DNA from: Rhodococcus sp. AW25M09
Lineage (GTDB): Bacteria; Actinomycetota; Actinomycetes; Mycobacteriales; Mycobacteriaceae
Direction: 5' to 3'
Assembly (NCBI RefSeq): GCF_000333955.1
Contig: NZ_CAPS01000009.1
Coordinates: 62,001-126,000, forward strand
DNA length: 64,000 bases
The notes under the pieces are model-generated. The model was not told the origin of the DNA. It saw only the letters and a program-made list of their open reading frames with translations, and ran no database searches. Below, piece after piece: positions 1 to 64,000 of this stretch (within the stretch, counting starts at the first letter, position 1; every line of letters starts with the position of its first letter). Both the position numbers and the translations under genes were made by a program.

Positions 1-770
1 GGCAGGTACGGAGTGATGCACGGCCCGTTCACTCCGTCGCGGATCTGCGTCTCGTTGACGCACCCGTTGGGTGGGGAACCTGCGGACTGCCGGCCTTCGC
101 CGCCTGCCTCGAAAAGTGCGTTGCCGTGGTGGTGGTGCAACGCCGACCGTGCGCGGCCACAGGACAGTATCGGGCCGACCTGCGTCCAAACGATTCCGTC
201 GTCGGCGGGTGATATCCACGTCTTGACGGTAATGTTTCCTTCCAAGCCGTGTACAAGTTCAATGGTGGTGCGCAACCACATAGCGGTGCCGCTGACACCA
301 GTCAACAAGACACTGGGGTAGTAATTGTTTTCGTTGTAGCTGGACCCGTTCGCGGACATCGACAGTGACATCTTGCCGTTGGCTTTGGAGTAGCCACATG
401 GACAACGGATCCTGCACAAGGATGCCGTTGGTGTCGACGAGGTAGCGAATGGCGAGTGCTCGGTCGCCGCTGCCCGGAGCCCACGAGGAGAGGGCTCGCA
501 CAGAATGCGGAGGTCAATATTGCCGAAGGTGAACAGTCCTTCGGCGGGGATCGCGGGCTTCCAGCGCAGCGAACCGCCGGTGAGGTCCGCGTAGCGGCTT
601 CCTGCGGACTTCGCTTGCAGGGTGATCAATTTGCAGTGATCCTCGATGTTCGGATTCCACGTCTTGTCGATCACGTGGAAGTCGCGTAGGCCGCGCCAAT
701 GGCCTTCGCGAGCAGGATCGAGAATCGTTCGTAGGGGATCGTGGTGCCGTCGCCGTTGTGCAGTGCACCG
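1..770 (-). pseudogene. Frameshifted remnant of an unidentified protein, running off the left edge
   Basis: Read on the minus strand, one frame is free of stops from about 689 to the edge and gives protein-like text such as HWRGLRDFHVIDKTWN, YADLTGGSLRWKPAIPAEG and ISPADDGIVWTQVG. Between about 495 and 400 the sensible reading (LAIRYLVDTNGILVQDPLS) is in a different frame, and upstream of about 715 it is in the third frame (TTIPYERFSILLA). One coding sequence therefore appears interrupted by at least three small indels. The DGIVWTQVG piece recalls concanavalin/LamG-like domains, but this is weak. I cannot name the family. Decay or assembly errors at a window edge would look the same. Confidence 0.45.
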
Positions 771-1288
771 TTGGAGTCACCCGACGAGTCAACGGAAAAA
801 GGTGAACGCCGCTGCGCGGCCGATGTCGAGGCTCGGTCGGATCGGGAGCACCGACCAGTCGTTCGTCCCCCATTGACAGCGTCGATCGCGCCGAAGGCTT
901 CGCCGAACATGTTGAGCATTGACTGATAGGGAGCACTACGATCGACATGAGCGGAGTCGTGCCGCGCCGACCGACGCACGCAGGCAATTGGACAACTTTC
1001 GTCATTCAAACGGCATACGTCCTCGTGTCGTCCGACCGTCACCCTCGAGTAAAAGTCATATGCTCATGTCATCAACTGCCCGCGACCCGACACTGACGGT
1101 CCCTGCCGTCGCGTCATGGGCTACTACTCAGACTTGGCAGATCGCCCCGCCGACCCAATCGGACCTTCAACGCGCTAAATTGAGCCGACCAATGTAGCAT
1201 CTTCGCTGGCGATAGAGCGGAACCATCTCGAAGGCTCGACTGTCTACAACGTGAGATGGACTATCAACGTAAAGGATCGAGACTGGAC

Positions 1289-1858
1289 ATGGAAATCGTA
1301 ACCCAAACCGCCGAACATCCTAAATCTTCTGACTCGACCTCCGCTATCTATAATCAATGGCGTGCTGACATTCGAGCAAACCGGCGGGATCCGAAGGCAA
1401 TTTTCGTCATGACGACTCTCCGATTCACTAAACTCTTGATGGGGAATGGACCATCGTATCGAAAAGTCTCGATACCAGCGCAACTAGCATACAGATTCAT
1501 GACCGAATTCATTCTAGGGTTAGAAATACGACCCAAAACGCGTATCGGTGGAGGTCTGACCATCTTTCACGGATACGGACTTGTTGTTCACGATCATTGC
1601 ATCATTGGGGATAATGTGACACTGAGAAATGGAGTAACTATTGGACAAGCCAATCCCGGTGGCGGCGTACCCACTATCGGAGACAGAGTTCAAATCGGAG
1701 CGAACGCTTCAATCATTGGACAAATCTCGGTAGGCACCAACTCAGTTATTGGTGCTGGATCGGTAGTTGTGAAGAACGTACCGGCGAACTGTGTCGCTGC
1801 TGGGAATCCGGCACGCATAATTCGAACAAACCGAGAAGAAACTACCAGGACTTCATAA
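1289..1858 (+). CDS. Hexapeptide-repeat acyltransferase (serine acetyltransferase-like, LbH fold)
   Basis: The C-terminal two thirds carries left-handed beta-helix hexapeptides (VVHDHCIIGDNVTLRNGVTIG, IGANASIIGQISVG, VIGAGSVV) and ends with the typical AAGNPARII. The layout resembles CysE-like acetyltransferases found in capsule and EPS loci, which acetylate sugars from acetyl-CoA in the cytosol. About 189 residues is normal for the family. An ATG at 1256 is also open; I prefer 1289, with AAAGGA about 13 bases upstream and no conserved-looking residues lost. The stop overlaps the next start (TAATG), so it is translationally coupled to the glycosyltransferase behind it. Acceptor sugar unknown. 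The DNA is visibly AT-richer than the rest of the window. Confidence 0.8.
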   Translation: MEIVTQTAEHPKSSDSTSAIYNQWRADIRANRRDPKAIFVMTTLRFTKLLMGNGPSYRKVSIPAQLAYRFMTEFILGLEIRPKTRIGGGLTIFHGYGLVVHDHCIIGDNVTLRNGVTIGQANPGGGVPTIGDRVQIGANASIIGQISVGTNSVIGAGSVVVKNVPANCVAAGNPARIIRTNREETTRTS

Positions 1859-2718
1859 TGCCCAGGGTTAGTGTGCTGCTACCGGCAAGAAACGCAGGCT
1901 CGACCCTCGTCACTGCAATCAGGTCGACCCTACTGGCAATGCCTAGGGATAGTGAGCTGGTGGTTTTCGACGATGGAAGTACCGATTCGACCGCCGATGT
2001 GCTGGAATCGTTCTATGACAGGCGACTCCGAACAATCTCGGGATCAAACACTGGCGGAAGTGGTGTCGCCAACGCATTGAACACACTAATTGAGAATACA
2101 GACAGCGAAATCATCGCGAGAATGGACGCGGACGACATCACCCTTCCGCACCGATTTTGGCTGCAAGAGCGGCAGATGGACTCTTCAGGCGCAAAAGTCG
2201 AATTCGGCAACGTAATACATTTCGGGGTAGGATTCTCAATTCCTAGACCGTCGAGACCTGTCGGAATCAGCATACGGGCGATGCCCTTGGCGCTCCTGAT
2301 TTCCAATCCCGTGGCTCATTCGACGATGTTCGCAAGACGCGACGAACTGGTAAAGGCCGGCGGGTATCGTCCCGGTCCAGCCGAAGACTACGACCTTTGG
2401 TTGCGCCTCGCCACAGCGCGGGTCCCCATACACCGAGGCGCAACGCCGATACTCGCTTATCGCCACCACGCGAGTCAAGTTACGGCGAACACCGCATGGC
2501 TCGCTAAAGCGCGCATGGACCCAGCGGTAAAGTTAGCGTACCGAAACTGCCTCAAAGCCGTGCTGGGTGTAGATTCACAGGAAAAAGCGAATGAACCACT
2601 CGACCAGACTAATTACATCGTTGGCCTGAAAGCTGAAATATCTGCATTGCCTGATGGAGCCGATCGATCTTATCTTTCACGCTTCATGGCTGAAAAGTTC
2701 GGTAATGGATCTAGGTAG
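1858..2718 (+). CDS. GT2 family glycosyltransferase
   Basis: The N-terminus has the GT-A signature of family 2: VSVLLPARNAG, then VVFDDGSTDST (nucleotide-sugar binding aspartates) and ARMDADDI, the DXD-like metal site. A later GPAEDYDLWLRLA segment matches the ED..LW catalytic-base region of GT2 enzymes. At 286 residues it is a compact, soluble transferase with no evident membrane segment, expected to add one sugar to a lipid-linked repeat at the inner face of the membrane. It follows the acyltransferase with a one-base overlap and precedes a GT4 gene, so all three belong to one transcript. Donor and acceptor cannot be read from the sequence. Confidence 0.88.
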   Translation: MPRVSVLLPARNAGSTLVTAIRSTLLAMPRDSELVVFDDGSTDSTADVLESFYDRRLRTISGSNTGGSGVANALNTLIENTDSEIIARMDADDITLPHRFWLQERQMDSSGAKVEFGNVIHFGVGFSIPRPSRPVGISIRAMPLALLISNPVAHSTMFARRDELVKAGGYRPGPAEDYDLWLRLATARVPIHRGATPILAYRHHASQVTANTAWLAKARMDPAVKLAYRNCLKAVLGVDSQEKANEPLDQTNYIVGLKAEISALPDGADRSYLSRFMAEKFGNGSR

Positions 2719-2746
2719 CTTAAGAATCATCAAGTACGGAGAAGCA

Positions 2747-3910
2747 ATGCGGGTACTGATTGGATATAGTTATGCATCGAATAACCGAGATGCGGTAGCC
2801 AACGCAATTAACGACCTCGCGAAGGGGTTGTCGGAAGCTGGAGTGCAGACAGTTGTATACAAACAATACGATCCTTACCAAGAGAGGTCCCAACCGGTAC
2901 CCGGGACAATCGCAGAGTCGTTCCGCAAGGTCAACCGACTGAAGGGGCAACTGCTGTACCTGGCGGGGTTCACCTTGCATCTGATTCGCACCGCATCAAC
3001 GATCGACTGCGTCATTACGCTGGATACACCATCAGGACTTGCCTTTACGGGAAAACTCGCGAAGCTTGTCTCTCGTGGCAGAATCAAACATGTTGCGTGG
3101 ATCATGGACCTGTACCGACTCCAGTCACGCAACCAAGAAAATAGCCCATCTAGTCGACTACGTGACGCACGACTAAAGTTTGAGACGGCAACCATAAAGT
3201 CTGCCGACAAGGTGGTCGTGCTGGGAGAGTGCATGCAGGTGGAGTTGCGGAGAAATGGAATTTCAGAATCCGTTGTACTGCCTATCTGGCACAACGCGAG
3301 CAGCACTCTTCCAATCCCGAAACCAGAAGCAAAGGCTGCGTACTACCGGAGTAGCGACTTTATCGTCATGTATAGCGGTAACGCTGGAGTAGCACATCCG
3401 CTAGACGGCCTAGTGAGGGCCGCGGAAATTCTGAAGAACGAAAAACAGATCCGCTTCATTGTCAGCGGCCATGGCAAATCCTACGACTCAGCACAGAAAC
3501 TTGCTAGGCAAGCTGGCCTCGAGAATATCGAGTTCACATCAGGAGTTCCGTTCCACGAATTGAGCCTCTACCTAAGTAGCGCAGATATTCACGTAGTGTG
3601 TTTGAGCGAGCAGGCATTGGGCTCGTGCGTACCCTCGAAGGCATACGGAGCGATGGCCGCTGCGAGGCCAATTCTCTTCCTGGGTTCCGCAGGGTGCCAA
3701 GTTGCGTTGGATGTTGACGAGGCGCAGTGCGGCTACTGTATACCGACCGACGAAGCAGAGAAGATCGCAAACACCATATTTTCGCTCTACCGCCAACCAA
3801 GCCTCACCGACCAAATGGGCCGGAACTCCCGCCTATATTTTGAGGACCAACGGACTTTAGCAACTGGGGTCACACGATGGTCGCAGATGCTGAGGACAGT
3901 CATCGACTAA
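2747..3910 (+). CDS. GT4 family glycosyltransferase
   Basis: A GT-B enzyme of about 387 residues. The N-terminal domain starts MRVLIGYSYASNNRDAVA, and the C-terminal domain contains YSGNAGVAHPLDGLVRAAEIL, FIVSGHGKSYD, and SADIHVVCLSEQALGSCVPSKAYGAMAAARPILF, the family-4 donor-binding block. An upstream ATG at 2654 lies inside the previous gene; the start at 2747 is chosen because GGAGAAG sits three bases before it and the conserved N-terminal strand begins there. It ends in a 4-base convergent overlap with the flippase gene on the other strand, so no intergenic terminator fits between them. Sugar specificity unknown. Confidence 0.87.
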   Translation: MRVLIGYSYASNNRDAVANAINDLAKGLSEAGVQTVVYKQYDPYQERSQPVPGTIAESFRKVNRLKGQLLYLAGFTLHLIRTASTIDCVITLDTPSGLAFTGKLAKLVSRGRIKHVAWIMDLYRLQSRNQENSPSSRLRDARLKFETATIKSADKVVVLGECMQVELRRNGISESVVLPIWHNASSTLPIPKPEAKAAYYRSSDFIVMYSGNAGVAHPLDGLVRAAEILKNEKQIRFIVSGHGKSYDSAQKLARQAGLENIEFTSGVPFHELSLYLSSADIHVVCLSEQALGSCVPSKAYGAMAAARPILFLGSAGCQVALDVDEAQCGYCIPTDEAEKIANTIFSLYRQPSLTDQMGRNSRLYFEDQRTLATGVTRWSQMLRTVID

Positions 3911-5178
3911 CCTCGAACCGCTTCAGAGCCAGGAGCCAGATCGAATGAGACCGTCTCGGCAACGCGATCCAGTTTGAATCTTCTCTTGGAGAGGAACACG
4001 TCGACTGAAAATTGCACGCCGGCGCTCAACGCAATTGCTATGTAGAGCAGCACCATCTCATGGAAAATAAACGCCATTCCTCCGACAGCAACTAGGGTCG
4101 GAATTCCCGCTATTCGGGCGGCCACTATATCCCAACGGGCTTTGCTTGATTTGAGGTAAGCCGACCAGGGACCACTCGCAGAATAGAACGGGTATTGTAT
4201 TGCTAAGATTGACGTATAGACTAGCGAAACCCCGGCAATTAAGTTAACACCGGAAAATTGCAACAATGAAAGCGCAAAGATGCAACAGGATGCAACTGCG
4301 AGAGTCACTGCACCTGCGGTCAACGACATACGAACCAGCGTACTGATATGCGAAACTCCACGGGAAATTGATACGAAGTTTGCAGTAGCTAAGGCGACCA
4401 TGACGAGACCGACAGGCGCCAAAACAGACGAACTCAGTCTGTAATATCCCGCAGCCTCGATGGAGAACACACTGAAAGCCATAACGATGCCAAAGTTGAA
4501 GATAAGCTGAAAGGTCAGCGCCTCCAAAACCGAGTAAGCGACAAGGCCAGAACTAGAATTCTTGACCCTGCCAACTCCGCCTGATGTTGGGCGAACAAAT
4601 CCCGCGAGCAGAATCCCGATTAACAGACTCGACAACGACGCCGCTGACCACGCTCGGAATACGGACGCACCATCGGCCAGCAAGCCGTTGAGACCATATG
4701 CAACTAGCGAGAGGAGCCAATACAGATCCATGGCCAAAGTTCGCGCAGGCTTCGCCTTCGCGAAATTAACCTGTCGCACATAATCCTGAATGACGATAAA
4801 ACCGCCGGCTAGAACTAGTGCGGTTCGCACGTTCACGTCAAGTGATACAGAAACCAAAAGACTAGCGGTGCATAGCGTGAAGGCAAACAAAGTGACTAGT
4901 ATCAGATAGTCCGTCTGAATTTGTGTTTGCTTACTCAAAAGCATCGGTTCGATAAACAATGCCCTGCTAAGCCCCAGACACACGGCTGTAACAGAGGCGT
5001 AAATCGCAGACTGCCCTACATCGGCGATACCACCGAAATGCGCAACCAGGAGGGTGAACGCCAGATTGTTGAGCGAGTAGACCCCCTGCGATGCAATGAT
5101 CAAATTCCGTGGGTTCGCCAGTCGTACTGACAACCTATTTGTGTCATTTTTCTTTCTATGCCGATTCATTCTAGGCAC
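3907..5178 (-). CDS. Wzx-like polysaccharide flippase / multispanning membrane protein
   Basis: About 423 residues with roughly twelve hydrophobic helices separated by short polar loops (for example LIIASQGVYSLNNLAFTLLVAHFGG, ALVLAGGFIVIQDYVRQVNFAKA). The RQVNFAKAKPA loop and general shape fit the oligosaccharide flippase/PST group that moves lipid-linked repeat units across the plasma membrane. Family assignment rests on topology and context, not on a unique motif. It is the last gene of a minus-strand set that also contains the GT4 and WecB-type genes upstream (5207-7176). The base composition is low in GC (25 of 60 in the line starting at 4201), suggesting this segment was acquired separately. 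Confidence 0.75.
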   Translation of the reverse strand: MPRMNRHRKKNDTNRLSVRLANPRNLIIASQGVYSLNNLAFTLLVAHFGGIADVGQSAIYASVTAVCLGLSRALFIEPMLLSKQTQIQTDYLILVTLFAFTLCTASLLVSVSLDVNVRTALVLAGGFIVIQDYVRQVNFAKAKPARTLAMDLYWLLSLVAYGLNGLLADGASVFRAWSAASLSSLLIGILLAGFVRPTSGGVGRVKNSSSGLVAYSVLEALTFQLIFNFGIVMAFSVFSIEAAGYYRLSSSVLAPVGLVMVALATANFVSISRGVSHISTLVRMSLTAGAVTLAVASCCIFALSLLQFSGVNLIAGVSLVYTSILAIQYPFYSASGPWSAYLKSSKARWDIVAARIAGIPTLVAVGGMAFIFHEMVLLYIAIALSAGVQFSVDVFLSKRRFKLDRVAETVSFDLAPGSEAVRG

Positions 5179-5206
5179 CGATTTCTACCACGCCAGTGTC
5201 CCTGAT

Positions 5207-6355
5207 CTATACAGCATTATCAGCCACTACTCGCTCATATATTCTGTTAATCGATCGTTGCCAAACATCTATGCCGAACTTCTGAATGTAGTTGGACCTT
5301 GCCTTCATTCGCATCTCCGCTCCCTGCCGCAGGACTGAATTCAGTGCCGTCGACAGGGAGCTATCTGCAAATGGACTGTAAACGGCCCCGGAACCATTCG
5401 CCGTAAGCGCCTTCACCGAGGCAAGCTTGTCGGAGACTATGAGCGGCGTCCCAACAGCAAGAGCCTCCAAAGCGACAGTAGGTATACCCTCACTCCACAA
5501 GCTGGGTATCACCAGCCCATCCGATGCGGCGATCAAGTCGAGGGTCTTGGTTGAGTCCGTCCTGCCCAACGTCCTAATATCGAGAGAGGACGATGCGACC
5601 ATCTCGTTGACAGTGGAGTCAAGAGGCCCACTCCCGACAATGTCGAGCGCAAGGCCGACCGGCCATGACCGCAGGAGTTGCACAATTCCTTTTTCGTCCG
5701 TTAGCCTGCCCACGTAGATAAAACGATTTCGTCTTCTCGAACTAGGCTGAGCCCTCGCATTAGCAAAATTCGGTACCGTGACGATCCTGGATTCAGGGAG
5801 ATACGTTCTGTAGAGGTCTTCGGCAGCAGAATTTAGAGTTATCAGAGTGTGCGGGTGCGCCAGAGTCGGACGTCTGGCGACGTCACCGAAACTTGCGATT
5901 GCCAGTGGCAATGTCGCCACCATCGATCCGCGATAGCATTTATGGACAACTGCTCGAATGCTGTTCCGGTCCAGGCACTCAGTGCAGGGTCTACCATCTC
6001 TGAACAGGGTTGCGGAAGCACAGACTGCACGGTAGTTGTGCAGCGTCTGCACAGTCTTCCGTCCCCAGAAAGACAACCAGTTCGATCGCCAGTTTGGGAA
6101 TAAGTTATGAACGTGCACTACATCGGGATCAAACGAGGTTAATTGACTCGCAGGGTCTGAACCGGCGATGTTGGCGGTTGTTAGCGCCGCGCGAAGGCCG
6201 TAAAGGCGGCGATTTGATTCGCTGTCAGTCTCCTTTGAGATAAGTAAGACCTCGTGACCGGCCGCTCGCAACTGAATAACCTGGTCTGAAACCACTGTAT
6301 TTTCACCACTGGGGCTTTGCCGGCTGTAGAAACTATGCACTACGGCAATTTTCAT
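5207..6355 (-). CDS. GT4 family glycosyltransferase
   Basis: A GT-B transferase of about 382 residues. It starts MKIAVVHSFYSRQSPSGENTVV, has VHVHNLFPNW in the N-terminal domain, and in the C-terminal domain RNRFIYVGRLTDEKGIVQLLR, DIVGSGPL, and SLWSEGIPTVALEALAVGTPLIVSD, the E(x7)E-type donor site. The frame is open upstream to 6496, but the start at 6355 overlaps the stop of the WecB-type gene by ATGA, typical of coupled EPS genes, and begins exactly at the conserved strand. It most likely adds an internal sugar to the repeat unit made by this low-GC block. Confidence 0.87.
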   Translation of the reverse strand: MKIAVVHSFYSRQSPSGENTVVSDQVIQLRAAGHEVLLISKETDSESNRRLYGLRAALTTANIAGSDPASQLTSFDPDVVHVHNLFPNWRSNWLSFWGRKTVQTLHNYRAVCASATLFRDGRPCTECLDRNSIRAVVHKCYRGSMVATLPLAIASFGDVARRPTLAHPHTLITLNSAAEDLYRTYLPESRIVTVPNFANARAQPSSRRRNRFIYVGRLTDEKGIVQLLRSWPVGLALDIVGSGPLDSTVNEMVASSSLDIRTLGRTDSTKTLDLIAASDGLVIPSLWSEGIPTVALEALAVGTPLIVSDKLASVKALTANGSGAVYSPFADSSLSTALNSVLRQGAEMRMKARSNYIQKFGIDVWQRSINRIYERVVADNAV

Positions 6356-7176
6356 GCTTTCGCTCGCTTCATTTTCCACAGCGCCCGCTCTGCATTCACG
6401 ACAAATCGCGGATTTCCAAATAGATAGCGCTTCCACAGCCGTCGCGGCTCGGTTGCTAAGCGGAACACCCACTCCAACCCAGAGTTCCGAATCCATTCAG
6501 GGGCTTCAGATGCCGTACCCGCTAAGAAGTCGAACGCCGCACCGACACCCGCTGTCGAGACCTGCAACCGGCGTGATAGTTCTGCGCTTGCGAAGTCTTG
6601 CTTCGGTGCACCAAGGGCAACCCAGACGAAATTCGGGCTGCACGGGGAAATTGCCTCCACGGATCTTTCGTAGAAGGTTTCATCTAGGGGTCCAAATGGT
6701 GGGGAATAGCTCCCTACGATCACGGCCCCAGGGTATTTGTCTTGAATAGAAGCCGTCAGTAGTGCCAAAGTCTCTTCAGAGGCTCCGAGCAGGAAGTGAC
6801 GTAGATCATGCCGCCTGCCTTTGTCGAGTAGCATCTCGAAGAATGAGGGGCCTCGGACTGGCCTGCAAGTGACATGCCGACCAGTACGGCCCACTTTGAG
6901 TGCTCTGCGCATGTACCAGCTGACCGGTGTCCCGTCAGGGAAGTTGATTCCGGAGGAGCGCAACAGATTCTTATAACTCCGATCACGTGTCGCCTCTGCA
7001 ACTGAGTATGCGTTCGCAAACCGCAGTGTTATGCCGTCGGATGCCGGATCGGCAATCGCAGAAAGCACGTCTTCTACGGCATCGCTCAACGTTGTGACTT
7101 GGAACGGTATACCCGCAACGAGTGCGGAGCGGCGATGAAGTGCATGCCCTTCGCCCGCCCCATTACTTCCGGTCAT
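6352..7176 (-). CDS. WecB/TagA/CpsF family glycosyltransferase (GT26)
   Basis: Contains the family hallmarks FANAYSVAEATRD, GINFPDGTPVSWYMR (catalytic Asp in the PDG motif), HFLLGASEETLALL, VGSYSPPFGPL and WVALGAPKQDFAS, followed by GVGAAFDFLAGTASEAPEWI and the C-terminal LEWVFRLATEPRRLWKRYL. Such enzymes transfer N-acetylmannosamine, N-acetylmannosaminuronate or glucose to a lipid-linked acceptor in wall polymer or EPS synthesis. About 274 residues, slightly longer than the typical 240-250. The ATG at 7176 has GGAG at a good distance; a GTG lies one codon earlier. First gene of the minus-strand block that continues to 3907. Confidence 0.9.
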   Translation of the reverse strand: MTGSNGAGEGHALHRRSALVAGIPFQVTTLSDAVEDVLSAIADPASDGITLRFANAYSVAEATRDRSYKNLLRSSGINFPDGTPVSWYMRRALKVGRTGRHVTCRPVRGPSFFEMLLDKGRRHDLRHFLLGASEETLALLTASIQDKYPGAVIVGSYSPPFGPLDETFYERSVEAISPCSPNFVWVALGAPKQDFASAELSRRLQVSTAGVGAAFDFLAGTASEAPEWIRNSGLEWVFRLATEPRRLWKRYLFGNPRFVVNAERALWKMKRAKA

Positions 7177-7396
7177 CACTCATCTCCATTAATCCGTCCT
7201 CGGTACCCGAGTTCGTGACAATCAGTACTGACTTGTGAACTGCACGATCCGCCGCTCCGTGGCGGTTGGTTGCTGCTGCGCAGGACGGCAGTCATCTATT
7301 GCTAACGAAACTGAGTCTACGGTTGGATACTGTAATCTCGCTTGCCGAGGTGATGGCCGCGTAGCACCGCGGAGGTCAGCACTCGATCGACGGGGT

Positions 7397-8329
7397 TCAC
7401 GAACCCGAGATTGCGCCGATAATTCTGCGGCCCAAACCGTCGTCGAACGGCGGACCCCAAGGAATCTGCACCTGCCAACATTCGACAATCCTCGCCAGCT
7501 GAGACATCTCTCCAAAGTTGCGCAGCAGCCAGCCGTGGTCGATCCAACCCAGCATTCGTGGAGCGGCCAGCAGTTGCTTGAGGGCGTCGGGAGCGGCCAA
7601 CTTGACTGCTACGACGCTATCGATGTCCCGTCTCGGCATCGGAAACACGCAGGCGCGAAGGGGAAGGGCATCCTCCGCTGCTGCCGCTACGGAAACGGCT
7701 GTGCGTCCGTCCGAGGTTCCCCGGTACGACGACACCGAGCCCCCGTCCGACAGGGCAGCCGAATTTTCCCGCAAGCGAAGCTCGCTCGCAGAGACGTAGA
7801 CACGAGGATTGGACCCCAGGTCGACACGAAGCACATCGTCGGAAATCAGCGGATAACCAGCTTCCGCCAGCAAAGCGGCAACAGTCGACTTACCTGACCC
7901 CGACGGCCCGACCACGGCTATGGCGTCGCCTCGGACTTTCGCAGCACTTGCGTGCAGCACCGTGTGACCCTTCAAGCCAAGCCAAACTGCCAACAACGCG
8001 CCTGCCGCCATGACATCCAGGATGTCGTGATGTTGCGCCTCCAAGTCGGGGTGCGCGACGAAAACGGTGCCGTCGTCATTGCTCCCGAAATGTCCGACAG
8101 CGGGTATCAGCAACCTCGTCTTGCCACCGGAGATCTCGACACGGTGACCTCTCCCAGAGTTGTCCACGAGCTCGTTCACCACGAGAGCATCGCCGGACGG
8201 GCTTGGAACCGGCATCGGTCTACCTCTGACGATGGAGAGGTCGACCTTCCGATCAGCATCCGTGTCGACAGGGAGGTTCAGATCGAGGTCACTCGAGATC
8301 GAATATCCGTGCGCTCGGTACAGGTTCAT
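7397..8329 (-). CDS. HPr kinase-like protein, probable lasso-peptide tail kinase
   Basis: A P-loop protein of about 310 residues with Walker A GPSGSGKST at 141-149, preceded by LHASAAKV, and followed by YPLISDDVLRVD at about 160-170, the arrangement of the HPr kinase/phosphorylase C-terminal domain. The start at 8329 has GGAAG six bases before it; the frame is open further upstream but without a better site. In lasso-peptide clusters of the paeninodin type, HPr-kinase homologues phosphorylate the C-terminal serine of the precursor. Here the predicted core also ends in serine and the gene lies next to B2 and the precursor, so that role is inferred. Transcribed away from B2; 150 bases between them must hold two promoters. 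Confidence 0.85.
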   Translation of the reverse strand: MNLYRAHGYSISSDLDLNLPVDTDADRKVDLSIVRGRPMPVPSPSGDALVVNELVDNSGRGHRVEISGGKTRLLIPAVGHFGSNDDGTVFVAHPDLEAQHHDILDVMAAGALLAVWLGLKGHTVLHASAAKVRGDAIAVVGPSGSGKSTVAALLAEAGYPLISDDVLRVDLGSNPRVYVSASELRLRENSAALSDGGSVSSYRGTSDGRTAVSVAAAAEDALPLRACVFPMPRRDIDSVVAVKLAAPDALKQLLAAPRMLGWIDHGWLLRNFGEMSQLARIVECWQVQIPWGPPFDDGLGRRIIGAISGS

Positions 8330-8479
8330 TTCTTCCGTCTCGTGAGAACCAAGAAGCAGGCTGGCATGGAATACCATCCGAGCAGTGCGGCAACGGCCGC
8401 CGAGCCCACGTACAACGGCATATCCGCGCGGACGCTGAAACTGGCCATAATGTATCAGCCACCCCCTAGAAGGAACCCC

Positions 8480-8923
8480 ATGCACTCCAGAGCTTCCTCA
8501 TCGACCGGCCGAGCCGTCGAGCAGATCATCACCGCGGTTCGATTGGCCGCTCTGGTCATTTTCGTCGAGTTGGCCCTCCGTGTCACTAGCCTCGAACGCG
8601 TATGCCGGCTTCTCGATGTGTCATTCGACGTCTCGACCTGTGCCTCCACAGATCTTTACGACCAATCAGATCCCCACGTTGTACGCAGTCAGCGGCGAGT
8701 AGAGCGAGTTTCTCGGCGAATCGGTCTGGGAGACCGCTGCCTACGCCGGTGTGTGGTGCTCGCAGTCGAGATCCGAGATAGCACCCCAATACTTCGCATT
8801 GGTGTACGTCGTTTGAATGACAAAAGCTTTGCCGCGCACTCATGGCTCGAGCTAGCTGGAGGCAGCCTGGATTCGGACGCCAACCAATACCAGCCGGCAG
8901 TAGACCCCCGCCGTGCTCGCTGA
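8480..8923 (+). CDS. Lasso peptide biosynthesis B2 protein (transglutaminase-like leader peptidase)
   Basis: About 147 residues. The C-terminal half matches the B2 family: GDRCLRRCVVLAVEIRD carries the catalytic cysteine (Cys87), RIGVRRLNDKSFAAHSWLELAGG the catalytic histidine (His120), and an aspartate follows at 131 or 133. The helical N-terminal stretch ITAVRLAALVIFVELALR is also usual. B2 cuts the leader from the precursor after B1 delivers it. An open frame extends far upstream through the antisense of the kinase gene; the ATG at 8480 is selected because AGAAGGA precedes it by six bases and the B2 homology begins directly after. The precursor gene follows on the same strand after about 120 bases. 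Confidence 0.88.
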   Translation: MHSRASSSTGRAVEQIITAVRLAALVIFVELALRVTSLERVCRLLDVSFDVSTCASTDLYDQSDPHVVRSQRRVERVSRRIGLGDRCLRRCVVLAVEIRDSTPILRIGVRRLNDKSFAAHSWLELAGGSLDSDANQYQPAVDPRRAR

Positions 8924-9042
8924 CCGCCGATTCGTGCAGCTCAGAGCCAGGGACAACGTGGGATTCAGGTGCTAGCCTTCACGCGGAGGGTCACATCGAA
9001 TTCTGGGTCATCGTTGCACACATCTCGAACGAAAGGGTTCAC

Positions 9043-9168
9043 ATGGACAAGCAGCAGTACACCGCACCATCGATCGAAGACCTTGGCACCATTGAAGAAC
9101 TGACAATGGCGTCCAGCTTCTCTTTCAAAGCCGACAACAGGACCGGCCTGCCGGTCGCGGGATCGTGA
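9043..9168 (+). CDS. Lasso peptide precursor (predicted core ASSFSFKADNRTGLPVAGS)
   Basis: A 41-residue peptide. The 22-residue leader matches the actinobacterial consensus YxxPxLxxxGxxxxxTx with Tyr6, Pro9, Ile11, Gly15 and Thr21, the last two residues before the cut being Thr-Met. The remaining 19-residue core starts with Ala and has Asp at core position 9, the spacing needed for a nine-membered macrolactam between the Ala1 amine and the Asp9 side chain. The core ends in Ser, the residue phosphorylated in paeninodin-type peptides. GAAAGG lies upstream of the ATG. A stem-loop follows at 9172-9210. The boundary is a motif-based prediction; the motif fit and the surrounding B1, B2, C and D genes make it strong. 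Confidence 0.9.
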   Translation: MDKQQYTAPSIEDLGTIEELTMASSFSFKADNRTGLPVAGS

Positions 9169-9171
9169 CAA

Positions 9172-9210
9172 CTCGGTGGTTGGGCGACGCTTAACTGCTC
9201 AACCACCGAG
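9172..9210. terminator. Stem-loop between convergent lasso precursor and cyclase genes
   Basis: CTCGGTGGTTG at 9172-9182 pairs perfectly with CAACCACCGAG at 9200-9210 around a 17-base loop. It lies four bases after the precursor stop and 14 bases before the end of the opposing cyclase gene, so it can act on both transcripts. No long T tract follows on either strand, which is common in high-GC actinobacteria. It could also stabilise the short precursor mRNA. Confidence 0.65.
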
Positions 9211-9223
9211 AACCCGGTTTCGC

Positions 9224-10459
9224 TCAACGTACGGAGTTGTGGCCATCACTCAGCCACGCTTGCTGCAACAGCATTGCTGATTGCAGTGTTACCAGGTTCT
9301 GCATCCAGGCGTCACGTAACCGGGACACGTCGACGTCCGGAGACTCAATCCCCGCTCCATCCCACTTAGCAGCAAAGCTTTTTGTGTCCTCACCGAACCT
9401 CGATCGGTTGAAGAACGCTTTACTCTCTCGATCAATAACGCTATCTGGCAACATTCCGTCAGACAACAGGCGCATACTTTGGCTACGCGATATACCGAAA
9501 TAGTCGATGTGACCAAACCACGAGTCGATAAACTGGAAATCCAGGAACGGATCCACGGGGATACAGTCGAAAAGTCCCGCTATTCGATCTCTAGTTTCCA
9601 ACGATACTTGCACCGCCCGCGTCTTCAGCTTTCTTCGCACTTCACTCTTCCATCCAAAATCATCATCAGCGGCCTGCTTGACGGAGGCGAAAAGTCCGTG
9701 AAGTGCGTCCTCCGTCAGCCAGGTAATGCCCGTCAGCATTGCGATTTCCTCCGCACCGATTGATCGCATGGATGGGAAAAGAGGTCTCACGACCCGCCTC
9801 ATAGAAGTGCGACCAGAATATTTCAATTCCGATATTGAGCGACGAAAACGGTAAGATCTAGAATTCGCGAACAATTCGTCTCCGAATTCGCCGGTTACGA
9901 GAGACCCTCCCGCGGCGAATTGGTAGTCGAACAAGCTTGCGCCCGAGGCCGGCGGGAAAAAAGGACGCCCATTCATGGTGAGCAGATCAGTAAGAGGCTT
10001 TCCTAGTATGTCGAACTCAGTCGTAACGTCGTTTGTTATCCATTCAACCGGGAGGTCCAGCAAACGCAGATGATCGACAACGCGGTGTTGCCACACCGTC
10101 TCCTGGGCATCGACGTCCTCAGCGGGGTAGCGATGCGTCAAGGCCACCGGCCCTGGCAATCCGTGCTTCTTCGCAACCATCGCAGCCCTGGCGAGGAGTA
10201 GAGATGAGTCTCGACCACCGGAGAATGTGATAACGCACGGAGACTTCGTGAGGGCGTTCAGCAGTATCGTGTCAAGCACCTGGATCGGATGATCGGAAGG
10301 CCCGCGCCGCATCGGTGGTGAATTCTCCTGGATCGAACTGTCTGACATGCCGATCGGAAATCCATATGCAATTTCCCTATCGGTCAACTCCGGCAGCATG
10401 CCTGTCGAACCGAGGTAATCCATAACTTGCGATCTCCATTCGTAGCTACCGATGAACAC
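9224..10459 (-). CDS. Lasso peptide macrolactam synthetase (asparagine synthase-related protein, C)
   Basis: Residues from about 70 form an asparagine-synthetase synthase domain: VITFSGGRDSSLLLA (PP-loop pyrophosphatase motif at 80-86), GSLVTGEFGDELFAN, and a long helical C-terminus. It would adenylate the Asp9 side chain of the precursor and close the ring on the Ala1 amine. At 411 residues it is clearly shorter than usual lasso cyclases, because the N-terminal glutaminase-like domain is not recognisable; only about 70 leading residues precede the PP-loop. The start at 10459 has no strong ribosome site and an ATG at residue 13 is an alternative. GC is low (27 of 60 in the line starting at 9421). 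It faces the precursor gene and diverges from B1. Confidence 0.85.
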   Translation of the reverse strand: MFIGSYEWRSQVMDYLGSTGMLPELTDREIAYGFPIGMSDSSIQENSPPMRRGPSDHPIQVLDTILLNALTKSPCVITFSGGRDSSLLLARAAMVAKKHGLPGPVALTHRYPAEDVDAQETVWQHRVVDHLRLLDLPVEWITNDVTTEFDILGKPLTDLLTMNGRPFFPPASGASLFDYQFAAGGSLVTGEFGDELFANSRSYRFRRSISELKYSGRTSMRRVVRPLFPSMRSIGAEEIAMLTGITWLTEDALHGLFASVKQAADDDFGWKSEVRRKLKTRAVQVSLETRDRIAGLFDCIPVDPFLDFQFIDSWFGHIDYFGISRSQSMRLLSDGMLPDSVIDRESKAFFNRSRFGEDTKSFAAKWDGAGIESPDVDVSRLRDAWMQNLVTLQSAMLLQQAWLSDGHNSVR

Positions 10460-10523
10460 CCGGTCGAGTCCGAAGATACTGTATCGTGAACCGACACGAA
10501 TTCGCCATCAGATGGGGTCAGCC

Positions 10524-10778
10524 ATGCAACTTCGCTCTCAAGATCTCGCCGTCAGCCAGTTGGATGACGAGACAGTACTTCTCGATCTGCGTAAATCATC
10601 GTACATATCGATCAAAGGGTCTGGCGTCGAGCTTGTTCGGCTCCTCAGCGACAACAGAAGCGAGACGGACCTAGTCTCAGCCCTCGTTGCAAAATTCGAT
10701 GTGGGCGAAGCACAAGCAGCCACCGACGTGCGACAATTTTTGGACGGAATGCGTGATCGCGGCCTTCTCGACGAGTAG
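10524..10778 (+). CDS. PqqD-like lasso peptide leader-binding protein (B1)
   Basis: An 84-residue PqqD-fold protein: RSQDLAVSQLDDETVLLDLRKSSYISI forms the expected strands and FLDGMRDRGLLDE the terminal helix. In lasso systems this RiPP recognition element binds the leader (around the YxxPxL motif) and presents the precursor to B2 and C. The frame is open to 10452 with several upstream ATGs, but family proteins begin close to the MQLRSQDL position and GGGG lies upstream. The leader would overlap the 5' end of the divergent cyclase gene if an earlier start were used. Ends 12 bases before the ABC gene that faces it. Confidence 0.88.
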   Translation: MQLRSQDLAVSQLDDETVLLDLRKSSYISIKGSGVELVRLLSDNRSETDLVSALVAKFDVGEAQAATDVRQFLDGMRDRGLLDE

Positions 10779-10790
10779 TTTGACCGAGAG

Positions 10791-12569
10791 TCAATCGAAT
10801 GTGGAAGACTGCAAACGAAAAAGCGTAGAATACTCCCCCGCTTGCGCCATCAAATCTTCGTGTGTCCCGCTCTCGGTTATCCGACCCTCATGCATGACGT
10901 AAATTGTGTCCGCCAACCGCGCGCTCGAAATTCGATGAGTAATCAATACTGCTGTTTTTCCGAATAGCGTCTCGCGCATCTGTTGAAACAAGGCGTATTC
11001 GGCACGTGGGTCGAGAGACGCACTGGGCTCGTCGAGAATGACCATCGGCGCGTCTCGATACAGAGTTCGCGCAATGGCAATCCGTTGCCATTGGCCTCCA
11101 GATAGATCGGATCCTGGCTCGAAGATATTGCCGAGTAGCGTGTCGAGACCGTCAGGTAACTTCGCCGCAAACTCCGTGGCACCCGCCTTGGACAGGACAG
11201 AATGCACCCTCTCATCCAAATCGGCGTCACCGAAATCTGACAGTGCTACATTTTCGACAACACTCAAATGATACTCGACAAAGTCTTGAAACAAACATGC
11301 AACAGAAGCAGTGACAATCTGAGTGTCCCCCAGTTCCTCGCCGTTCCATAAATAGCGTCCAGATAGTGGCGAATAGAGACCTGCCAACACTTTTGCCAAC
11401 GTAGTCTTTCCGGATCCATTGGAACCGACCAACGCGATAACTTCACCAGGTCTAATTGCAAGGTTTATGTCTTGTAAAGCAGCGGTGTTCGATTCCGGAT
11501 ACATGAATGCGATGTTCTCGAGGCGTACGGCAGGTGGGGCGTCCTGACGTACCGTGAGAGGAATCTCGCGCGAGTATTCACGCACGAACTCTTGATGGTC
11601 CTTGAGAAAAGGAACAGCCTCGGCCAACGTACCAACTGAGGAGAACGCGGTGGAAAACTGAGACGCCAGCAACCTGGACCCAACGGCCGCTGCAGCCGCC
11701 GAAGACACGCTCAGGTCACCGTCAGAAACAAGTAGAAACACGTACCCGAGCGCCAAAGCCAGAGCAACACTGTTGATAATTGCAGTCGCGACGGCGTCGA
11801 ACTGTCGAGATCGAGCTGCATTCTTCAGCCTGACGAAGTAGTCGGTGTTGAGGGCAGTTTGACGGGCACTGAGAAAATCTGCGGTTTCGAATGATCGCAA
11901 CTCTGCGGCATTCGGCTTCATCCCCATCAGCATTCGGATATACGAACGCCGTCGGTCGATCACATTTGCTCCAGTAGCGAACTGGAACTCCGTCCTACTG
12001 GAACGTGCGGCAAAGTACAGCGAGGGAATACCTGACATCAATATCAACGCAACGAGGAGCGGATTGATCGTGGCGAGCGCGATACACATACTGCCCGCTC
12101 CGATCACGCCCCCGAAAAGTGAGGACATCGCCGTCACCGTCTGCAAAGGTCGCGTCAGCGCGTTCTGCTGAATCCGTTCCAATGTCCCCAGAAAGTCGGG
12201 TGACTCGTACAACTCGAGTTCTACCGTAGTCGTCACAGACTGGAGATCCGACCACAGACGTTGAGACACACGTTCGCCCAGAACTCGCTGTTGCTGAACC
12301 TGGATCGCCGCGATGGACGAGACACCCGCAGTACAGACCGCAAGCAAAACCAGCGGAGCAACCAATCGCAACCCTCTGCCGGTCTCTGACGCAAGCAGAG
12401 CGTCCAGAGCGAGTTTGCTGGCAAATACAACGAGGACCGCCAGTGCAGCGCTCAAAATTTGTAACACGAATGTGAAGGACGCACCCCGCCGATCCGACTC
12501 GAAGACCGTTCTCACAGCGGTGACAATGTATCGGAGTCCACCGATTTTCTTGATGCGCGAGTCACCCAT
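10791..12569 (-). CDS. ABC transporter, fused membrane and ATPase domains (lasso exporter/immunity, D)
   Basis: A 592-residue half-transporter. The first about 330 residues hold some six membrane helices (FVLQILSAALAVLVVFASKL and others). The ATPase domain has Walker A ALVGSNGSGKTTLAK, Q-loop region SVACLFQDFVEYHLS, signature DLSGGQWQRIAIARTL, Walker B MVILDEPSASLD and H-loop VLITHRISS. It probably works as a homodimer exporting the mature lasso peptide and giving self-protection. No C39 peptidase domain is present, as expected when B2 cuts the leader. The nucleotidyltransferase gene upstream on the same strand ends about 40 bases before it, so they are probably co-transcribed. Confidence 0.9.
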   Translation of the reverse strand: MGDSRIKKIGGLRYIVTAVRTVFESDRRGASFTFVLQILSAALAVLVVFASKLALDALLASETGRGLRLVAPLVLLAVCTAGVSSIAAIQVQQQRVLGERVSQRLWSDLQSVTTTVELELYESPDFLGTLERIQQNALTRPLQTVTAMSSLFGGVIGAGSMCIALATINPLLVALILMSGIPSLYFAARSSRTEFQFATGANVIDRRRSYIRMLMGMKPNAAELRSFETADFLSARQTALNTDYFVRLKNAARSRQFDAVATAIINSVALALALGYVFLLVSDGDLSVSSAAAAAVGSRLLASQFSTAFSSVGTLAEAVPFLKDHQEFVREYSREIPLTVRQDAPPAVRLENIAFMYPESNTAALQDINLAIRPGEVIALVGSNGSGKTTLAKVLAGLYSPLSGRYLWNGEELGDTQIVTASVACLFQDFVEYHLSVVENVALSDFGDADLDERVHSVLSKAGATEFAAKLPDGLDTLLGNIFEPGSDLSGGQWQRIAIARTLYRDAPMVILDEPSASLDPRAEYALFQQMRETLFGKTAVLITHRISSARLADTIYVMHEGRITESGTHEDLMAQAGEYSTLFRLQSSTFD

Positions 12570-12611
12570 ACAGCAGCCGTCTCGACCACAATCCTGCCAA
12601 CGCCACGTTGA

Positions 12612-13508
12612 TCACAACCCTGTGCCCTTTCGGTACCGCGCATAATCGCGAACAGCTGCCCGCAAGTCTGCAACTCCGCGACCTGCTCGCCGAAGTCTCG
12701 ACATCGGCGGTGACAGCCGAATCAGACTATTCGATCGGTCACCGAAATCGATGGCGCGGGAACTCGGCCATAGCGCGGCTGCGAGCAGGCCGGCCTTCTT
12801 ACTCCACGGTGCCGTCGATATCTGGATGAACCAGAAACTGGTGCGCGTCGTCGCGACCTGGCGCATCCGCCAGTCGGGTGAGGGTTCCTCGACAGCAGAA
12901 GCAGTGACGTCCAGCCCTACATCCGCGAAAAACTTGGAGGTCGACCGCAGCACTTTCCACTCTGCCGCCAAGAGAAATAGGGGCTGAACTCGATGCGCTT
13001 CAGTTGCTTCGACAAGCTCCCGATACTCGAGGGCCCGCAACAGCTCTCGGTCGGCGGACACTTCTCCGGTCTCGGGCCGGAGGGCGTGCATGGCCGCAAT
13101 CAACGTGTGGGCGAGAACATTCGGTACGACAACGTGTTTACCGCCGATTGCCCTCCGTTCGGTGTTGGCCCACAACACCTCGAACGACTCGTGCGGCTGC
13201 AAATCCGACCCAGGAAAGTAGTGGTGCGCATCGACCTCGACGCCCATCACGTCATTCCTGAGAGTCGTCGAATGCCACAGTGCCAACGCCGGGTCACGGC
13301 GGCCGAAGCCCATCGCTTCCAGCCGCACGATGAACGCGGGCATGTCGTGCGGGGCGACCCAGACGTCCACATCGACCGAAGCCACTCTTGTTCGCAGACC
13401 CTGCGCCTGTAGCGTCGTTCCCTTGATGAACACACACCGGAGCCCTGACTTCTCCGCGACGTCGGCAATCAGCGGGTAGACGAGCTCCATGATGTGCTCT
13501 CGCTGCAT
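12612..13508 (-). CDS. Nucleotidyltransferase family protein (NTP_transf_5-like) of the lasso locus
   Basis: About 298 residues with LRCVFIKGTTLQAQGL, followed by SVDVDVWVAPHDMPAF, the DxD metal site of the minimal nucleotidyltransferase fold, then EVDAHHYFPG and VPNVLAHTLIAAMHAL. The family recurs in kinase-containing lasso clusters; in the pseudomycoidin system a homologue is reported to decorate the phosphorylated serine, though I recall this only in outline. A role in tailoring the peptide is inferred from position. The frame also opens from a TTG at 13574; 13508 (ATG) is preferred on family length, and 13490 is a further option. It precedes the ABC gene on the same strand. Confidence 0.75.
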   Translation of the reverse strand: MQREHIMELVYPLIADVAEKSGLRCVFIKGTTLQAQGLRTRVASVDVDVWVAPHDMPAFIVRLEAMGFGRRDPALALWHSTTLRNDVMGVEVDAHHYFPGSDLQPHESFEVLWANTERRAIGGKHVVVPNVLAHTLIAAMHALRPETGEVSADRELLRALEYRELVEATEAHRVQPLFLLAAEWKVLRSTSKFFADVGLDVTASAVEEPSPDWRMRQVATTRTSFWFIQISTAPWSKKAGLLAAALWPSSRAIDFGDRSNSLIRLSPPMSRLRRAGRGVADLRAAVRDYARYRKGTGL

Positions 13509-13695
13509 CGGTCGCGCTTTCTGATCAGAGCCTGCAATCTGATTGCGGCCGCTGGCAAACTTGACAGTTCCCAACTGAGCCTAGTGTGTAAGCCCAACAA
13601 TCTCGCGCAGTGCGTCCCCGCGCCTTAGGCCAGTACGATTGGGCGGGCGCTAAGATTCGACAGGTGCGCCAAGGTCTATACAGTTCTGTCGGGCG

Positions 13696-14238
13696 ATGAC
13701 GCTGAGAAGGCTGGCTGCGGTGGCCGGACTGTGTGTAGGTGCGTTCTCGATCAGCGGCTATTTCTTGTTTACGAACGCCGGCTACGACGAGCCGGCTGCA
13801 GTGGACGCCATTGTGGTTCTCGGCGGCGATCAAGACGGCAGAATCGACTACGCTCTGCGCCTCGCAGCAGAGGGGCTCACCGACACAGTTGTCGTTTCGG
13901 ACCCACAAGGTGCCAGCGATTCGAGAGAGCCCAGCCGTTGCCCTGAGCCGAGCGATAAAGTGCGGATTCTCTGCTTTGTCCCCGACCCGCTGACCACGCG
14001 AGGCGAGGCCATCTACGCGAATCAGCTGTCTCGCGAGAATGGTTGGACACACGTGTTGGTCATCACCTGGCGCTATCACTTGCCGCGTGCGGGCTACATT
14101 TTCGGCCAATGCTTCGACGGAACGACGACGATGGTTCCCGTCGCCCTGACCTACCAATATTCGATTCCCCGTTGGCTTGCCGAATACGCGTACCAGTATG
14201 TGGGATACACGAAAGCCTTCATTCAGGGAAGGTGCTGA
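13696..14238 (+). CDS. YdcF/SanA-type DUF218 membrane-anchored protein
   Basis: Begins with one hydrophobic segment (LAAVAGLCVGAFSISGYFLF), then the DUF218 features AAVDAIVVLGGDQDGRIDYALRLA, TTRGEAIYANQLSREN and HVLVITWRYHLPRAGYIFGQCF. About 180 residues, typical of the ElyC/SanA/YdcF group, whose members act in envelope integrity or polymer synthesis; the biochemical reaction is not settled. The catalytic domain is expected outside the membrane. It stands alone on the plus strand between the lasso nucleotidyltransferase and fcl. It could belong to either neighbouring system; I favour the EPS locus. Its last codons form the first arm of an inverted repeat (14207-14254). Confidence 0.8.
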   Translation: MTLRRLAAVAGLCVGAFSISGYFLFTNAGYDEPAAVDAIVVLGGDQDGRIDYALRLAAEGLTDTVVVSDPQGASDSREPSRCPEPSDKVRILCFVPDPLTTRGEAIYANQLSRENGWTHVLVITWRYHLPRAGYIFGQCFDGTTTMVPVALTYQYSIPRWLAEYAYQYVGYTKAFIQGRC

Positions 14239-14254
14239 ACGAAGGCTTTCGTGT
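14207..14254. terminator. Perfect 14-bp inverted repeat between convergent genes
   Basis: ACACGAAAGCCTTC at 14207-14220 pairs with GAAGGCTTTCGTGT at 14241-14254 around a 20-base loop. The left arm lies within the last codons of the DUF218 gene and the right arm in the gap before fcl, which is transcribed toward it. A bidirectional terminator is the simplest reading. The geometry closely matches that of the repeat at 39939-39988. Confidence 0.65.
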
Positions 14255-14302
14255 GAGATGCAGACACGGTCTCGAGTTCCGCGAGGCCGGCCTTTGCTTC
14301 GG

Positions 14303-15289
14303 CTACGTTCGGACGCTGTCGACGTGCTCTCGATACCACTCGACCGTTGAAGCAATTCCCGCTTCCAAGTCGATCTGCGGCTTCCATCCCGCATCCCGCA
14401 GCTTGTTCACGTCGAGCAGTTTCTGCGGCGTTCCGTCCGGCTTGGATGTGTCCCACTCGGTTTCACCCTCGTAGCCCACGGCCGAGGCGACGATGCCGGC
14501 GATCTCCTTGATCGTCGCGTCCTCGCCGGTACCGACATTCACTTGATCGGGACCGTCATAGTGCTCCAGCAAATGGATACACGCAGCTGCCATATCGTCG
14601 ACGTGCAAGAACTCTCGTCGCGGGGAGCCACTGCCCCAGTTGGTCACCGTCTCGATGCCGTCGCGGCGAGCCTCGTCGTAACGACGGATGAGAGCAGGCA
14701 GGACGTGCGAACCCTTCGGTGAAAAGTTGTCGCCCGGGCCGTACAAATTGGTCGGCATCGCCGAAATCCACGGCAAGCCGTACTGCTTGCGTACCGACTG
14801 AATCTGCAGGATGCCTGCGATCTTGGCGATGGCGTACGCATCGTTGGTCGGCTCGAGGTGCCCGGTGAGGAGGTACTCCTCCTTGATCGGCTGAGGAGCC
14901 AGCTTGGGATAGATGCACGAAGACCCGAGGAACAACACTCGCTGAACGTTCTGTGCGAGAGCAGCATCCAGCACGTTCACCTGAATTCTCAGATTGTCCG
15001 AGAGGAAGTCGACCGGGTACGTGCTGTTGGCCAGGATGCCGCCCACCTTGGCTGCAGCCAACACCACTGTCTTCGGCTTGGTCGCCTCGAAGAACGTGAA
15101 GACTGCATCACGGTCCTTGAGATCCAGCTCCGACGACGATCGACCGATCAAGTCACTGAATCCCGACGCTTCGAGCTGACGCCAGATAGCCGAGCCCACC
15201 AGACCGCGGTGCCCCGCCACATAGAGTGGAGCGTCACGATCGAGCGGACCTGGCGTGTAGTCGGGTCCGGTCGATTCACCTGCTGTCAT
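14303..15289 (-). CDS. fcl: GDP-L-fucose synthase
   Basis: A short-chain dehydrogenase/reductase-fold epimerase-reductase of about 328 residues that converts GDP-4-keto-6-deoxy-D-mannose to GDP-L-fucose with NADPH. Visible features are the Rossmann glycine motif VAGHRGLVGSA, VVLAAAKVGGI, FLGSSCIYPKLAPQPI with the catalytic Ser/Cys, YAIAKIAG (YxxxK), and NLYGPGDNF. The start at 15289 lies five bases after the gmd stop, so the two steps of GDP-fucose synthesis are coupled; an upstream ATG would run into gmd. Together with gmd it shows that this strain can put fucose in its polysaccharide. Confidence 0.95.
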   Translation of the reverse strand: MTAGESTGPDYTPGPLDRDAPLYVAGHRGLVGSAIWRQLEASGFSDLIGRSSSELDLKDRDAVFTFFEATKPKTVVLAAAKVGGILANSTYPVDFLSDNLRIQVNVLDAALAQNVQRVLFLGSSCIYPKLAPQPIKEEYLLTGHLEPTNDAYAIAKIAGILQIQSVRKQYGLPWISAMPTNLYGPGDNFSPKGSHVLPALIRRYDEARRDGIETVTNWGSGSPRREFLHVDDMAAACIHLLEHYDGPDQVNVGTGEDATIKEIAGIVASAVGYEGETEWDTSKPDGTPQKLLDVNKLRDAGWKPQIDLEAGIASTVEWYREHVDSVRT

Positions 15290-15294
15290 GGAAT

Positions 15295-16317
15295 TCACGC
15301 CCAATCCGGCAGCGACGGGCGGTCGATCCACGGGCGACCCTCGTGCTCGAGTGCTGCGATGTCGGCATCCACCATGATCTTCGCCAGTTCCGGGGTGTGC
15401 ACCGTAGCCTTCCAGCCGAGCTTCTCCTCAGCCTTGCTGGCGTCACCGACGAGTGCGTCGACCTCGGTGGGTCGGAGATACCGCTCGTCGAACTTGACGT
15501 GCTTCTCCCAGTCCAGGCCGGCCCGCTCGAATGCAACTACCAGGAAGTCCTTCACGGAGAAGTTGCCGCCGGTCGCGAGAACGAAGTCGTCCGGCTCGTC
15601 GGCCTGCAGCATGCGCCACATGCCCTCCACGTACTCGGGTGCGTAGCCCCAGTCTCGGATGGCGTCCAGGTTGCCCATGTAGACGTTCTGCTCGAGCCCC
15701 GCCTTGATGCGTGCTACGGCACGCGTGATCTTGCGGGTAACGAAGGTTTCGCCGCGTCGCGGTGACTCGTGATTGAAGAGGATGCCATTGACGGCGAAGA
15801 TGCCGTACGCCTCGCGGTAGTTCTTGGTGACCCAGTAGGCGTAGACCTTCGCCGCGCCGTATGGGGAGCGTGGGTAGAACGGAGTCTCTTCGTTCTGAGG
15901 CGGCGGAGTTGCCCCGAACATTTCGGAGCTCGACGCCTGATAGAAGCGGCACTGCAGGCCCGCCAAGCGCACTGCCTCCAGCAGTCGGATGGAACCGATG
16001 CCCGTGGTGTTGCCGGTGTGTTCCGGCTCGTCGAAGCTCACCCGGACGTGCGACTGAGCACCCAGGTTGTAGACCTCATCCGGCTGGATCTCGGTGAGGA
16101 GGGTGACCAGACGAGCGCCGTCACTCAAGTCGCCGTAATGCAGGAAAAGCTTGGCGTCCGTCTCGTGCGGGTCCTGGTACAGGTGCTCGATGCGGGACGT
16201 GTTGAACGTCGACGACCGACGAATCAGGCCGTGCACCTCGTAACCCTTGTTGAGCAGCAACTCCGCAAGATATGAACCGTCCTGGCCGGTGATGCCGGTA
16301 ATCAACGCGCGTTTCAT
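15295..16317 (-). CDS. gmd: GDP-mannose 4,6-dehydratase
   Basis: About 340 residues starting [22 protein letters not shown], the NADP-binding motif of Gmd. It continues with [53 protein letters not shown] (catalytic Thr/Ser-Glu region), and [13 protein letters not shown] with YxxxK. It dehydrates GDP-D-mannose to the 4-keto-6-deoxy sugar used by Fcl. The ATG at 16317 begins the Rossmann strand; the frame is open to 16380 without a better site. It probably forms a two-gene transcript with fcl, downstream of the sugar transferase gene. Confidence 0.96.
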
Positions 16318-16440
16318 CGTTTCCACTCTTTCTAGGATCAGTGCCTGATTCCGATATGCAATGAGCTGGGTGCAATTCAACCAGTTTTCGGTGCCACCGC
16401 ACCTGATGGACCCCGGTGCTGCGGTTCGGCACGCTGTTGC

Positions 16441-17952
16441 TCAATACGCCCCGTCGCTTCCGGCAACCGCCTTCAACGTCTTGGCGATGATCAGCAGATC
16501 GCCCACCATCGACCAATTCTCGACGTAGGAAAGATCCAGTCGGACAGCCTCTTCCCACGACAGATCGGATCTCCCACTGACCTGCCACAAACCTGTGACC
16601 CCCGGCTTGACCAGCAACCGCCGACGAACCTCACCGTCGTAGGTCTCGACCTCCCGGCGCAAGGGGGGCCGCGGCCCCACCGCGCTCATGTCGCGCTTGA
16701 GAACGTTGATGAACTGCGGAAGTTCGTCGAGACTGAACCGCCGCAAGATCTTGCCGACGGACGTCACACGGGGATCGTCACGCATCTTGAACAGAATCCC
16801 GCCGGCACCTTCGTTTTGATCGAGCAGGTGGGCGACCTGCTTATCCGCGTCGACAGTCATACTGCGGAACTTGATCATCGAAAACGGCTTGCCATCGATG
16901 CCCATCCGCTCGGATCTGTAGAACACCGGGCCGCGACTCGTGCTCTTGACTGCGATCGCGACTACCAACATGATCGGCGAAATCAGAATGAGCACCGCTG
17001 CCGCGAACGTCAGATCGAACGCGGTCTTGCTGAAGCGAGTCGCTCCGTTGTACTGAGGCTTCTCCACGTGGATCAATGGGAAGCCGGCGACGGGCCGCAT
17101 GATTAACCGGGGACCCGCCACGTCGACAACTCCGGGCGCGACCACCAGGTCGACGTGTTTTTTCTCGAGGTCCCAGATCATTTTGCGGATACCTTCATTG
17201 CCCAGATGCTCGGTGGCAGTAACAGCAACGGTGTCCGCCCCGGACTCTTCGATCGCCGCCAGTACATCGTTCTCGTCGCCTAGAACTGGAATATCGACAT
17301 CGTCGAGATGTACTCGGCCGTCAGCTGGTGCCTCGTATCCGGGCATGCAGATTCCGACCACCGAATAACCTGCTGAAGGCGCTCGCGCGAACGACTGAGC
17401 CATGGATACGGCGGCCTCACGGCTACCGACGATGAGAACAGATGTCTGGTAGTCGCCCCTGCTGCGAAAACTCGCGACAGTCTTGCGCCAAACCCAGCGG
17501 CTGACAAGCAGAGCCATGAGGCCGACCGGCAGCGCGATAGCCAGGTACAAGCGGGCGAATTCGATCCGAAACAACAAGGACACGATCGCAATTACACCGA
17601 ACAGCCGAAAAGTCGCGGAGACAATCCGGCGATACTCTTCCGCCCCGTTTCCGATCACCCGCGGGGATCGAGTGCGGAATATGCCGAGGAATGTCAGCCA
17701 TAGCCCCGCGAGCGCCACGGACACGCTGGTGTAGACAGTCGTTCCTGAGAGCCCAGACTCCTCGACGATCCCGAACCGTACAAGTTGAGCCAGCGCAACG
17801 GCAAAAACGACCGCCAGTACATCGGTCACACGCAGCTGAGCAATGTACTGAGCTTCCCATATGTGACGTGCTGTGAGAGTTCGGATGTTCGACCTCCGGG
17901 ACCACGAGGGCGATCTCCCCGTAGATCGTTGTGCCGACCCAACTATAGCCAC
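16441..17952 (-). CDS. Initiating sugar-phosphate transferase (polyprenyl glycosylphosphotransferase), copy 1
   Basis: About 503 residues: four N-terminal membrane helices, a central Rossmann-like CoA-binding-type domain (VLIVGSREAAVSMAQSF), a fifth helix (FAAAVLILISPIMLVVAIAVK) and the bacterial sugar transferase domain with GPVFYRSERMGIDGKPF, IKFRSM, RFSLDELPQFINVLKRDMSAVGPRPPL and TGLWQVSGRSDLSW. It loads the first sugar-1-phosphate on undecaprenyl or decaprenyl phosphate. The GTG start at 17952 follows GGGGGAGGAGGG; the longer frame to 18045 has no such site. It is very similar throughout to the gene at 19881 and less so to that at 24938. Confidence 0.92.
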   Translation of the reverse strand: MAIVGSAQRSTGRSPSWSRRSNIRTLTARHIWEAQYIAQLRVTDVLAVVFAVALAQLVRFGIVEESGLSGTTVYTSVSVALAGLWLTFLGIFRTRSPRVIGNGAEEYRRIVSATFRLFGVIAIVSLLFRIEFARLYLAIALPVGLMALLVSRWVWRKTVASFRSRGDYQTSVLIVGSREAAVSMAQSFARAPSAGYSVVGICMPGYEAPADGRVHLDDVDIPVLGDENDVLAAIEESGADTVAVTATEHLGNEGIRKMIWDLEKKHVDLVVAPGVVDVAGPRLIMRPVAGFPLIHVEKPQYNGATRFSKTAFDLTFAAAVLILISPIMLVVAIAVKSTSRGPVFYRSERMGIDGKPFSMIKFRSMTVDADKQVAHLLDQNEGAGGILFKMRDDPRVTSVGKILRRFSLDELPQFINVLKRDMSAVGPRPPLRREVETYDGEVRRRLLVKPGVTGLWQVSGRSDLSWEEAVRLDLSYVENWSMVGDLLIIAKTLKAVAGSDGAY

Positions 17953-18383
17953 ACACCCTCCTCCCCCGTACCAGATTTGCCAGCCCCACTCCGTTAGAGG
18001 CTCCGAACGACCGCCCGACCCGAAAGACGAACATACGTCGGGCACGCGTTTGCCCCGATCTTCTCACGTCGGTGCGACGTCGACAGGGCAGGCGATTCAG
18101 ATCACAGCTAATCCGCCCCGACCCCGAAATCACAACGGATTCGCGACAGCACAGAAGCCGGACTGTCCATGAATCGTGGCGTTGAATCCGAAATCCATTG
18201 CAGAGGAGCACAATTGGACGATTTTGTGATATCTCGCCAGTCGCTGAAAGATTGCTCGAAAGCGTGGCTGCCACGTCGAGTTCGATGCGCCAACGACGGC
18301 GTTGCTACACCGGGCCGCGAATTACAATGCGATATTCATCCGAGTGAATGACGCTGTAATTGGCCTACGAACCGCGGCAATTC
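17953..18383. other. Gene-free stretch upstream of sugar transferase copy 1
   Basis: About 430 bases between the start of the sugar transferase gene and the end of the UDP-glucose dehydrogenase gene. I see no credible coding frame, RNA gene or long repeat. It presumably holds the promoter and 5' leader of the 17952 transcript; a GGGGGAGGAGGG ribosome site sits at its left edge. Confidence 0.5.
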
Positions 18384-19703
18384 TCAGGGTCTGCCCAAAC
18401 CTCGATAGGTCCAGCCAGCTTCCCGCCACTGTATGGGATCCAAGCAGTTTCGGCCGTCGATGAGCTTCTTGACGCGCACCACCGAATCCAGCATCTCCGG
18501 CTCCAACGCCTTGAATTCTTTCCACTCCGTCAGCACCAGCACCACGTCGGCGCCTTCGCACGCCCCGAGAGCGGAATTACTGTAGTTGAGAGTAGGGAAG
18601 AGAGCACGAGAGTTCTCCATCGCCTTGGGGTCGTACACGTTGACCGCCGCACCCTGCAGCTGGATCTGCCCGGCCACGTTCAGTGCCGGTGAATCACGGA
18701 CATCGTCGGAATCGGGCTTGAACGCTGCGCCGAGCACGGCGACCCGGGCACCGAGGAGCGACCCGCATGCCTCGCGCGCCAGCTCCACCATGCGGGTGCG
18801 GCGTCGCATGTTGATGTTGTCGACCTCGCGCAGGAACGTCAAAGCTTGGTCGGCACCGAGTTCACCGGCCCTGGCCATGAACGCCCTGATGTCCTTGGGC
18901 AGGCAACCGCCGCCGAAGCCGATACCGGCATTGAGGAACTTGCGGCCGATGCGTTCGTCGTGGCCGATGGCGTCGGCGAGCACGGTGACATCCGCTCCGG
19001 CGGCCTCACACACCTCGGAAATAGCGTTGATGAACGAGATCTTCGTGGCCAAGAACGCGTTCGCGGATGCCTTGACAAGCTCGGCCGTAGCCAGGTCCGT
19101 CACCAGAAACGGGATCTTCTCGTCGAGCAGCTGCGCGTAGACCTTACGGGCGAGCTCCTCAGCGCGACCGGGCTTGGCACGGTCGATTCCGAGTACGAGC
19201 CTATCCGGCCGCAATGTGTCTTTGACGGCATAGCCTTCACGTAGGAACTCCGGGTTCCAAGCAACCTCGACGTCGTCCCCAGCGGGCGCGAGTCCGCGAG
19301 CCACTCTGCCGAGCCGCTCGGCCGTGCCCACGGGAACAGTCGACTTTCCGAATATCACTGCCGGCTTGGTCAGCAGGGGAGCAAGCGTCTCGACTACCTG
19401 GTCGACGTACTTCATGTCTGCTGCGTACTCTCCCCTCTTCTGAGGGGTGCCGACACCCAGGAAATGAACTTCGGCAAACTCGGCTGCCTCTTCGTACGAG
19501 GACGTGAAACGCAGGCGCCCGGCCGCCGTATTGCGTTGAAGCACCTCCCGCAGCCCAGGTTCCCAGAACGGGACTTCGCCGGCCTCGAGCTTGCGCAGCT
19601 TGGCTTCGTCTACATCGACTCCGAGTACATCGTGACCCAGTTCCGCCATACAGGCCGCGTGCGTTGCGCCGAGGTATCCGGTTCCGAACACTGTTATACG
19701 CAT
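18384..19703 (-). CDS. UDP-glucose 6-dehydrogenase
   Basis: A complete 439-residue UDP-glucose/GDP-mannose dehydrogenase. The N-terminal Rossmann domain starts MRITVFGTGYLGATHAACMAE. FLGVGTPQ and FGKSTVPVGT follow, then GFGGGCLPKDIRAF with the catalytic cysteine, and a C-terminal UDP-binding domain with AVLGAAFKPDSDDVRDSPAL. It oxidises UDP-glucose twice to UDP-glucuronate with NAD, giving the acidic sugar of the EPS. AAGGAGA lies about 11 bases before the ATG. The gene stands between two sugar transferase paralogues, probably under its own promoter in the 177-base gap behind it. Confidence 0.95.
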   Translation of the reverse strand: MRITVFGTGYLGATHAACMAELGHDVLGVDVDEAKLRKLEAGEVPFWEPGLREVLQRNTAAGRLRFTSSYEEAAEFAEVHFLGVGTPQKRGEYAADMKYVDQVVETLAPLLTKPAVIFGKSTVPVGTAERLGRVARGLAPAGDDVEVAWNPEFLREGYAVKDTLRPDRLVLGIDRAKPGRAEELARKVYAQLLDEKIPFLVTDLATAELVKASANAFLATKISFINAISEVCEAAGADVTVLADAIGHDERIGRKFLNAGIGFGGGCLPKDIRAFMARAGELGADQALTFLREVDNINMRRRTRMVELAREACGSLLGARVAVLGAAFKPDSDDVRDSPALNVAGQIQLQGAAVNVYDPKAMENSRALFPTLNYSNSALGACEGADVVLVLTEWKEFKALEPEMLDSVVRVKKLIDGRNCLDPIQWREAGWTYRGLGRP

Positions 19704-19880
19704 ACTCGGCCAGTCTCCTTGGTGTCATCGGCAACCGCGACAGCGCCGCGATACCGAGTCGACATTGAGCGCTCCAGGCCAACGAACGGGTAACGCCGGC
19801 TGAATGGAAAATGAGCATCGGTTGGTTACCCGGCGGCCGAAACCGCAAACGGCAAGCCGTTACCCCAGGAGCACGCAGCC

Positions 19881-21386
19881 TCAATAGGCTCCGTCACTCT
19901 TGACCACGGCCACTGCCGTTTTCGCTACGATGAGCAAATCGCCTGTCATAGACCAATTTTCGACATAAGAGAGATCGAGGCGCACACTCTCCTCCCATGA
20001 CAGATCCGACCGGCCGCTCACCTGCCAGAGCCCGGTGATTCCCGGCTTGACTAGCAGTCGACGACGCACCTCACCGTCGTACGTCTCCACTTCACTGCGC
20101 AAAGGCGGCCGGGGGCCCACCACACTCATCTCACGCTTGAGCACATTGACGAACTGCGGCAGCTCGTCGAGGCTGAACTTACGCATCACTTTTCCCACTC
20201 GAGTGACTCTCGGGTCGTCGCGCATCTTGAACAGCACACCGCCCGCTCCCTCATTGAGGCCGGCCAGCTCCTGGACGCGCTTGTCCGCATCCTGCACCAT
20301 GCTACGAAACTTGATCATCTGGAAAGGCTTGCCGTCGATACCCATTCGCTCGGAGCTGTAGAAGACTCGCCCCTTGCTGGTGAGCTTGATGATCACTGCG
20401 AGCGTGATCAGGACCGGCGAGATCAGCAGCAACACCGTGGCCGCGAACAACAGGTCGAATGCAGTTTTGCCGAATCGCTTCGCGCCGTTGTACTGCGGCT
20501 TCTCGACGTGGATCAGCGGGAAATTAGCCACCGGGCGCATCACCAGACGAGGACCGGCTACATCCACGACGCCGGGCGACACGACAAGGTCCACATTCTT
20601 CTTCTCCAGATCCCACACCATCTTTCGCAGACCGTGGTGGCCGATATGTTCGGTTGCCGTCACAGCCACGGTGTCGGCACCGGACATCTCGATGGCCTCG
20701 ACGACGCAGTGCTCGTCACCCAACACGGGAATCTCGGTACCTTCGACCGTGACCGTGGTGTTCTGGTCCGGTTCGTAATTGGGCAGACACATGCCGACCA
20801 CTCTGTACCCGGCCTCCGGCGACCGCTCGAACGACCTTGCCATGGACAATGCCGAACTACGGCTCCCCACGATCAGGACGGCTGTCTGACATTCACCGCG
20901 AGAACGATTGCGAGCCAGCAACTTTCGCCACATCCAACGGCTCAGCAGCAAGCCCATCAGCCCGGTCGGCAGCGCGATGGCCAGATAGAGCCGAGCGATA
21001 TCGAGTCGGAACAACAGCGATACGATCGCGACTGTGCCGAAAAGCTTGAAAGCGGCCGAGATGATCCGTCGGTATTCCTCGGACCCGTTCCCGATGACGC
21101 GAGGAGATCTGGTGCGAAAGATGACCAGGAACGTCAGCCACAGAACTGCGAGCACCCCAGAAACGCCCACATAGCTCGCTACCGACCAGGGCTCGCGAAA
21201 GTTGACCTCTCCGAACCTGATGACCTGCGCGACTGTCACGGCCCCTAGAACGACAATCGTGTCGGTAACGCGCAGGCCCTCCATGTAGCGAGCCTCCCAA
21301 TCGCGGCGCGATGCAAGCCGGGGCAAGGTCTGCGAACCCGCCCGCCAGGATCCCGCACTCTGGGATTCCACATCACTGACCGACAC
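19881..21386 (-). CDS. Initiating sugar-phosphate transferase (polyprenyl glycosylphosphotransferase), copy 2
   Basis: About 501 residues with the same plan as copy 1: four helices, a central domain starting AVLIVGSRSSALSMARSF, a fifth helix, then GRVFYSSERMGIDGKPFQMIKFRSM, KFSLDELPQFVNVLKREMSVVG and TGLWQVSGRSDLSWEESVRL. The C-terminal catalytic domains of copies 1 and 2 are almost identical, so duplication is recent or they are kept similar by conversion. A GTG start at 21386 is preferred because GGGGGAAG precedes it, mirroring the start of copy 1. Two near-identical initiators may serve different polymers or growth phases. Confidence 0.91.
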   Translation of the reverse strand: MSVSDVESQSAGSWRAGSQTLPRLASRRDWEARYMEGLRVTDTIVVLGAVTVAQVIRFGEVNFREPWSVASYVGVSGVLAVLWLTFLVIFRTRSPRVIGNGSEEYRRIISAAFKLFGTVAIVSLLFRLDIARLYLAIALPTGLMGLLLSRWMWRKLLARNRSRGECQTAVLIVGSRSSALSMARSFERSPEAGYRVVGMCLPNYEPDQNTTVTVEGTEIPVLGDEHCVVEAIEMSGADTVAVTATEHIGHHGLRKMVWDLEKKNVDLVVSPGVVDVAGPRLVMRPVANFPLIHVEKPQYNGAKRFGKTAFDLLFAATVLLLISPVLITLAVIIKLTSKGRVFYSSERMGIDGKPFQMIKFRSMVQDADKRVQELAGLNEGAGGVLFKMRDDPRVTRVGKVMRKFSLDELPQFVNVLKREMSVVGPRPPLRSEVETYDGEVRRRLLVKPGITGLWQVSGRSDLSWEESVRLDLSYVENWSMTGDLLIVAKTAVAVVKSDGAY

Positions 21387-21795
21387 TGCTTCCCCCCGGT
21401 ACGCGCTCAATAGTCCGCAACGATGCACGGCGTTGCCCTGCTCCACCCCGGTGTGCTTGCAACGGCGTAAACCAGCCACCGATGATCGTTTTCTGGTGCA
21501 ACACTATGTCCAACCGCGACAATCCGCATGGCCGGACCACCTGGGTCGACCGTGGAACTACGTCCGTCCTCAAACCGACTGGTCTAGAGGATATTGTCGA
21601 TCGAGCCCGATACCGCGGCTGGAAACGACTCGAAAGTGGACGTGCATGCATGTTTCCATTAGTGCCGTTGGAACGACCGAGTGTCAACGGTTGTCAGTCG
21701 AACGCAGGACACTGAGGTAGCGCTCCTTCCGGCATCGACCCCGTCCGGCCTCGGTCGTCTCGGAGGTATCCGGTGCGCACGCTAACCTTGCACAC
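21387..21795. other. Gene-free stretch between divergent genes
   Basis: About 409 bases between the start of sugar transferase copy 2 (minus) and the lipase-like gene (plus). No convincing coding frame, hairpin or repeat was found. Both promoters must lie here; no element could be assigned by eye. Confidence 0.5.
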
Positions 21796-22998
21796 ATGTT
21801 CGCCTCGTCTGCTTGTCGCGTCGGAACCATTGCCGTAGTCGGCATCCTGACGCTCGCTGGTTGCTCCCAGGAGACACCGCGCGCGGTGGCAGTGCTCGAT
21901 ACCCCGCTTCCCGATATTGCCCCGTCGGTACTCGACCTACGTGGAACCATCGTCCAATCTACCCCGGTCGAAGGCCTGGATCCCGCTCTCGCAGACAAGC
22001 TCGGCGAGGCGCGCACCGTCATCTATCGGTCTGTCTCCGCATACGACGGTCAGGCATCGGAAGTGGCGTCGACGGTGTACCGGCCGCGCGGAGACGCGCC
22101 GGCCGGCGGCTGGCCCGTCATCTCGTACGGGCACCCCACCACCGGACTCGGCCAGGACTGCGGGCCGTCGCTCAGCCCGGATCTGCGGGGCTACGCACCC
22201 ACCCTCGCCGCCATCGCCGAGGCCGGGTTCGTCGTGACGATGACCGACTTTCAGGGTTTGGGCTGGCCGGGCGAGCACCCCTACCTCGAGCCACGGACCG
22301 CCGGATTCAACATGATCGACGCCGTGCGAGCAGTGCGTAACCAATACCCGGACACCTCCGACAAATGGATGGCCGTCGGCGGATCGCAGGGTGGCCAAGC
22401 ATCTTGGGCCGCAAACGAATACAGCGCAGACTACGGGTCGGGCCTGAACCTCGTCGGCAGCGTGTCCACCTCGCCTGCAGCCGATATCACCGGCTTTGCC
22501 GAGGCCGCTCGAAACGAGACGTTGACCGGTGCGCAAACCGCCTTCATGCCGCTGATCATCGACGGCCTTTCGGTGGTTCACCCCGATCTCGAGCAGAGCG
22601 ACTACCTGCGGGGTGCTGCCGCAGGTGAGCTGACCGGCCTGACGTCGTGTGCACTTCCCGACACCGAGAAAGCGGCCCTGTCCACCCAACTCGACGCATC
22701 ACAGGTGCAGCCGGCATCGGACGAGGCGACCGATCGACTCACCGAGTGGCTCACCGAGGCCTCACTCCCCCAGCGACGAGCACCGGCACCGATGCTGGTG
22801 ATCAACGGATCCGACGACGAATTGATCCTGCCCGCATGGGTTTCCAAGGCCGTCGACGCCGGATGCCGCATCGGCGACCGAATCGTGCACCGCGAGATGG
22901 CCGGTCAAGGCCACGTCGACGCCGACGCAGGCGACGAGATGTACCAGTGGATGCTCGAGCGGTTCTCGGGCAATGATGCACCCAACGAGTGCCCCTGA
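21796..22998 (+). CDS. Secreted lipase-family alpha/beta hydrolase lipoprotein
   Basis: About 400 residues. The N-terminus is a lipoprotein signal (VGTIAVVGILTLAGC), so the enzyme should be tethered outside the membrane. The body fits the secretory lipase (LIP) type of alpha/beta hydrolase: PAGGWPVISYGHPTTGLGQDC, ATIA-type segment before TMTDFQGLG, and the nucleophile elbow AVGGSQGGQAS (Ser in GxSxG). The C-terminal region holds an acid (NGSDDELILP) and a histidine (EMAGQGHVDAD). Substrate unknown; ester groups on the EPS or envelope lipids are possibilities. It overlaps the following acyltransferase gene by about ten bases, so the two are coupled. Confidence 0.85.
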   Translation: MFASSACRVGTIAVVGILTLAGCSQETPRAVAVLDTPLPDIAPSVLDLRGTIVQSTPVEGLDPALADKLGEARTVIYRSVSAYDGQASEVASTVYRPRGDAPAGGWPVISYGHPTTGLGQDCGPSLSPDLRGYAPTLAAIAEAGFVVTMTDFQGLGWPGEHPYLEPRTAGFNMIDAVRAVRNQYPDTSDKWMAVGGSQGGQASWAANEYSADYGSGLNLVGSVSTSPAADITGFAEAARNETLTGAQTAFMPLIIDGLSVVHPDLEQSDYLRGAAAGELTGLTSCALPDTEKAALSTQLDASQVQPASDEATDRLTEWLTEASLPQRRAPAPMLVINGSDDELILPAWVSKAVDAGCRIGDRIVHREMAGQGHVDADAGDEMYQWMLERFSGNDAPNECP

Positions 22999-23663
22999 TC
23001 GATGAGACGCTGACGGCGCTTGCACCTACAGTGGATCGGGTGACCGACAAGACATCCCTCCTCACCTCTGCAGCGGCCGTCTGGGCATATCCACTCTGGA
23101 AGGCAGTGCACCGGGCAGGTGTGGCCGACGACATCGCAGCGGACGTGGCCAAATGGGCCGAATGTCTCGAAGTCGAGGCCATCAGCGCACTCGATCCCTA
23201 CCGACGATTCGCCTACATCGCCGGCGCGCTGCCCGAGTTCAGAACCCTTGTGCACTACCGCATCAGGCACATCGGGATGGTTCAACGGTTAGTACTGAAG
23301 AAGCTCTATCCGGGACTGTCCACCCTGACGCTCGAAGCAGGATCCATCGGCCCCGGACTGTTCATCCAGCACGGCCTGGGCTCGATCATCACCGCAGAAC
23401 ACATCGGTAAGAACTGCTGGATCAATCAGCACGTGAGCCTCGGCTACACGGCCAAGGGCCGCCCGGTCATCGGCGACAACGTCCGCGTGGGCGCGGGCGC
23501 CGCGGTACTGGGCCCGATCACCATCGGCAACGACGTGACCATCGGCGCGAACGCCACGATTCTGCACGACGTAGCGCCGGGAACCGTCATGGTGTCACCG
23601 CCGGCCATGACTCTCGAACACGCGAAGGCCACCCGTCGCGCTCAGTTGGAACCGCCGGCCTGA
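22989..23663 (+). CDS. Serine acetyltransferase-like hexapeptide acyltransferase
   Basis: About 224 residues: an alpha-helical N-terminus of roughly 100 residues, then left-handed beta-helix repeats (IGPGLFIQHGLGSIITAEHIGKN, INQHVSLGY, VIGDNVRVGAGAAVLGPITIG, VTIGANATILHDV). The layout is that of serine acetyltransferase, but within an EPS locus it more probably acetylates a sugar. The GTG at 22989 lies within the end of the lipase gene; a second GTG at 23040 is possible. The 3' end overlaps the opposing glycosidase gene by 22 bases. Confidence 0.78.
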   Translation: MPLIDETLTALAPTVDRVTDKTSLLTSAAAVWAYPLWKAVHRAGVADDIAADVAKWAECLEVEAISALDPYRRFAYIAGALPEFRTLVHYRIRHIGMVQRLVLKKLYPGLSTLTLEAGSIGPGLFIQHGLGSIITAEHIGKNCWINQHVSLGYTAKGRPVIGDNVRVGAGAAVLGPITIGNDVTIGANATILHDVAPGTVMVSPPAMTLEHAKATRRAQLEPPA

Positions 23664-24757
23664 ATCACGGCATCGAGCGCGGGCTTGGGGCTGAAGTCCG
23701 ACCGAACCAAACCAGCGTTGAGCTCGTCCACTGCGTTGCCGGTGTCGTAGTCACGGAAGTCGAACAGGAAGATCCCGCCGCAGTAGGACATTCTCCGCAG
23801 GTAGTCGATGCCGTCCACCAACAGCTCGGCCTGCTTGTCCTCGGAGACGCTCTCCGGTCCCGTGCCGGAGGCTGCCCCGAACTCGGTGAACCAGATCTTC
23901 TTGTCACGGTCACCGTTGACCACCATCGTCTCGCGGATTCGCGCGATCGCCGTGTTGGAGCTGTACGACTGCGCCGATGCCTCGCTCAGACGATCGGGGG
24001 CACTATAGGGATGCATCGCGATGGCGTCGAAGAAGGGCCCTGCGCCGGCCGCATACAGGCCCTTGACGAAGCTCGCCGGGCTCAGATCCGTCTCGTTGTC
24101 GATGGTGGGCGACGTGCCTCCGGTCAAAACCTCGATCGACGGGTCGATACTTTTGATTTTCTCGTAGGACTGCTTCAGCATCGGAACATAGGTCTGTAAA
24201 TCCACGCCGGGTCCGAATGTGGCACCAGTATTGGGCTCATTCCAAATTTCCCACGTTCGAATTCGGTCTTTGTAGCGGTTTGCTGCCAATTTTGCGAACT
24301 CAGAGAACTTTTGTGGATCGGACGGCTTCGGGTGCATGACATTTCTGTTGGCCGGGTCGACGTCCCACCACGGTGCCCACGTCGCAACTCCCAGAATGTC
24401 GAGACCGGCGTCGGAAAACGCCTCGACCTGCGCGTCGGTAGAAACCCAATCGTAAACACCGGGATACGGTTCGATGACGGGCCAATGAATTGTGAGTCTG
24501 ACCGCGCCGAATCCGTACTGAGATATCAGCGAACTCTGTTTCGTCAGCAGGCCTTTCGAGTCCGACGCAGTCACCGCTGTCAGGCCGAGATGTCCGACCG
24601 ACGGCTGGCATCCGTCAGCCGTCGCAGCTGCCGTCGGAGTAGGTGCTACCTCTTCGTCGGCCGCGTGATCGGCCGACGAACACGCAGTCAACAGCAGCGA
24701 CGTCAACCCGATCGATGCCATCAATGTTCGGCACCGCCGGCGTCTCACGGCCTGCAT
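23642..24757 (-). CDS. Clan GH-A glycoside hydrolase-like lipoprotein
   Basis: About 371 residues with lipoprotein signal (LMASIGLTSLLLTAC). The body is a TIM-barrel glycosidase of clan GH-A: FGAVRLTIHWPVIEPYPGVYDW, IRTWEIWNEPNTGA with the acid/base Glu in the NEP motif, and KKIWFTEFGAASG with the nucleophile Glu. Cellulase-like and GH39/GH5-like proteins share this plan. It may trim or release the polymer at the cell surface, as glycosidases inside polysaccharide loci often do; the substrate is not evident. A paralogue with an ordinary secretion signal lies at 41361-42467. Divergent from sugar transferase copy 3. Confidence 0.87.
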   Translation of the reverse strand: MQAVRRRRCRTLMASIGLTSLLLTACSSADHAADEEVAPTPTAAATADGCQPSVGHLGLTAVTASDSKGLLTKQSSLISQYGFGAVRLTIHWPVIEPYPGVYDWVSTDAQVEAFSDAGLDILGVATWAPWWDVDPANRNVMHPKPSDPQKFSEFAKLAANRYKDRIRTWEIWNEPNTGATFGPGVDLQTYVPMLKQSYEKIKSIDPSIEVLTGGTSPTIDNETDLSPASFVKGLYAAGAGPFFDAIAMHPYSAPDRLSEASAQSYSSNTAIARIRETMVVNGDRDKKIWFTEFGAASGTGPESVSEDKQAELLVDGIDYLRRMSYCGGIFLFDFRDYDTGNAVDELNAGLVRSDFSPKPALDAVIQAGGSN

Positions 24758-24937
24758 TCAGTCACGTCCTACTCATCTTTCGGTGATACCTGACACAAAT
24801 CGTGTGCGCCCAGTAACGCTTTCGCGTCCTCCTGCGAATACTTAGCAGCGCTCGGGGAAATCACATTCGGTCGGTTCTTACCAGTTCGTTGTAAAGCTCA
24901 GTCTGTTTCGTAGCACTGCCAGACACGGAGATCGCAC

Positions 24938-26491
24938 ATGAATGTCGCCCTCGGCAAACTCGCATCAGGTTACAACCCGGTTAAGTCGACCTCTGATTCG
25001 GCGGACCTTCCCACGCTGATCTCGTCCTCCGAAGAAGCTTACGTCCCGGCAAAACGGACCGAGTGGCAGCGCAGCTACCGACGCAAGGTTCTGCTGACCG
25101 ACGCCGCCGTCATCGTCGCCGCGCTCGTCAGCGCACAACTGATCAGATTCGGTGCCCCCGCAACCGACTCGCCCGAGACCCTCAGCGCATTGATCTTCTT
25201 CACGGCCTTTTCCGCCGCCCTCGGAATCGTCTGGCTGCTTTCGCTCGGCTTCGTTCAGTCCAGGGACCCACAACTGATCGGCAACGGTGCGGACGAGTAC
25301 CGACGAGTCGTTTCGGCCACCGGATGGCTGTTCGGCGGCATCGCCGTCGCAGACCTTCTCGTCCAGTCCGGCATCGCCCGCGGCTACCTGGCCATCGCGC
25401 TGCCGATCGGCCTCATCGGTCTCTTGGCCGGACGCCGCTTCTGGCGACGGAACCTCGCCCGGAAGCGTTCGGCCGGGAGCTATCTCAGTGAGGTCATCGT
25501 GATCGGCAACGTCACGTCGATCAAGAGAATTTCGGGCAACTTCGACAACGCGGCCGACGCCGGCTACCGCGTGATCGGTGCGTGCATCCCCGGGTACATC
25601 GGTGCCGCCGGAGCAACAGTCGACGCGAACGGCCGAACCATCGAGATTCTCGGTGACGAAACCGCGATCGACAACGCACTCCGGAAGACGTCCGCAACAA
25701 CGGTCGCCGTCGCAGCCGTCGAGCATCTCGGCTACGAGCGGATGCGTGATCTGGCGTGGAAGCTCGACAAGCACAGGATCGATCTGGTGGTCGCTCCCGG
25801 AGTGGCAGACATCGCCGGGCCTCGGCTCAAGATCCGACCCATCGACAACCTGCCACTGCTGCACGTCGACCGCCCGAAGTACGACGGTGCGACCAGGCGA
25901 AGCAAGACGGTATTCGACTTCGTCCTCGCCTCTGTCGCGCTGATCGTGCTGTTTCCCGTGTTGGCCGCAGCCGCCATCGCCATCAAGGTCGGCGACCGAG
26001 GGCCGATCTTCTATCGCCAGGAGCGAGTGGGCCTGCAGGGCGAGAGGTTCCGCATCTGGAAACTGCGAACCATGGTGGTCGATGCAGACTCGGCCATCGC
26101 CGATGCACGACAGGACGCGGATCAGCAGACCTCGGTTTTCTACAAGTCGGCCACCGACAGTCGGATCACCAAAACCGGCCGGGTGCTACGCAAGCTGAGC
26201 ATCGACGAACTTCCGCAGCTGTTCAACGTGCTGGCCGGCGAGATGAGCATCGTCGGCCCCCGCCCGCTGGTTCCGGGCGAAGGTGCGGACGTGGAGAACT
26301 TCATCGAGCGCCGCGGCCTCGTCAAGCCCGGTGTCACCGGGCTGTGGCAGGTTTCGGGTCGGTCGGATGTAGCCGAGTCGGAGCGAATTCGCCTGGACCA
26401 TTACTACGTCGACAACTGGTCCGTCGTTCAGGACCTCGTGATCATCTGGCGGACCGCTGCTGCAGTGCTCAAATCGGACGGCGCATACTGA
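24938..26491 (+). CDS. Initiating sugar-phosphate transferase (polyprenyl glycosylphosphotransferase), copy 3
   Basis: About 517 residues, same architecture as copies 1 and 2: N-terminal helices, a central domain (SEVIVIGNVTSIKRIS), a helix (FDFVLASVALIVLFPVLAAAAIAIK), then GPIFYRQERVGLQGERFRIWKLRTM, LSIDELPQLFNVLAGEMSIVGPRPLVPGE and TGLWQVSGRSDVAESERIRL. The catalytic part differs more from the other two and is nearer to the WbaP/CpsE type, so another starting sugar is plausible. GGAG precedes the ATG. It begins a plus-strand run; the next gene starts one base after its stop. Confidence 0.92.
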   Translation: MNVALGKLASGYNPVKSTSDSADLPTLISSSEEAYVPAKRTEWQRSYRRKVLLTDAAVIVAALVSAQLIRFGAPATDSPETLSALIFFTAFSAALGIVWLLSLGFVQSRDPQLIGNGADEYRRVVSATGWLFGGIAVADLLVQSGIARGYLAIALPIGLIGLLAGRRFWRRNLARKRSAGSYLSEVIVIGNVTSIKRISGNFDNAADAGYRVIGACIPGYIGAAGATVDANGRTIEILGDETAIDNALRKTSATTVAVAAVEHLGYERMRDLAWKLDKHRIDLVVAPGVADIAGPRLKIRPIDNLPLLHVDRPKYDGATRRSKTVFDFVLASVALIVLFPVLAAAAIAIKVGDRGPIFYRQERVGLQGERFRIWKLRTMVVDADSAIADARQDADQQTSVFYKSATDSRITKTGRVLRKLSIDELPQLFNVLAGEMSIVGPRPLVPGEGADVENFIERRGLVKPGVTGLWQVSGRSDVAESERIRLDHYYVDNWSVVQDLVIIWRTAAAVLKSDGAY

Positions 26492-26492
26492 C

Positions 26493-27772
26493 GTGGCAGA
26501 AGTCCCCAACGAACAGCACGCATCACTGTCGCTTCATGGATTGTCCGTCTGTGTGGTGGCCTGCCACTACGCACCCGAGACGACCGGAAGCGCGCCGTAC
26601 AACACCGCACTTGTCGAAGCACTCAGCAGCGCAGGTGCGGATGTGGACCTGATCACCGGAATTCCGCACTACCCGCAGTGGGTAATTCAGGATTCCCGCT
26701 ACCGTCGCGGCATCATGTGGCGCGAGACAAAGGGGAACGTCCGAATACGACGGGTCCGCCACGCAGTGCCCGCCGCGCCGAATCTGATCGGCCGTGCACG
26801 GATGGAGCTGAGCTTCGCTACCCTGGCAGCACCTTTGGTACGCGCCTCCCGTGCGGACGTCGTCATTACCGTCACCCCCTCCTCGGGGCTCTGCTTGCCG
26901 CCTCTCTCGGCCACCGTAGGCGGCCGCTGGGAGTTGTCGTGCACGATCTGAGCGGAAACGCAGCATCCCAGTCCGGCACCACCGGCGGCACAGCCGGACG
27001 CGTGGTCGGATCCTTCGAGTACCTACTGGCTCGGCGCGCAGACTCGATCGGTGTCATCACCCCACGATTCCGCGATGTGCTCACCGAGAACGGCGTCGAC
27101 GCGACCAAGATCGTCGACCTGCCTATCTTCACGCACATTTCTGGATCGACCGAGACGACGCATGAAGCCCGCGCGCGGCTCGGATGGACCGACACCGACC
27201 GACGCGTCGTGGTTCATACCGGCAACATGGGCATGAAACAGGGACTCGAATCGGTGGTCGGTGCCGCTCGGATGGCTCACGAGCAGTCGATGCCGATCAC
27301 CTACGTGATGGTGGGCGACGGTAATCAGCGACAGCAACTCGTCTCTGCTGCTGGCGAACTACCGACGATGAAATTTGTCGACCCCGTGGACGAGGAGACG
27401 TATCCCAGTGTGTTGGCCGCCGCCGACGTGCTGCTGCTCAACGAGCGTCCGGGAGTCAGGGAGATGTCGCTGCCGAGCAAGCTGACGTCCTACGTCGCGG
27501 CCTCTCGGCCGATTGTGGCCGCAACCGAACCCGGTGGCATCTCACACTCAGTACTCGACGAATACTCCTCTGCGCTGTTCGCAACTCCGGGTGACCCAGC
27601 GGCCCTCAACCGCGCGGTGATGACCCTTGACGGCAACCCGGCAGAGGTCGATCGACTCATCCTTGCAGCCAGAGATCTTGGCGACGCGCGCTACAGTGCA
27701 TCCGCCGGTCGCGAGGGGTTCAGGCGCTTCGCGCACAACCTGGCCCGCCGCGATCGGGAAGGAACCAGATGA
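26493..27772 (+). pseudogene. WcaI-like GT4 glycosyltransferase interrupted by a one-base frameshift
   Basis: The first frame (26493-26951) gives the N-terminal GT-B domain: VCVVACHYAPETTGSAPYN, LITGIPHYPQW, VVITVTPS. The rest continues in the next frame to 27772: GALLAASLGHRR, GVVVHDLSGNAA, VVHTGNMGMKQGLESV, VMVGDGNQ, LNERPGVREMSLPSKLTSYVA. The readings join at about 26880-26884, within CCCCCTCCTCGGGG, where a single missing base would restore VTPSLGALLA. Both halves are well preserved, so the lesion is recent, a sequencing error, or much less likely a programmed shift. As written the protein ends at 152 residues and should be inactive. The GTG start sits one base after the previous stop. 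Confidence 0.85.
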
Positions 27773-28455
27773 CACTGCGAGCAAAACTCGGCCTACTGTT
27801 CGGCGAGTTTCGTCCCACCGTGCTGCGCACCGTACCGATGATTGCGCGCCGCAAGCCAATCCTGGTGGGCCGCAACTTCCGCGTACGAGGCTCCGGAAAC
27901 ATCACCGTCCGTGACGGCTTCCTCGCCCTGGGCGTCAACAACTACGGCTTCGCCGATAGCAGGATGGCGGGCTTGCTACGAGTGCGTGGCCGCTTCGAAG
28001 TGGATGGCTCCGTTGCCATCACGTCCGGTAACCGGTGGGACATCGGGCCGGGTGCGACCATGACCATGAACGGACCGACCACCGTCTCGCCGATGTCCGT
28101 CGTGGTTGCGACCACTGAGATCACCATCGGAAACGAAGGAATGATCGGGTGGGACGTCCACCTGATCGACGACGACTTCCACCCGACCCGGTCCTCCCCC
28201 GACGCCCGGTTTCGGCACGCAGACAAGGGCATTCACATCGGAAACCACGTGTGGATAGGGTCGAGGGCCACCGTTCTCGCAGGGACGCGAATCGCCGACG
28301 GTTGCATAGTGGCCGCAGGTGCCGTGGTGCGCGGTACGTTCGACGAACCCAACTGCCTGATCGGCGGTGTCCCCGCGAAAGTGGTGCGCAAAGGCGTCGC
28401 ATGGACCGACCCGGCCTTCGGCTACACCGAGACCGACCCCGAAGTCCCGATTTGA
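27769..28455 (+). CDS. Hexapeptide acyltransferase (maltose O-acetyltransferase/WcaF-like)
   Basis: About 228 residues. The second half shows hexapeptide coils and the typical acceptor-site region: ITIGNEGMIGWDVHLIDDDFHP, HIGNHVWIGSRATVLAGTRIADGCIVAAGAVV and CLIGGVPAKVVR. The VHLIDDDFH stretch matches the catalytic-loop position (D/H) of galactoside and maltose acetyltransferases. It starts ATGA-coupled to the frameshifted glycosyltransferase, and its end overlaps the opposing flippase gene by 34 bases. It most likely acetylates a sugar of the EPS repeat. Confidence 0.83.
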   Translation: MTLRAKLGLLFGEFRPTVLRTVPMIARRKPILVGRNFRVRGSGNITVRDGFLALGVNNYGFADSRMAGLLRVRGRFEVDGSVAITSGNRWDIGPGATMTMNGPTTVSPMSVVVATTEITIGNEGMIGWDVHLIDDDFHPTRSSPDARFRHADKGIHIGNHVWIGSRATVLAGTRIADGCIVAAGAVVRGTFDEPNCLIGGVPAKVVRKGVAWTDPAFGYTETDPEVPI

Positions 28456-29876
28456 CCCAGCACCACTGGATCACGTCGCTTGACCAATCGCGGGACGAAC
28501 GCGAAGTCCGGCACGATCTGAGTGACCAATACTGCTGCAGCAGCGACCAATACCACTCCAACGGCCCCGTACTCCGGAGCCACGACAATGCCGCCGACCA
28601 CGCTGATCAGTCCCATCCCCATGATGCAGAACGCCTGAAACCGCATCTCCGACGGCGTGGTGAGAAGCACGCCCGCGGGAAGGTGGATGCACTGCACCAC
28701 CAGCAGGCAACCGAACGCAACCGCCAGCCAGGTTCCGGTCTTCACCTCGCCGCTGGAGAGGATGTTGGTCGCGAAGGGTCCGAGCAGCGAGATGAACACC
28801 GCCGCAACGACGGACACCCCGAAGAACACCAGAACGATCTTGATCCACATCTTGATGGTGCCCGCCTGATCGCCCCGCCGTTTGACGAACACCGGCCAAT
28901 AGGCCATGCCTGCGGTGGAGAACACCGACCATCCCAGCGCGTATACCTGCGCCATCAGTGCGTATCTCGACAGCTCCTCGGGCGTGGACAAATGCGACAG
29001 AATCACCCGATGGGACTGCAAGCCCAGAGGCAGCCCGACGCTGGCGATCAGCATCCACAGAGAACCTGCCAGCAGCTTCACCTGGGCCATCTCCTGCACC
29101 GGCGCAGCAAACACCACCGTCCCCAGGCCGGACATACGCAGGGCGACAATCGTTCCCACCACGTTTCCGAGAAGTGCGCCGAGAACACCGGGTATCGCGA
29201 AGAAGATTCCCTGAGCTCCGGCGAGCATCAAACCGACCGTGATGAGCAGACCGAACACCGTATTCGACATCAGTACCAGCACTGCCAGCTGATTCTTGTT
29301 GATCCCAATGAGAATTCGGATACCGAGACCTGTCGGAAGACTCAATGCGAACAGACTCGCCGCGATGGTGATGACCCATCGATCATTGGGTCCCGTGGTC
29401 AAACCGATGACGGCCCCCCACTTGTCGAAGACCATGATCAAAACGAACACCACGATCAAGCCGGTGGCAATCATCGCGAGCACACGGTAGGCACGCTGAA
29501 TGGTCCCGACAGTCACCGGGTCTTCGGACAGCTTTCCGGCCCGCGAACTCGCATTGGTCACCACGGCTCCGATACCGAGGTCCGCGAACGGAAAGAGCAG
29601 GCTCATCGTGGCGATCAACGATACGACGCCGAAGATCGACTCACCGGTCTCGCGCACGATGATGGCGGTGTTGAGCAATCCCAACAACGCCATGATCGGC
29701 GTCCCGAGAACCCGGAAGACGGTCCCCCACAGGACGGCTTTTTGCTCCTGAGAAGACAGACCACCTGCCGGTGCCGCGGTATCCACCAGCTCATTGGGGG
29801 CAACGTCCTGGACTGCCGCCGGGTGGACCGTGGAAAATCCCGTCTGTCCACGGTCCACGCGGTGCCTACCCGCCAT
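28422..29876 (-). CDS. Oligosaccharide flippase (Wzx-like)
   Basis: About 484 residues and some twelve to fourteen membrane helices. SSQEQKAVLWGTVFRVLGTPIMALLGLLNTAIIVRETG, ETGESIFGVVSLIAT and FPFADLGIGAVVTNASSR match the N-terminal part of PST/Wzx exporters, which flip lipid-linked repeat units to the outer face. The ATG at 29876 is chosen over the longer frame because it falls 11 bases inside the end of the upstream glycosyltransferase gene, as usual in this operon. It is the last gene of a minus-strand set (33683 to 28422) that includes the polymerase. Confidence 0.85.
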   Translation of the reverse strand: MAGRHRVDRGQTGFSTVHPAAVQDVAPNELVDTAAPAGGLSSQEQKAVLWGTVFRVLGTPIMALLGLLNTAIIVRETGESIFGVVSLIATMSLLFPFADLGIGAVVTNASSRAGKLSEDPVTVGTIQRAYRVLAMIATGLIVVFVLIMVFDKWGAVIGLTTGPNDRWVITIAASLFALSLPTGLGIRILIGINKNQLAVLVLMSNTVFGLLITVGLMLAGAQGIFFAIPGVLGALLGNVVGTIVALRMSGLGTVVFAAPVQEMAQVKLLAGSLWMLIASVGLPLGLQSHRVILSHLSTPEELSRYALMAQVYALGWSVFSTAGMAYWPVFVKRRGDQAGTIKMWIKIVLVFFGVSVVAAVFISLLGPFATNILSSGEVKTGTWLAVAFGCLLVVQCIHLPAGVLLTTPSEMRFQAFCIMGMGLISVVGGIVVAPEYGAVGVVLVAAAAVLVTQIVPDFAFVPRLVKRRDPVVLGQIGTSGSVSV

Positions 29877-30681
29877 TCGCCGGTGCCCTCCCCAACATCG
29901 CACGGACTCTTTCGCGGCCGTGAAACGCCACCCGAACCAAGAATTCGATCGCTCTCGACCGCAGGCGGGACTTTCGACGAGTGCCGTACGGGTAGTGGCC
30001 CAGTGTGTCCCAGGCCCGCCGAAGATCCGCGAAGCTCTCCTTGATGGGCCGAACTGTACCGGCACCCGTGGTGTCGAAATCGCACACGACGCGATCGAAC
30101 GTGACCGGAGGCTTCGTCAGTGCCGCTCGCATCAGATACAGCTGATCGGCTGCCAACCCGAACTCTTCGTCGTAGGGCCCCAGCTGTTCGGCAAGATCGA
30201 CACCCACGAACGAACCTTGATGCGGGATGGGTGCTTGGCCGATGGTGAAGTTGTGAAGGTCGAAGGGCATGAAGCCCCACTCACCCAGGTCGACACCGTC
30301 TGCGCCGACGCGTCGTACCTTGGCGTAGCCCCACTGATCCCGAGGGTCCGACAGATTCTCCACGATGTACTCGAGTGCACCGGGGTCGGAGAAGCAGTCA
30401 CCGGAGTGCATGAGCCAGACGATGTCGCCGGTGGTCTGCGCTATGCCCCGGTTCATCGCGTCGTACCGCCCATTGTCGCGCGCGGACCGCCAGTACTGCA
30501 GGCCTGCGCCGATCGACTCGAGGTATTCCTCTACCTCAGGGCCGGACCCACCGTCGAGTACCACGTGCTCGATCGGGACCGAACACCGTTGGGCTCGAAC
30601 ACTGTCGACAGTTTTCCTCAGCCCGTCCAAGTCACGAAAACTGATGGTGACCACAGAGACTTTCTCGATCTTCGACGCCAT
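29866..30681 (-). CDS. GT2 family glycosyltransferase (WcaA/WfgS-like)
   Basis: About 271 residues. SVVTISFRDLDGLRKTVDSV, EHVVLDGGSGPEVEEYL, ARDNGRYDAMNRGIAQTTGDIVWLMHSGD, and the later APIPHQGSFV and GLAADQLYLMRAA segments are characteristic of the GT2 branch found in colanic-acid-type clusters. SGD replaces the classical DxD. Expected to be a cytosolic enzyme adding one residue to the lipid-linked repeat. Seven bases separate it from the next upstream glycosyltransferase and it overlaps the flippase start. Confidence 0.88.
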   Translation of the reverse strand: MASKIEKVSVVTISFRDLDGLRKTVDSVRAQRCSVPIEHVVLDGGSGPEVEEYLESIGAGLQYWRSARDNGRYDAMNRGIAQTTGDIVWLMHSGDCFSDPGALEYIVENLSDPRDQWGYAKVRRVGADGVDLGEWGFMPFDLHNFTIGQAPIPHQGSFVGVDLAEQLGPYDEEFGLAADQLYLMRAALTKPPVTFDRVVCDFDTTGAGTVRPIKESFADLRRAWDTLGHYPYGTRRKSRLRSRAIEFLVRVAFHGRERVRAMLGRAPANGG

Positions 30682-30688
30682 GCCTATC

Positions 30689-31603
30689 TCATCTCTTCGT
30701 CAGCTGTGCAACGATTCCCATGGCCTTCATCAGCACCAATCGCGCCGAGCTCACGAGAGCAAAACCCCATGCCCACTTTCCCGGCCTCCCGTACCACACT
30801 CCCGCAGCGAGTGACCGGACCACCCCGCGTAACGACTTGCCACTGACCGCGGAGGACAACGGGCTCGTCAGGAAGTAGTCGCCTCTGCTGCGTCGATCAG
30901 ATGGCTCCAGATACTCTTTGCCCCACTGGATGTAAGCCGCACTCTGGTCGGAATCGGTTCGCGAAAGAGACGCTGAGGTCATGTTGTACTCGACCAGCAC
31001 ATCTGGCGACTGAACGATCGGAATATCGGGAAAGCGACGACGTACATCGATGAGCCAGGACGGGTCGTCGTGTACCGCTCCCAGCGGCAGGTCCATCGGG
31101 ACCGCTTCGGCGATCTCACGGGGAAACAGCAAAGTCGACGTCTGCGCACTCGCCCCGCCGAACCTGAGCGAGTAGAAGCGAACCAGGTACTGGTCCACGG
31201 GCTCATGAATACCGATCAAACGAACCGGCCACTGCGACCCACCACCATCGGCAGTGATCGTCCGAAAGCGGCAGGACGCAATCCACAGCGCCGAATCCGT
31301 TGGTAACGAGGATAACTGGATATCGAGCTTGTCCGGCAACCACACATCATCGTCGTCGAGCAGACCGATGACGTCTCCCGTGCTTTCGTCGATCCCCGAC
31401 TGGCGCGCTCTGCTGCTTCCTGCGCCGCCACCGGTGTGAATCACGGTGACCCGATCATCTTCCGGAACAACGGGTTCAATATCGGAATCCACCACCACGA
31501 CCACCTCGGAGACTGCATAGGTCTGAGCCAGCGCAGACCGCACAGCAGCATCGAGAGAGCTACGACCGATAGTGGGGATGATAACGCTGACGGAGAGTTT
31601 CAT
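30689..31603 (-). CDS. GT2 family glycosyltransferase
   Basis: About 304 residues: VSVIIPTIGRSSLDAAVRSALAQT at the N-terminus, GAGSSRARQSGIDESTGDVIGLLDDDDVWLPDKL with the metal-binding aspartates, and HDDPSWLIDVRRRF as the probable catalytic-base segment. The start overlaps the polymerase stop by ATGA. Together with the gene at 29866 and the flippase and polymerase it forms one operon. Sugar specificity cannot be read from the sequence. Confidence 0.88.
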   Translation of the reverse strand: MKLSVSVIIPTIGRSSLDAAVRSALAQTYAVSEVVVVVDSDIEPVVPEDDRVTVIHTGGGAGSSRARQSGIDESTGDVIGLLDDDDVWLPDKLDIQLSSLPTDSALWIASCRFRTITADGGGSQWPVRLIGIHEPVDQYLVRFYSLRFGGASAQTSTLLFPREIAEAVPMDLPLGAVHDDPSWLIDVRRRFPDIPIVQSPDVLVEYNMTSASLSRTDSDQSAAYIQWGKEYLEPSDRRSRGDYFLTSPLSSAVSGKSLRGVVRSLAAGVWYGRPGKWAWGFALVSSARLVLMKAMGIVAQLTKR

Positions 31604-32928
31604 CGAAGAACCACCGAATCGTACTCATTCGCGGGTACCGGAGGAGGAGTCGACGCCCGGCGTGGGCCGGGCACGGGTAGATGTCGACTGGCGAAGATCA
31701 CTGCAAGCAGTGCGAATGCCGTCAGGAGGTTGTACGACATCGGGGAGAACATCAGGTCCCACCCCGCCTGGACCGCTATCTGCACCGCCATCGCCGCCCA
31801 GATTCCGTACCGCGTCGAGTTCCAGATGACGGTGAGTGCCGCGATCACCAGGAACACCGGTAGGACTGCGGCGAAGACTCCGCCCTCTGCCCAAGAGCTG
31901 AAGAGAACGGAGTGCAACGAGGTGGCACCGTTCGCCAGATGCCAGAAACCGTAGAACGGCAGGTTCGGGTCGAAGCCGATGCTGATCGCGAATTCCTCAC
32001 CACGAGCGAATACCTCGGTCGTCAGGTTGTCAGCACTACCCCAACCGAAGATCGGCTTGTCCAAAATCGCTGCTATTGAGAGAGGCGATTCGGTACGCCC
32101 TGCCAGGATTGCGGGCACACCGGTCGAATCCTGCAACTCGGTCTTTACTTTCACTGCTTCTCCGGCAATTCCACTGCGCGCGATCGCCGGAATCAGGGTC
32201 CCGAGGCCAGCACCGACCCCGGCGACGATCAGGATCTGCGTGAAGCGCGACATTCTCTCCTGAGCAAGCCAGGTCACCAGCAGAAATGCCGCGCTACCCA
32301 GGCACACCAAAGCGTGAGATCGGAAATTCAAGACCAAACTTGCTCCTGCGAGCAAGACAAGAAAAATCGCTTGAAGGTGAACGGGGACTTTGGCTCGAAC
32401 GAGAATGAACAGCCCGATCAGGGTGGCCCACGGTGCGTACGCGTACTTCCAGAGTTCCTCGAATGTGGACAGACTGGCGAAGGGCAAACCCGCAGTGACG
32501 AAGTACAGGCAGGATCCGAGGGCAATCCCGGTCGCGAGCGAAAAGAGTCGTTCCAGGTCACGACCCGCAATCACCGTGATTCCAACGAAATAGATGGCGA
32601 ACGATGCCCACTGAATTACGCGCTCGTCGAAAAAGCTCAGGTCGTTGAGCTGCGAGGAGACAATGAAACCGGCAAATGCCACTGTCGACAGGCCGATAAC
32701 CAACCGATCACCACGAGATGTTGCCGTCAGGAACAGCGCCGGCGCGGCGAGAAGACAAACTCCTGAGAAACCGGTGACGGTGAAACCCATTACCTGCAAG
32801 CCCGAGGTCATGCCCAGCAGAATCAACACCCCACTCGAGATCACCCGCTTGCCCACGACTCGGCGAGCCTCGAACGACAGACCGATCGCGGCAGGTTTCC
32901 GCGAATCCAGCCTGGCTACCGTCGTCAT
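31600..32928 (-). CDS. O-antigen ligase/polymerase-like membrane protein (Wzy candidate)
   Basis: About 442 residues with ten or more hydrophobic helices and one long external loop (RSGIAGEAVKVKTELQDSTG through GFWHLANGATSLHSVLFSSW). The loop carries HSVLF and GWGSADN segments like the Wzy_C domain of O-antigen polymerases and ligases. It would join flipped repeat units outside the membrane. The start overlaps the acyltransferase stop (ATGA), and its own stop overlaps the next glycosyltransferase. With the chain-length proteins at 37234-39934 it completes a Wzx/Wzy-type system. The family is poorly conserved, so the call rests on topology, loop and context. Confidence 0.83.
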   Translation of the reverse strand: MTTVARLDSRKPAAIGLSFEARRVVGKRVISSGVLILLGMTSGLQVMGFTVTGFSGVCLLAAPALFLTATSRGDRLVIGLSTVAFAGFIVSSQLNDLSFFDERVIQWASFAIYFVGITVIAGRDLERLFSLATGIALGSCLYFVTAGLPFASLSTFEELWKYAYAPWATLIGLFILVRAKVPVHLQAIFLVLLAGASLVLNFRSHALVCLGSAAFLLVTWLAQERMSRFTQILIVAGVGAGLGTLIPAIARSGIAGEAVKVKTELQDSTGVPAILAGRTESPLSIAAILDKPIFGWGSADNLTTEVFARGEEFAISIGFDPNLPFYGFWHLANGATSLHSVLFSSWAEGGVFAAVLPVFLVIAALTVIWNSTRYGIWAAMAVQIAVQAGWDLMFSPMSYNLLTAFALLAVIFASRHLPVPGPRRASTPPPVPANEYDSVVLR

Positions 32929-33683
32929 GCGGTGCCGTCATCCCCGACTACACGCAGAGCGTCCGACTGCGACACCCCGGTACCACGCGCCAAAGTGTCC
33001 CTGTTCAGACCCACCACGCCGTCGATGGCAACATCGGTGATGGGAATTTGCGTGCGCTCGAACCATTTGCCCGAAATCGGAGCAAGAAACCTGGCCGGCG
33101 TTCCTCCGTACACCCCAGGTTTCGGATCGGCGATCGACTTACCGGTCATTGTAGAGTGCGCTGCAAGAACCGAACATTCGGGCACTTTCGCACCTTTGAG
33201 AATCACGACGTTGCTGCCGACGGAAGTGTGGTGCCCGATCTCGATTCGGCCGACGGTCTGAATCATGTCGCGCATGTTCGGCTCGTGGCTCTGCAGAGTG
33301 CAGCGCTGTCCACCCACCGCGCTGTAAGCGCCGACCTCGATCGTGCCGGAACAGTCGAGGTAGGACCGGCTTTCGATCCGAGCCCCGTAGCCCAGTGCCA
33401 GTGTTCCGGCCTCCGGATCGAGCGCCTGGTAAGCCGGGTGAGCAGAAATCCAGTTCCAAGAACCGATCCCTGCCTCGTTCTCCAGGTGTAAAAGTGACAC
33501 ATTCTTGAATGTGTTGAACGGACCGATCGACACATTCTCGCCGAGTTCCGCGCGCCGAACCCCCGACACCAGGCACGGCCCAATTTTTGCCGACAGTGCG
33601 ACATCGTGGCCGAAAGCGTTCAGAATTCGGTTCTTCAACCGGAGTGGTGGCAACAACCAGATGAAGAGCTGGATCAGCCTCAT
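32925..33683 (-). CDS. Hexapeptide-repeat acyltransferase
   Basis: About 252 residues. The centre shows hexapeptide coils: VALSAKIGPCLVSGVRRAELGENVSIGPFN, IEVGAYSAVGGQ, IEIGHHTSVGSNVVILKGAKVPE and a CSVLAAHSTMTG end coil, then YGGTPARFLA. A C-terminal tail of about 50 residues follows. ATG at 33683 with AAAGG upstream; the longer frame to 33755 lacks one. First gene of the minus-strand operon containing the polymerase and flippase; about 100 bases separate it from the divergent plus-strand genes. Acetylation of EPS sugars is the likely role. Confidence 0.82.
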   Translation of the reverse strand: MRLIQLFIWLLPPLRLKNRILNAFGHDVALSAKIGPCLVSGVRRAELGENVSIGPFNTFKNVSLLHLENEAGIGSWNWISAHPAYQALDPEAGTLALGYGARIESRSYLDCSGTIEVGAYSAVGGQRCTLQSHEPNMRDMIQTVGRIEIGHHTSVGSNVVILKGAKVPECSVLAAHSTMTGKSIADPKPGVYGGTPARFLAPISGKWFERTQIPITDVAIDGVVGLNRDTLARGTGVSQSDALRVVGDDGTA

Positions 33684-33786
33684 CGACAGGGCCTTTCGCT
33701 TGAAACGGGGTGACGGTCTGTTCGAGCGAGCGCACGCCACTATCGGCCGATACACTGCCCACGATCGGGACGATGGAAGCCTAGCA

Positions 33787-33951
33787 ATGCTACGACTCTC
33801 GGTCTCGGCTTCACTGTTGGCTCACACCCTGATCGCGGTCTCACTCCGGTACCGTTACAAACGCCTCGATCCGTACGGCGGACTGGTCGACGCGCATTCC
33901 ACCCTCGCTCTCGCTACTCGTGACCTGATTCGCAAAGGACAACCTGCGTGA
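33787..33951 (+). CDS. Small protein with N-terminal hydrophobic segment, unknown function
   Basis: A 54-residue open frame: one hydrophobic stretch (SVSASLLAHTLIAVSL), then a basic patch RYRYKRLDPYGG and a polar tail ending IRKGQPA. GGAAG lies seven bases before the ATG, and the stop overlaps the GTG of the next gene (GTGA), which argues that it is translated. I recognise no family. It could be a small membrane-associated accessory of the acyltransferase behind it. Confidence 0.55.
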   Translation: MLRLSVSASLLAHTLIAVSLRYRYKRLDPYGGLVDAHSTLALATRDLIRKGQPA

Positions 33952-34508
33952 CCGACTCCACTGCATCAGTCAGATCCCTCGGCGCACTACGTGGGCGCTC
34001 CTACGACAAGGGCCGGGGTTTCGTCCATCAAGCTCTGTGGGTGGCGTTCTCTTCTCTCGTGTTCACGAAAGTGTGGTGCCCCAACCGCGTCCGTTGCGCC
34101 GCACTACGTGCCTTCGGGGCCAAGATCGGCACGGGCGTACTCATCAAACACGACGTGCGCATCCAGTGGCCGTGGAAGCTCGAGATCGCCGACAACACCT
34201 GGATCGGCGTGGGGTGTGACCTCTACAACGTAGAGCAGCTCACAATCGGTTCGGATGTCTGCGTGTCACAGCAGGCATTTCTCTGCACCGGCAGCCACGA
34301 CCATCGTTCGCCGGTGTTCGAGTACGACAACGGCCCGATCGTGATCGAGAACGGTGTCTGGGTGGGGGCACGCGCACTCGTTCTTCGAGGAGTCACGGTG
34401 GGTGCCAACTCGGTCATCGGTGCCGCAGCACTGGTGTCAGCCGACGTTCCTGCATCGTCCTTCGCGCTCGCCCCGCCGTCGACCATCCGGCCGATTCGGC
34501 CACACTGA
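33948..34508 (+). CDS. WcaF-like colanic-acid-type acetyltransferase
   Basis: About 186 residues. HQALWVAFSSLVFTKVWCPNRVRCAALRAFGAKIG and IKHDVRIQWPWKLEIADNTWIGVGCDLYNVEQLTIG match the WcaF type of hexapeptide O-acetyltransferase, followed by CTGSHDHRSPVFEYDNGPIVIENGVWVGARALVLRGVTVG with the catalytic-site SHDH. GTG start, coupled to the preceding small gene; the next gene begins one base after its stop. It would acetylate a sugar (fucose in colanic acid) of the repeat unit. Confidence 0.88.
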   Translation: MTDSTASVRSLGALRGRSYDKGRGFVHQALWVAFSSLVFTKVWCPNRVRCAALRAFGAKIGTGVLIKHDVRIQWPWKLEIADNTWIGVGCDLYNVEQLTIGSDVCVSQQAFLCTGSHDHRSPVFEYDNGPIVIENGVWVGARALVLRGVTVGANSVIGAAALVSADVPASSFALAPPSTIRPIRPH

Positions 34509-34509
34509 C

Positions 34510-35634
34510 GTGCGTATTCTTCACGCAGTCACCTTGTTCAGCCCCGACGGCGCATACGGTGGGCCGGTTCGAGTCGCCCTCAATCAGGCATCGGCACTGA
34601 GGGAATCCGGTCACGAGGTCACCCTCACGGCTGGTGTTCGCGGATTCGATCCGATCCCGACCGAGCAGGAGGGCGTTCCACTGGCATTGAAGGGGGCGCG
34701 AAACCTCGTCCCCGGCGTCGGTTTTGCAGGCCTCGTGGCACCGACCTCGCTCACCTGGTTGCGCAAACACCGAGCCGAGTTCGACGTGGTACATGTTCAC
34801 CTCGCCCGCGACCTGGTGATGCTGCCGTTCGCGGCGACCGTACACAGATTGGGCCTCCCGTTCGTCGTCCAGTCGCACGGCATGCTCGCACCCAAGTCCA
34901 ATCCACTGGCTCCGGCGCTCGATTTTCTGTTGGTCCGACGCCTGCTTCGCCAGGCACAGACTGTGTTCTGCCTCACTGATCAAGAGCGAGAAGGCATTTC
35001 CGACGTAGCCGGCGACGGAGTGAATATCCAAATGCTCAACAACGGCGTCCCCGAGTACGAAGCGGCCGAATCAATTGATGCGGTGCCCGAAATCCTGTAT
35101 CTGGCCCGCCTGCACCCGAGAAAACGTCCACTCGATTTCGTCGACGCTGCGAAACAAATTCTCGACAGCGGTTTTTCGGCTCGCTTCACCCTGGTCGGAC
35201 CCGACGAGGGTGAAGCCGAGCAAGTAGCGGAGTCCATCGCCAGCAGACCCGAGATCACCTGGGAAGGGCCACTTCCTGGGGGCACGGGCCCCGAACGGAT
35301 GCGTCGCGCGTCGATCTACGTACTGCCGTCGGTCAACGAGCCGTACCCGATGTCGGTCCTCGAAGCGATGGCCGTCGGCATCCCTGTCGTAGTCACCGAG
35401 GAGTGCGGACTGGCCGCCCTAGTGTCCCGCACGGGTTGCGGACTCGTAACGGTGCCGGGTAAAGGCCCGATTGCACAGGCAATGCAGACATTACTGACCG
35501 ATCCCGCACTTGCCCGGGCGATGGGCGAACGAGGTCGTGCCTCCGCCAGAAGTGAACTGAGCATGAGGTCGGTGACGGCCAGGCTGTCCGATACCTACGC
35601 CGACGCCGCAGCTCAGCGAGTTCGTCGTGGGTGA
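34510..35634 (+). CDS. GT4 family glycosyltransferase
   Basis: About 374 residues, GT-B fold: VRILHAVTLFSPDGAYGGPVRVALNQASAL at the N-terminus, VHVHLARDLVMLP, VQSHGMLAPKS, and in the C-terminal half EILYLARLHPRKRPLDFVDAA, TLVGPDEGEAE, and SVNEPYPMSVLEAMAVGIPVVVTE with the family-4 ExFGxxxxE-type site. GTG start one base after the WcaF-like stop, where homology begins; the frame is open further upstream but inside the previous gene. Its end overlaps the first SGNH hydrolase by eight bases. Confidence 0.88.
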   Translation: MRILHAVTLFSPDGAYGGPVRVALNQASALRESGHEVTLTAGVRGFDPIPTEQEGVPLALKGARNLVPGVGFAGLVAPTSLTWLRKHRAEFDVVHVHLARDLVMLPFAATVHRLGLPFVVQSHGMLAPKSNPLAPALDFLLVRRLLRQAQTVFCLTDQEREGISDVAGDGVNIQMLNNGVPEYEAAESIDAVPEILYLARLHPRKRPLDFVDAAKQILDSGFSARFTLVGPDEGEAEQVAESIASRPEITWEGPLPGGTGPERMRRASIYVLPSVNEPYPMSVLEAMAVGIPVVVTEECGLAALVSRTGCGLVTVPGKGPIAQAMQTLLTDPALARAMGERGRASARSELSMRSVTARLSDTYADAAAQRVRRG

Positions 35635-36337
35635 TCGTTCGAAGGCCCTTTGGCGGCGTTTGCGAGTAGGGAGCCGAGCGGCGAACGCCGCACTCGTCTT
35701 GGTGCTCGTCGTGGCCGTCTCTCTCGTGGTCGCAGCCGTCGTCCGAGACGACTCATCTGCCCCCACCGTCACCACTGTCGACAGGCCGGTACGGATTTCG
35801 GTGGTGGGCGATTCCTACAGCAGGGGCCTTCCGGACACCCTCGTGTGGCCGGAGCTGGCCGCAGAATCGACCGGGTGGTCGATAGACAACGTCAGTATCT
35901 TCAGCGCAGGATATGTCGCAACCGACGGCAACGGAACCTTCGCCGATCAGATCGACGCGGCACTGGCCGGCAACCCGGACGTCGTTCTCGTCGTAGGCGG
36001 GATCAACGACGTCGGGAAGCCACCGGAACTCATCACACAACGCGCGATCGACACCCTCGGCGAGTTGGCTCGCCGAGCACCCACCGCCAGAATCGTGGTC
36101 ATGGGCCCGATATGGCACGAACTCCCGGTTCCCGAAGCTGCCGGGGTCATCGACAATTCGGTAGGTACCGCGGCACACACGCTCCGGTTGCCTTACCTGA
36201 GTGTGGTGGGTGAGGATTGGTTGGTTCCGGAAGGAATGATTCAGGAAGACGGCATCCATCCCACCGAGGCCGGCCAACGAGTACTAGCCCAGCAGATCGT
36301 TGCGTCCCTCGAAACGACCGGAGTTCCCTTTGTCTGA
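35627..36337 (+). CDS. Membrane-anchored SGNH/GDSL hydrolase, first copy
   Basis: About 236 residues: basic N-terminus, one membrane helix (ALVLVLVVAVSLVVAAVV), then the SGNH blocks ISVVGDSYSRGL (nucleophile Ser in GDS), VVLVVGGINDVG (GxND), and DGIHPTEAGQ (catalytic Asp and His). The domain faces outward and most likely removes or transfers acyl groups on the polysaccharide. GTG start overlapping the glycosyltransferase by eight bases. A second SGNH gene follows directly, in the same operon. Confidence 0.87.
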   Translation: MGDRSKALWRRLRVGSRAANAALVLVLVVAVSLVVAAVVRDDSSAPTVTTVDRPVRISVVGDSYSRGLPDTLVWPELAAESTGWSIDNVSIFSAGYVATDGNGTFADQIDAALAGNPDVVLVVGGINDVGKPPELITQRAIDTLGELARRAPTARIVVMGPIWHELPVPEAAGVIDNSVGTAAHTLRLPYLSVVGEDWLVPEGMIQEDGIHPTEAGQRVLAQQIVASLETTGVPFV

Positions 36338-37190
36338 GCAATCACGGCATTCAGCGGCTCCCAGCGGCAAACCACGCCGGATTTCGCCCACCAACGTCCA
36401 CCGTGGGCGCATGATGACCGGTGGCGTCGTCGCACTGGCGATGGTCGTCGTCATCGGAGTGGCCGCAGTGATGTTCGGCCACGACAGCGCGTCGTCCGAC
36501 CCCGACTCGGCTGTGTCAGCAAGCGAGCCGACGACCGACTTCGGCGCATCCCAGTCGGCACTGTTCGTCGGCGACAGCTATACGGTCGGGCCCTCGTCCG
36601 TGCCGGATTTTGGCTACCCATGCCTCACCGCCACCAATCTCGGGTGGAATTGCAATTTGGGTTCCCAACCCGGGACTGGATACATCAGCGGCGGACCCGA
36701 CCACCGGTTGCCCAGAGTCCTCGGCGCGCTCGAAGTAGCGTCACAGAGCGCTTCAGAGCGTCTTCCGCGTCTGCGAGAGAACTTCGACGCCGACGTAGTG
36801 GTGCTCGACGCCGGCCGCAACGACCTCCAGTTCGGCCCGATCTACTTGAGCAACATGTTCCTTTACACCGTGGAGCGGGCGCGCGAAACTTGGCCGGCTG
36901 CACGAATTGTCGCCATCGCACCGTGGTTCATAGACGACCCCGACGTGGAGTTCGACTCTGAGGAAGGCCCGGTGAGGGTCGGGCCGTATCTGGAGGGGAA
37001 GCTCAGGGAAGTACCGGAAAATGCGTCCGTCACGTTCATCGATCCAGGTACTCTCGGATGGTTTGTCGGCGAAGACGTGAGCTCGCTCTTGGCGGACGAC
37101 GGGATCCACCCGAACCCCGAAGGCCACAAACGAATTGCCGAAAAGCTCACAGCCGCCTTGATCTCCGACGGATTCGGGCAGCTGCAATGA
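36330..37190 (+). CDS. Membrane-anchored SGNH/GDSL hydrolase, second copy
   Basis: About 286 residues if the TTG at 36330 is used; GGAG precedes it and it overlaps the previous stop by eight bases. An ATG pair at 36411 is an alternative. One membrane helix (GGVVALAMVVVIGVAAVMFG) is followed by LFVGDSYTVGPSS, VLDAGRNDLQF (block with Asn) and DDGIHPNPEGH (Asp-His). It shares fold and position with the previous gene but little loop sequence. Probably an exported esterase or acyltransferase acting on the same polymer. Confidence 0.83.
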   Translation: MSEQSRHSAAPSGKPRRISPTNVHRGRMMTGGVVALAMVVVIGVAAVMFGHDSASSDPDSAVSASEPTTDFGASQSALFVGDSYTVGPSSVPDFGYPCLTATNLGWNCNLGSQPGTGYISGGPDHRLPRVLGALEVASQSASERLPRLRENFDADVVVLDAGRNDLQFGPIYLSNMFLYTVERARETWPAARIVAIAPWFIDDPDVEFDSEEGPVRVGPYLEGKLREVPENASVTFIDPGTLGWFVGEDVSSLLADDGIHPNPEGHKRIAEKLTAALISDGFGQLQ

Positions 37191-37233
37191 CGCTCGGCCC
37201 GACTCCATCGAAGTTCGAACTCGACGGGATCCG

Positions 37234-38559
37234 ATGAACAGCACCCTCTCCGAATACTTCCGCATCCTGACCGAGCGTTGGCGTTGGGTTGCCGTCGTAT
37301 GCCTCGTGGTTGTGGGTCTCGCAGCGACGTACCTCCTTCTGCAGCCGAAGTCCTACCAGTCGCAGTCGACGGTCTTCATCTCGACCCCACGCGACGATTC
37401 CGATACCTACTACCGCGGTGACCTGTACGCCAAGGAACGCCTTCCGTCGTACGCCGCGTTGATCCAAAGCCAAGATCTCGCCAAGAGAGTCATCGCCGAT
37501 CTTCAATTGGACAGCACGCCGGAGGCGATGATCGCCAGCACGACGGCCACGCCGATCCCCGGCACCGTCTTGATCCTGCTGGCGACGTCGGCCGGCTCAC
37601 CGTCCTCGGCCCAGGCCATCAATCAGGCCTATCTCGACGAGTTCATGGCCGAAATCGCCTCTCTCGAAGCCATTCCCGGGGCTCTGACACCTCGAGCCGA
37701 ACTGCTGGTCGTCGAACCACCGACCAGTTCGGACCTGCCGGGCGGGTTCCCTCCTTCCCTGGTGCTCGGTGCTGCGACGGCAGCAGGGCTGATTGCCGGC
37801 GCGACTCTGGCGGTAGTTTTGGCCCTCGCCGACTCACGTATCCGACGACCGGAGGATGCGATCGAGGCAACCGGTTTACCATTGCTGGCAGCCTTTCCCG
37901 CTCAAACATCCAAGACGACGGGAATCGAACCTGGCCGCGAACTCCGCGACTCCTTGCAAGCGGCTCTCCCGGTGGACCGGAAGCACATCGTGTTGGTGAC
38001 CGCACCGGATGTCTCGTCCGGCTCCACGTCCGTTGCCCAGCAACTCGCCGATTCTCTCCGCGATTCGGGAGAAAGTGTCGCGTTGATCGACTTCGACGTC
38101 CGGACGAAGTCCACCGGCACGCCCGACGATTCCGTTGTGTCGGTCGTCGACGTGGTCGAAGATCTCGTGGCACCCGACGACGCCCTGAGCAACAAGGTCG
38201 ACGGAATCACCGTCGTTCTCCAGGGCCGCACGTCCGAGAACGCGGCTCGAGTGGTCGATTCTCCGCGCGCAGGCCTGTTGATCGAGCGAGCCGCACAACT
38301 GCACGGCTGGGTCATTCTGGATTCCGCTCCGACCAGCAAGTTCAGTGATGCGCAACGGCTAATGCGCTTCGTTGATGCAGTGGTGATCGTGTCTCGCAGC
38401 GGCCGAACCAAGTTCGAAACTCTGAGGGAGACCGCTCGACAATTAGCGCCGGTCGGTCCGCAAGTTACCGGAATTGTCCTCAATGGTTGTTCCACGGCAG
38501 ATATAGACCGCATCGGCCGATCGCATACGCCTCTCCGGTCCACATCGGTCGACCGATGA
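37234..38559 (+). CDS. Wzz/Wzc-type chain-length determinant with degenerate kinase-like domain, copy 1
   Basis: About 441 residues. It has a Wzz domain between two membrane helices (about 16-38 and 175-200; RWVAVVCLVVVGLAATYLLL and LGAATAAGLIAGATLAVVLAL), with the periplasmic-type part FISTPRDDSDTYYRGDLYAKERLPSYAALI. A cytosolic domain resembles BY-kinases, but the P-loop position reads APDVSSGSTSVA with no lysine, LIDFDVRT stands at the second Walker motif and VILDSAPT at Walker B. ATP hydrolysis is therefore doubtful. It should control EPS chain length together with the similar gene downstream. No tyrosine-rich tail is visible. Confidence 0.85.
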   Translation: MNSTLSEYFRILTERWRWVAVVCLVVVGLAATYLLLQPKSYQSQSTVFISTPRDDSDTYYRGDLYAKERLPSYAALIQSQDLAKRVIADLQLDSTPEAMIASTTATPIPGTVLILLATSAGSPSSAQAINQAYLDEFMAEIASLEAIPGALTPRAELLVVEPPTSSDLPGGFPPSLVLGAATAAGLIAGATLAVVLALADSRIRRPEDAIEATGLPLLAAFPAQTSKTTGIEPGRELRDSLQAALPVDRKHIVLVTAPDVSSGSTSVAQQLADSLRDSGESVALIDFDVRTKSTGTPDDSVVSVVDVVEDLVAPDDALSNKVDGITVVLQGRTSENAARVVDSPRAGLLIERAAQLHGWVILDSAPTSKFSDAQRLMRFVDAVVIVSRSGRTKFETLRETARQLAPVGPQVTGIVLNGCSTADIDRIGRSHTPLRSTSVDR

Positions 38560-38617
38560 CCGATCTCCGCCCAGCAACTGAACCAGCCCCCGGAAACCAA
38601 GGAGACCTTCGCTAACA

Positions 38618-39934
38618 ATGGATATCAAAAGGGCGTTTGTAATCCTGCTCGAGCGCTGGTGGATCGTCGCGGTCACACTTGTGATCGGTATCGGCGCAGC
38701 GATAGTCGCAACCCTGGTCACCCCGCCGCAATACACCTCGAATACACAGCTCTTCGTCTCGACCACCGGTGGCACCAGCTCGACCGAGTCCTACCAGGGT
38801 GATCAATTTTCTCAGCAGCGCGCCACGTCATACGCGCAGATCCTGACCAGCGAGATCCTCGGCCAGCGAGTATCGGATGCGCTGGGCCTGAGCCTGAGCG
38901 GTAGTGCAGTGGCCGGCCGAGTAACCGCCACCGTCGTCCCCAAGACGGTGCTGCTGGATGTCAGCGTGACCGACTCGTCCGCTGACCGGGCTGCCGAGAT
39001 CGCAAATACCCTGTCCGACGAGTTCATCTCCTACATAGTGCCTTTGGAGACACCGACCGGCCAAGACCAGGCCCGAGCGACCGTGACCATCGTCAATGGA
39101 GCCGAACCAGCGACGAGACCCACGACACCCAAGCTGACGACCTACCTCATCTACGGCGCTGCCTGTGGGATTCTGATCGGCCTCCTACTTGTCATCGTGG
39201 TGGCGACGCTCGATCGGAGGGTATCCAAGCGATCCGACGCCGAATCGCTGACCGGGCTACCGGTCCTCGGCCCGGTCACCTCGGTCATGCAAAGTCCGGA
39301 GGGTCGTCGTACACAGCTCGACAATTGGACCAGCCCCGAAGCCGAGGCGTTTCGTAAGATTCGGGTCCACGTGCAATCGATACCAACGGGCCCGCAGGTA
39401 ATTCTCGTGACCAGCTCCTCGGCCAAGGAGTCGACCATCAATTTCTCGGTCGATCTCGCTGTGGCACTGGCAGAATCCGATCGGCGGACGGTGGTGATCG
39501 AGACCGATTCTGCGCACCCCACGGTAGCCGAGCAATTGAGCCTGCCAGACTCCGCAGGACTGGTCGAGGCGTTGGCGGACACCGCTGATCGGCCGGACGC
39601 TGCAGACCAGCTCGCTGCACCCACCACCAACCGGAATCTCGACGCGATTGCGGTCGGTGTCGGTGTAGACGCAACTCCGATGCTCTCCACGGCGGCGATG
39701 CGCGAACTGGTGGAGAAGTTGAGGCAGTCGTACTCCTACCTGGTGATCGATGCTCCACCGGCGGCCGCGAGCGGCGCAACGGCCGTCCTCTCCGGATTGT
39801 GCGACGGAACACTGCTGGTCATCGACACCAGGCTTGCGCGCGATCGCGACGTTGCTACCGCAGTCCGAGAGTTGCAGGGCTCGGATGCTCGGCCGATTGC
39901 CGCAGTTCTGACGAACTCGCGCCGCAAGCGCTAG
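38618..39934 (+). CDS. Wzz/Wzc-type chain-length determinant with degenerate kinase-like domain, copy 2
   Basis: About 438 residues with the same two-helix Wzz plan as copy 1 (RWWIVAVTLVIGIGAAIVATL; FVSTTGGTSSTESYQGDQFSQQRATSYAQIL; second helix near 170-195). The kinase-like domain keeps EAFRKIRVHVQSI, typical of Wzc, VVIETDSAHPT and YLVIDAPPAA, but the P-loop is SSSAKESTINFS, where glutamate replaces the Walker A lysine. No tyrosine cluster ends the protein. AAGGAGA lies about 12 bases upstream of the ATG. The stop overlaps the opposing acyltransferase gene by four bases and is followed by a long inverted repeat. Confidence 0.86.
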   Translation: MDIKRAFVILLERWWIVAVTLVIGIGAAIVATLVTPPQYTSNTQLFVSTTGGTSSTESYQGDQFSQQRATSYAQILTSEILGQRVSDALGLSLSGSAVAGRVTATVVPKTVLLDVSVTDSSADRAAEIANTLSDEFISYIVPLETPTGQDQARATVTIVNGAEPATRPTTPKLTTYLIYGAACGILIGLLLVIVVATLDRRVSKRSDAESLTGLPVLGPVTSVMQSPEGRRTQLDNWTSPEAEAFRKIRVHVQSIPTGPQVILVTSSSAKESTINFSVDLAVALAESDRRTVVIETDSAHPTVAEQLSLPDSAGLVEALADTADRPDAADQLAAPTTNRNLDAIAVGVGVDATPMLSTAAMRELVEKLRQSYSYLVIDAPPAAASGATAVLSGLCDGTLLVIDTRLARDRDVATAVRELQGSDARPIAAVLTNSRRKR

Positions 39935-41232
39935 ACGCGATCCTGTTGCTCGACCAGATCACCGGTGAGCGACTCGAGCAACAGGATCGGATCCGTGACA
40001 ATCAGATTCATTGCCTCTTCGATCTTCGCTCGCTCGAACACATTGTCGTGGAACGATACCGAGTAGGTGCGTTCTTTACCTACGACGCCGCACATGACCG
40101 TGATGGCATCGGGTGCCGAAGGATCGAGCAGGCCTGCGAACTGGCCACCCTCACCTTCGGCCCACGGAACCCGGTCCCACGACGGCGGTCGACCCAGATC
40201 CGAGTACATGAGCTTGACCTTCGGTTCGCGCAACACACGATCCGCCGCGGTCGGGTCTGCCGCGGACTTGATCCGCACACTCGCCGATACGATCCCGAGC
40301 ACGGCCAACGGGAGTCCGGAGGTGTAGACGGCGTTCAATACCCGAGCCTGCGGCTCGATCGGGCGGGTCCCGGAAATGGCCACGTTCAGCCCAACGGCGA
40401 AGTTTCCGTTGACAGTCGTCTTTGCATCCAGATACCTGCGGCAATTGATGGCGATCGTGACTGCCGGGGTGGACTCGAGACCTACCCGGTCCATCGCGCA
40501 GCGCACCAACCACAGGGCCACCGTGGCCGCGCCCGCCGACGGAGCATTCTTCTTCCGCCATGCTGATACCGCGGCTTCAGAGGCCGCCGTGGACTGCCTG
40601 ATCACCACCGCGGGCGATGGGCTCCACGGAACCGTCTCACTGCTCTCGGGCCGGCCTATCCCCTCGAGGGACTGCTGATTCAGGGCCTGCATTGCCTTTA
40701 CCGCCCGCCACGCGTCGCGCAGCCTCAGTGGATGCAACGCGAACCATCGCAACAAAGCTCGCGGAATGACATGTCGAGACTCGGGCTCGAGAGACCATAC
40801 GCTCGCGCCGTCGCTGTCATCGAGATGCAATGCCTCGACCAGGTCGACGAAGAGCTTTCCATCACTCAACCCGTGTGCGGTGTCGATGAACAGGTACTCG
40901 CCGCAGATGGTGACCTCCAGCGGCAAGCGTTCTCCCGCTCGACGTCGCACATCCGCGATTGCTGCTTCCAGTTGTGCAGACGTCGCAGCCGGCCCGACCT
41001 CTCGGACCGCGTCGTCACCGATCGATTGCGCAATTCCCCAGGAGACTGTCCCTGGCTGCGGCACGAGGCCGATCCGAGTGTGAGTCCCCGAATCCACAAG
41101 GCTCTGAAGCGTGGCCCGGACGGCATCGCCATTCACCCTCCGGGCCGGGCCGGCCACGCCGATGTATCGACTGTTGATCATGCACAGGTCGGCACCCGTG
41201 ACCCTGTAGGTGTTATCAGAATTAAGGGACAA
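39931..41232 (-). CDS. Condensation-fold acyltransferase (PapA/WES-like)
   Basis: About 433 residues. FIDTAHGLSDGKLFVDLVEAL holds the HxxxDG catalytic motif of the condensation/PapA/wax ester synthase superfamily, and the C-terminal half has SAGAATVALWLVRCAMDRVG and TTVNGNFAVGLNVAISG, as in this fold. Such enzymes pass an acyl group from a CoA or carrier thioester to a hydroxyl or amine. Next to EPS genes it may attach fatty acyl groups to the polymer, as known for fatty-acid-containing Rhodococcus EPS; this is inference. The start is uncertain: TTG 41232 has GGAG upstream, and ATG 41181 and TTG 41259 are also possible. Confidence 0.72.
   Translation of the reverse strand: MSLNSDNTYRVTGADLCMINSRYIGVAGPARRVNGDAVRATLQSLVDSGTHTRIGLVPQPGTVSWGIAQSIGDDAVREVGPAATSAQLEAAIADVRRRAGERLPLEVTICGEYLFIDTAHGLSDGKLFVDLVEALHLDDSDGASVWSLEPESRHVIPRALLRWFALHPLRLRDAWRAVKAMQALNQQSLEGIGRPESSETVPWSPSPAVVIRQSTAASEAAVSAWRKKNAPSAGAATVALWLVRCAMDRVGLESTPAVTIAINCRRYLDAKTTVNGNFAVGLNVAISGTRPIEPQARVLNAVYTSGLPLAVLGIVSASVRIKSAADPTAADRVLREPKVKLMYSDLGRPPSWDRVPWAEGEGGQFAGLLDPSAPDAITVMCGVVGKERTYSVSFHDNVFERAKIEEAMNLIVTDPILLLESLTGDLVEQQDRV
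39939..39988. terminator. Perfect 14-bp inverted repeat at a convergent gene junction
   Basis: GATCCTGTTGCTCG at 39939-39952 pairs with CGAGCAACAGGATC at 39975-39988 around a 22-base loop. It lies just past the stop of the second chain-length gene and within the last codons of the opposing acyltransferase. A bidirectional terminator overlapping coding sequence is likely. Same geometry as the repeat at 14207-14254. Confidence 0.65.
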
Positions 41233-41360
41233 GGATGAAACTCCAATCCGACAAACCAACTGCGACGTTCCGTCGTCCTCACAATTTCACGAGTCGGGCG
41301 GAACCGGCAATTCGCCGCCTGGAAATCATTCGTTTGACCGCGACCGATCCACGACCAGAA

Positions 41361-42467
41361 TCAGTTGATGAGTGCCCGAACCGCGGCCAGGGAGGGCTTG
41401 GCAGAGTTATCCGTCCTGATCAACCCGTAGTTCTCTTCGAGGTTCTGACTACCGGTATTGATGTCACGGTGGTCGAAGATGAAGATGGGCCCACCGTTCG
41501 GCAAGGACCTCAAGTAGTTGATGCCGTCCACCAGAATCTCGGTCTGTCGTGCTTCGGTCACACCGTACGGAGGCTGCCCGGGAGTAGTGGACGCACCGAA
41601 CTCCGTCGACCAGATCTTCTTCCAACCGTCTCCGTTGACATACATGAGGTACGAGATCATGTCGATCGAATTTCGGGGAGTCCACCAATCCGTGCCAGCA
41701 CTCAGAAGATCGGGCGAACTGTACGGATGGTTTCCGATACCGTCCAACGACGCCCCGGCCTGATTCGCATAGAGGGCCTCGACAAAACGTGCCGGGCTGA
41801 TGTTGGTGCCGTCGTCGATTGCCGGCGATAATCCGCCGCTGATGATCACGGCGTACTGATCGACGGCTTTGATTGCGGCATAGGACAGCTTGAGCATCTG
41901 GCTGTACTTCGCAGCGTCGGGCTTCGGCGCGAAGCTGTGAACAACGTTTGGCTCGTTCCAGATTTCCCAGTTTCGAATCAGGCCCCGGTAACGCTCTGCC
42001 GCCAGACGCGTGAAGTTGGCGTACGTGGCCGGATCGGCAGGGCCGGGATGCAAGAAGGTCCTGCCTTCAGGTATCGCCGCCCAGGTCGGCGTATAGGTCG
42101 GCACAGCCAGTATATTGAGACCAGCGTTGTATGCGTCCACTACCAGTTTGTCGGTGCCCGCCCAATTGAATACGCCTCGAACAGCTTCGACCTGGGGCCA
42201 CTGGATCGGTATACGCACCGCCGGAAAACCGCTTTGCTTGATCGACTCAATCTGGGCTTGCCGCACGGAATCGGAGGTCTCCAAGGTTACGGCAGTGACA
42301 CCAAGTGTGCGCGGGCCCATCGGCCCCGACGCGGCCGACGCGGGTGCCGGCAGAGCCACCGACACGGAAGCCGCGACGATCAGCGCGACAGAGGAAGACA
42401 CCGCACGACGAAAAAATGGCCTACTTTTCGACGCACTCGGCGAGAGGGATCTGAAACTGATATTCAC
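41361..42467 (-). CDS. Secreted clan GH-A glycoside hydrolase-like protein
   Basis: About 368 residues with an ordinary secretion signal (SSSVALIVAASVSVALPAPASA, cleavage after ASA) instead of a lipobox. The barrel shares many stretches with the lipoprotein at 23642: GVTAVTLETSDSVRQAQ, FPAVRIPIQWPQVEAVRGVFNW, RNWEIWNEPN (acid/base Glu) and KKIWSTEFGAST (nucleophile Glu). The two are paralogues, one anchored and one released. GTG at 42467 with AAGG eight bases upstream is the best start; the open frame continues to 42752 without a signal-like beginning. Divergent from the lipoprotein gene at 42626. Likely acts on the EPS. Confidence 0.85.
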   Translation of the reverse strand: MNISFRSLSPSASKSRPFFRRAVSSSVALIVAASVSVALPAPASAASGPMGPRTLGVTAVTLETSDSVRQAQIESIKQSGFPAVRIPIQWPQVEAVRGVFNWAGTDKLVVDAYNAGLNILAVPTYTPTWAAIPEGRTFLHPGPADPATYANFTRLAAERYRGLIRNWEIWNEPNVVHSFAPKPDAAKYSQMLKLSYAAIKAVDQYAVIISGGLSPAIDDGTNISPARFVEALYANQAGASLDGIGNHPYSSPDLLSAGTDWWTPRNSIDMISYLMYVNGDGWKKIWSTEFGASTTPGQPPYGVTEARQTEILVDGINYLRSLPNGGPIFIFDHRDINTGSQNLEENYGLIRTDNSAKPSLAAVRALIN

Positions 42468-42625
42468 AGCGAAGGCCTTACTCGAGAGTAAACAGGTGTG
42501 GCTCTTGCGGACAGTCCCACAAGAGGAGGAAAGCAAAGGTTCGAGTGCCACCGAAGGGCTTTGACCTATATGTACACCAGGCTCGGAAATAAACAAACAC
42601 GAGAAATAGCGAAACCTGGAGACGT

Positions 42626-43423
42626 ATGACAATGAACCGCGCAAACAATCTGCGAGTTTCTTCAATTGCGATTTTCGCAACCATCGCCCTGACATCTGCG
42701 TCGTGCGCGAGCCAGACGTCGGAAAGTATCTTGGTACCGGAAGTAAGAACATCTGCGCCGCCGACGGGCACCGAGGCCGACAACTTCACGGTGTACAGCA
42801 ATTTCACAGCCCTACCCGACGGCCCAGCCCCGAGCACGTTCGAGACCGGCCAGGCCGCTTCGGTAGCACCGGTGCTCGACCCATCCATGAATCTGCGAAT
42901 CGCCAATGGCAAGTTGACTTTCGCCCCGACCGTCGACGGGCCCGCGGCCGCGTACTTCAGGACAGGCGACCTCGGCAAGCCAGTGACATCCGTGGGTATG
43001 AAATGGACTTTCACCGCGCAACCAGGGGATACACCCGGTGTCGCCGCCATGGCGATCGCCGACAGACCGGCAGATCCACTGGGCGGCGCATCCCCCCTCA
43101 TGCCCCTCCACTTCATCGTTACCCGCGACGGGTGGAACTACTCGGTGTCTCCCGGCACGTCCGGCGGCGGAGCCGAATTAATTACCATCGCCGCAGGAAG
43201 ATTCAGCTCTCCGCTCGCCGAAGATGGAAATACAATTCATGAAGTGCACATCGCCATTCGTGGCGATACCGCAGCTATCGATTTACCCGACGGAAACCGG
43301 CAAGAAGTTCAAGATCCTCGAATCGAGGCATGGGCATCTCGATACGCATTCTTCGAGCCGTACGCCGACCGATCCTCGACAGACTCCATTACGGGCTTTA
43401 CCGAAGTGTGGGCCGACCTGTGA
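42626..43423 (+). CDS. Putative lipoprotein of unknown function
   Basis: About 265 residues. A lipoprotein signal (VSSIAIFATIALTSASC) is followed by a Pro/Thr-rich linker and a beta-rich domain (NLRIANGKLTFAPTVDGPAAAYFRTGDLG, VGMKWTFTAQPGD, WNYSVSPGTSGGGAELITIAAG, IHEVHIAIRGDTAAIDLPDG). The pattern recalls concanavalin/LamG-like sugar-binding sandwiches, but I can name no family. It sits beside the secreted glycosidase with a shared 158-base promoter region, so a surface role with the polysaccharide is plausible. GGAG lies four bases before the first ATG; a second ATG follows two codons later. Confidence 0.7.
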   Translation: MTMNRANNLRVSSIAIFATIALTSASCASQTSESILVPEVRTSAPPTGTEADNFTVYSNFTALPDGPAPSTFETGQAASVAPVLDPSMNLRIANGKLTFAPTVDGPAAAYFRTGDLGKPVTSVGMKWTFTAQPGDTPGVAAMAIADRPADPLGGASPLMPLHFIVTRDGWNYSVSPGTSGGGAELITIAAGRFSSPLAEDGNTIHEVHIAIRGDTAAIDLPDGNRQEVQDPRIEAWASRYAFFEPYADRSSTDSITGFTEVWADL

Positions 43424-43503
43424 AAAGGAAATAACAGAAGAGGAGCAAATAAACCGAACAGTTCCGACTTTATTGCCTGGTCTGAGTATCGTCACCGCCG
43501 ACT

Positions 43504-43839
43504 ATGCGCAATCATGACTGGATGCCCACCACCGACCCCTTCCACTCGCTGGTACTGCTCAACTCGGTCTTTGCCTGCGCGACATGGAGCCTGACGAAGC
43601 CGAGCTGGGCCGCTGCCATCACACTGACGGCCAGCTCGATCCTATGGCTGTTCTTCAATCACCCAATCGAGGGTCGGGTGCTCTACTCAATCGACTACCA
43701 GACGGGCTTGACGGAGTCCGATTTCGTCTCGGCGGCAGGGCTATTGCTTGCAGCCGTGACGGTAATTCGCATAAAACGCCGTCCGGTTGCAACGCCAGGA
43801 AGCCGCGGGGAATCAGAAGCGGAACGACCCAGCCGGTAG
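43504..43839 (+). CDS. Small two- to three-helix membrane protein, copy 1
   Basis: About 111 residues with hydrophobic segments SLVLLNSVFACATWSL, AAITLTASSILWLFF and VSAAGLLLAAVTVIRI, and a basic polar tail. It is clearly paralogous to the gene at 49084: PTTDPFH(S/A)LVLLN(S/A)VFA, WLFFN and GLTESDF are shared. The comparison suggests that the true start could be the ATG at 43522 instead of 43504. Function unknown. Confidence 0.7.
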   Translation: MRNHDWMPTTDPFHSLVLLNSVFACATWSLTKPSWAAAITLTASSILWLFFNHPIEGRVLYSIDYQTGLTESDFVSAAGLLLAAVTVIRIKRRPVATPGSRGESEAERPSR

Positions 43840-44014
43840 ACACACCGAACCGGCGCTTTCCAGATCCGGCTCGTCGGCAGGAGCCATAAAAATGACCGGA
43901 ACCTGGGCTGCATTACCGCCGCAAACCTCAGGACGCCACTGTTCACCCGATCCGCCGCGCAATCCCGGCCTTTCGGGGCATGGAACGCCATTCCAGTTGT
44001 GACAGGATCTGCGC

Positions 44015-44677
44015 ATGACGAACTCGAAGCCGGCATCCGCTCGACGTTCCGATGCCCTGTCGAAAGCGCGCATCGTGCAGGCAGCGACCGAGATGCTCGA
44101 TGAGGGCGGTACCGACGCTCTGACCTTTCGCACGCTCGCCGCACGACTGTCGACCGGCCCCGGAGCGCTGTACCACCATGTCAGCAACAAGGAAGATCTG
44201 CTCGCGGCAGCGACCGAAGCCGTCATGGCATCGGTCTTCGAGTCCTCGCCCGACAACGGTGCGACAGAGCCGGGTGTTCGCGGCGTGATGATGAGAGCGT
44301 TCGACGCAATCACCACGCGGCCGTGGGTGGCAACGCAACTCGCCGGAGCGCCGTGGCAGCCGGCCGTCATGCATCTCTTCGACCGCATCGGAACCGAACT
44401 GGACGCACGCGGAGTTCCAGAGCATGCACAGTTCGACGCCGCTTCCGTGCTCATGTACCACGCTCTCGGGGCTGCGAGTCAGCGTCATGCCGGGAGGCAA
44501 CTGGCCGCCACGGTGACCGACCGTGCGACTTTTCTCGACTCCACTCGCTCGGCGGTGACCGATACCGGCGACTATCCGTTCCTGACGCGGATCGCGTCGC
44601 AATTCGCCGGCCATGACGACAGAGAGCAATTTCAGGCCGGTGTCGACATCATCCTGGCCGGCATCGACCACCCCTGA
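44015..44677 (+). CDS. TetR family transcriptional repressor
   Basis: About 220 residues. The N-terminal helix-turn-helix reads SKARIVQAATEMLDEGGTDALTFRTLAARLSTGPGALYHHVSNKEDLL, the standard TetR arrangement. The C-terminal ligand domain is variable as usual. The gene is followed after 100 bases by an FAD monooxygenase gene in the same direction, whose promoter region contains two copies of a TTGGAAC-N3-GTTCCAA palindrome. I infer that this protein binds them and is released by a substrate of the monooxygenase. Confidence 0.9.
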   Translation: MTNSKPASARRSDALSKARIVQAATEMLDEGGTDALTFRTLAARLSTGPGALYHHVSNKEDLLAAATEAVMASVFESSPDNGATEPGVRGVMMRAFDAITTRPWVATQLAGAPWQPAVMHLFDRIGTELDARGVPEHAQFDAASVLMYHALGAASQRHAGRQLAATVTDRATFLDSTRSAVTDTGDYPFLTRIASQFAGHDDREQFQAGVDIILAGIDHP

Positions 44678-44710
44678 ACCGGCCCAGTTCGCCACTTCTG
44701 CCCTCTCCGC

Positions 44711-44759
44711 TTGACAGCTTTGGAACACTGTTCCATCCTTGCTTGGAACAGCGTTCCAA
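44711..44759 (+). promoter_or_regulatory. Promoter -35 with two TetR-type operators
   Basis: TTGACA at 44711-44716 is a good -35 box. Two related palindromes follow: TGGAACACTGTTCCA at 44721-44735, in the spacer, and TTGGAACAGCGTTCCAA at 44743-44759, just past the expected -10. Both have half-sites TGGAAC/GTTCCA with a 3-base centre. Placement suits direct repression of the monooxygenase gene at 44778 by the TetR protein encoded just upstream. Confidence 0.75.
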
Positions 44760-44777
44760 CAACAGGCGGAGACAGCC

Positions 44778-45923
44778 ATGAATCCATCCATCACGATCAT
44801 CGGGGCAGGACTCGGCGGCCTGGTGCTGGCACGAGTACTGCACGTTCACGGAATCGCCGCCACGGTGTACGAGGCTGACCCCACGGCTGACGCTCGCACA
44901 CAAGGCGGGCAGCTCGACATCCACGAGAACGACGGGCAGGTCGCACTGGCCGCGGCCGGGCTCACGGGCCAGTTCCGCGCCATCATTCACGAGGGAGGCG
45001 AAGCGACTCGCGTACTCAGCCCCAATGGCGAGGCTCTACTCGACGAACCCGACGACGGCACCGGAGGTCGACCGGAGGTGCTGCGCGGAGACCTGCGACG
45101 CATTCTGCTCGACTCCCTGCCGGCCGACACCGTTCGATGGGGGCACAAGCTCACCTCCGTCCGCCCACTGGGCAACGGACAACACGAAATCGAGTTCGAG
45201 AACGGAACCACCACGGTCAGTGATCTGCTCGTCGGCGCCGACGGCGCGTGGTCACGAGTCCGATCCCTGCTCTCCGCCGCCGTACCCGACTACGTGGGCA
45301 CCGTCTTCATCGAGACCTACCTCCACGACGTCGACGCACGGCACCCCGCCACCGCCCGCGCAGTCGGTGATGGCGCGATGTTCGCCCTGACGCCGGGCAA
45401 GGGGATCGCCGTGCACCGAGAGGCAGGCGACATCCTGCACACCTACGTCCAGCTCAACCGCAGCGCTGAGTGGATCGACGCGATCGACTTCACTGACGCG
45501 GTCTCCACCAAAGCAACGATCGCAGCCGAGTTCGATGGGTGGGCAACGGAATTGACGGCGTTGATCACCGATGGAGAGACCGCGCTGGTTCCTCGCAGGA
45601 TTTTCACGCTGCCCAACGACCACGATTGGGGGCGCACCCCGGGAGTAACCCTCGTGGGCGACGCCGCACACCTCATGCCTCCATCCGGAGACGGCGCGAA
45701 TCTGGCGATGTTCGACGGCGCCGAACTCGCTCGCGCGATCTCCGATCACCGCGGCGACATCGAAGCAGCCCTGTCGATCTTCGAGAAGGCCATGTTCACG
45801 CGAAGTGAAGCAGTGGCCGTCCAGGCACACGAAACGCTCGACCTGTGCCTCGGGGAACAATCCCCGTCCGGGCTGATCGACCTGCTCACCGGCGTCACCT
45901 CGGGTGATCGCCTCTCGCAGTAG
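44778..45923 (+). CDS. FAD-dependent monooxygenase (TetX/aromatic hydroxylase type)
   Basis: About 381 residues: TIIGAGLGGLVLARVLHVHG is the dinucleotide-binding GxGxxG, VLRGDLRRILLDSLP and LLVGADGAWSRVRS the middle DG motif, and LVGDAAHLMPPSGDGANLAMFDGAELA the GD motif contacting FAD. It resembles TetX-like and salicylate-hydroxylase-like flavoprotein hydroxylases using NAD(P)H and oxygen on a small hydrophobic substrate. ATG at 44778 with GGAGA upstream; an ATG at 44739 would lie between the operators. Under control of the TetR-type operators just upstream. The end overlaps the opposing regulator gene by 29 bases. Confidence 0.88.
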   Translation: MNPSITIIGAGLGGLVLARVLHVHGIAATVYEADPTADARTQGGQLDIHENDGQVALAAAGLTGQFRAIIHEGGEATRVLSPNGEALLDEPDDGTGGRPEVLRGDLRRILLDSLPADTVRWGHKLTSVRPLGNGQHEIEFENGTTTVSDLLVGADGAWSRVRSLLSAAVPDYVGTVFIETYLHDVDARHPATARAVGDGAMFALTPGKGIAVHREAGDILHTYVQLNRSAEWIDAIDFTDAVSTKATIAAEFDGWATELTALITDGETALVPRRIFTLPNDHDWGRTPGVTLVGDAAHLMPPSGDGANLAMFDGAELARAISDHRGDIEAALSIFEKAMFTRSEAVAVQAHETLDLCLGEQSPSGLIDLLTGVTSGDRLSQ

Positions 45924-46749
45924 CAGATTCGCTGTTCGACGCAGTGTCGAGTGCGAGGGCGGCAAGGAGCCGCAGTCCGTCTTCGCTGGCGCTGCCGGCC
46001 GCGGCGTTCAGGACGATCATCTCCATCCCCGGTTCTCCCGGCAGCGCGAAGTTCTCCTGATGCAGTTCCAACAGACCCACCAGAGGATGGTGGTAGGCCC
46101 TGCGCCCGTGCGTCCGCGCACACACATCTGCGCGGGCCCACAGTCGACGGAATCGATCACTCCCCATGGACAATTCACCGATCAGCGACGCCAACTGCGC
46201 ATCATCGGGAAATTTGCCCGCGGCGAACCGAAGGTGCCCCACCACATCCAAGGTGCAGGTGTTCCAGTCGGCGTACAGCCCGCGTTCGGCTTCTTCGAGA
46301 AAGATGTGCCGCGCAGTGTTCAACCCCGGTATGGGTTGGCCGTACAGCACCTGCGCCATCCGATTACCGGCAAGCACGTTCAGACGGTGATCCATGACGA
46401 ATGCAGGCGCTCCCTCGACCAGATCGAGGACGCGCAGAAGTTCCGGTCGGACGCGGCCCTTCGGGATTTTCACAGGTCGACGGCGTCGGCGGGCGAGCCG
46501 AAGCAAGTGCGCCCGTTCGATGTCGTCGAGACCGAACACACGCGCAAGGGCGTCGAGAATCTGCTCGGACGGCTGTGTGGCGCGGCCCTGCTCGAGACGA
46601 ACGTAGTAGTCGATACTGACGCCCGACAGGTGAGCGACCTCTTCGCGCCGCAGTCCGTCGACGCGCCGATACCGGTCGACGGGGATGCCGACCGAAGCCG
46701 GATCGACGCGGGACCGCCGAATTCTCAAAAAGTTCGCCAAATCGTCCAC
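45895..46749 (-). CDS. XRE family regulator with MmyB-like ligand domain
   Basis: About 284 residues. The N-terminal helix-turn-helix is GLRREEVAHLSGVSIDYYVRLEQGRATQPSEQILDALARVFGL. The rest, FVMDHRLNVLAGNRMAQVLYG and RRLWARADV, with GELSMGSDRF, matches the MmyB-like PAS-type ligand-binding domain common in actinobacteria. Divergent from the quinone reductase-like gene at 46904, separated by 154 bases that contain short GGTA/TACC repeats, so it probably controls that gene and itself. Confidence 0.9.
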   Translation of the reverse strand: MDDLANFLRIRRSRVDPASVGIPVDRYRRVDGLRREEVAHLSGVSIDYYVRLEQGRATQPSEQILDALARVFGLDDIERAHLLRLARRRRRPVKIPKGRVRPELLRVLDLVEGAPAFVMDHRLNVLAGNRMAQVLYGQPIPGLNTARHIFLEEAERGLYADWNTCTLDVVGHLRFAAGKFPDDAQLASLIGELSMGSDRFRRLWARADVCARTHGRRAYHHPLVGLLELHQENFALPGEPGMEMIVLNAAAGSASEDGLRLLAALALDTASNSESATARGDHPR

Positions 46750-46903
46750 ACCTCAGTATCCCCCGGGTATGTCCGTCGAGAGTGGTACCGCCGATACCAG
46801 GAACACCGACCACAGGACATCGCACCCCTGAACGACAAGGGCCTGACGAGACAGGGTGAAGACGTCACTCGAACACGAATTCTCTCGAAAACCAGGAGCA
46901 ACC

Positions 46904-47719
46904 GTGAAGACTCTCGTCGTCTACGCCCATCCCGAACCGAAGTCGCTCAACCACTCACTCGTCGAGCTCGCCGTCGTCACCTTGGAATCCGCAGGCCACG
47001 AAGTGCAGGTGACCGATCTCTACGGCTCCCACTGGAAGGCTGCCCTCGACGCATCGGACTACGGTCCTGCAGCATCGTCGCCACTGCGGGTGGCTGCAGA
47101 TTCCGGACGGGCCTTCGACACAGGCACTCTCACACTCGACGTCCGCGCCGAGCAAGAGAAGTTGTTGTGGGCCGACACCATCATCTTTCAGTTCCCCCTG
47201 TGGTGGTACTCGATGCCCGCGATACTCAAGGGGTGGGTGGATCGAGTGTTCACCTACCACTTCGCCTATGGCGTCGGCGAACACAATGACACCCGATACG
47301 GCGAGCGCTTCGGCGAAGGGACACTCGCAGGCAGGCGAGCGCTGCTGTCGGTCACCGTGGGCGGCCCTGAATCTCACTACTCGGATCGAGGCATCAACGG
47401 ACCGATCGACGACCTGCTGTTCCCTATCCAGCACGGCATCCTCTACTACCCGGGGATCGACGTGCTGCCTCCGTTCGTCGTCCACGGATCAGATCGATTG
47501 ACGGCCGAGGAGTACGCCGTTACCGCAAAGAACTGGGAACGCCGCCTACTCGAACTCGAAACGACCGAACCGATTGCGTTCAGGAAACAGAACTTCGGCG
47601 ATTACGAGATACCGTCCCTGCGCCTCAAAGAAGGCCTGGAGCAACGCGGGCAGTCGAGTTTCGGGTTGCACGTGAGTGGCCCGGGCATCACTCCACTCCG
47701 AAAGCCCATGTTGGGATAA
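46904..47719 (+). CDS. NAD(P)H dehydrogenase (quinone) / flavodoxin-fold oxidoreductase
   Basis: About 271 residues. VKTLVVYAHPEPKSLNHSLVELAV opens a flavodoxin-like fold, followed by VTDLYGSHWKAALDASDYG, LWADTIIFQFPLWWYSMPAILKGWVDRVFTYHFAYG (FMN/FAD-binding and substrate loop of the NQO/MdaB family) and LLSVTVGGPESHYSD. It reduces quinones or related electrophiles by two electrons. GTG at 46904 with CAGGAG upstream; an ATG at 46856 is less likely. Divergent from an MmyB-type regulator, an arrangement usual for inducible detoxification genes. Confidence 0.9.
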   Translation: MKTLVVYAHPEPKSLNHSLVELAVVTLESAGHEVQVTDLYGSHWKAALDASDYGPAASSPLRVAADSGRAFDTGTLTLDVRAEQEKLLWADTIIFQFPLWWYSMPAILKGWVDRVFTYHFAYGVGEHNDTRYGERFGEGTLAGRRALLSVTVGGPESHYSDRGINGPIDDLLFPIQHGILYYPGIDVLPPFVVHGSDRLTAEEYAVTAKNWERRLLELETTEPIAFRKQNFGDYEIPSLRLKEGLEQRGQSSFGLHVSGPGITPLRKPMLG

Positions 47720-47766
47720 ACCCCTGGCCGAGGCGTCCGATGGAGCGTCAGGTGCACACCCTTCGG

Positions 47767-48993
47767 TCAATCACCGCTGAACAAATCGTCGGCCAAATCC
47801 GCGCCGACGACGATGTCGCTGAATTCGATGCTGATGTACGGCATGTTTCGTCGCACAGCTATGCCCGACTCCGCATCGAATGCCACGGCGCTCGGAAAGC
47901 CCTGCCACCCCGGCGGTAGCTCGAACTCCCACGCGGGCCTGCCGCCGACCTCGACAGCAGTCCCTTCGGTGTTATCAGCGATCAGAGTGCTGAACTCGAC
48001 ATCCCAGTTCTTGTGCACGTCGACCAGGGATTCAGGGTGTACCTCGAGACCGATCGGCGGAGTACCTTTCTGCAGGACGCCGTCCACTCGGGACCAGTAG
48101 TCGCCGCGCCGGTTGATGATGTGCCGGGCCCCTTCTCGGTCTGCCATCCGGTACGACCTATATGGGCGATACCAGAACCGAATCTCCGCTACCCGATCTC
48201 CCCTGGTCTCGACAGCCCGTCCGTACCGGGACAGCCGGGAAGATTTCCGGTACCGGTCCACGACGGCACCCCACGAAGATTCGGACTCGAAAGTGCGCGG
48301 CGGATCGACAGGCAGCGCGGACCCTGTCCGAACCACTGCGACGGAAAAAATGCCCTGGCTCAGCACATCAGGGCTGACGTGAGACTGGGTCAGATGATCG
48401 GCCAACGCAAACGATCCAGCTACCGAGGGGTATCCGTCGTTCTGCGGTGGCGGCCCATCGATCCCGATTCCGCCGATCGCACGCGCGGCCTCGATCACCG
48501 ACTCCGGTGCACCGCCTTCCTCGGAGTCGTAGTGGTAGGGATCGAAATCGGCGACGACCTTTCCGTCGGACCACCAGACGAACCGCTCCCCCGAACCGAG
48601 GCTACTGTGCGACAGGATGACCCGGCCTGCGAACAACGGCTGCAAGCATGATTCCGTAGCTCCCACGTACTGCGAGTTCTGTTGTACGAGTAGTACTTTG
48701 TTGTCACCGAACTCCATGACACCGATGAGCTGAGTATCGAGTCCGTCGAGCTTGCCTGCTTCTTCCAGATCGAACTCTGCCGGCAACAGATCCGTGATGC
48801 CCTCTGCCGTCACGTGTTCGGTGTTGTCCGCGCCCAAAGCCTGCAGTACCTCAGCGGCCGACGCATCGCAGATGATGGTCGAGACGTATCCGTTTCCGAT
48901 CCAACCCTCGTACAGATCCGGGATGAACACGTACTCCTCGTACGAATGCATACCGCACGGTCTCACAAATCTCGCGTCGAGACCATACGACAT
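47767..48993 (-). CDS. Uncharacterised protein with DUF6461-like N-terminal part
   Basis: About 408 residues without signal peptide or membrane helix. The first half (VFIPDLYEGWIGNGYVSTIICDASAAEVLQALGA, GDNKVLLVQQNSQYVGATES, RVILSHSSLGSGERFVWWSDGKVVADFDP) resembles the DUF6461 proteins of actinomycetes; this recognition is tentative. The second half (VEIRFW-like VAEIRFWYRPYRSYRMADREGARHI, PAWEFELPPGWQGFPSAVAFD) looks like a separate beta-rich domain. Start could also be the ATG at 48951. Divergent from the small membrane protein at 49084. Function unknown. Confidence 0.65.
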   Translation of the reverse strand: MSYGLDARFVRPCGMHSYEEYVFIPDLYEGWIGNGYVSTIICDASAAEVLQALGADNTEHVTAEGITDLLPAEFDLEEAGKLDGLDTQLIGVMEFGDNKVLLVQQNSQYVGATESCLQPLFAGRVILSHSSLGSGERFVWWSDGKVVADFDPYHYDSEEGGAPESVIEAARAIGGIGIDGPPPQNDGYPSVAGSFALADHLTQSHVSPDVLSQGIFSVAVVRTGSALPVDPPRTFESESSWGAVVDRYRKSSRLSRYGRAVETRGDRVAEIRFWYRPYRSYRMADREGARHIINRRGDYWSRVDGVLQKGTPPIGLEVHPESLVDVHKNWDVEFSTLIADNTEGTAVEVGGRPAWEFELPPGWQGFPSAVAFDAESGIAVRRNMPYISIEFSDIVVGADLADDLFSGD

Positions 48994-49083
48994 TCGAGAA
49001 ACCGCCGGGCCGACACGTCAGCGGTTTGCCTCCGGGCGCCGCTCCGATGCGGCGCTGACGCGATAGTCGGCGATGATGAGTCC

Positions 49084-49368
49084 GTGCCGACTACCGATCC
49101 GTTCCACGCGCTCGTTCTCCTGAACGCAGTGTTCGCCTCTGCCGCGTGGTCTCTCGCCAAGCCGTCGTGGCCGGCAGCGATATCGCTGGGTGCCGTCTCG
49201 ATTCTGTGGCTGTTCTTCAACGCCCCCATCGAAGGCGCGGTGTTGTACGTGGTCGACGCGGACAGAGGCTTGACCGAGTCCGACTTCATCACGGTTGCGG
49301 GGTTGATCCTGGCGGCCGTGACGATTGCCAGAGTCCGGCGCGGACGGAGATCACGCGCCGACTCCTGA
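49084..49368 (+). CDS. Small two- to three-helix membrane protein, copy 2
   Basis: About 94 residues starting with GTG: VPTTDPFHALVLLNAVFASAAWSL, then AISLGAVSILWLFFNAPIEG and VAGLILAAVTIARV. A close paralogue of the protein at 43504, sharing PTTDPFH, WLFFN, IEG.VLY and GLTESDF. Unidentified family. A strong hairpin (49382-49414) lies 14 bases after its stop and separates it from the convergent mau operon. Confidence 0.7.
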   Translation: MPTTDPFHALVLLNAVFASAAWSLAKPSWPAAISLGAVSILWLFFNAPIEGAVLYVVDADRGLTESDFITVAGLILAAVTIARVRRGRRSRADS

Positions 49369-49381
49369 GAACCACAAGAAA

Positions 49382-49414
49382 GGGGTGACCCGGGTATCGA
49401 ACCCGGGCCACCCC
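49382..49414 (-). terminator. Strong GC-rich hairpin ending the mau-type operon
   Basis: GGGGTG (49382-49387) pairs with CACCCC (49409-49414), enclosing CCCGGG (49389-49394) paired with CCCGGG (49402-49407) and a 7-base loop TATCGAA. Read on the minus strand, TTTCTTGT follows the stem, as in an intrinsic terminator for the operon that ends at 49428. It may also stop the plus-strand gene ending at 49368. Confidence 0.8.
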
Positions 49415-49427
49415 AGCTCTCGACGCC

Positions 49428-50264
49428 TCAGATGAGAGTGACTGCAGCGAACACAGCAACACCGACCAGCACTGCACCGGTGAGCGCCTGCACCCGACGG
49501 TCCACGACACACATGAGCGAGAGGAACCCGGGCATCGATCCACCCCGGCTGGTGTGCACGATGGCCAACGCGCTCGGCATGCATCGGCCGAGCGACACCG
49601 TCACGAACAGCACCGCACCCAGCGCGGGCGAGCCCATCGCTGCCACGCCCAGCGCCATCAGGTAATACGCACTCGACCGAATGTAGATCAAGAAGCCCGG
49701 TCCGATGATGGCACCGAACACCAGCGATACCTTCCAAGGTTCCATACTCCGCCGCAGATGACGCGGTAGCTGCTGCCGCCGCATCGGAGTCGGCATCGAG
49801 ATCAGGCCCAGCTCGTGCAATCCGTATGCGAAGGCGAGAACCGCCCACACTCCGAGCATCGCGCCGACAGGCACAGCACCCGAGACGACACCCCCGACAG
49901 TACCGATCACGGTACCCGTCACCGAACCTGTGACGACGGAACCCAGTGCATGCCAACCGAGTCGACGGACCGGCGTCGAGGATCCCTTACGCCCAGGCTG
50001 CTTAGGTGCTACGACAACCCCTGCGACAGACATGCCGCACGTCGACCAATTGGCCGCGAGCGCGGTAACGGCTCCGGCGGCAACGACGACTCCGGTCAAA
50101 CCGGCCGAAGCCGTCGGGGTGAACGCAAGCGCTGCGCCAGCTCCGATCGCCGCGGCGGCCGAGATCATGACGGTGCGGGTGCCGAGCCCGACCGAACCCT
50201 GCAGAGACGGCCTGATCTGGGGCATATCCTGCTGGAGCGCAGTGTGATCGATGATCGTGGTCAT
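49428..50264 (-). CDS. Multispanning membrane protein, MauF candidate
   Basis: About 278 residues with some six to seven membrane helices. Cysteines sit in two helix-flanking motifs, NWSTCGMSVAG (Cys76) and LGRCMPSALAI; the second has the C.P look of the CcdA/DsbD-type reductant carriers to which MauF is related. Length agrees with MauF (about 280). It is the last gene of the operon, with an excellent GAGGAGGT ribosome site before ATG 50264. MauF is needed for maturation of the disulfide-rich light chain and heavy chain in methylotrophs. Assignment rests on length, topology and context, so it is tentative. Confidence 0.6.
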   Translation of the reverse strand: MTTIIDHTALQQDMPQIRPSLQGSVGLGTRTVMISAAAAIGAGAALAFTPTASAGLTGVVVAAGAVTALAANWSTCGMSVAGVVVAPKQPGRKGSSTPVRRLGWHALGSVVTGSVTGTVIGTVGGVVSGAVPVGAMLGVWAVLAFAYGLHELGLISMPTPMRRQQLPRHLRRSMEPWKVSLVFGAIIGPGFLIYIRSSAYYLMALGVAAMGSPALGAVLFVTVSLGRCMPSALAIVHTSRGGSMPGFLSLMCVVDRRVQALTGAVLVGVAVFAAVTLI

Positions 50265-50295
50265 GGATACCTCCTCGATGATGTGGTGATCCACG

Positions 50296-50604
50296 TCAGC
50301 CGACGTGAACCGTTCCGGACATGTACGGGTGAATCGAGCAGTGGTACTCCACGTCACCCGGCGTGTCGAACGTGAACCGAAATGTGCTGTCTCCGTTGAC
50401 GCCGCTGTCGAAGACATCGTCTGCGTGTACTTCGTGGAGCAGACCGCCGTCGTCGAACTGCCACTCAACGGTGCCCCCGACCGGGATGCTCACCTCCTGA
50501 GGGTCGAAGCGGACATTGCTGATGAGCACGGTCGCGTCGATGTCGGGTTCGGACGAGCAGCCCGCGGCCAGCAGCAGGATCGACACCGCGACGACCGTTC
50601 TCAC
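50296..50604 (-). CDS. Amicyanin-like cupredoxin lipoprotein, second copy
   Basis: About 102 residues. Lipobox LLLAAGC, then one cupredoxin domain with type 1 copper ligands His57 (GGLLHEVH), Cys89, His92 and Met95 in EYHCSIHPYMSG, the C-x2-H-x2-M spacing of amicyanin and pseudoazurin-like proteins. It would carry single electrons outside the membrane, from the reduced TTQ enzyme to a terminal acceptor. GTG start overlapping the preceding cupredoxin gene by four bases. Confidence 0.87.
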   Translation of the reverse strand: MRTVVAVSILLLAAGCSSEPDIDATVLISNVRFDPQEVSIPVGGTVEWQFDDGGLLHEVHADDVFDSGVNGDSTFRFTFDTPGDVEYHCSIHPYMSGTVHVG

Positions 50605-50939
50605 TCCTCGACGACGACCGTGCCGAGCATCATCGGGTGCGGCGTGCAGTGATAGTCGAATGTGCCTGCCTCCTCGAAGGTGTAGGAGTAGCTACCTTCG
50701 GTCAGCAGTTCGCTCCGGAAGGTCTCGTCGGCCGTTTCGACGACGTCATGGGGCAGGCCGTTGTCGTCGAAGATCCACTCCACCGTCTCGCCCTTCTTGA
50801 TGGTCACCGACGCCGGGTTGTAGCTCATGTTCTCGACGCGGACGGTCGCTGCGGGAGCATCGCTTCCCGAGTCGCTGCCACATGCCGTCAACCCGAGCAG
50901 CGCAACGAGCGCGATGGCCAGGACAAGAATCTTCTTCAT
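50601..50939 (-). CDS. mauC: Amicyanin-like cupredoxin lipoprotein, first copy
   Basis: About 112 residues. Lipobox LGLTAC with Cys20, then a cupredoxin domain: VTIKKGETVEWIFDDNGLPHDV with ligand His64, and GTFDYHCTPHPMMLG with Cys98, His101 and Met104. This loop is nearly the amicyanin sequence YHCTPHPFM. Amicyanin is the natural electron acceptor of methylamine dehydrogenase, so the role here follows from family and operon. Unlike proteobacterial amicyanin, which is free in the periplasm, this one is lipid-anchored, as fits a cell without an outer-membrane periplasm. Start has GAGAGG upstream. I use the symbol by role. Confidence 0.88.
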   Translation of the reverse strand: MKKILVLAIALVALLGLTACGSDSGSDAPAATVRVENMSYNPASVTIKKGETVEWIFDDNGLPHDVVETADETFRSELLTEGSYSYTFEEAGTFDYHCTPHPMMLGTVVVEE

Positions 50940-50949
50940 GGGTTACCTC

Positions 50950-52539
50950 TCATCGGATGTACATCAAGTTCGCCGTCATACCGGCCTCGAAGTGATAGGC
51001 GTTGTGGCAGTGAAACATCCACTCACCAGGGTTGTCGGCGTCGAACTCGATCGCCAACGAGGACCCGGGTAGGACGTTGACGGTGTCTCGGCGCAGCCCG
51101 CCGTAGTCCGGTACGGAAAACGTGTGTCCGTGCGTGTGCATCGGATGCCACATGGTCGAGGTGTTGTTCATCGTGATGCGGATTCGCTCGCCCTGCTTCA
51201 TGACGAGCTTGCCCGCATCTGCACCGGCCATGGCCCACACGTAGCGGTCTCCGGCCTGCAGCAGATCCACCGAGAACTCACGATCGGGTGTTCTGCTGCT
51301 CAGTTTGGTCTTCTCGGCCGGTCGAAGTGCGCTCTCCGGAACGAGCTCGCGTCCCAACTCCGGAATCGACCCGCCGACATCAGGATTGGCCATGGGCGCC
51401 GCGTCGGTGCTGCGCAGAACCGTCGAGGCATACCCCGGCCGACCCTCTACCGCGGCCACCATCGGCCAGGCACCCGACGCCACCGTCACCAGGACGTCGT
51501 ACCGCTGCGCCATCCCGATGAGAATCGCATCGGTCTCGACCGGCACCACGTCGAAACCATCGACGGCCACGATCGTCATGCGATGCCCGGCCACAGCGAA
51601 TCGATACGGAGTTTCCGCTCCTGCGTTGATGATGCGCAAGCGCATGCGGGAGCCGGGTGCGGCCTCGACGACGGCCGGATCGTTGGGCGGCCGGCCGTTG
51701 ATCAGATGCAGCGGATACGCGATGTGCTGCGTCATCCCCCCGAGAGCCTCGGAGTCTCCGTGCCCCGAGGACGTCAGAGAGGTTGCGACCGTTGCCTCGT
51801 CGGCACCGATCGGAGCCGGCGCAGCGGCGCCGCCGTGCCCGGCATGACCGCCGCCGTGCAACTCCGGGTTCAGCGCTGCCATCACAGCATCGGGCGTGGT
51901 GCCCAGCCCGTCGACCCAGTCGTCGAGGACCAGCACTGCATCGACGTCTGCACCCGTGACGTCATCGGGATCTTCCACGATCAAGGCCCCGAACAGTCCA
52001 CGATCCGCCTGCAGACCCGAATGCGAGTGATACCAGTACGTCCCCGGATCCGGCGCTATGAACGCGTAGTCGAAGGTGCTCCCCGGAACTATCGCCTGCT
52101 GCGTCACCGGTGGTACGCCATCCATGTCGTTGCGAATACGAATGCCGTGCCAGTGAATACTGGTGTCGCTCGGCAGTGAACTGGTGACCGATGCGCGCAT
52201 CGTGTCGCCGGCCGTCAGCCGCAGTTCCGGTGCCACAGCACCGGTCCCGTAGGTCCACGTGTTGACCAGACGCCCGCCCAGGTCCACTGCTGCCGGGCCG
52301 GCGGCGAGGGCGTAGGTCGCCGCCTTGCCGGAGGATGCGCGTGCGGCTTCGGCCGCGGCGACCTCCGGGTCGGTGGCCTTGATGTAGTCGAGCTTGGCGG
52401 TGGATCCAGATGCAGCATCCGAGGAGCTACTGCATCCGGAAACTCCGAGTGCGCCGATTCCCGCCAGGCCGACGCCTGCTGTCGCGAGGGACAGGAAACG
52501 GCGTCGGCCCAGCGTCGACCGGGTGTCCGGTCGACTCAC
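50950..52539 (-). CDS. Multicopper oxidase (three-domain, Tat lipoprotein)
   Basis: About 529 residues. The twin-arginine motif GRRRFLSLA (12-14) and the lipobox GVSGC (Cys36) show export folded and lipid anchoring. All copper motifs are present: IHWHG (His129, His131), WYHSHSG (His171, His173), HPMHTHG (465-470) and HCHNAYHFEAGM with Cys511, His516 and axial Met521. It therefore should oxidise a one-electron donor and reduce oxygen to water. A His-rich loop HGGGHAGHGG lies in the middle. GTG start overlaps the mauB-like stop by four bases. Inside this operon it may take electrons from the cupredoxins or help form the TTQ cofactor; neither is shown by sequence. Confidence 0.92.
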   Translation of the reverse strand: MSRPDTRSTLGRRRFLSLATAGVGLAGIGALGVSGCSSSSDAASGSTAKLDYIKATDPEVAAAEAARASSGKAATYALAAGPAAVDLGGRLVNTWTYGTGAVAPELRLTAGDTMRASVTSSLPSDTSIHWHGIRIRNDMDGVPPVTQQAIVPGSTFDYAFIAPDPGTYWYHSHSGLQADRGLFGALIVEDPDDVTGADVDAVLVLDDWVDGLGTTPDAVMAALNPELHGGGHAGHGGAAAPAPIGADEATVATSLTSSGHGDSEALGGMTQHIAYPLHLINGRPPNDPAVVEAAPGSRMRLRIINAGAETPYRFAVAGHRMTIVAVDGFDVVPVETDAILIGMAQRYDVLVTVASGAWPMVAAVEGRPGYASTVLRSTDAAPMANPDVGGSIPELGRELVPESALRPAEKTKLSSRTPDREFSVDLLQAGDRYVWAMAGADAGKLVMKQGERIRITMNNTSTMWHPMHTHGHTFSVPDYGGLRRDTVNVLPGSSLAIEFDADNPGEWMFHCHNAYHFEAGMTANLMYIR

Positions 52540-53846
52540 TCGATCACCTCGGGCGTCACCAGACCCGTGACCGGGTTGACTGCACCGTCGATGTCGACCG
52601 AACTCACCTGCTCGCCTGTCGCGGCATCGAATCCGACCAGCTTCTGCGGTGCTACGCCGTCGACCTCGGCTCCGTCGCCCAGCACGTAGAACGTGCCGCC
52701 GTCGACACTGAACGCCATCGACGAGAAGCTCTCGATTCCGATGTCCGCCAACGTCAACGAACGAACGGGGGCAAGATTCGAGGCATCGGACAGCACAACT
52801 TTGGCCACCGAACCCCCTCGTGCCGAGTGCGGATGGATGATGCTGTCGGTGTAGGTGATGGCCAGCCGCGAGGCGTCGGCATTGATGACGTTCTCCGCGA
52901 AACGCCCCGACGGATCACCGGCATTTCCGATCGGCTCCACAGTCTCGGTGGGGAGTCCGTTGGAGAAGTCGAAGACGAACACGTCGCCGGTCGCACCGAC
53001 GAGCAACGCCTTCTTCGCTTCCTCCGCGAACGTCGTCTTCCGGTTGCTGACGAAATCGTCCGTGAGGACCTTCTCGCGGCCCACCTCGGTCGGTACGCCA
53101 TCGTCACCGACGTTGATGTGCAACAGTTCCCGGGTGTCCTCGCACACGCTGTAGAGGTCATGGCCGACCATCCAGGTGAACGGCCCGCAACCGACGATGC
53201 GAAGTGCACCCGATTCCTCGCCTGCCTCGAGGTCCACGACGCGAATGCCGTAGAGACCGTCGTCCCAGCTGACGAAGTACTTACCGTCCGAGGTCACCGC
53301 ATTCGATCCTTCACGCGAGTGCACTCGCGCCACATCCGGTAGTTCCGCTTCCTTCGGTTCGAGCAGGTTTCCCGAATAGGTGCTGACGGTGAAGTCCGCG
53401 GCCCCTCGCGACCCGCGTGGTCGCCAGACCTCGGCTGCGAGAATGGCCGGGTCACTGCTCGTCTCGCCGACGAACCCGTGTACCACCGGATCCCAGATTC
53501 CCGCCCCGACGGTCACGCGCGTCGTGACCTTGCCCGTCGCAGGATCGATTGCATTGACGGTCATTTCGAGCTTGCCGAAGCCGCCTTCGATGCCGAGTAG
53601 CTGGTCTGCACCGATCGGGGTGATCTCTCCGACGTGGAGCGGTTCGGGAATCTCGCCGGTGATCTCCTGATCCTGATCACCGAGACCGATTCCCTCGCCG
53701 GGCGCGGTGAAGTCGACGGAAGGGTAGGTGACCTCGGTCGAGGAGGCCGAGTCCTCGGTGTCCCCGCTCGAACTGCACGATGTCAGGGCCAGCAGCGCCG
53801 CCAAGGGTGCGACGGTGAGAGCCGCAGCGCGGCGTGTCCGTGTCAC
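52536..53846 (-). CDS. mauB: Methylamine dehydrogenase heavy-chain-like beta-propeller lipoprotein
   Basis: About 436 residues: lipobox LLALTSC (Cys24), then repeated beta-propeller blades such as MTVNAIDPATGKVTTRVTVG, VTSDGKYFVSWDDGLYGIRVVDLEAG, LLVGATGDVFVFDFSNGLP and MAFSVDGGTFYVLGDGAEVDG. The position directly after the TTQ light chain, with a GTGA overlap and an AAGGTAGG ribosome site, identifies it as the partner heavy chain, normally about 385 residues. Sequence alone would only say propeller, hence moderate confidence in the symbol. The lipid anchor would hold the dehydrogenase at the outer face of the membrane. Confidence 0.78.
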   Translation of the reverse strand: MTRTRRAAALTVAPLAALLALTSCSSSGDTEDSASSTEVTYPSVDFTAPGEGIGLGDQDQEITGEIPEPLHVGEITPIGADQLLGIEGGFGKLEMTVNAIDPATGKVTTRVTVGAGIWDPVVHGFVGETSSDPAILAAEVWRPRGSRGAADFTVSTYSGNLLEPKEAELPDVARVHSREGSNAVTSDGKYFVSWDDGLYGIRVVDLEAGEESGALRIVGCGPFTWMVGHDLYSVCEDTRELLHINVGDDGVPTEVGREKVLTDDFVSNRKTTFAEEAKKALLVGATGDVFVFDFSNGLPTETVEPIGNAGDPSGRFAENVINADASRLAITYTDSIIHPHSARGGSVAKVVLSDASNLAPVRSLTLADIGIESFSSMAFSVDGGTFYVLGDGAEVDGVAPQKLVGFDAATGEQVSSVDIDGAVNPVTGLVTPEVIE

Positions 53847-54550
53847 GAGCCGGCACCTACCTTCGGGCGAGCGGCGGGACGGGCCTGGCAGTCCGCGCCG
53901 ATGATCGGGGCCATGGTGCAGGTGTACGCCTGCGATTCATCGGAGACGCACCAGATGATCTCTTGGTCGTAGCTGCCGCTGACCGGGTTGTACATCGTGG
54001 CCTGCATGTCGGGCTCGCCACAGAACGAGTTGGAACAACTCGGTGCGCCGCAGCAGTCGTAGTAGGCGATGAGATACGTCTTACCGTCGGCGGGGTTGGT
54101 GCAGCACCCGACCCAGAATTCGGCTCCGGGTTTGGACCCTGGTGCACAGGTGGTCAATCCACCCCCTTCGCATGCAGCGCAGGAGGTTCCGTCCATGCTG
54201 CACCAGCGCCAGTAGTCGCACTCGGCGGGATTGCTACCGTCGTACTCCGGCACCTGAGGTTCGGGTGCCTCGGCCGCGGGCGCCTCCTGAGCGTAGGCCC
54301 GGGAGACCGGAAGAGCGCTCACCACAGCCACACCCGAGGCACCCAGCGTCCATCGGCCAATCTTCGAGATCATGGATCGGCGCGAAACACGTTCGGACAG
54401 TTTGCGTCCCGATCGGCTCGCGAAACTACCTCCGCCTCCGGCCATCCATTCGGCCTGCTCGGCCACTGTCTTCTCGTCGACCGGATATCGCTGCTCGGTG
54501 CTACCCGCATGCGCATCGTGGGGATCGTGGGGATGTGCGTGATTGTCCAT
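53843..54550 (-). CDS. mauA: Methylamine dehydrogenase light chain (TTQ subunit)
   Basis: About 235 residues: a long N-terminal region with twin arginine (SRRSMISKIG, Arg57-58) and AYA cleavage site, then a cysteine-rich domain aligning with the known light chain: CDYWRWCSMDG, GGLTTCAPGSKPGAEFWVGCC, YLIAYYDCCG and EIIWCVSD. Trp146 and Trp200 take the places of the two tryptophans that form tryptophan tryptophylquinone, and Asp165 that of the essential aspartate. It deaminates a primary amine oxidatively, giving aldehyde and ammonia; the true amine is unknown. ATG 54550 has GGAGAGC upstream. It overlaps the heavy-chain gene, and MauD/MauE genes lie upstream. Confidence 0.95.
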   Translation of the reverse strand: MDNHAHPHDPHDAHAGSTEQRYPVDEKTVAEQAEWMAGGGGSFASRSGRKLSERVSRRSMISKIGRWTLGASGVAVVSALPVSRAYAQEAPAAEAPEPQVPEYDGSNPAECDYWRWCSMDGTSCAACEGGGLTTCAPGSKPGAEFWVGCCTNPADGKTYLIAYYDCCGAPSCSNSFCGEPDMQATMYNPVSGSYDQEIIWCVSDESQAYTCTMAPIIGADCQARPAARPKVGAGS

Positions 54551-54585
54551 GTGCTCTCCGATGTGTGGAAGGGATACGGGTGGGA

Positions 54586-55200
54586 CTACGCAGCGCCTGC
54601 ATGATTCCGGGCGGCCTGGGTGTGCAGGTGTTGCAGCGAGGGCGTGCCGGATTCCAATGCGTTGAGCAGACTTTCGACCTGCGCCATGTGATTGCACAGG
54701 CCCTTTGCCTTGATCTTGCCGTGCTCGTCGAGAATGACGCCGAACGGCGTGGTGCCGATCTGGTACGCGATTCCCACGTCCCGACCGTCGACGTAACTCA
54801 GCTCGGAGCCGAGGCCTGCACCCGAGAGGAACTCCGCGTGTTCGGCTGCGGTGCCGTCGGAGATCATGACGATGTCGAGGTCTCCTTCGCCCTTGGCCAT
54901 CGACTTCATCCCTGGCAGCAGGGATTTGCAGGTGGAGCAGCCGGGAGCAGTGAACAGCAGCAACTGCGGCCGCTCACGATGACCGCCGACGCTGACGGTG
55001 CGACCCACATGGTCGGTCAGGCCCTGGAAGCTCGGTCCTGCCTGCTCGATCTTCGGGCCGGTATCCATCATCCGCGCCCCGAGTGGCCCCAAACGTACTT
55101 GCACTCGGCCGATTTCGCGGGCCAGCCCGAGAATCATGAGCAGGAGCCCGGCTACGGCCACGGTGAGGACGAGAACCATGGTCACGAGAAATACAGTCAT
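54586..55200 (-). CDS. mauD: Thioredoxin-like membrane-anchored maturation protein MauD
   Basis: About 204 residues: one N-terminal helix (VTMVLVLTVAVAGLLLMILGL), then a thioredoxin fold with LLFTAPGCSTCKSLLPG (CxxC at Cys88/Cys91) and the cis-Pro loop IGTTPFGVILDEHGKIKAKG. MauD is needed to form the six disulfides of the light chain. Position directly before mauA and after mauE matches the known order. GAAAGG precedes the ATG. Confidence 0.92.
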   Translation of the reverse strand: MTVFLVTMVLVLTVAVAGLLLMILGLAREIGRVQVRLGPLGARMMDTGPKIEQAGPSFQGLTDHVGRTVSVGGHRERPQLLLFTAPGCSTCKSLLPGMKSMAKGEGDLDIVMISDGTAAEHAEFLSGAGLGSELSYVDGRDVGIAYQIGTTPFGVILDEHGKIKAKGLCNHMAQVESLLNALESGTPSLQHLHTQAARNHAGAA

Positions 55201-55224
55201 CGATGTGCCTTTCGGAACGAGAGA

Positions 55225-55806
55225 TCAGTAGCGGCTGGTGGACGAGATGGCGCGAAGCTCGATTGCGGCGTTGGTGAGGTAGTCGTCGATCGGGCGTCGG
55301 CCGAACGACATCACCGAGCGGGCGTAGACCCCGACGCAGACGAGTGCGACGACGAACAGACCGACTCCGGTACCGGCGATGCGGTCGAACGTGCCTATGT
55401 CGGGAGTAAGGATGACGGTGGCGGCGAGCACCGCGAACGACGCTGCGCGGGCCGAGTGCCACCACCCGATGTGGGCGATCTCCTCACCCCCTGCCGAGAA
55501 TGCGAAGCATCCACAGTCGAGGTCCCGGCGGCCACGGAGCAGGTTGATCGTCAATCCGGCGAAGAAGGCGAGAAACATCGCCGACGCGACCGCGCCGGTC
55601 ACCACCGGAGCGACCCCGAGGATCAACCCGACACCGAGCACGATTTCCAGCCAGGGCAGGACTCGACCGACGATCACGGCCACCCGATCGGGAAGCAACC
55701 GATACCCCCGCACGGCACGAACCATTCGCGGGTTGTCACCGACCTTCGGTATCCCCGCCACCAACAGGACTGCGCCGACAACGCACGATACGACTGCCCA
55801 GAGCAT
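55225..55806 (-). CDS. mauE: MauE-type membrane protein
   Basis: About 193 residues with four to five membrane helices: VVSCVVGAVLLVAGIPKV, VLPWLEIVLGVGLILG, ASAMFLAFFAGLTINLLRG, and a DLDCGCF motif (Cys98, Cys100) as in MauE/DoxX-like methylamine utilisation proteins, which supply reducing equivalents for light-chain disulfide formation. First gene of the operon. An ATG at 55806 with AGGA upstream is preferred; a TTG lies two codons earlier. The promoter must be in the gap up to 56131, shared with the permease gene. Confidence 0.88.
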   Translation of the reverse strand: MLWAVVSCVVGAVLLVAGIPKVGDNPRMVRAVRGYRLLPDRVAVIVGRVLPWLEIVLGVGLILGVAPVVTGAVASAMFLAFFAGLTINLLRGRRDLDCGCFAFSAGGEEIAHIGWWHSARAASFAVLAATVILTPDIGTFDRIAGTGVGLFVVALVCVGVYARSVMSFGRRPIDDYLTNAAIELRAISSTSRY

Positions 55807-56131
55807 CGCCAAGTCCTCACCTCATTCGCCTCACGCCGTCCGTCGCTCGGTCGGCTGATACGAACTATGCGAGGTGGATGCGTCGGCGGCGCTTCTCCTG
55901 AGTTACATACGCGGCGACGTCATGTGATGACACGAAAGGGCGATCACTGCTGGTCAGTGGCTTGAGGTGCATCAATCTGTGCGACAGATCACTGAATTTC
56001 GAGCGTTCGGCTCGATTTTGGATCGCCGATTCTCACTTGAAGTACCAACGTGTGAAACCACCGAAACACGGAAGAAACCACCGCGTCGTACCTTGTGTTT
56101 CTCAGCCGTCTCCATTCCAGCCAGGATGATG
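55807..56131. other. Divergent promoter region between the mau-type operon and the permease gene
   Basis: About 325 bases without a convincing gene. The small palindrome CACTGCTGGTCAGTG lies near 55947-55961 and could be a regulator site. No -35/-10 pair could be assigned with confidence. Confidence 0.4.
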
Positions 56132-57631
56132 ATGAACACCAGCGCACTGCGTGCCGCCCTCGAACAAGCCGCACTGACCGAGCGGCCCCTCAACCCTGTG
56201 TACTCGCCGTTGAGCGCACTCGGGCGCAAGCAGCTGACGCCCGTCGATCTACTGGGCCAATCGATGTCGACGATGGCACCCGCGACGTGCATGGTGTTCA
56301 TCGCTCTGTGGATGTCGTCGGCCGACGTGGGTGGGGCCGGGCTACTGGGCATCATCGGTGCCACGATCGTGATGACACTCGTCGCATTGTGCGTACGACA
56401 GTTCACGCTCAGACTGGCGGCATCGGGCTCGCTGTACAGCTTCGTTGCGCACGGTCTGGGAAAACGGGCGACCTTGACGGCCGGGGCAGTATTGCTCTTC
56501 GCCTATGTGGGCGTGTCGATTTCGGTCCTGTCGAATGCGGGCGCGAACCTCGTCAAGGTCGCCGACGTAGCGGGGGTACATCTCGGCAGTGGGTCGGTGA
56601 ACATCGCCAGCATCCTCGTCGCGCTGCTCGTCGTCGCGATCGCAGTCAGGGGGGTGCGCTTGGCAAGCCGGACCATCCTCGTCATCGAAATCTGCACTCT
56701 CTGCCTCATCACCGTGCTCTTGATGCGCGCACCGGTCGCCGTGACCGCGATCGACCCCTCGACCACCGCACCGATCGGTTTCGTTCTGTTCCTGACGATG
56801 CAAACCGTTCTCAGCCTGGCCGGCTTCGAAAGTGCCGCATTCTTCGGCCCCGAGGCCCGAACACCCCTGCGCTCGGTGTCGCGAACAGTGCTGCTGTCAC
56901 CGATCCTCGTCGGGGCGCTCTACGTGTTCGCCGGCTGGGCCGGGATGACCGGTCACGCAGGAACACTGATCGGCGCCTACTTCAACGGCGTCGATTCGGG
57001 CGCGAGCCTACCTCTCGTCATGGCCGTCAACATCGGTGTCTGCTCGTCGTGGATTGCCTCGACCCTGGGTTTCGCGCAGGCCGGCTCGCGGTTGCTGTTT
57101 TCGATGAGCGTCGAGAAGATCGTCCCCAGCTTTCTCGATCGCGTCCATCCTCGTTTCCGGACGCCATGGGCGGGAGTCGCGCTCTTCGTCGGCGTGTCCT
57201 TGATCGGTTCGTTGTGGCACAACCCCCATCACGCGACCGACAACTACGACGTCGTGGTCGAAATGGCGCTCGTCCTCGCTTACACGATGGTCTCGATTGC
57301 CGCTCTACGATTTCTCGGCCGCATTTCCGAGCACACCGTCTGGACGCGGATGTTCGGATTGTGTGCGGCTGCAGCCGGGTCCGGAGTGTTGGTCTTCGCC
57401 GTCCTCGACACTGTCCGCTCGGGGGCCTGGGGATATCTCGCGTGGATCGTGGCGCTCGGAGCGTCGGGCACGATCTGGTATTGGTTCCTGTGGCGATTTC
57501 GGCCCGAGAGCATCGACGCCATCGGGGTATTCGACAGTGTCGAAACGGCCGATCTGTTACCAGGATCGGCCGACCTGGAGATGAGCGCAGCAGGAAAACC
57601 TGTTCTGACTCCTCCTCATCGCGGGGGGTAA
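56132..57631 (+). CDS. APC-superfamily amino acid/amine permease
   Basis: About 499 residues with twelve hydrophobic helices. LTPVDLLGQSMSTMAPATCMVFIALWM at helix 1, SGSLYSFVAHGLGKRATLTAGAVLLFAYVG, and VLSLAGFESAAFFGPEARTPLRSVSRTVL (the GFE/EA-P region of APC transporters) are diagnostic. Three consecutive ATG codons (56126-56134) follow AGCCAGG; the third has the best spacing. Divergent from the amine dehydrogenase operon, so import of an amine or of a product is a possibility. The IclR gene starts a few bases after its stop and is probably co-transcribed. Confidence 0.88.
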   Translation: MNTSALRAALEQAALTERPLNPVYSPLSALGRKQLTPVDLLGQSMSTMAPATCMVFIALWMSSADVGGAGLLGIIGATIVMTLVALCVRQFTLRLAASGSLYSFVAHGLGKRATLTAGAVLLFAYVGVSISVLSNAGANLVKVADVAGVHLGSGSVNIASILVALLVVAIAVRGVRLASRTILVIEICTLCLITVLLMRAPVAVTAIDPSTTAPIGFVLFLTMQTVLSLAGFESAAFFGPEARTPLRSVSRTVLLSPILVGALYVFAGWAGMTGHAGTLIGAYFNGVDSGASLPLVMAVNIGVCSSWIASTLGFAQAGSRLLFSMSVEKIVPSFLDRVHPRFRTPWAGVALFVGVSLIGSLWHNPHHATDNYDVVVEMALVLAYTMVSIAALRFLGRISEHTVWTRMFGLCAAAAGSGVLVFAVLDTVRSGAWGYLAWIVALGASGTIWYWFLWRFRPESIDAIGVFDSVETADLLPGSADLEMSAAGKPVLTPPHRGG

Positions 57632-57636
57632 CCGTG

Positions 57637-58404
57637 GTGACCGAACGACACGATACGCGCCGGGGTGGATCGGGAACGGGGTTCGGGGGACAACAGCCGA
57701 AGGCTGTACAGAAGGCTTTGGCCATGTTGGAAGCGGTGGCGTACCTGGGCGCCGGCGCGACTGCGAAACAGATTGCAGCGCATACGCAAGTACCGCCTGC
57801 CACCGCCTACCGCATGCTCAATTTCCTGGTGGCCGACGGCTTCTTGGTGCGAATACCGGACCTGTCGGGTTTCGCCCTGGGGCAACGCACATCCGAATTG
57901 GCCTATGCAGCATCGGATTCTGCACATGTTCGCACAGTCGACGAGGTTCTCGGTGCCATGCGCAGCGAGACGCGTCATGGACTCTACGTCGCCTCGTTCC
58001 GTGGCGGCACCGTGCGCATGGTCGATATGGATCCCGACCACGAGGTCGTCTCGGCACCGACGATCATGCGCAATCCCCATGCCCACGCCGTCGGGAAACT
58101 GATGCTCGCATACACACCACGGACGGTCGAGACGCTCGAACTGCGGGCGGTCACCGCTCACACCCTCGTCGACGACCGCTCCCTCCATGCCGACCTGGCG
58201 CGAATCCTCGCCACCGGAGTGTCGTTCGAGGACGAGGAATCGCGGATCGGCCGCGCCGTCCTGGCCGTACCGATACGCGCGCGCGGTGCCGATGTCGTCG
58301 GCGGCCTGTGCCTTCAAGGAATCGCGGGCAGAGTATCGCCGGCCAATTCCGAACTGCTCGACTTCCTGGTACAGGGGGCCAAGGACTTGGAAGGATTGCT
58401 TTAG
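57637..58404 (+). CDS. IclR family transcriptional regulator
   Basis: About 255 residues: winged helix-turn-helix AVQKALAMLEAVAYLGAGATAKQIAAHTQVPPATAYRMLNFLVADGFLVR, followed by the IclR effector domain (VASFRGGTVRMVDMDP, HAVGKLMLAYTP, DDEESRIGRAVLAVPIRARGADVVGGLCLQG). GTG at 57637 (or 57634) follows a GGGGGG run. It lies five bases behind the permease stop and before a BASS-family carrier, so it probably controls one or both, and perhaps the mau-type operon. Confidence 0.92.
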   Translation: MTERHDTRRGGSGTGFGGQQPKAVQKALAMLEAVAYLGAGATAKQIAAHTQVPPATAYRMLNFLVADGFLVRIPDLSGFALGQRTSELAYAASDSAHVRTVDEVLGAMRSETRHGLYVASFRGGTVRMVDMDPDHEVVSAPTIMRNPHAHAVGKLMLAYTPRTVETLELRAVTAHTLVDDRSLHADLARILATGVSFEDEESRIGRAVLAVPIRARGADVVGGLCLQGIAGRVSPANSELLDFLVQGAKDLEGLL

Positions 58405-58481
58405 CGTCGGTACCGACCCGGAGTCGATCATGGGCCCGATAGTCTCCTGAGACTGCACCCCAACACCGACGGAGACTCCAC

Positions 58482-59459
58482 ATGCCCCAGCTGAAAGCCG
58501 TCAGCGAGTTCACCGGCAAGTGGTTTGCCCTGATCGTCCTGGCCGCCGGAGCACTTGCCCTGATCACCCCCGACACGTTCAGTGGCGGCACCGCGGCCGT
58601 GCCGTGGCTGCTCTCGATCATCATGCTCGGCATGGGAATGACGTTGCGGCTCTCCGATTTCGCCGTGGTGGCGAAGCGACCTTGGGCTCTGCTGCTCGGC
58701 GTTGCCGCCCAGTTCGTCGTGATGCCGCTACTCGGGCTCGGAATTGCCAACCTGCTCGGTCTCTCTGCTGCACTGACCGCGGGAATGGTGTTGGTCGGCT
58801 CCGCTCCGGGCGGTACGGCGTCCAATGTCATGGTCTACCTGGCCAAAGGTGATACGGCGCTGTCGGTGGCGATGACGTCGGTATCGACGCTGCTCGCACC
58901 GATCCTCACTCCACTGTTGGTGCTGTGGCTCGCCGGTGAGTACCTGCCGGTCGACGCGGGCGGACTGTTCGTCTCGATCCTGAAAATCGTGCTGGTGCCC
59001 GTCGTACTGGGAGTTGTTCTGCGGCTGCTGTTTCCCACGATCATCAACCGCATGCTCGACGCCTTACCGCTGATCTCGGTCGCCGGAATCACCGCCGTCG
59101 TCGTCCTCGTCGTGGCGGCCAGCGCATCGACACTACTGTCGATCGGTGCGCTCATCGTGCTGGCCGTCGTGCTGCACAATTCGCTCGGACTCGCCGTCGG
59201 GTACGGCATCGGCAAGGCCTGCGGACTCGATGCCGCCAGCCGACGCGCGATCAGCATCGAGGTGGGAATGCAGAACTCCGGACTGGCCGCAGCTCTTGCG
59301 TCGGTACATTTCAGCCCCGCGGCCGCCTTGCCCGCAGCAATCTTCTCGGTGTGGCACAACGTATCGGGATCACTTCTGGCCAGCTACTGGTCTCGTCGAT
59401 CCACCGAACCGAAGCAGGCCGAACGCGAGGCAGAGTCGGCACCCGCAACGGACTCCTGA
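58482..59459 (+). CDS. Bile acid:sodium symporter family (BASS) carrier
   Basis: About 325 residues and nine to ten helices. WLLSIIMLGMGMTLRLSDF, VGSAPGGTASNVMVYLAKGDTALSVAMTSVSTLLAP and SIEVGMQNSGLAAALAS are the characteristic BASS motifs, the last two holding the sodium- and substrate-binding crossover segments. Bacterial members carry organic acids such as pantoate or pyruvate-type compounds; the substrate here is not evident. GGAG lies near the ATG. It follows the IclR gene by 77 bases. Confidence 0.92.
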   Translation: MPQLKAVSEFTGKWFALIVLAAGALALITPDTFSGGTAAVPWLLSIIMLGMGMTLRLSDFAVVAKRPWALLLGVAAQFVVMPLLGLGIANLLGLSAALTAGMVLVGSAPGGTASNVMVYLAKGDTALSVAMTSVSTLLAPILTPLLVLWLAGEYLPVDAGGLFVSILKIVLVPVVLGVVLRLLFPTIINRMLDALPLISVAGITAVVVLVVAASASTLLSIGALIVLAVVLHNSLGLAVGYGIGKACGLDAASRRAISIEVGMQNSGLAAALASVHFSPAAALPAAIFSVWHNVSGSLLASYWSRRSTEPKQAEREAESAPATDS

Positions 59460-59523
59460 CGTGGGAGGATTGTCCGGTCCACAAGTTGCAGCGCAACCGA
59501 GCTCGATGAAGGGTGGGAGCATC

Positions 59524-59943
59524 ATGACCAGTCCCGTTGTCCAGGGAAACGCGATGAAGCGCCGCAATCCCGTCGTCGTGTGGATTCTGCTGCCGCTCAT
59601 CACGTTGGGCATCTACCACTTCGTCTGGTACTACCTCATTCACCGCGAGATGGCCGACTTCAACCGCCGCAAGCCCGATGCACCTGTCGCCGGGCCGCTG
59701 CTGGTTCTACTGCTACTGGGCTGGACCGTCATCGCGCCGCTGATCAGCTACTTCAACACCGGAAACCGCATCGCCGACGCCCAACGCGCCGCCGGCCTCC
59801 AGCCGACCTGCAGCTCGGTCGTCGGTCTTCTGCTCACCTTCGTCTTCGGTCTCCAAAGCCTCTACTACCAAATGGAACTGAACAAAATCACGGCACGCTA
59901 CGACGACGTCGAGCCGGGAACCGTAGTGCCGCTCGCTGCGTAG
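59524..59943 (+). CDS. DUF4234-type small membrane protein
   Basis: About 139 residues. KRRNPVVVWILLPLITLGIYHFVWYYLIHREMADF is the typical DUF4234 opening (helix followed by a WY..N/R segment), with three to four helices in total (LLVLLLLGWTVIAPLISYFNTG, SVVGLLLTFVFGLQSLYYQMELN). Function of the family is unknown. GGGTGGGAG precedes the ATG; the same frame is open far upstream but only as antisense/alternate-frame reading of the symporter gene. Confidence 0.8.
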   Translation: MTSPVVQGNAMKRRNPVVVWILLPLITLGIYHFVWYYLIHREMADFNRRKPDAPVAGPLLVLLLLGWTVIAPLISYFNTGNRIADAQRAAGLQPTCSSVVGLLLTFVFGLQSLYYQMELNKITARYDDVEPGTVVPLAA

Positions 59944-60007
59944 GTGTCGACCTCGAGCCCCAGGTGGCCCTTCCGCGATCACGTCGGCAAACGATGGCAT
60001 CACGTGG

Positions 60008-61825
60008 TCATATTTTGTATCTCTTGATCTTTCGGTACAGAGACGACCGTGCTATACCGAGATTCTTGGCCGCTCGAACCCTGTTTCCTTCACACTCTTC
60101 CAAGCTCTTGACTATCGCTTCTCGCTCCAAAGATTCGAGAACCCCCGATGCGGAAGTCGATGGGTTGCTCACCTCGTCAGGGAGATCCACCACCCTGATA
60201 GCTTCGGAAGATTGATTGTGTAGACATTCCGAAAGCACAAGGCGCAGCTCCGCAAGATTACCCGGCCAGGAGTAGTCGGCGAATCTCACGACAACATCGT
60301 TGTCGATTCTCGACACTGCACCGTTCGACATCTCCCTCAACATTTCGCCGGCAAGACGAGGGAGCTCCGCGGTACGGTGCCGCAGCGGAGGGATGTGTAG
60401 AGAGTGTGCGAACAGGGGAAGCAACGAGTTGAACGGCAGGGCCCCCCGATCACCCTCGTCCCCCGACTCCCCTGCAATCACACCGATTCCGACCAAGTTG
60501 TTCTCGCCATCGAGATACTCGAAAAGCTCTCGGATCACCACTATTTCGTCGGCAATCAGGTACTCCGGTCCTTGGATCAGTAGATACACAGGGGAACCAC
60601 TGCCGCACGTCACAATCTTTCGTTCCACAGCGGACCGATCGAACCCTGTCTCGACAAAGACCACCTCGACATCGTCGTAAACATCATGAACAGCACCGAT
60701 GATCGAAGTGGCCTTCCCCACCCCGTCCTCACCGCTGATGATCAGCGATTCCCGCCTTTCGACAGCCTCGCGCACCAGATTGCTGTACCGGTTCCACGTC
60801 GGGATCGACAACTGCTGCAGCGCGGGCCTTCGCAAGGGCTCATTTTCTGCCGGCTGATGAGACGACATCGAGAGAGTCGAATTGTCATCGATTACTTTCA
60901 CTGCTCCGCTGGGCGTGCAATCGAGAATCGACACGGCTACACCTATGACAGAGCTGCCCGAAGATATTCTCGTGGTCTTCATCCTGACTACACGTCGTGC
61001 AGAAATCTCTATTTCTTCTGTCGTTTTCTGCGCCCGCTCGGCCAGATACAACGCGTGTTGGACTATGGACCGCTGCTCGTCGGCATCGAATATCATCTGC
61101 GCTTTACTGGTGCAGATCAGTACATTCTTTCCCGCGACGATTACGGGTACTCGAGACTTGGCCTCCATCTTCGTGAATGCATCGAACAGGACACGCTGAT
61201 TGAGTTCTCGATCGCGAAGTAGTGCGCCTTCGATAGTCGATGCAGCGGACCGGACGAAACTGTGCAGCAGAGGGCTCGAATGCTCGACCAAGCACGTCAA
61301 ATCCAGCACACCCTCGATATGGCCGGACAGCGGATCTCGGATCGGCGCACCCGAGCACGAGTACCTGTGAAAGCGCTCGTGAAAGTGCGAGGCACCGACG
61401 ATATGAACCGAACACCCCGACTCGAGGACAGTGCCGACACCGTTGGTTCCCACTTCGCCTTCTGCATAGCTGAAGCCCGGAGAGAGCGAAATCGAATCGA
61501 CCAGCGAACCGATCGAGGAATTGGTGTCCAGTCGCGAGAGCACACGCCCTTTGTTGTCCGACACCGCGACGCTCAACGGCACGTCCTCGGTGTACTCGAT
61601 CAGCTTTTCCAGGACCGGACGGGCGTAGTGGACCAGCCTCGACGCCACATCGACGTCGGCGATGTACCGAATGTCGCCCCCTTCGGGCGAAACGCCGGCG
61701 GCCTGTGATCGACGCCAGGAAGCAGCAACGAACTCCTCCGAACCACCTGTCCATCCGTCTTTCCTGCCGAGCCGCAGGCGAGTAGGTGCGTTGTTCGAGT
61801 CGACATCGTCGGCAATCCCCATCAT
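60008..61825 (-). CDS. AcoR/AcxR-like regulator with degenerate AAA domain and Fis-type HTH
   Basis: About 605 residues: GAF-type sensor (VPLSVAVSDNKGRVLSRLDTN, GEVGTNGVGTVLESG, YSCSGAPIRDPLSGHIEGVLDLT), an AAA-like region with Walker A SGEDGVGKAT, IPPLRHRTAELPRLAGEML, YSWPGNLAELRLVLSECL, and C-terminal Fis-type HTH LEECEGNRVRAAKNLGIARSSLYRKIKRY. The GAFTGA loop that contacts sigma-54 is missing and Walker B is replaced (VYLLIQGPEYL), as expected in actinobacteria, which lack sigma-54. Start 61825 has GGAGG five bases upstream; 61837, 61891 and 61936 are alternatives. Divergent from the carboxylase-like gene, which it probably regulates. Confidence 0.85.
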   Translation of the reverse strand: MMGIADDVDSNNAPTRLRLGRKDGWTGGSEEFVAASWRRSQAAGVSPEGGDIRYIADVDVASRLVHYARPVLEKLIEYTEDVPLSVAVSDNKGRVLSRLDTNSSIGSLVDSISLSPGFSYAEGEVGTNGVGTVLESGCSVHIVGASHFHERFHRYSCSGAPIRDPLSGHIEGVLDLTCLVEHSSPLLHSFVRSAASTIEGALLRDRELNQRVLFDAFTKMEAKSRVPVIVAGKNVLICTSKAQMIFDADEQRSIVQHALYLAERAQKTTEEIEISARRVVRMKTTRISSGSSVIGVAVSILDCTPSGAVKVIDDNSTLSMSSHQPAENEPLRRPALQQLSIPTWNRYSNLVREAVERRESLIISGEDGVGKATSIIGAVHDVYDDVEVVFVETGFDRSAVERKIVTCGSGSPVYLLIQGPEYLIADEIVVIRELFEYLDGENNLVGIGVIAGESGDEGDRGALPFNSLLPLFAHSLHIPPLRHRTAELPRLAGEMLREMSNGAVSRIDNDVVVRFADYSWPGNLAELRLVLSECLHNQSSEAIRVVDLPDEVSNPSTSASGVLESLEREAIVKSLEECEGNRVRAAKNLGIARSSLYRKIKRYKI

Positions 61826-61906
61826 GGCGTCCTCCATTCCACGGGCCTGCTTCTGCACCGCAACGCAGCAGACACTCGGTCTTACTTCCATACAACACCT
61901 CGATGC

Positions 61907-61948
61907 CCAGGGCTGGGGTGTCCCAAGGTAGGACACTCCGAGCCCTGG
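61907..61948. promoter_or_regulatory. Long interrupted palindrome upstream of the AcoR-like gene
   Basis: CCAGGGCT (61907-61914) and AGCCCTGG (61941-61948) enclose GTGTCC (61918-61923) and GGACAC (61931-61936) with a 7-base centre. It lies between the two divergent genes, close to the regulator's start. GTGTCC/GGACAC half-sites resemble the TGTCNC-type sites of this regulator family. An operator is more likely than a terminator here. Confidence 0.5.
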
Positions 61949-61963
61949 TCTTCGGTGTGATGC

Positions 61964-61994
61964 TTGCCATCGATCATCACGTAAGTGATGGCAA
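61964..61994. promoter_or_regulatory. Second palindrome upstream of the carboxylase-like gene
   Basis: TTGCCATC (61964-61971) pairs with GATGGCAA (61987-61994), and inside or overlapping it ATCAC-GTAA-GTGAT (61976-61989) forms another perfect small palindrome. It ends 42 bases before the ATG at 62037. A binding site for the divergent regulator or for a second factor is plausible. Confidence 0.5.
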
Positions 61995-62036
61995 TCACTC
62001 TAGTTCCCAACCTTTTCGACGACTCTAGGAGCCTCG

Positions 62037-63956
62037 ATGGAACATCTGATCAACATCGACAACGGTGGAACCTTGACCGACATCTGTGTCGGCAGTGGAT
62101 CCGATTTCGCGTTCACGAAGGCACTGACCACTCCGGTCGATTTGTCACAATGCCTCTTCGACGGAATGACCAAGGTGTCATCGGTCATTTACGGCGAACA
62201 GGATCTTCGACGACTGCTGCATTCGACTCAGCACATCAGGTACTCCTCCACCCAGGGGACGAACGCGCTCGTCGAGAGGAAAGGTCCCCGACTCGGGTTG
62301 ATCGTCGACGACGCCGCGATCATCGACGAGCTCCGCTCCGACCCCTCCTCGACATCGCTCTTCGACGACATGGTCGGCCCGCGTACTTCGGTGATATCCG
62401 AGGGACCCGACGTAGAGGTGCTGAACGGCAACTTGGTCGCTGAGATCAACCGGTTGACGACTGCAGGTGCCGAGCGACTCGTGCTGGCCGCGAAAACCAA
62501 AGAGCGAGAAGCACTGTTCAAACGCGTAGTTCTCGAGAGCTTCCCTCGGCATCTACTCGGATCCGTCCCTGTCCTGTTCAGCTGGGAGTTCGCGTCCGAC
62601 GACCTCCGATCACGTCGGATCTGGTCCGGAATCATCAATTCATACCTCCACCCCACCGTCGAACGGTTCCTCTACAGTGCCGAACGACGTCTGCGCACCT
62701 ACAAGGTCAAGAACCCGCTACTCATCTACCGGAATGACGGACAGTCCTCGCGAGTAGCGAAATCTGTTGCACTCAAAACTTATTCATCGGGCCCACGCGG
62801 CGGGCTGGAAGGGACCCGGGCCTTGGCCGCCGCGTACGAGCTGCCTCACGTGCTCATGATCGACGTGGGTGGGACGACCACCGACGTCGGATCGGTCGAC
62901 AACTACACCATTGCTACTGAACGGCGGGGCCGCATCAACGACATTCCGGTCTCGTACGAACTCAGCGATGTCCAGTCCACCGGTGTGGGTGGCAGCTCGA
63001 TCATCGAGGTCGAAAACGGTGAAATAGTGGTCGGACCGCGCAGCGTCGGCGCGGCCCCCGGCCCGGCATGCTTCGGTTTCGGCGGCAAGAAAGCCACGAT
63101 CACCGACGTCAACTTGCTCCTCGGGGTTCTGGACCCCGACACCTACCTGGACGGTGAATTGTTCCTCGACGCGGAGCGATCCCGCACCGTGATCAGGGAA
63201 AGCATCGCCGAACCACTGGGCCTGTCCGTCGAATCGGCGTTGGTCGCCATGGCCTCCGCATACGCGGCCAAGGTCGCGGACGCCTTCGCGCCATTCGTCG
63301 AAAGCCCAGAGACCACCACCCTGGCGGCTTTCGGCGGCGGCGGCCCGATGAGTGCCTGCGACGCTGCCAGGATCGCGGGCGTACGTCGAGTTCTCGTCCC
63401 ACGACTGGCCGCTGTCTTCTCCGCCTTCGGCATCGGCTTTTCGGACATCTCACAGACCTACGAAACCAACATCACCGACTGCACGCCAGAGGAGATCGAC
63501 AAGGCGGTCAGCGAATCCGTCTCCCGCGCAACCAGAGACATGTTCCAAGAGGGATATGCCATCGCAGACTGCACTCTGGAGTGGACCGCACTCGTAGAAG
63601 ATGCGCAGGAGGTCGCCATCCGCAGCCCGTTCGAGCGAGAAATGGATGTCAGATCGATCGATGGCAGCAAGACCCTGTTGGTCCTGAAAGCTGTTCGTGA
63701 GCTGCCGCATTCGATCGTCAAGGGCGGGTTCCCCGACCAGAAGACACCGGCGGTGTCGACTGCGAACCGCTGTGTCCGAACCGCGGCGACACTCGTGGAG
63801 GAACTTCCGATCTATGAGCTCGACCAGCAGATCGCCGGGGCCGTCGCCTCGGGGCCGGCCATCGTGGAGGGTCAATTCTTCACCGCACAGGTTCCGACCG
63901 GATGGAACTTGGAGGTCTCCGATTCTGGTGACCTGATTCTGACGGACGCCGTGTAG
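62037..63956 (+). CDS. Hydantoinase/oxoprolinase (HyuA)-type subunit, acetone/acetophenone carboxylase-like
   Basis: About 639 residues. HLINIDNGGTLTDICVGSG is the N-terminal phosphate-binding motif, VLMIDVGGTTTDVGSVDNY the central ATPase motif, TGVGGSSIIEVENGEIVVGPRSVGAAPGPACFGFGG and LAAFGGGGPMSACDAARIAG further family blocks. The group covers hydantoinases, 5-oxoprolinases and the ATP-dependent ketone carboxylases. An AcxR-like regulator on the other side of the promoter points to the carboxylase branch, but substrate cannot be read. The subunit needs a HyuB-type partner, probably just outside the window: a GAAAGAGAAG ribosome site ends the sequence at 63990-64000. Confidence 0.87.
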   Translation: MEHLINIDNGGTLTDICVGSGSDFAFTKALTTPVDLSQCLFDGMTKVSSVIYGEQDLRRLLHSTQHIRYSSTQGTNALVERKGPRLGLIVDDAAIIDELRSDPSSTSLFDDMVGPRTSVISEGPDVEVLNGNLVAEINRLTTAGAERLVLAAKTKEREALFKRVVLESFPRHLLGSVPVLFSWEFASDDLRSRRIWSGIINSYLHPTVERFLYSAERRLRTYKVKNPLLIYRNDGQSSRVAKSVALKTYSSGPRGGLEGTRALAAAYELPHVLMIDVGGTTTDVGSVDNYTIATERRGRINDIPVSYELSDVQSTGVGGSSIIEVENGEIVVGPRSVGAAPGPACFGFGGKKATITDVNLLLGVLDPDTYLDGELFLDAERSRTVIRESIAEPLGLSVESALVAMASAYAAKVADAFAPFVESPETTTLAAFGGGGPMSACDAARIAGVRRVLVPRLAAVFSAFGIGFSDISQTYETNITDCTPEEIDKAVSESVSRATRDMFQEGYAIADCTLEWTALVEDAQEVAIRSPFEREMDVRSIDGSKTLLVLKAVRELPHSIVKGGFPDQKTPAVSTANRCVRTAATLVEELPIYELDQQIAGAVASGPAIVEGQFFTAQVPTGWNLEVSDSGDLILTDAV

Positions 63957-64000
63957 CCGGACCAATCCTGACATCTGCATTTCTCGAAACGAAAGAGAAG

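Follow-up and report, generated by a model that had tools for sequence, protein, structure and literature searches.

A lasso-peptide locus with a kinase and a nucleotidyltransferase among exopolysaccharide genes of Rhodococcus sp. AW25M09

What is made by a compact group of genes that lies among exopolysaccharide (EPS) genes in an actinobacterium, and do the kinase and the nucleotidyltransferase at its two ends take part in making it? The question is raised by a 64,000-nucleotide stretch of the Rhodococcus sp. AW25M09 genome (the window), whose source assembly consists of 5.64 Mb in 166 contigs. The best explanation overall, to which we give a probability of about three in four, is a working lasso-peptide cluster with kinase and nucleotidyltransferase (NTase) tailoring that sits as a movable cassette in an EPS locus.

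Profile models and motifs identify seven lasso genes, K, B2, A, C, B1, D and N, on 6.1 kb (Table 1). The list of parts in the preliminary description, comprising a kinase, a B2 peptidase, a precursor, a cyclase, a B1 protein, an ABC exporter and a nucleotidyltransferase, is borne out at the positions it gave; the likely starts of K, B2 and N are corrected to 8329, 8480 and 13508. B1, B2, C, D and N pass Pfam or NCBIfam cut-offs, the leader of the precursor falls just below its own and the kinase matches weakly. Thus B1, B2 and the cyclase, the three proteins expected of a lasso cluster, are all present. B1 also matches two lasso_PqqD models below their cut-offs (51.1 of 70 and 41.1 of 80) and resembles the solved lasso leader binders TbiB1 and TfuB1, and its true start may lie inside the tabulated frame. 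The search of solved structures with C gave no match. The search of a plasmid collection found no relative of the cyclase or of the NTase. The UDP-glucose dehydrogenase gene of the window is 76% identical to a copy on a Rhodococcus plasmid.

Table 1. Features of the lasso locus and its flanks, in window positions
Feature	Positions	Strand	Description
K	7397..8329	-	HprK-like lasso precursor kinase; 310 aa from ATG; open frame extends to 8485
B2	8480..8923	+	Transglutaminase-like leader peptidase; NCBIfam lasso_biosyn_B2 NF033537 48 bits (cut-off 33); PF13471 44.4 bits, over cut-off
A	9043..9168	+	Precursor MDKQQYTAPSIEDLGTIEELTM/ASSFSFKADNRTGLPVAGS, 41 aa; lasso_leader_L3 16.8 bits (cut-off 19)
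Inverted repeat	9172..9210		15 bp, between convergent A and C; folds at -26.6 kcal/mol; unchanged in L005
C	9224..10459	-	Asparagine-synthetase-like lasso cyclase; PF00733 Asn_synthase 23.9 bits (cut-off 21); SGGRDSS motif
B1	10452..10778	+	PqqD-type leader-binding protein (RRE); PF05402 PqqD 58.5 bits (cut-off 23.4)
D	10791..12569	-	MsbA-like ABC exporter; ABC_tran 108.5 bits; best NCBIfam match MsbA, below its cut-off
N	12612..13508	-	PF14907 nucleotidyltransferase, 36.9 bits (cut-off 31.2); 42 bases upstream of D, same strand
Other flank (context)	1256..7179		Hexapeptide transferase, glycosyltransferases, protein 3907-5178, WecG-type transferase
Conserved EPS block (context)	14303..21479	-	GDP-fucose synthase, GDP-mannose dehydratase, sugar transferase, UDP-glucose dehydrogenase, sugar transferase

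The coding strand switches repeatedly along the locus: K is divergent from B2 and A, A and C are convergent, and C and B1 are divergent, their open frames sharing 8 bases. Because the genes lie on both strands, the locus should comprise several transcription units. N and D, separated by so short a gap, are probably on one transcript. The inverted repeat between A and C is a possible two-way terminator, and it is not among the calls of the terminator scan of the locus. Neither that scan (5 calls against 5.6 in shuffled sequences) nor the promoter scan (4 against 2.4, sd 1.8) rose clearly above shuffles.

The precursor has the features of a lasso substrate. Its leader, YTAPSIEDLGTIEELTM, contains YTAP, a hydrophobic position, a glycine and a threonine at -2, an aspartate is found within core positions 7-9, and the leaders of relatives align with it. 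The motif YxxPxLxxxGxxxxxTx, which had been described as complete, stands as a lasso leader overall, but position -12 is Ile and not Leu. The possibility that the peptide would score as a non-lasso RiPP did not materialize, the lasso-leader model being matched, though just below its cut-off. Judged from the conserved Thr at -2, the leader is probably cut after Met-1. The predicted core, ASSFSFKADNRTGLPVAGS, has 19 residues, with Asp9 as the acceptor and a C-terminal Ser19 in the ending PVAGS; further serines occupy core positions 2, 3 and 5. The calculated lasso [M+H]+ of the core is 1893.95.

The kinase is recognized through its motifs. Matches of K to the HprK_rel_A, HPr kinase and AAA_33 models are weak and all below cut-offs, and a search of solved structures with the single sequence leads to P-loop proteins generally. 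A profile of eight sequences, the window's included, matches the solved HPr kinases 2qmh, 1jb1, 1ko7 and 3tqf across the stretch that holds the His, the P-loop and the Asp-Asp pair, amid many ABC-type P-loops of similar score. The His, Lys, Asp and Asp that characterize the paeninodin kinase are found in K as H126, K147 (within GPSGSGKS), D164 and D165. The His, GKS and Asp-Asp are kept in 28 of 29 aligned kinases, the remaining one (L106) having Glu-Asp. K is 37-40% identical to the kinases of L035-L038 and L043, and structure prediction from the window and L005 sequences gave a mean pLDDT of 31.3. A weak match, 31% identical to the first 192 residues of K, was seen at 26167-26721 of NC_015658.1, a plasmid of the archaeon Halopiger xanaduensis.

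The preliminary description held that an actinobacterial version of the kinase and NTase set would be new. The claim does not hold, since the order has many such loci, two of which belong to the same genus. Cyclase matches occur in 3 of 37 genomes of the genus (the window's own included) and in 28 of 397 genomes of an even sample of the order. A PF14907 gene lies at most 8 kb from the cyclase match in 19 of 20 other genomes, the exception being G124, where the cyclase is on a 6.8-kb contig. Counted by B2, there are 94 lasso places in the 397 genomes (11 below the family cut-off, some on short contigs), and 25 of them have PF14907 within 12 kb, a limit set after part of the data had been seen; in G313 and G274 the cyclase and NTase lie elsewhere than the B2 place that was scored as lacking an NTase. 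The HprK-like kinase is present in 29 of 34 sources, namely the window and the fetched stretches L035-L054 and L096-L108, as counted with a kinase model derived from the same loci. Three stretches (L048, L054 and L107) have no NTase on them, and L054 and L107 have PF14907 matches on other contigs. In type, the locus is what it was first called, a lasso locus with kinase and nucleotidyltransferase, as models, motifs and the grouping of the NTase agree.

A single rule was applied to find precursors. Of the 31 from kinase/NTase-type sources, 21 have Ser as the last residue, compared to 1 of 20 from NTase-free lasso loci (Fisher 7e-6, kinship uncorrected; near-copies occur among L035/L036/L037 and among L099/L100/L102). 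The 31 include the Ser-ending precursor of L054, without which the count is 20 of 30. Ser is among the last two residues in 28 of 31 and 2 of 20, respectively; seven of the ten precursors without a Ser end belong to family f15 and mostly end in Ser-Leu, Ser-Ile or Ser-Ala. The rule yielded no precursor in seven of the 34 sources (L045, L046, L048, L098, L105, L107 and L108), and spurious matches were removed by eye, four in the first set (window, L041, L049 and L100) and five extra ones in the NTase-free set (L080, L082, L087, L091 and L093). The C-terminal Ser therefore tracks the kinase/NTase loci, as the known kinase chemistry would require (PMC9266682, PMC8498205).

That the kinase instead marks Ser2, Ser3 or Ser5 in the ring is suggested by the presence of these residues in the core and by BsfK, which is reported to mark Ser3 (PMC10368454). 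This reading is quite improbable. The C-terminal Ser is common to most relatives, and BsfA, as described there, combines a terminal Asp with Ile at -2, where the window precursor has a terminal Ser and, at -2, Thr.

The predicted acceptor position appears to vary among the relatives. The same-genus kinase/NTase precursors at L039:6301-6459 and L040:13443-13604 have no Asp or Glu in common within core positions 7-9: with Thr placed at -2, the G033 precursor has Asp8 and that of G013 has no Asp or Glu before position 13. The precursors at L041:7803-7970, L044:11060-11230 and L097:9430-9597 would, if Thr is at -2, have Asp10 and no acceptor at 7-9, which suggests a 10-residue ring or another cut site. 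Fused genes also occur: one 699-aa open frame at L051:6917-9013 holds NTase and B2, a fusion known from Firmicutes (PMC8498205), and one 649-aa frame at L050:9190-11136 holds B2 and cyclase domains.

N is very divergent, at most 25% identical to the other NTases, so its reaction may differ from theirs. In alignment it keeps the active-site residues KG...R...DVD and DAH. Structure prediction from the window sequence alone gave a mean pLDDT of 31.7, and the search of solved structures with N returned one irrelevant weak match. Could N be an EPS gene that adjoins the cluster by chance, leaving a product that is phosphorylated only, as paeninodin is? Its PF14907 score is low where 23 of 29 copies beside lasso genes score above 70 bits, and EPS genes follow it. 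This is nonetheless unlikely. A profile of 27 lasso-linked NTases scores N at 55.5 bits, and one of 16 NTases from other places at 6.9; the tree places it in the f15/f4 lasso-linked set with support 97/92 (end branch 2.68), nearest to the lineage of L046, L051, L052 and L098-L104; the active-site residues are kept, the exporter gene lies next to it, and nearly all relatives have a PF14907 gene near the cyclase. N is thus an NTase of the lasso-linked, PF14907-like kind that marks the pseudomycoidin type, although a divergent one. A stray, unrelated PF14907 copy was also considered as a source of N and was ruled out by comparison with the 16 non-lasso copies in profiles and tree.

A pattern-limited scan of a named collection returned a single near-identical locus, L005 (WLOB01000331.1, an Actinomycetota MAG contig). 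Its genes follow the window's order, from the start of B1 through C, A, B2 and K to the glycosyltransferase beyond WecG, and the contig stops short of the rest of B1, D and N. Relatives lacking the precursor had been named as a finding that would speak against the lasso assignment; this near-identical locus keeps it. All 126 bases of the precursor gene and the next 55 are identical, and 18 differences fall in the 119 bases that precede it; at the average rate of the locus the chance of an unchanged 126-base stretch is about 0.02. The two sequences give omega values of 0.067 (C), 0.221 (B2) and 0.215 (K), and these three genes are under purifying selection. A decaying or silent remnant would account for the patchy distribution, with the cluster present at this level of identity in 1 of the genus's 37 genomes, and for the mixed GC content of the genes (0.54-0.61). 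It is a very improbable account, given the lack of stops, the low omega values and the unchanged precursor gene beside a changing upstream stretch.

Taken from the sequence, then, the genes and motifs are in place and three of the genes are under selection, and the locus is a real and probably functional lasso cluster, its kind being known already. The chemistry is carried over, step by step, from studied relatives. B1 would bind the YTAP leader, and K would place a phosphate on Ser19 at the C-terminus of the still linear precursor. B2 would cut after Met-1, and C would form the bond between the Ala1 N-terminus and Asp9, leaving the tail threaded through the ring. N would add one or two sugars to the phosphate, as PsmN does in pseudomycoidin, and D would export the product. 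By analogy with these systems the tail of the product probably carries phosphate and sugar; the kinase and NTase precedents are PadeK, PsmK and PsmN (PMC9266682, PMC8498205).

The cluster looks assembled from more than one source, because C and K are nearest to L035-L038 (in the tree C joins their first cyclase with support 83/99) and N is nearest to another lineage. Mixed origin is the simplest reading of trees in which C and N have long branches. As a movable cassette, the cluster would have landed in a variable part of the EPS locus. A DUF218 gene separates N from the conserved EPS block; on the other flank, WecG and the next glycosyltransferase adjoin the lasso cluster in L005 too. The GC content of 1256-7179 is 0.53, compared to 0.62 for 22-64 kb of the window, which makes this glycosyltransferase-bearing flank of the EPS locus look acquired.

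Five other genomes of the genus (G022, G021, G014, G026 and G009) keep the fucose synthase-dehydratase-sugar transferase part, and the fetched stretches of about 17 kb beyond it hold no lasso genes; in G022 this stretch has flippase, O-antigen ligase and glycosyltransferase genes. In two further ones, G013 and G033, another kinase/NTase lasso cluster, with a cyclase about 30% identical, directly adjoins a sugar transferase-UDP-glucose dehydrogenase-sugar transferase block that resembles the window's. The three members of this block in G013 are 73%, 90% and 73% identical to those of the window, and a flippase lies on the far side. The remark that the locus is embedded between EPS genes was correct, and the embedding is apparently no accident of this genome, judging by G013, G033 and the distances to an EPS marker.

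With PF02397 sugar transferases as that marker, 9 of 25 NTase-bearing lasso places have one within 15 kb, compared to 0 of 69 others (Fisher 1.9e-6, unstratified), the 15-kb limit again having been set after part of the data had been seen. Widening the limit to 20 or 30 kb leaves the count unchanged, and narrowing it to 10 kb gives 7 of 25 compared to 0 of 69. Since several loci are close kin they are not independent; a test stratified by family gives a one-sided product of 0.002, or 0.0002 when G013 and G033, from outside the sample, are added. The effect is carried by family f16 (7 of 7 NTase-bearing places near the marker) and the window's own genus; f1 has 1 of 1 and f14 1 of 5, and f15 (0 of 8), f2 (0 of 2) and f4 (0 of 2) show none. 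Distance to a marker gene is no proof of joint function.

The actinobacterial pattern suggests a link of these clusters to surface glycans across phyla. According to PMC13381572, paeninodins and linear polyphosphorylated peptides (LPPs), both confined to Bacillota, are in Bacilli often encoded alongside capsular polysaccharide loci, their role being given there as unknown, and Butyrivibrio lasso clusters are reported to contain HPr kinase, nucleotidyltransferase and EpsH genes (PMC7533575). It is conceivable, if doubtful, that kinase/NTase lasso peptides are surface-glycan peptides and not free antibiotics, with phospho-Ser plus sugar as a handle for EPS. Such a role would explain why unrelated kinase/NTase cassettes lie in EPS loci of both Actinomycetota and Bacilli, and why lasso loci without the pair were not seen near EPS genes in this sample. 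If true, a knotted peptide would be made together with exopolysaccharide, or attached to it. The link to EPS loci, known from Bacilli, can now be tested in a second phylum, and is the part that merits pursuit. Actinomycetota are a phylum much mined for lasso peptides. With the pair so frequent across one of its orders, modified products may have been overlooked if species of +80 or +242 Da were not sought.

Rhodococcus lasso clusters in general are already known (PMC11433410), and kinase-bearing lasso clusters have been placed in Firmicutes and Proteobacteria (PMC8498205). The actinobacterial pattern is not described in the titles and opening parts of abstracts that were searched; actinobacterial cases may be listed in the RODEO survey (Tietz 2017) or in the papers that first described paeninodin and pseudomycoidin. 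In the account of PMC13381572, LPP clusters share with the window a B1-like RRE, an HprK-like kinase, an NTP transferase, an MsbA-like exporter and a site in a polysaccharide locus, but have a signal-peptidase-like enzyme and no cyclase where the window has C and B2. The paeninodin family has the same kinase residues and C-terminal Ser. Its RREs favour tryptophan-type (WxxP) leaders and it is restricted to Bacillota (PMC13381572), whereas the window has YTAP and its relatives, L005 included, are actinobacterial. Filing under paeninodin was considered and is ruled out by the YxxP leader; the early interpretation as a kinase/NTase lasso locus embedded in EPS genes is kept, without the paeninodin label and the claim of novelty. 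The Bsf cluster of Bradymonas sediminis also combines kinase and nucleotidyltransferase (PMC10368454), and the Thr at -2 sets the window apart from the Ile or Val of that subfamily. Within the same order, L035-L038, L043 and L049 have all core parts and a C-terminal Ser, with kinases 31-40% and cyclases up to 39% identical to those of the window; their gene order and strands differ, with B2 and kinase on one strand, and their NTase is of another subtype. L035-L038, unlike the window, have two cyclases and two precursors, served by one B1, one B2, one kinase and one NTase. A close likeness in composition is to pseudomycoidin (psm) of Bacillus pseudomycoides DSM 12442, a lasso cluster with an HprK-like kinase, a nucleotidyltransferase and a C-terminal Ser, the comparison being with its description in reviews. 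The locus of the window differs from it in being actinobacterial, in its very divergent NTase and in the position of N, which comes before D here and between B2 and D in Firmicutes (PMC8498205).
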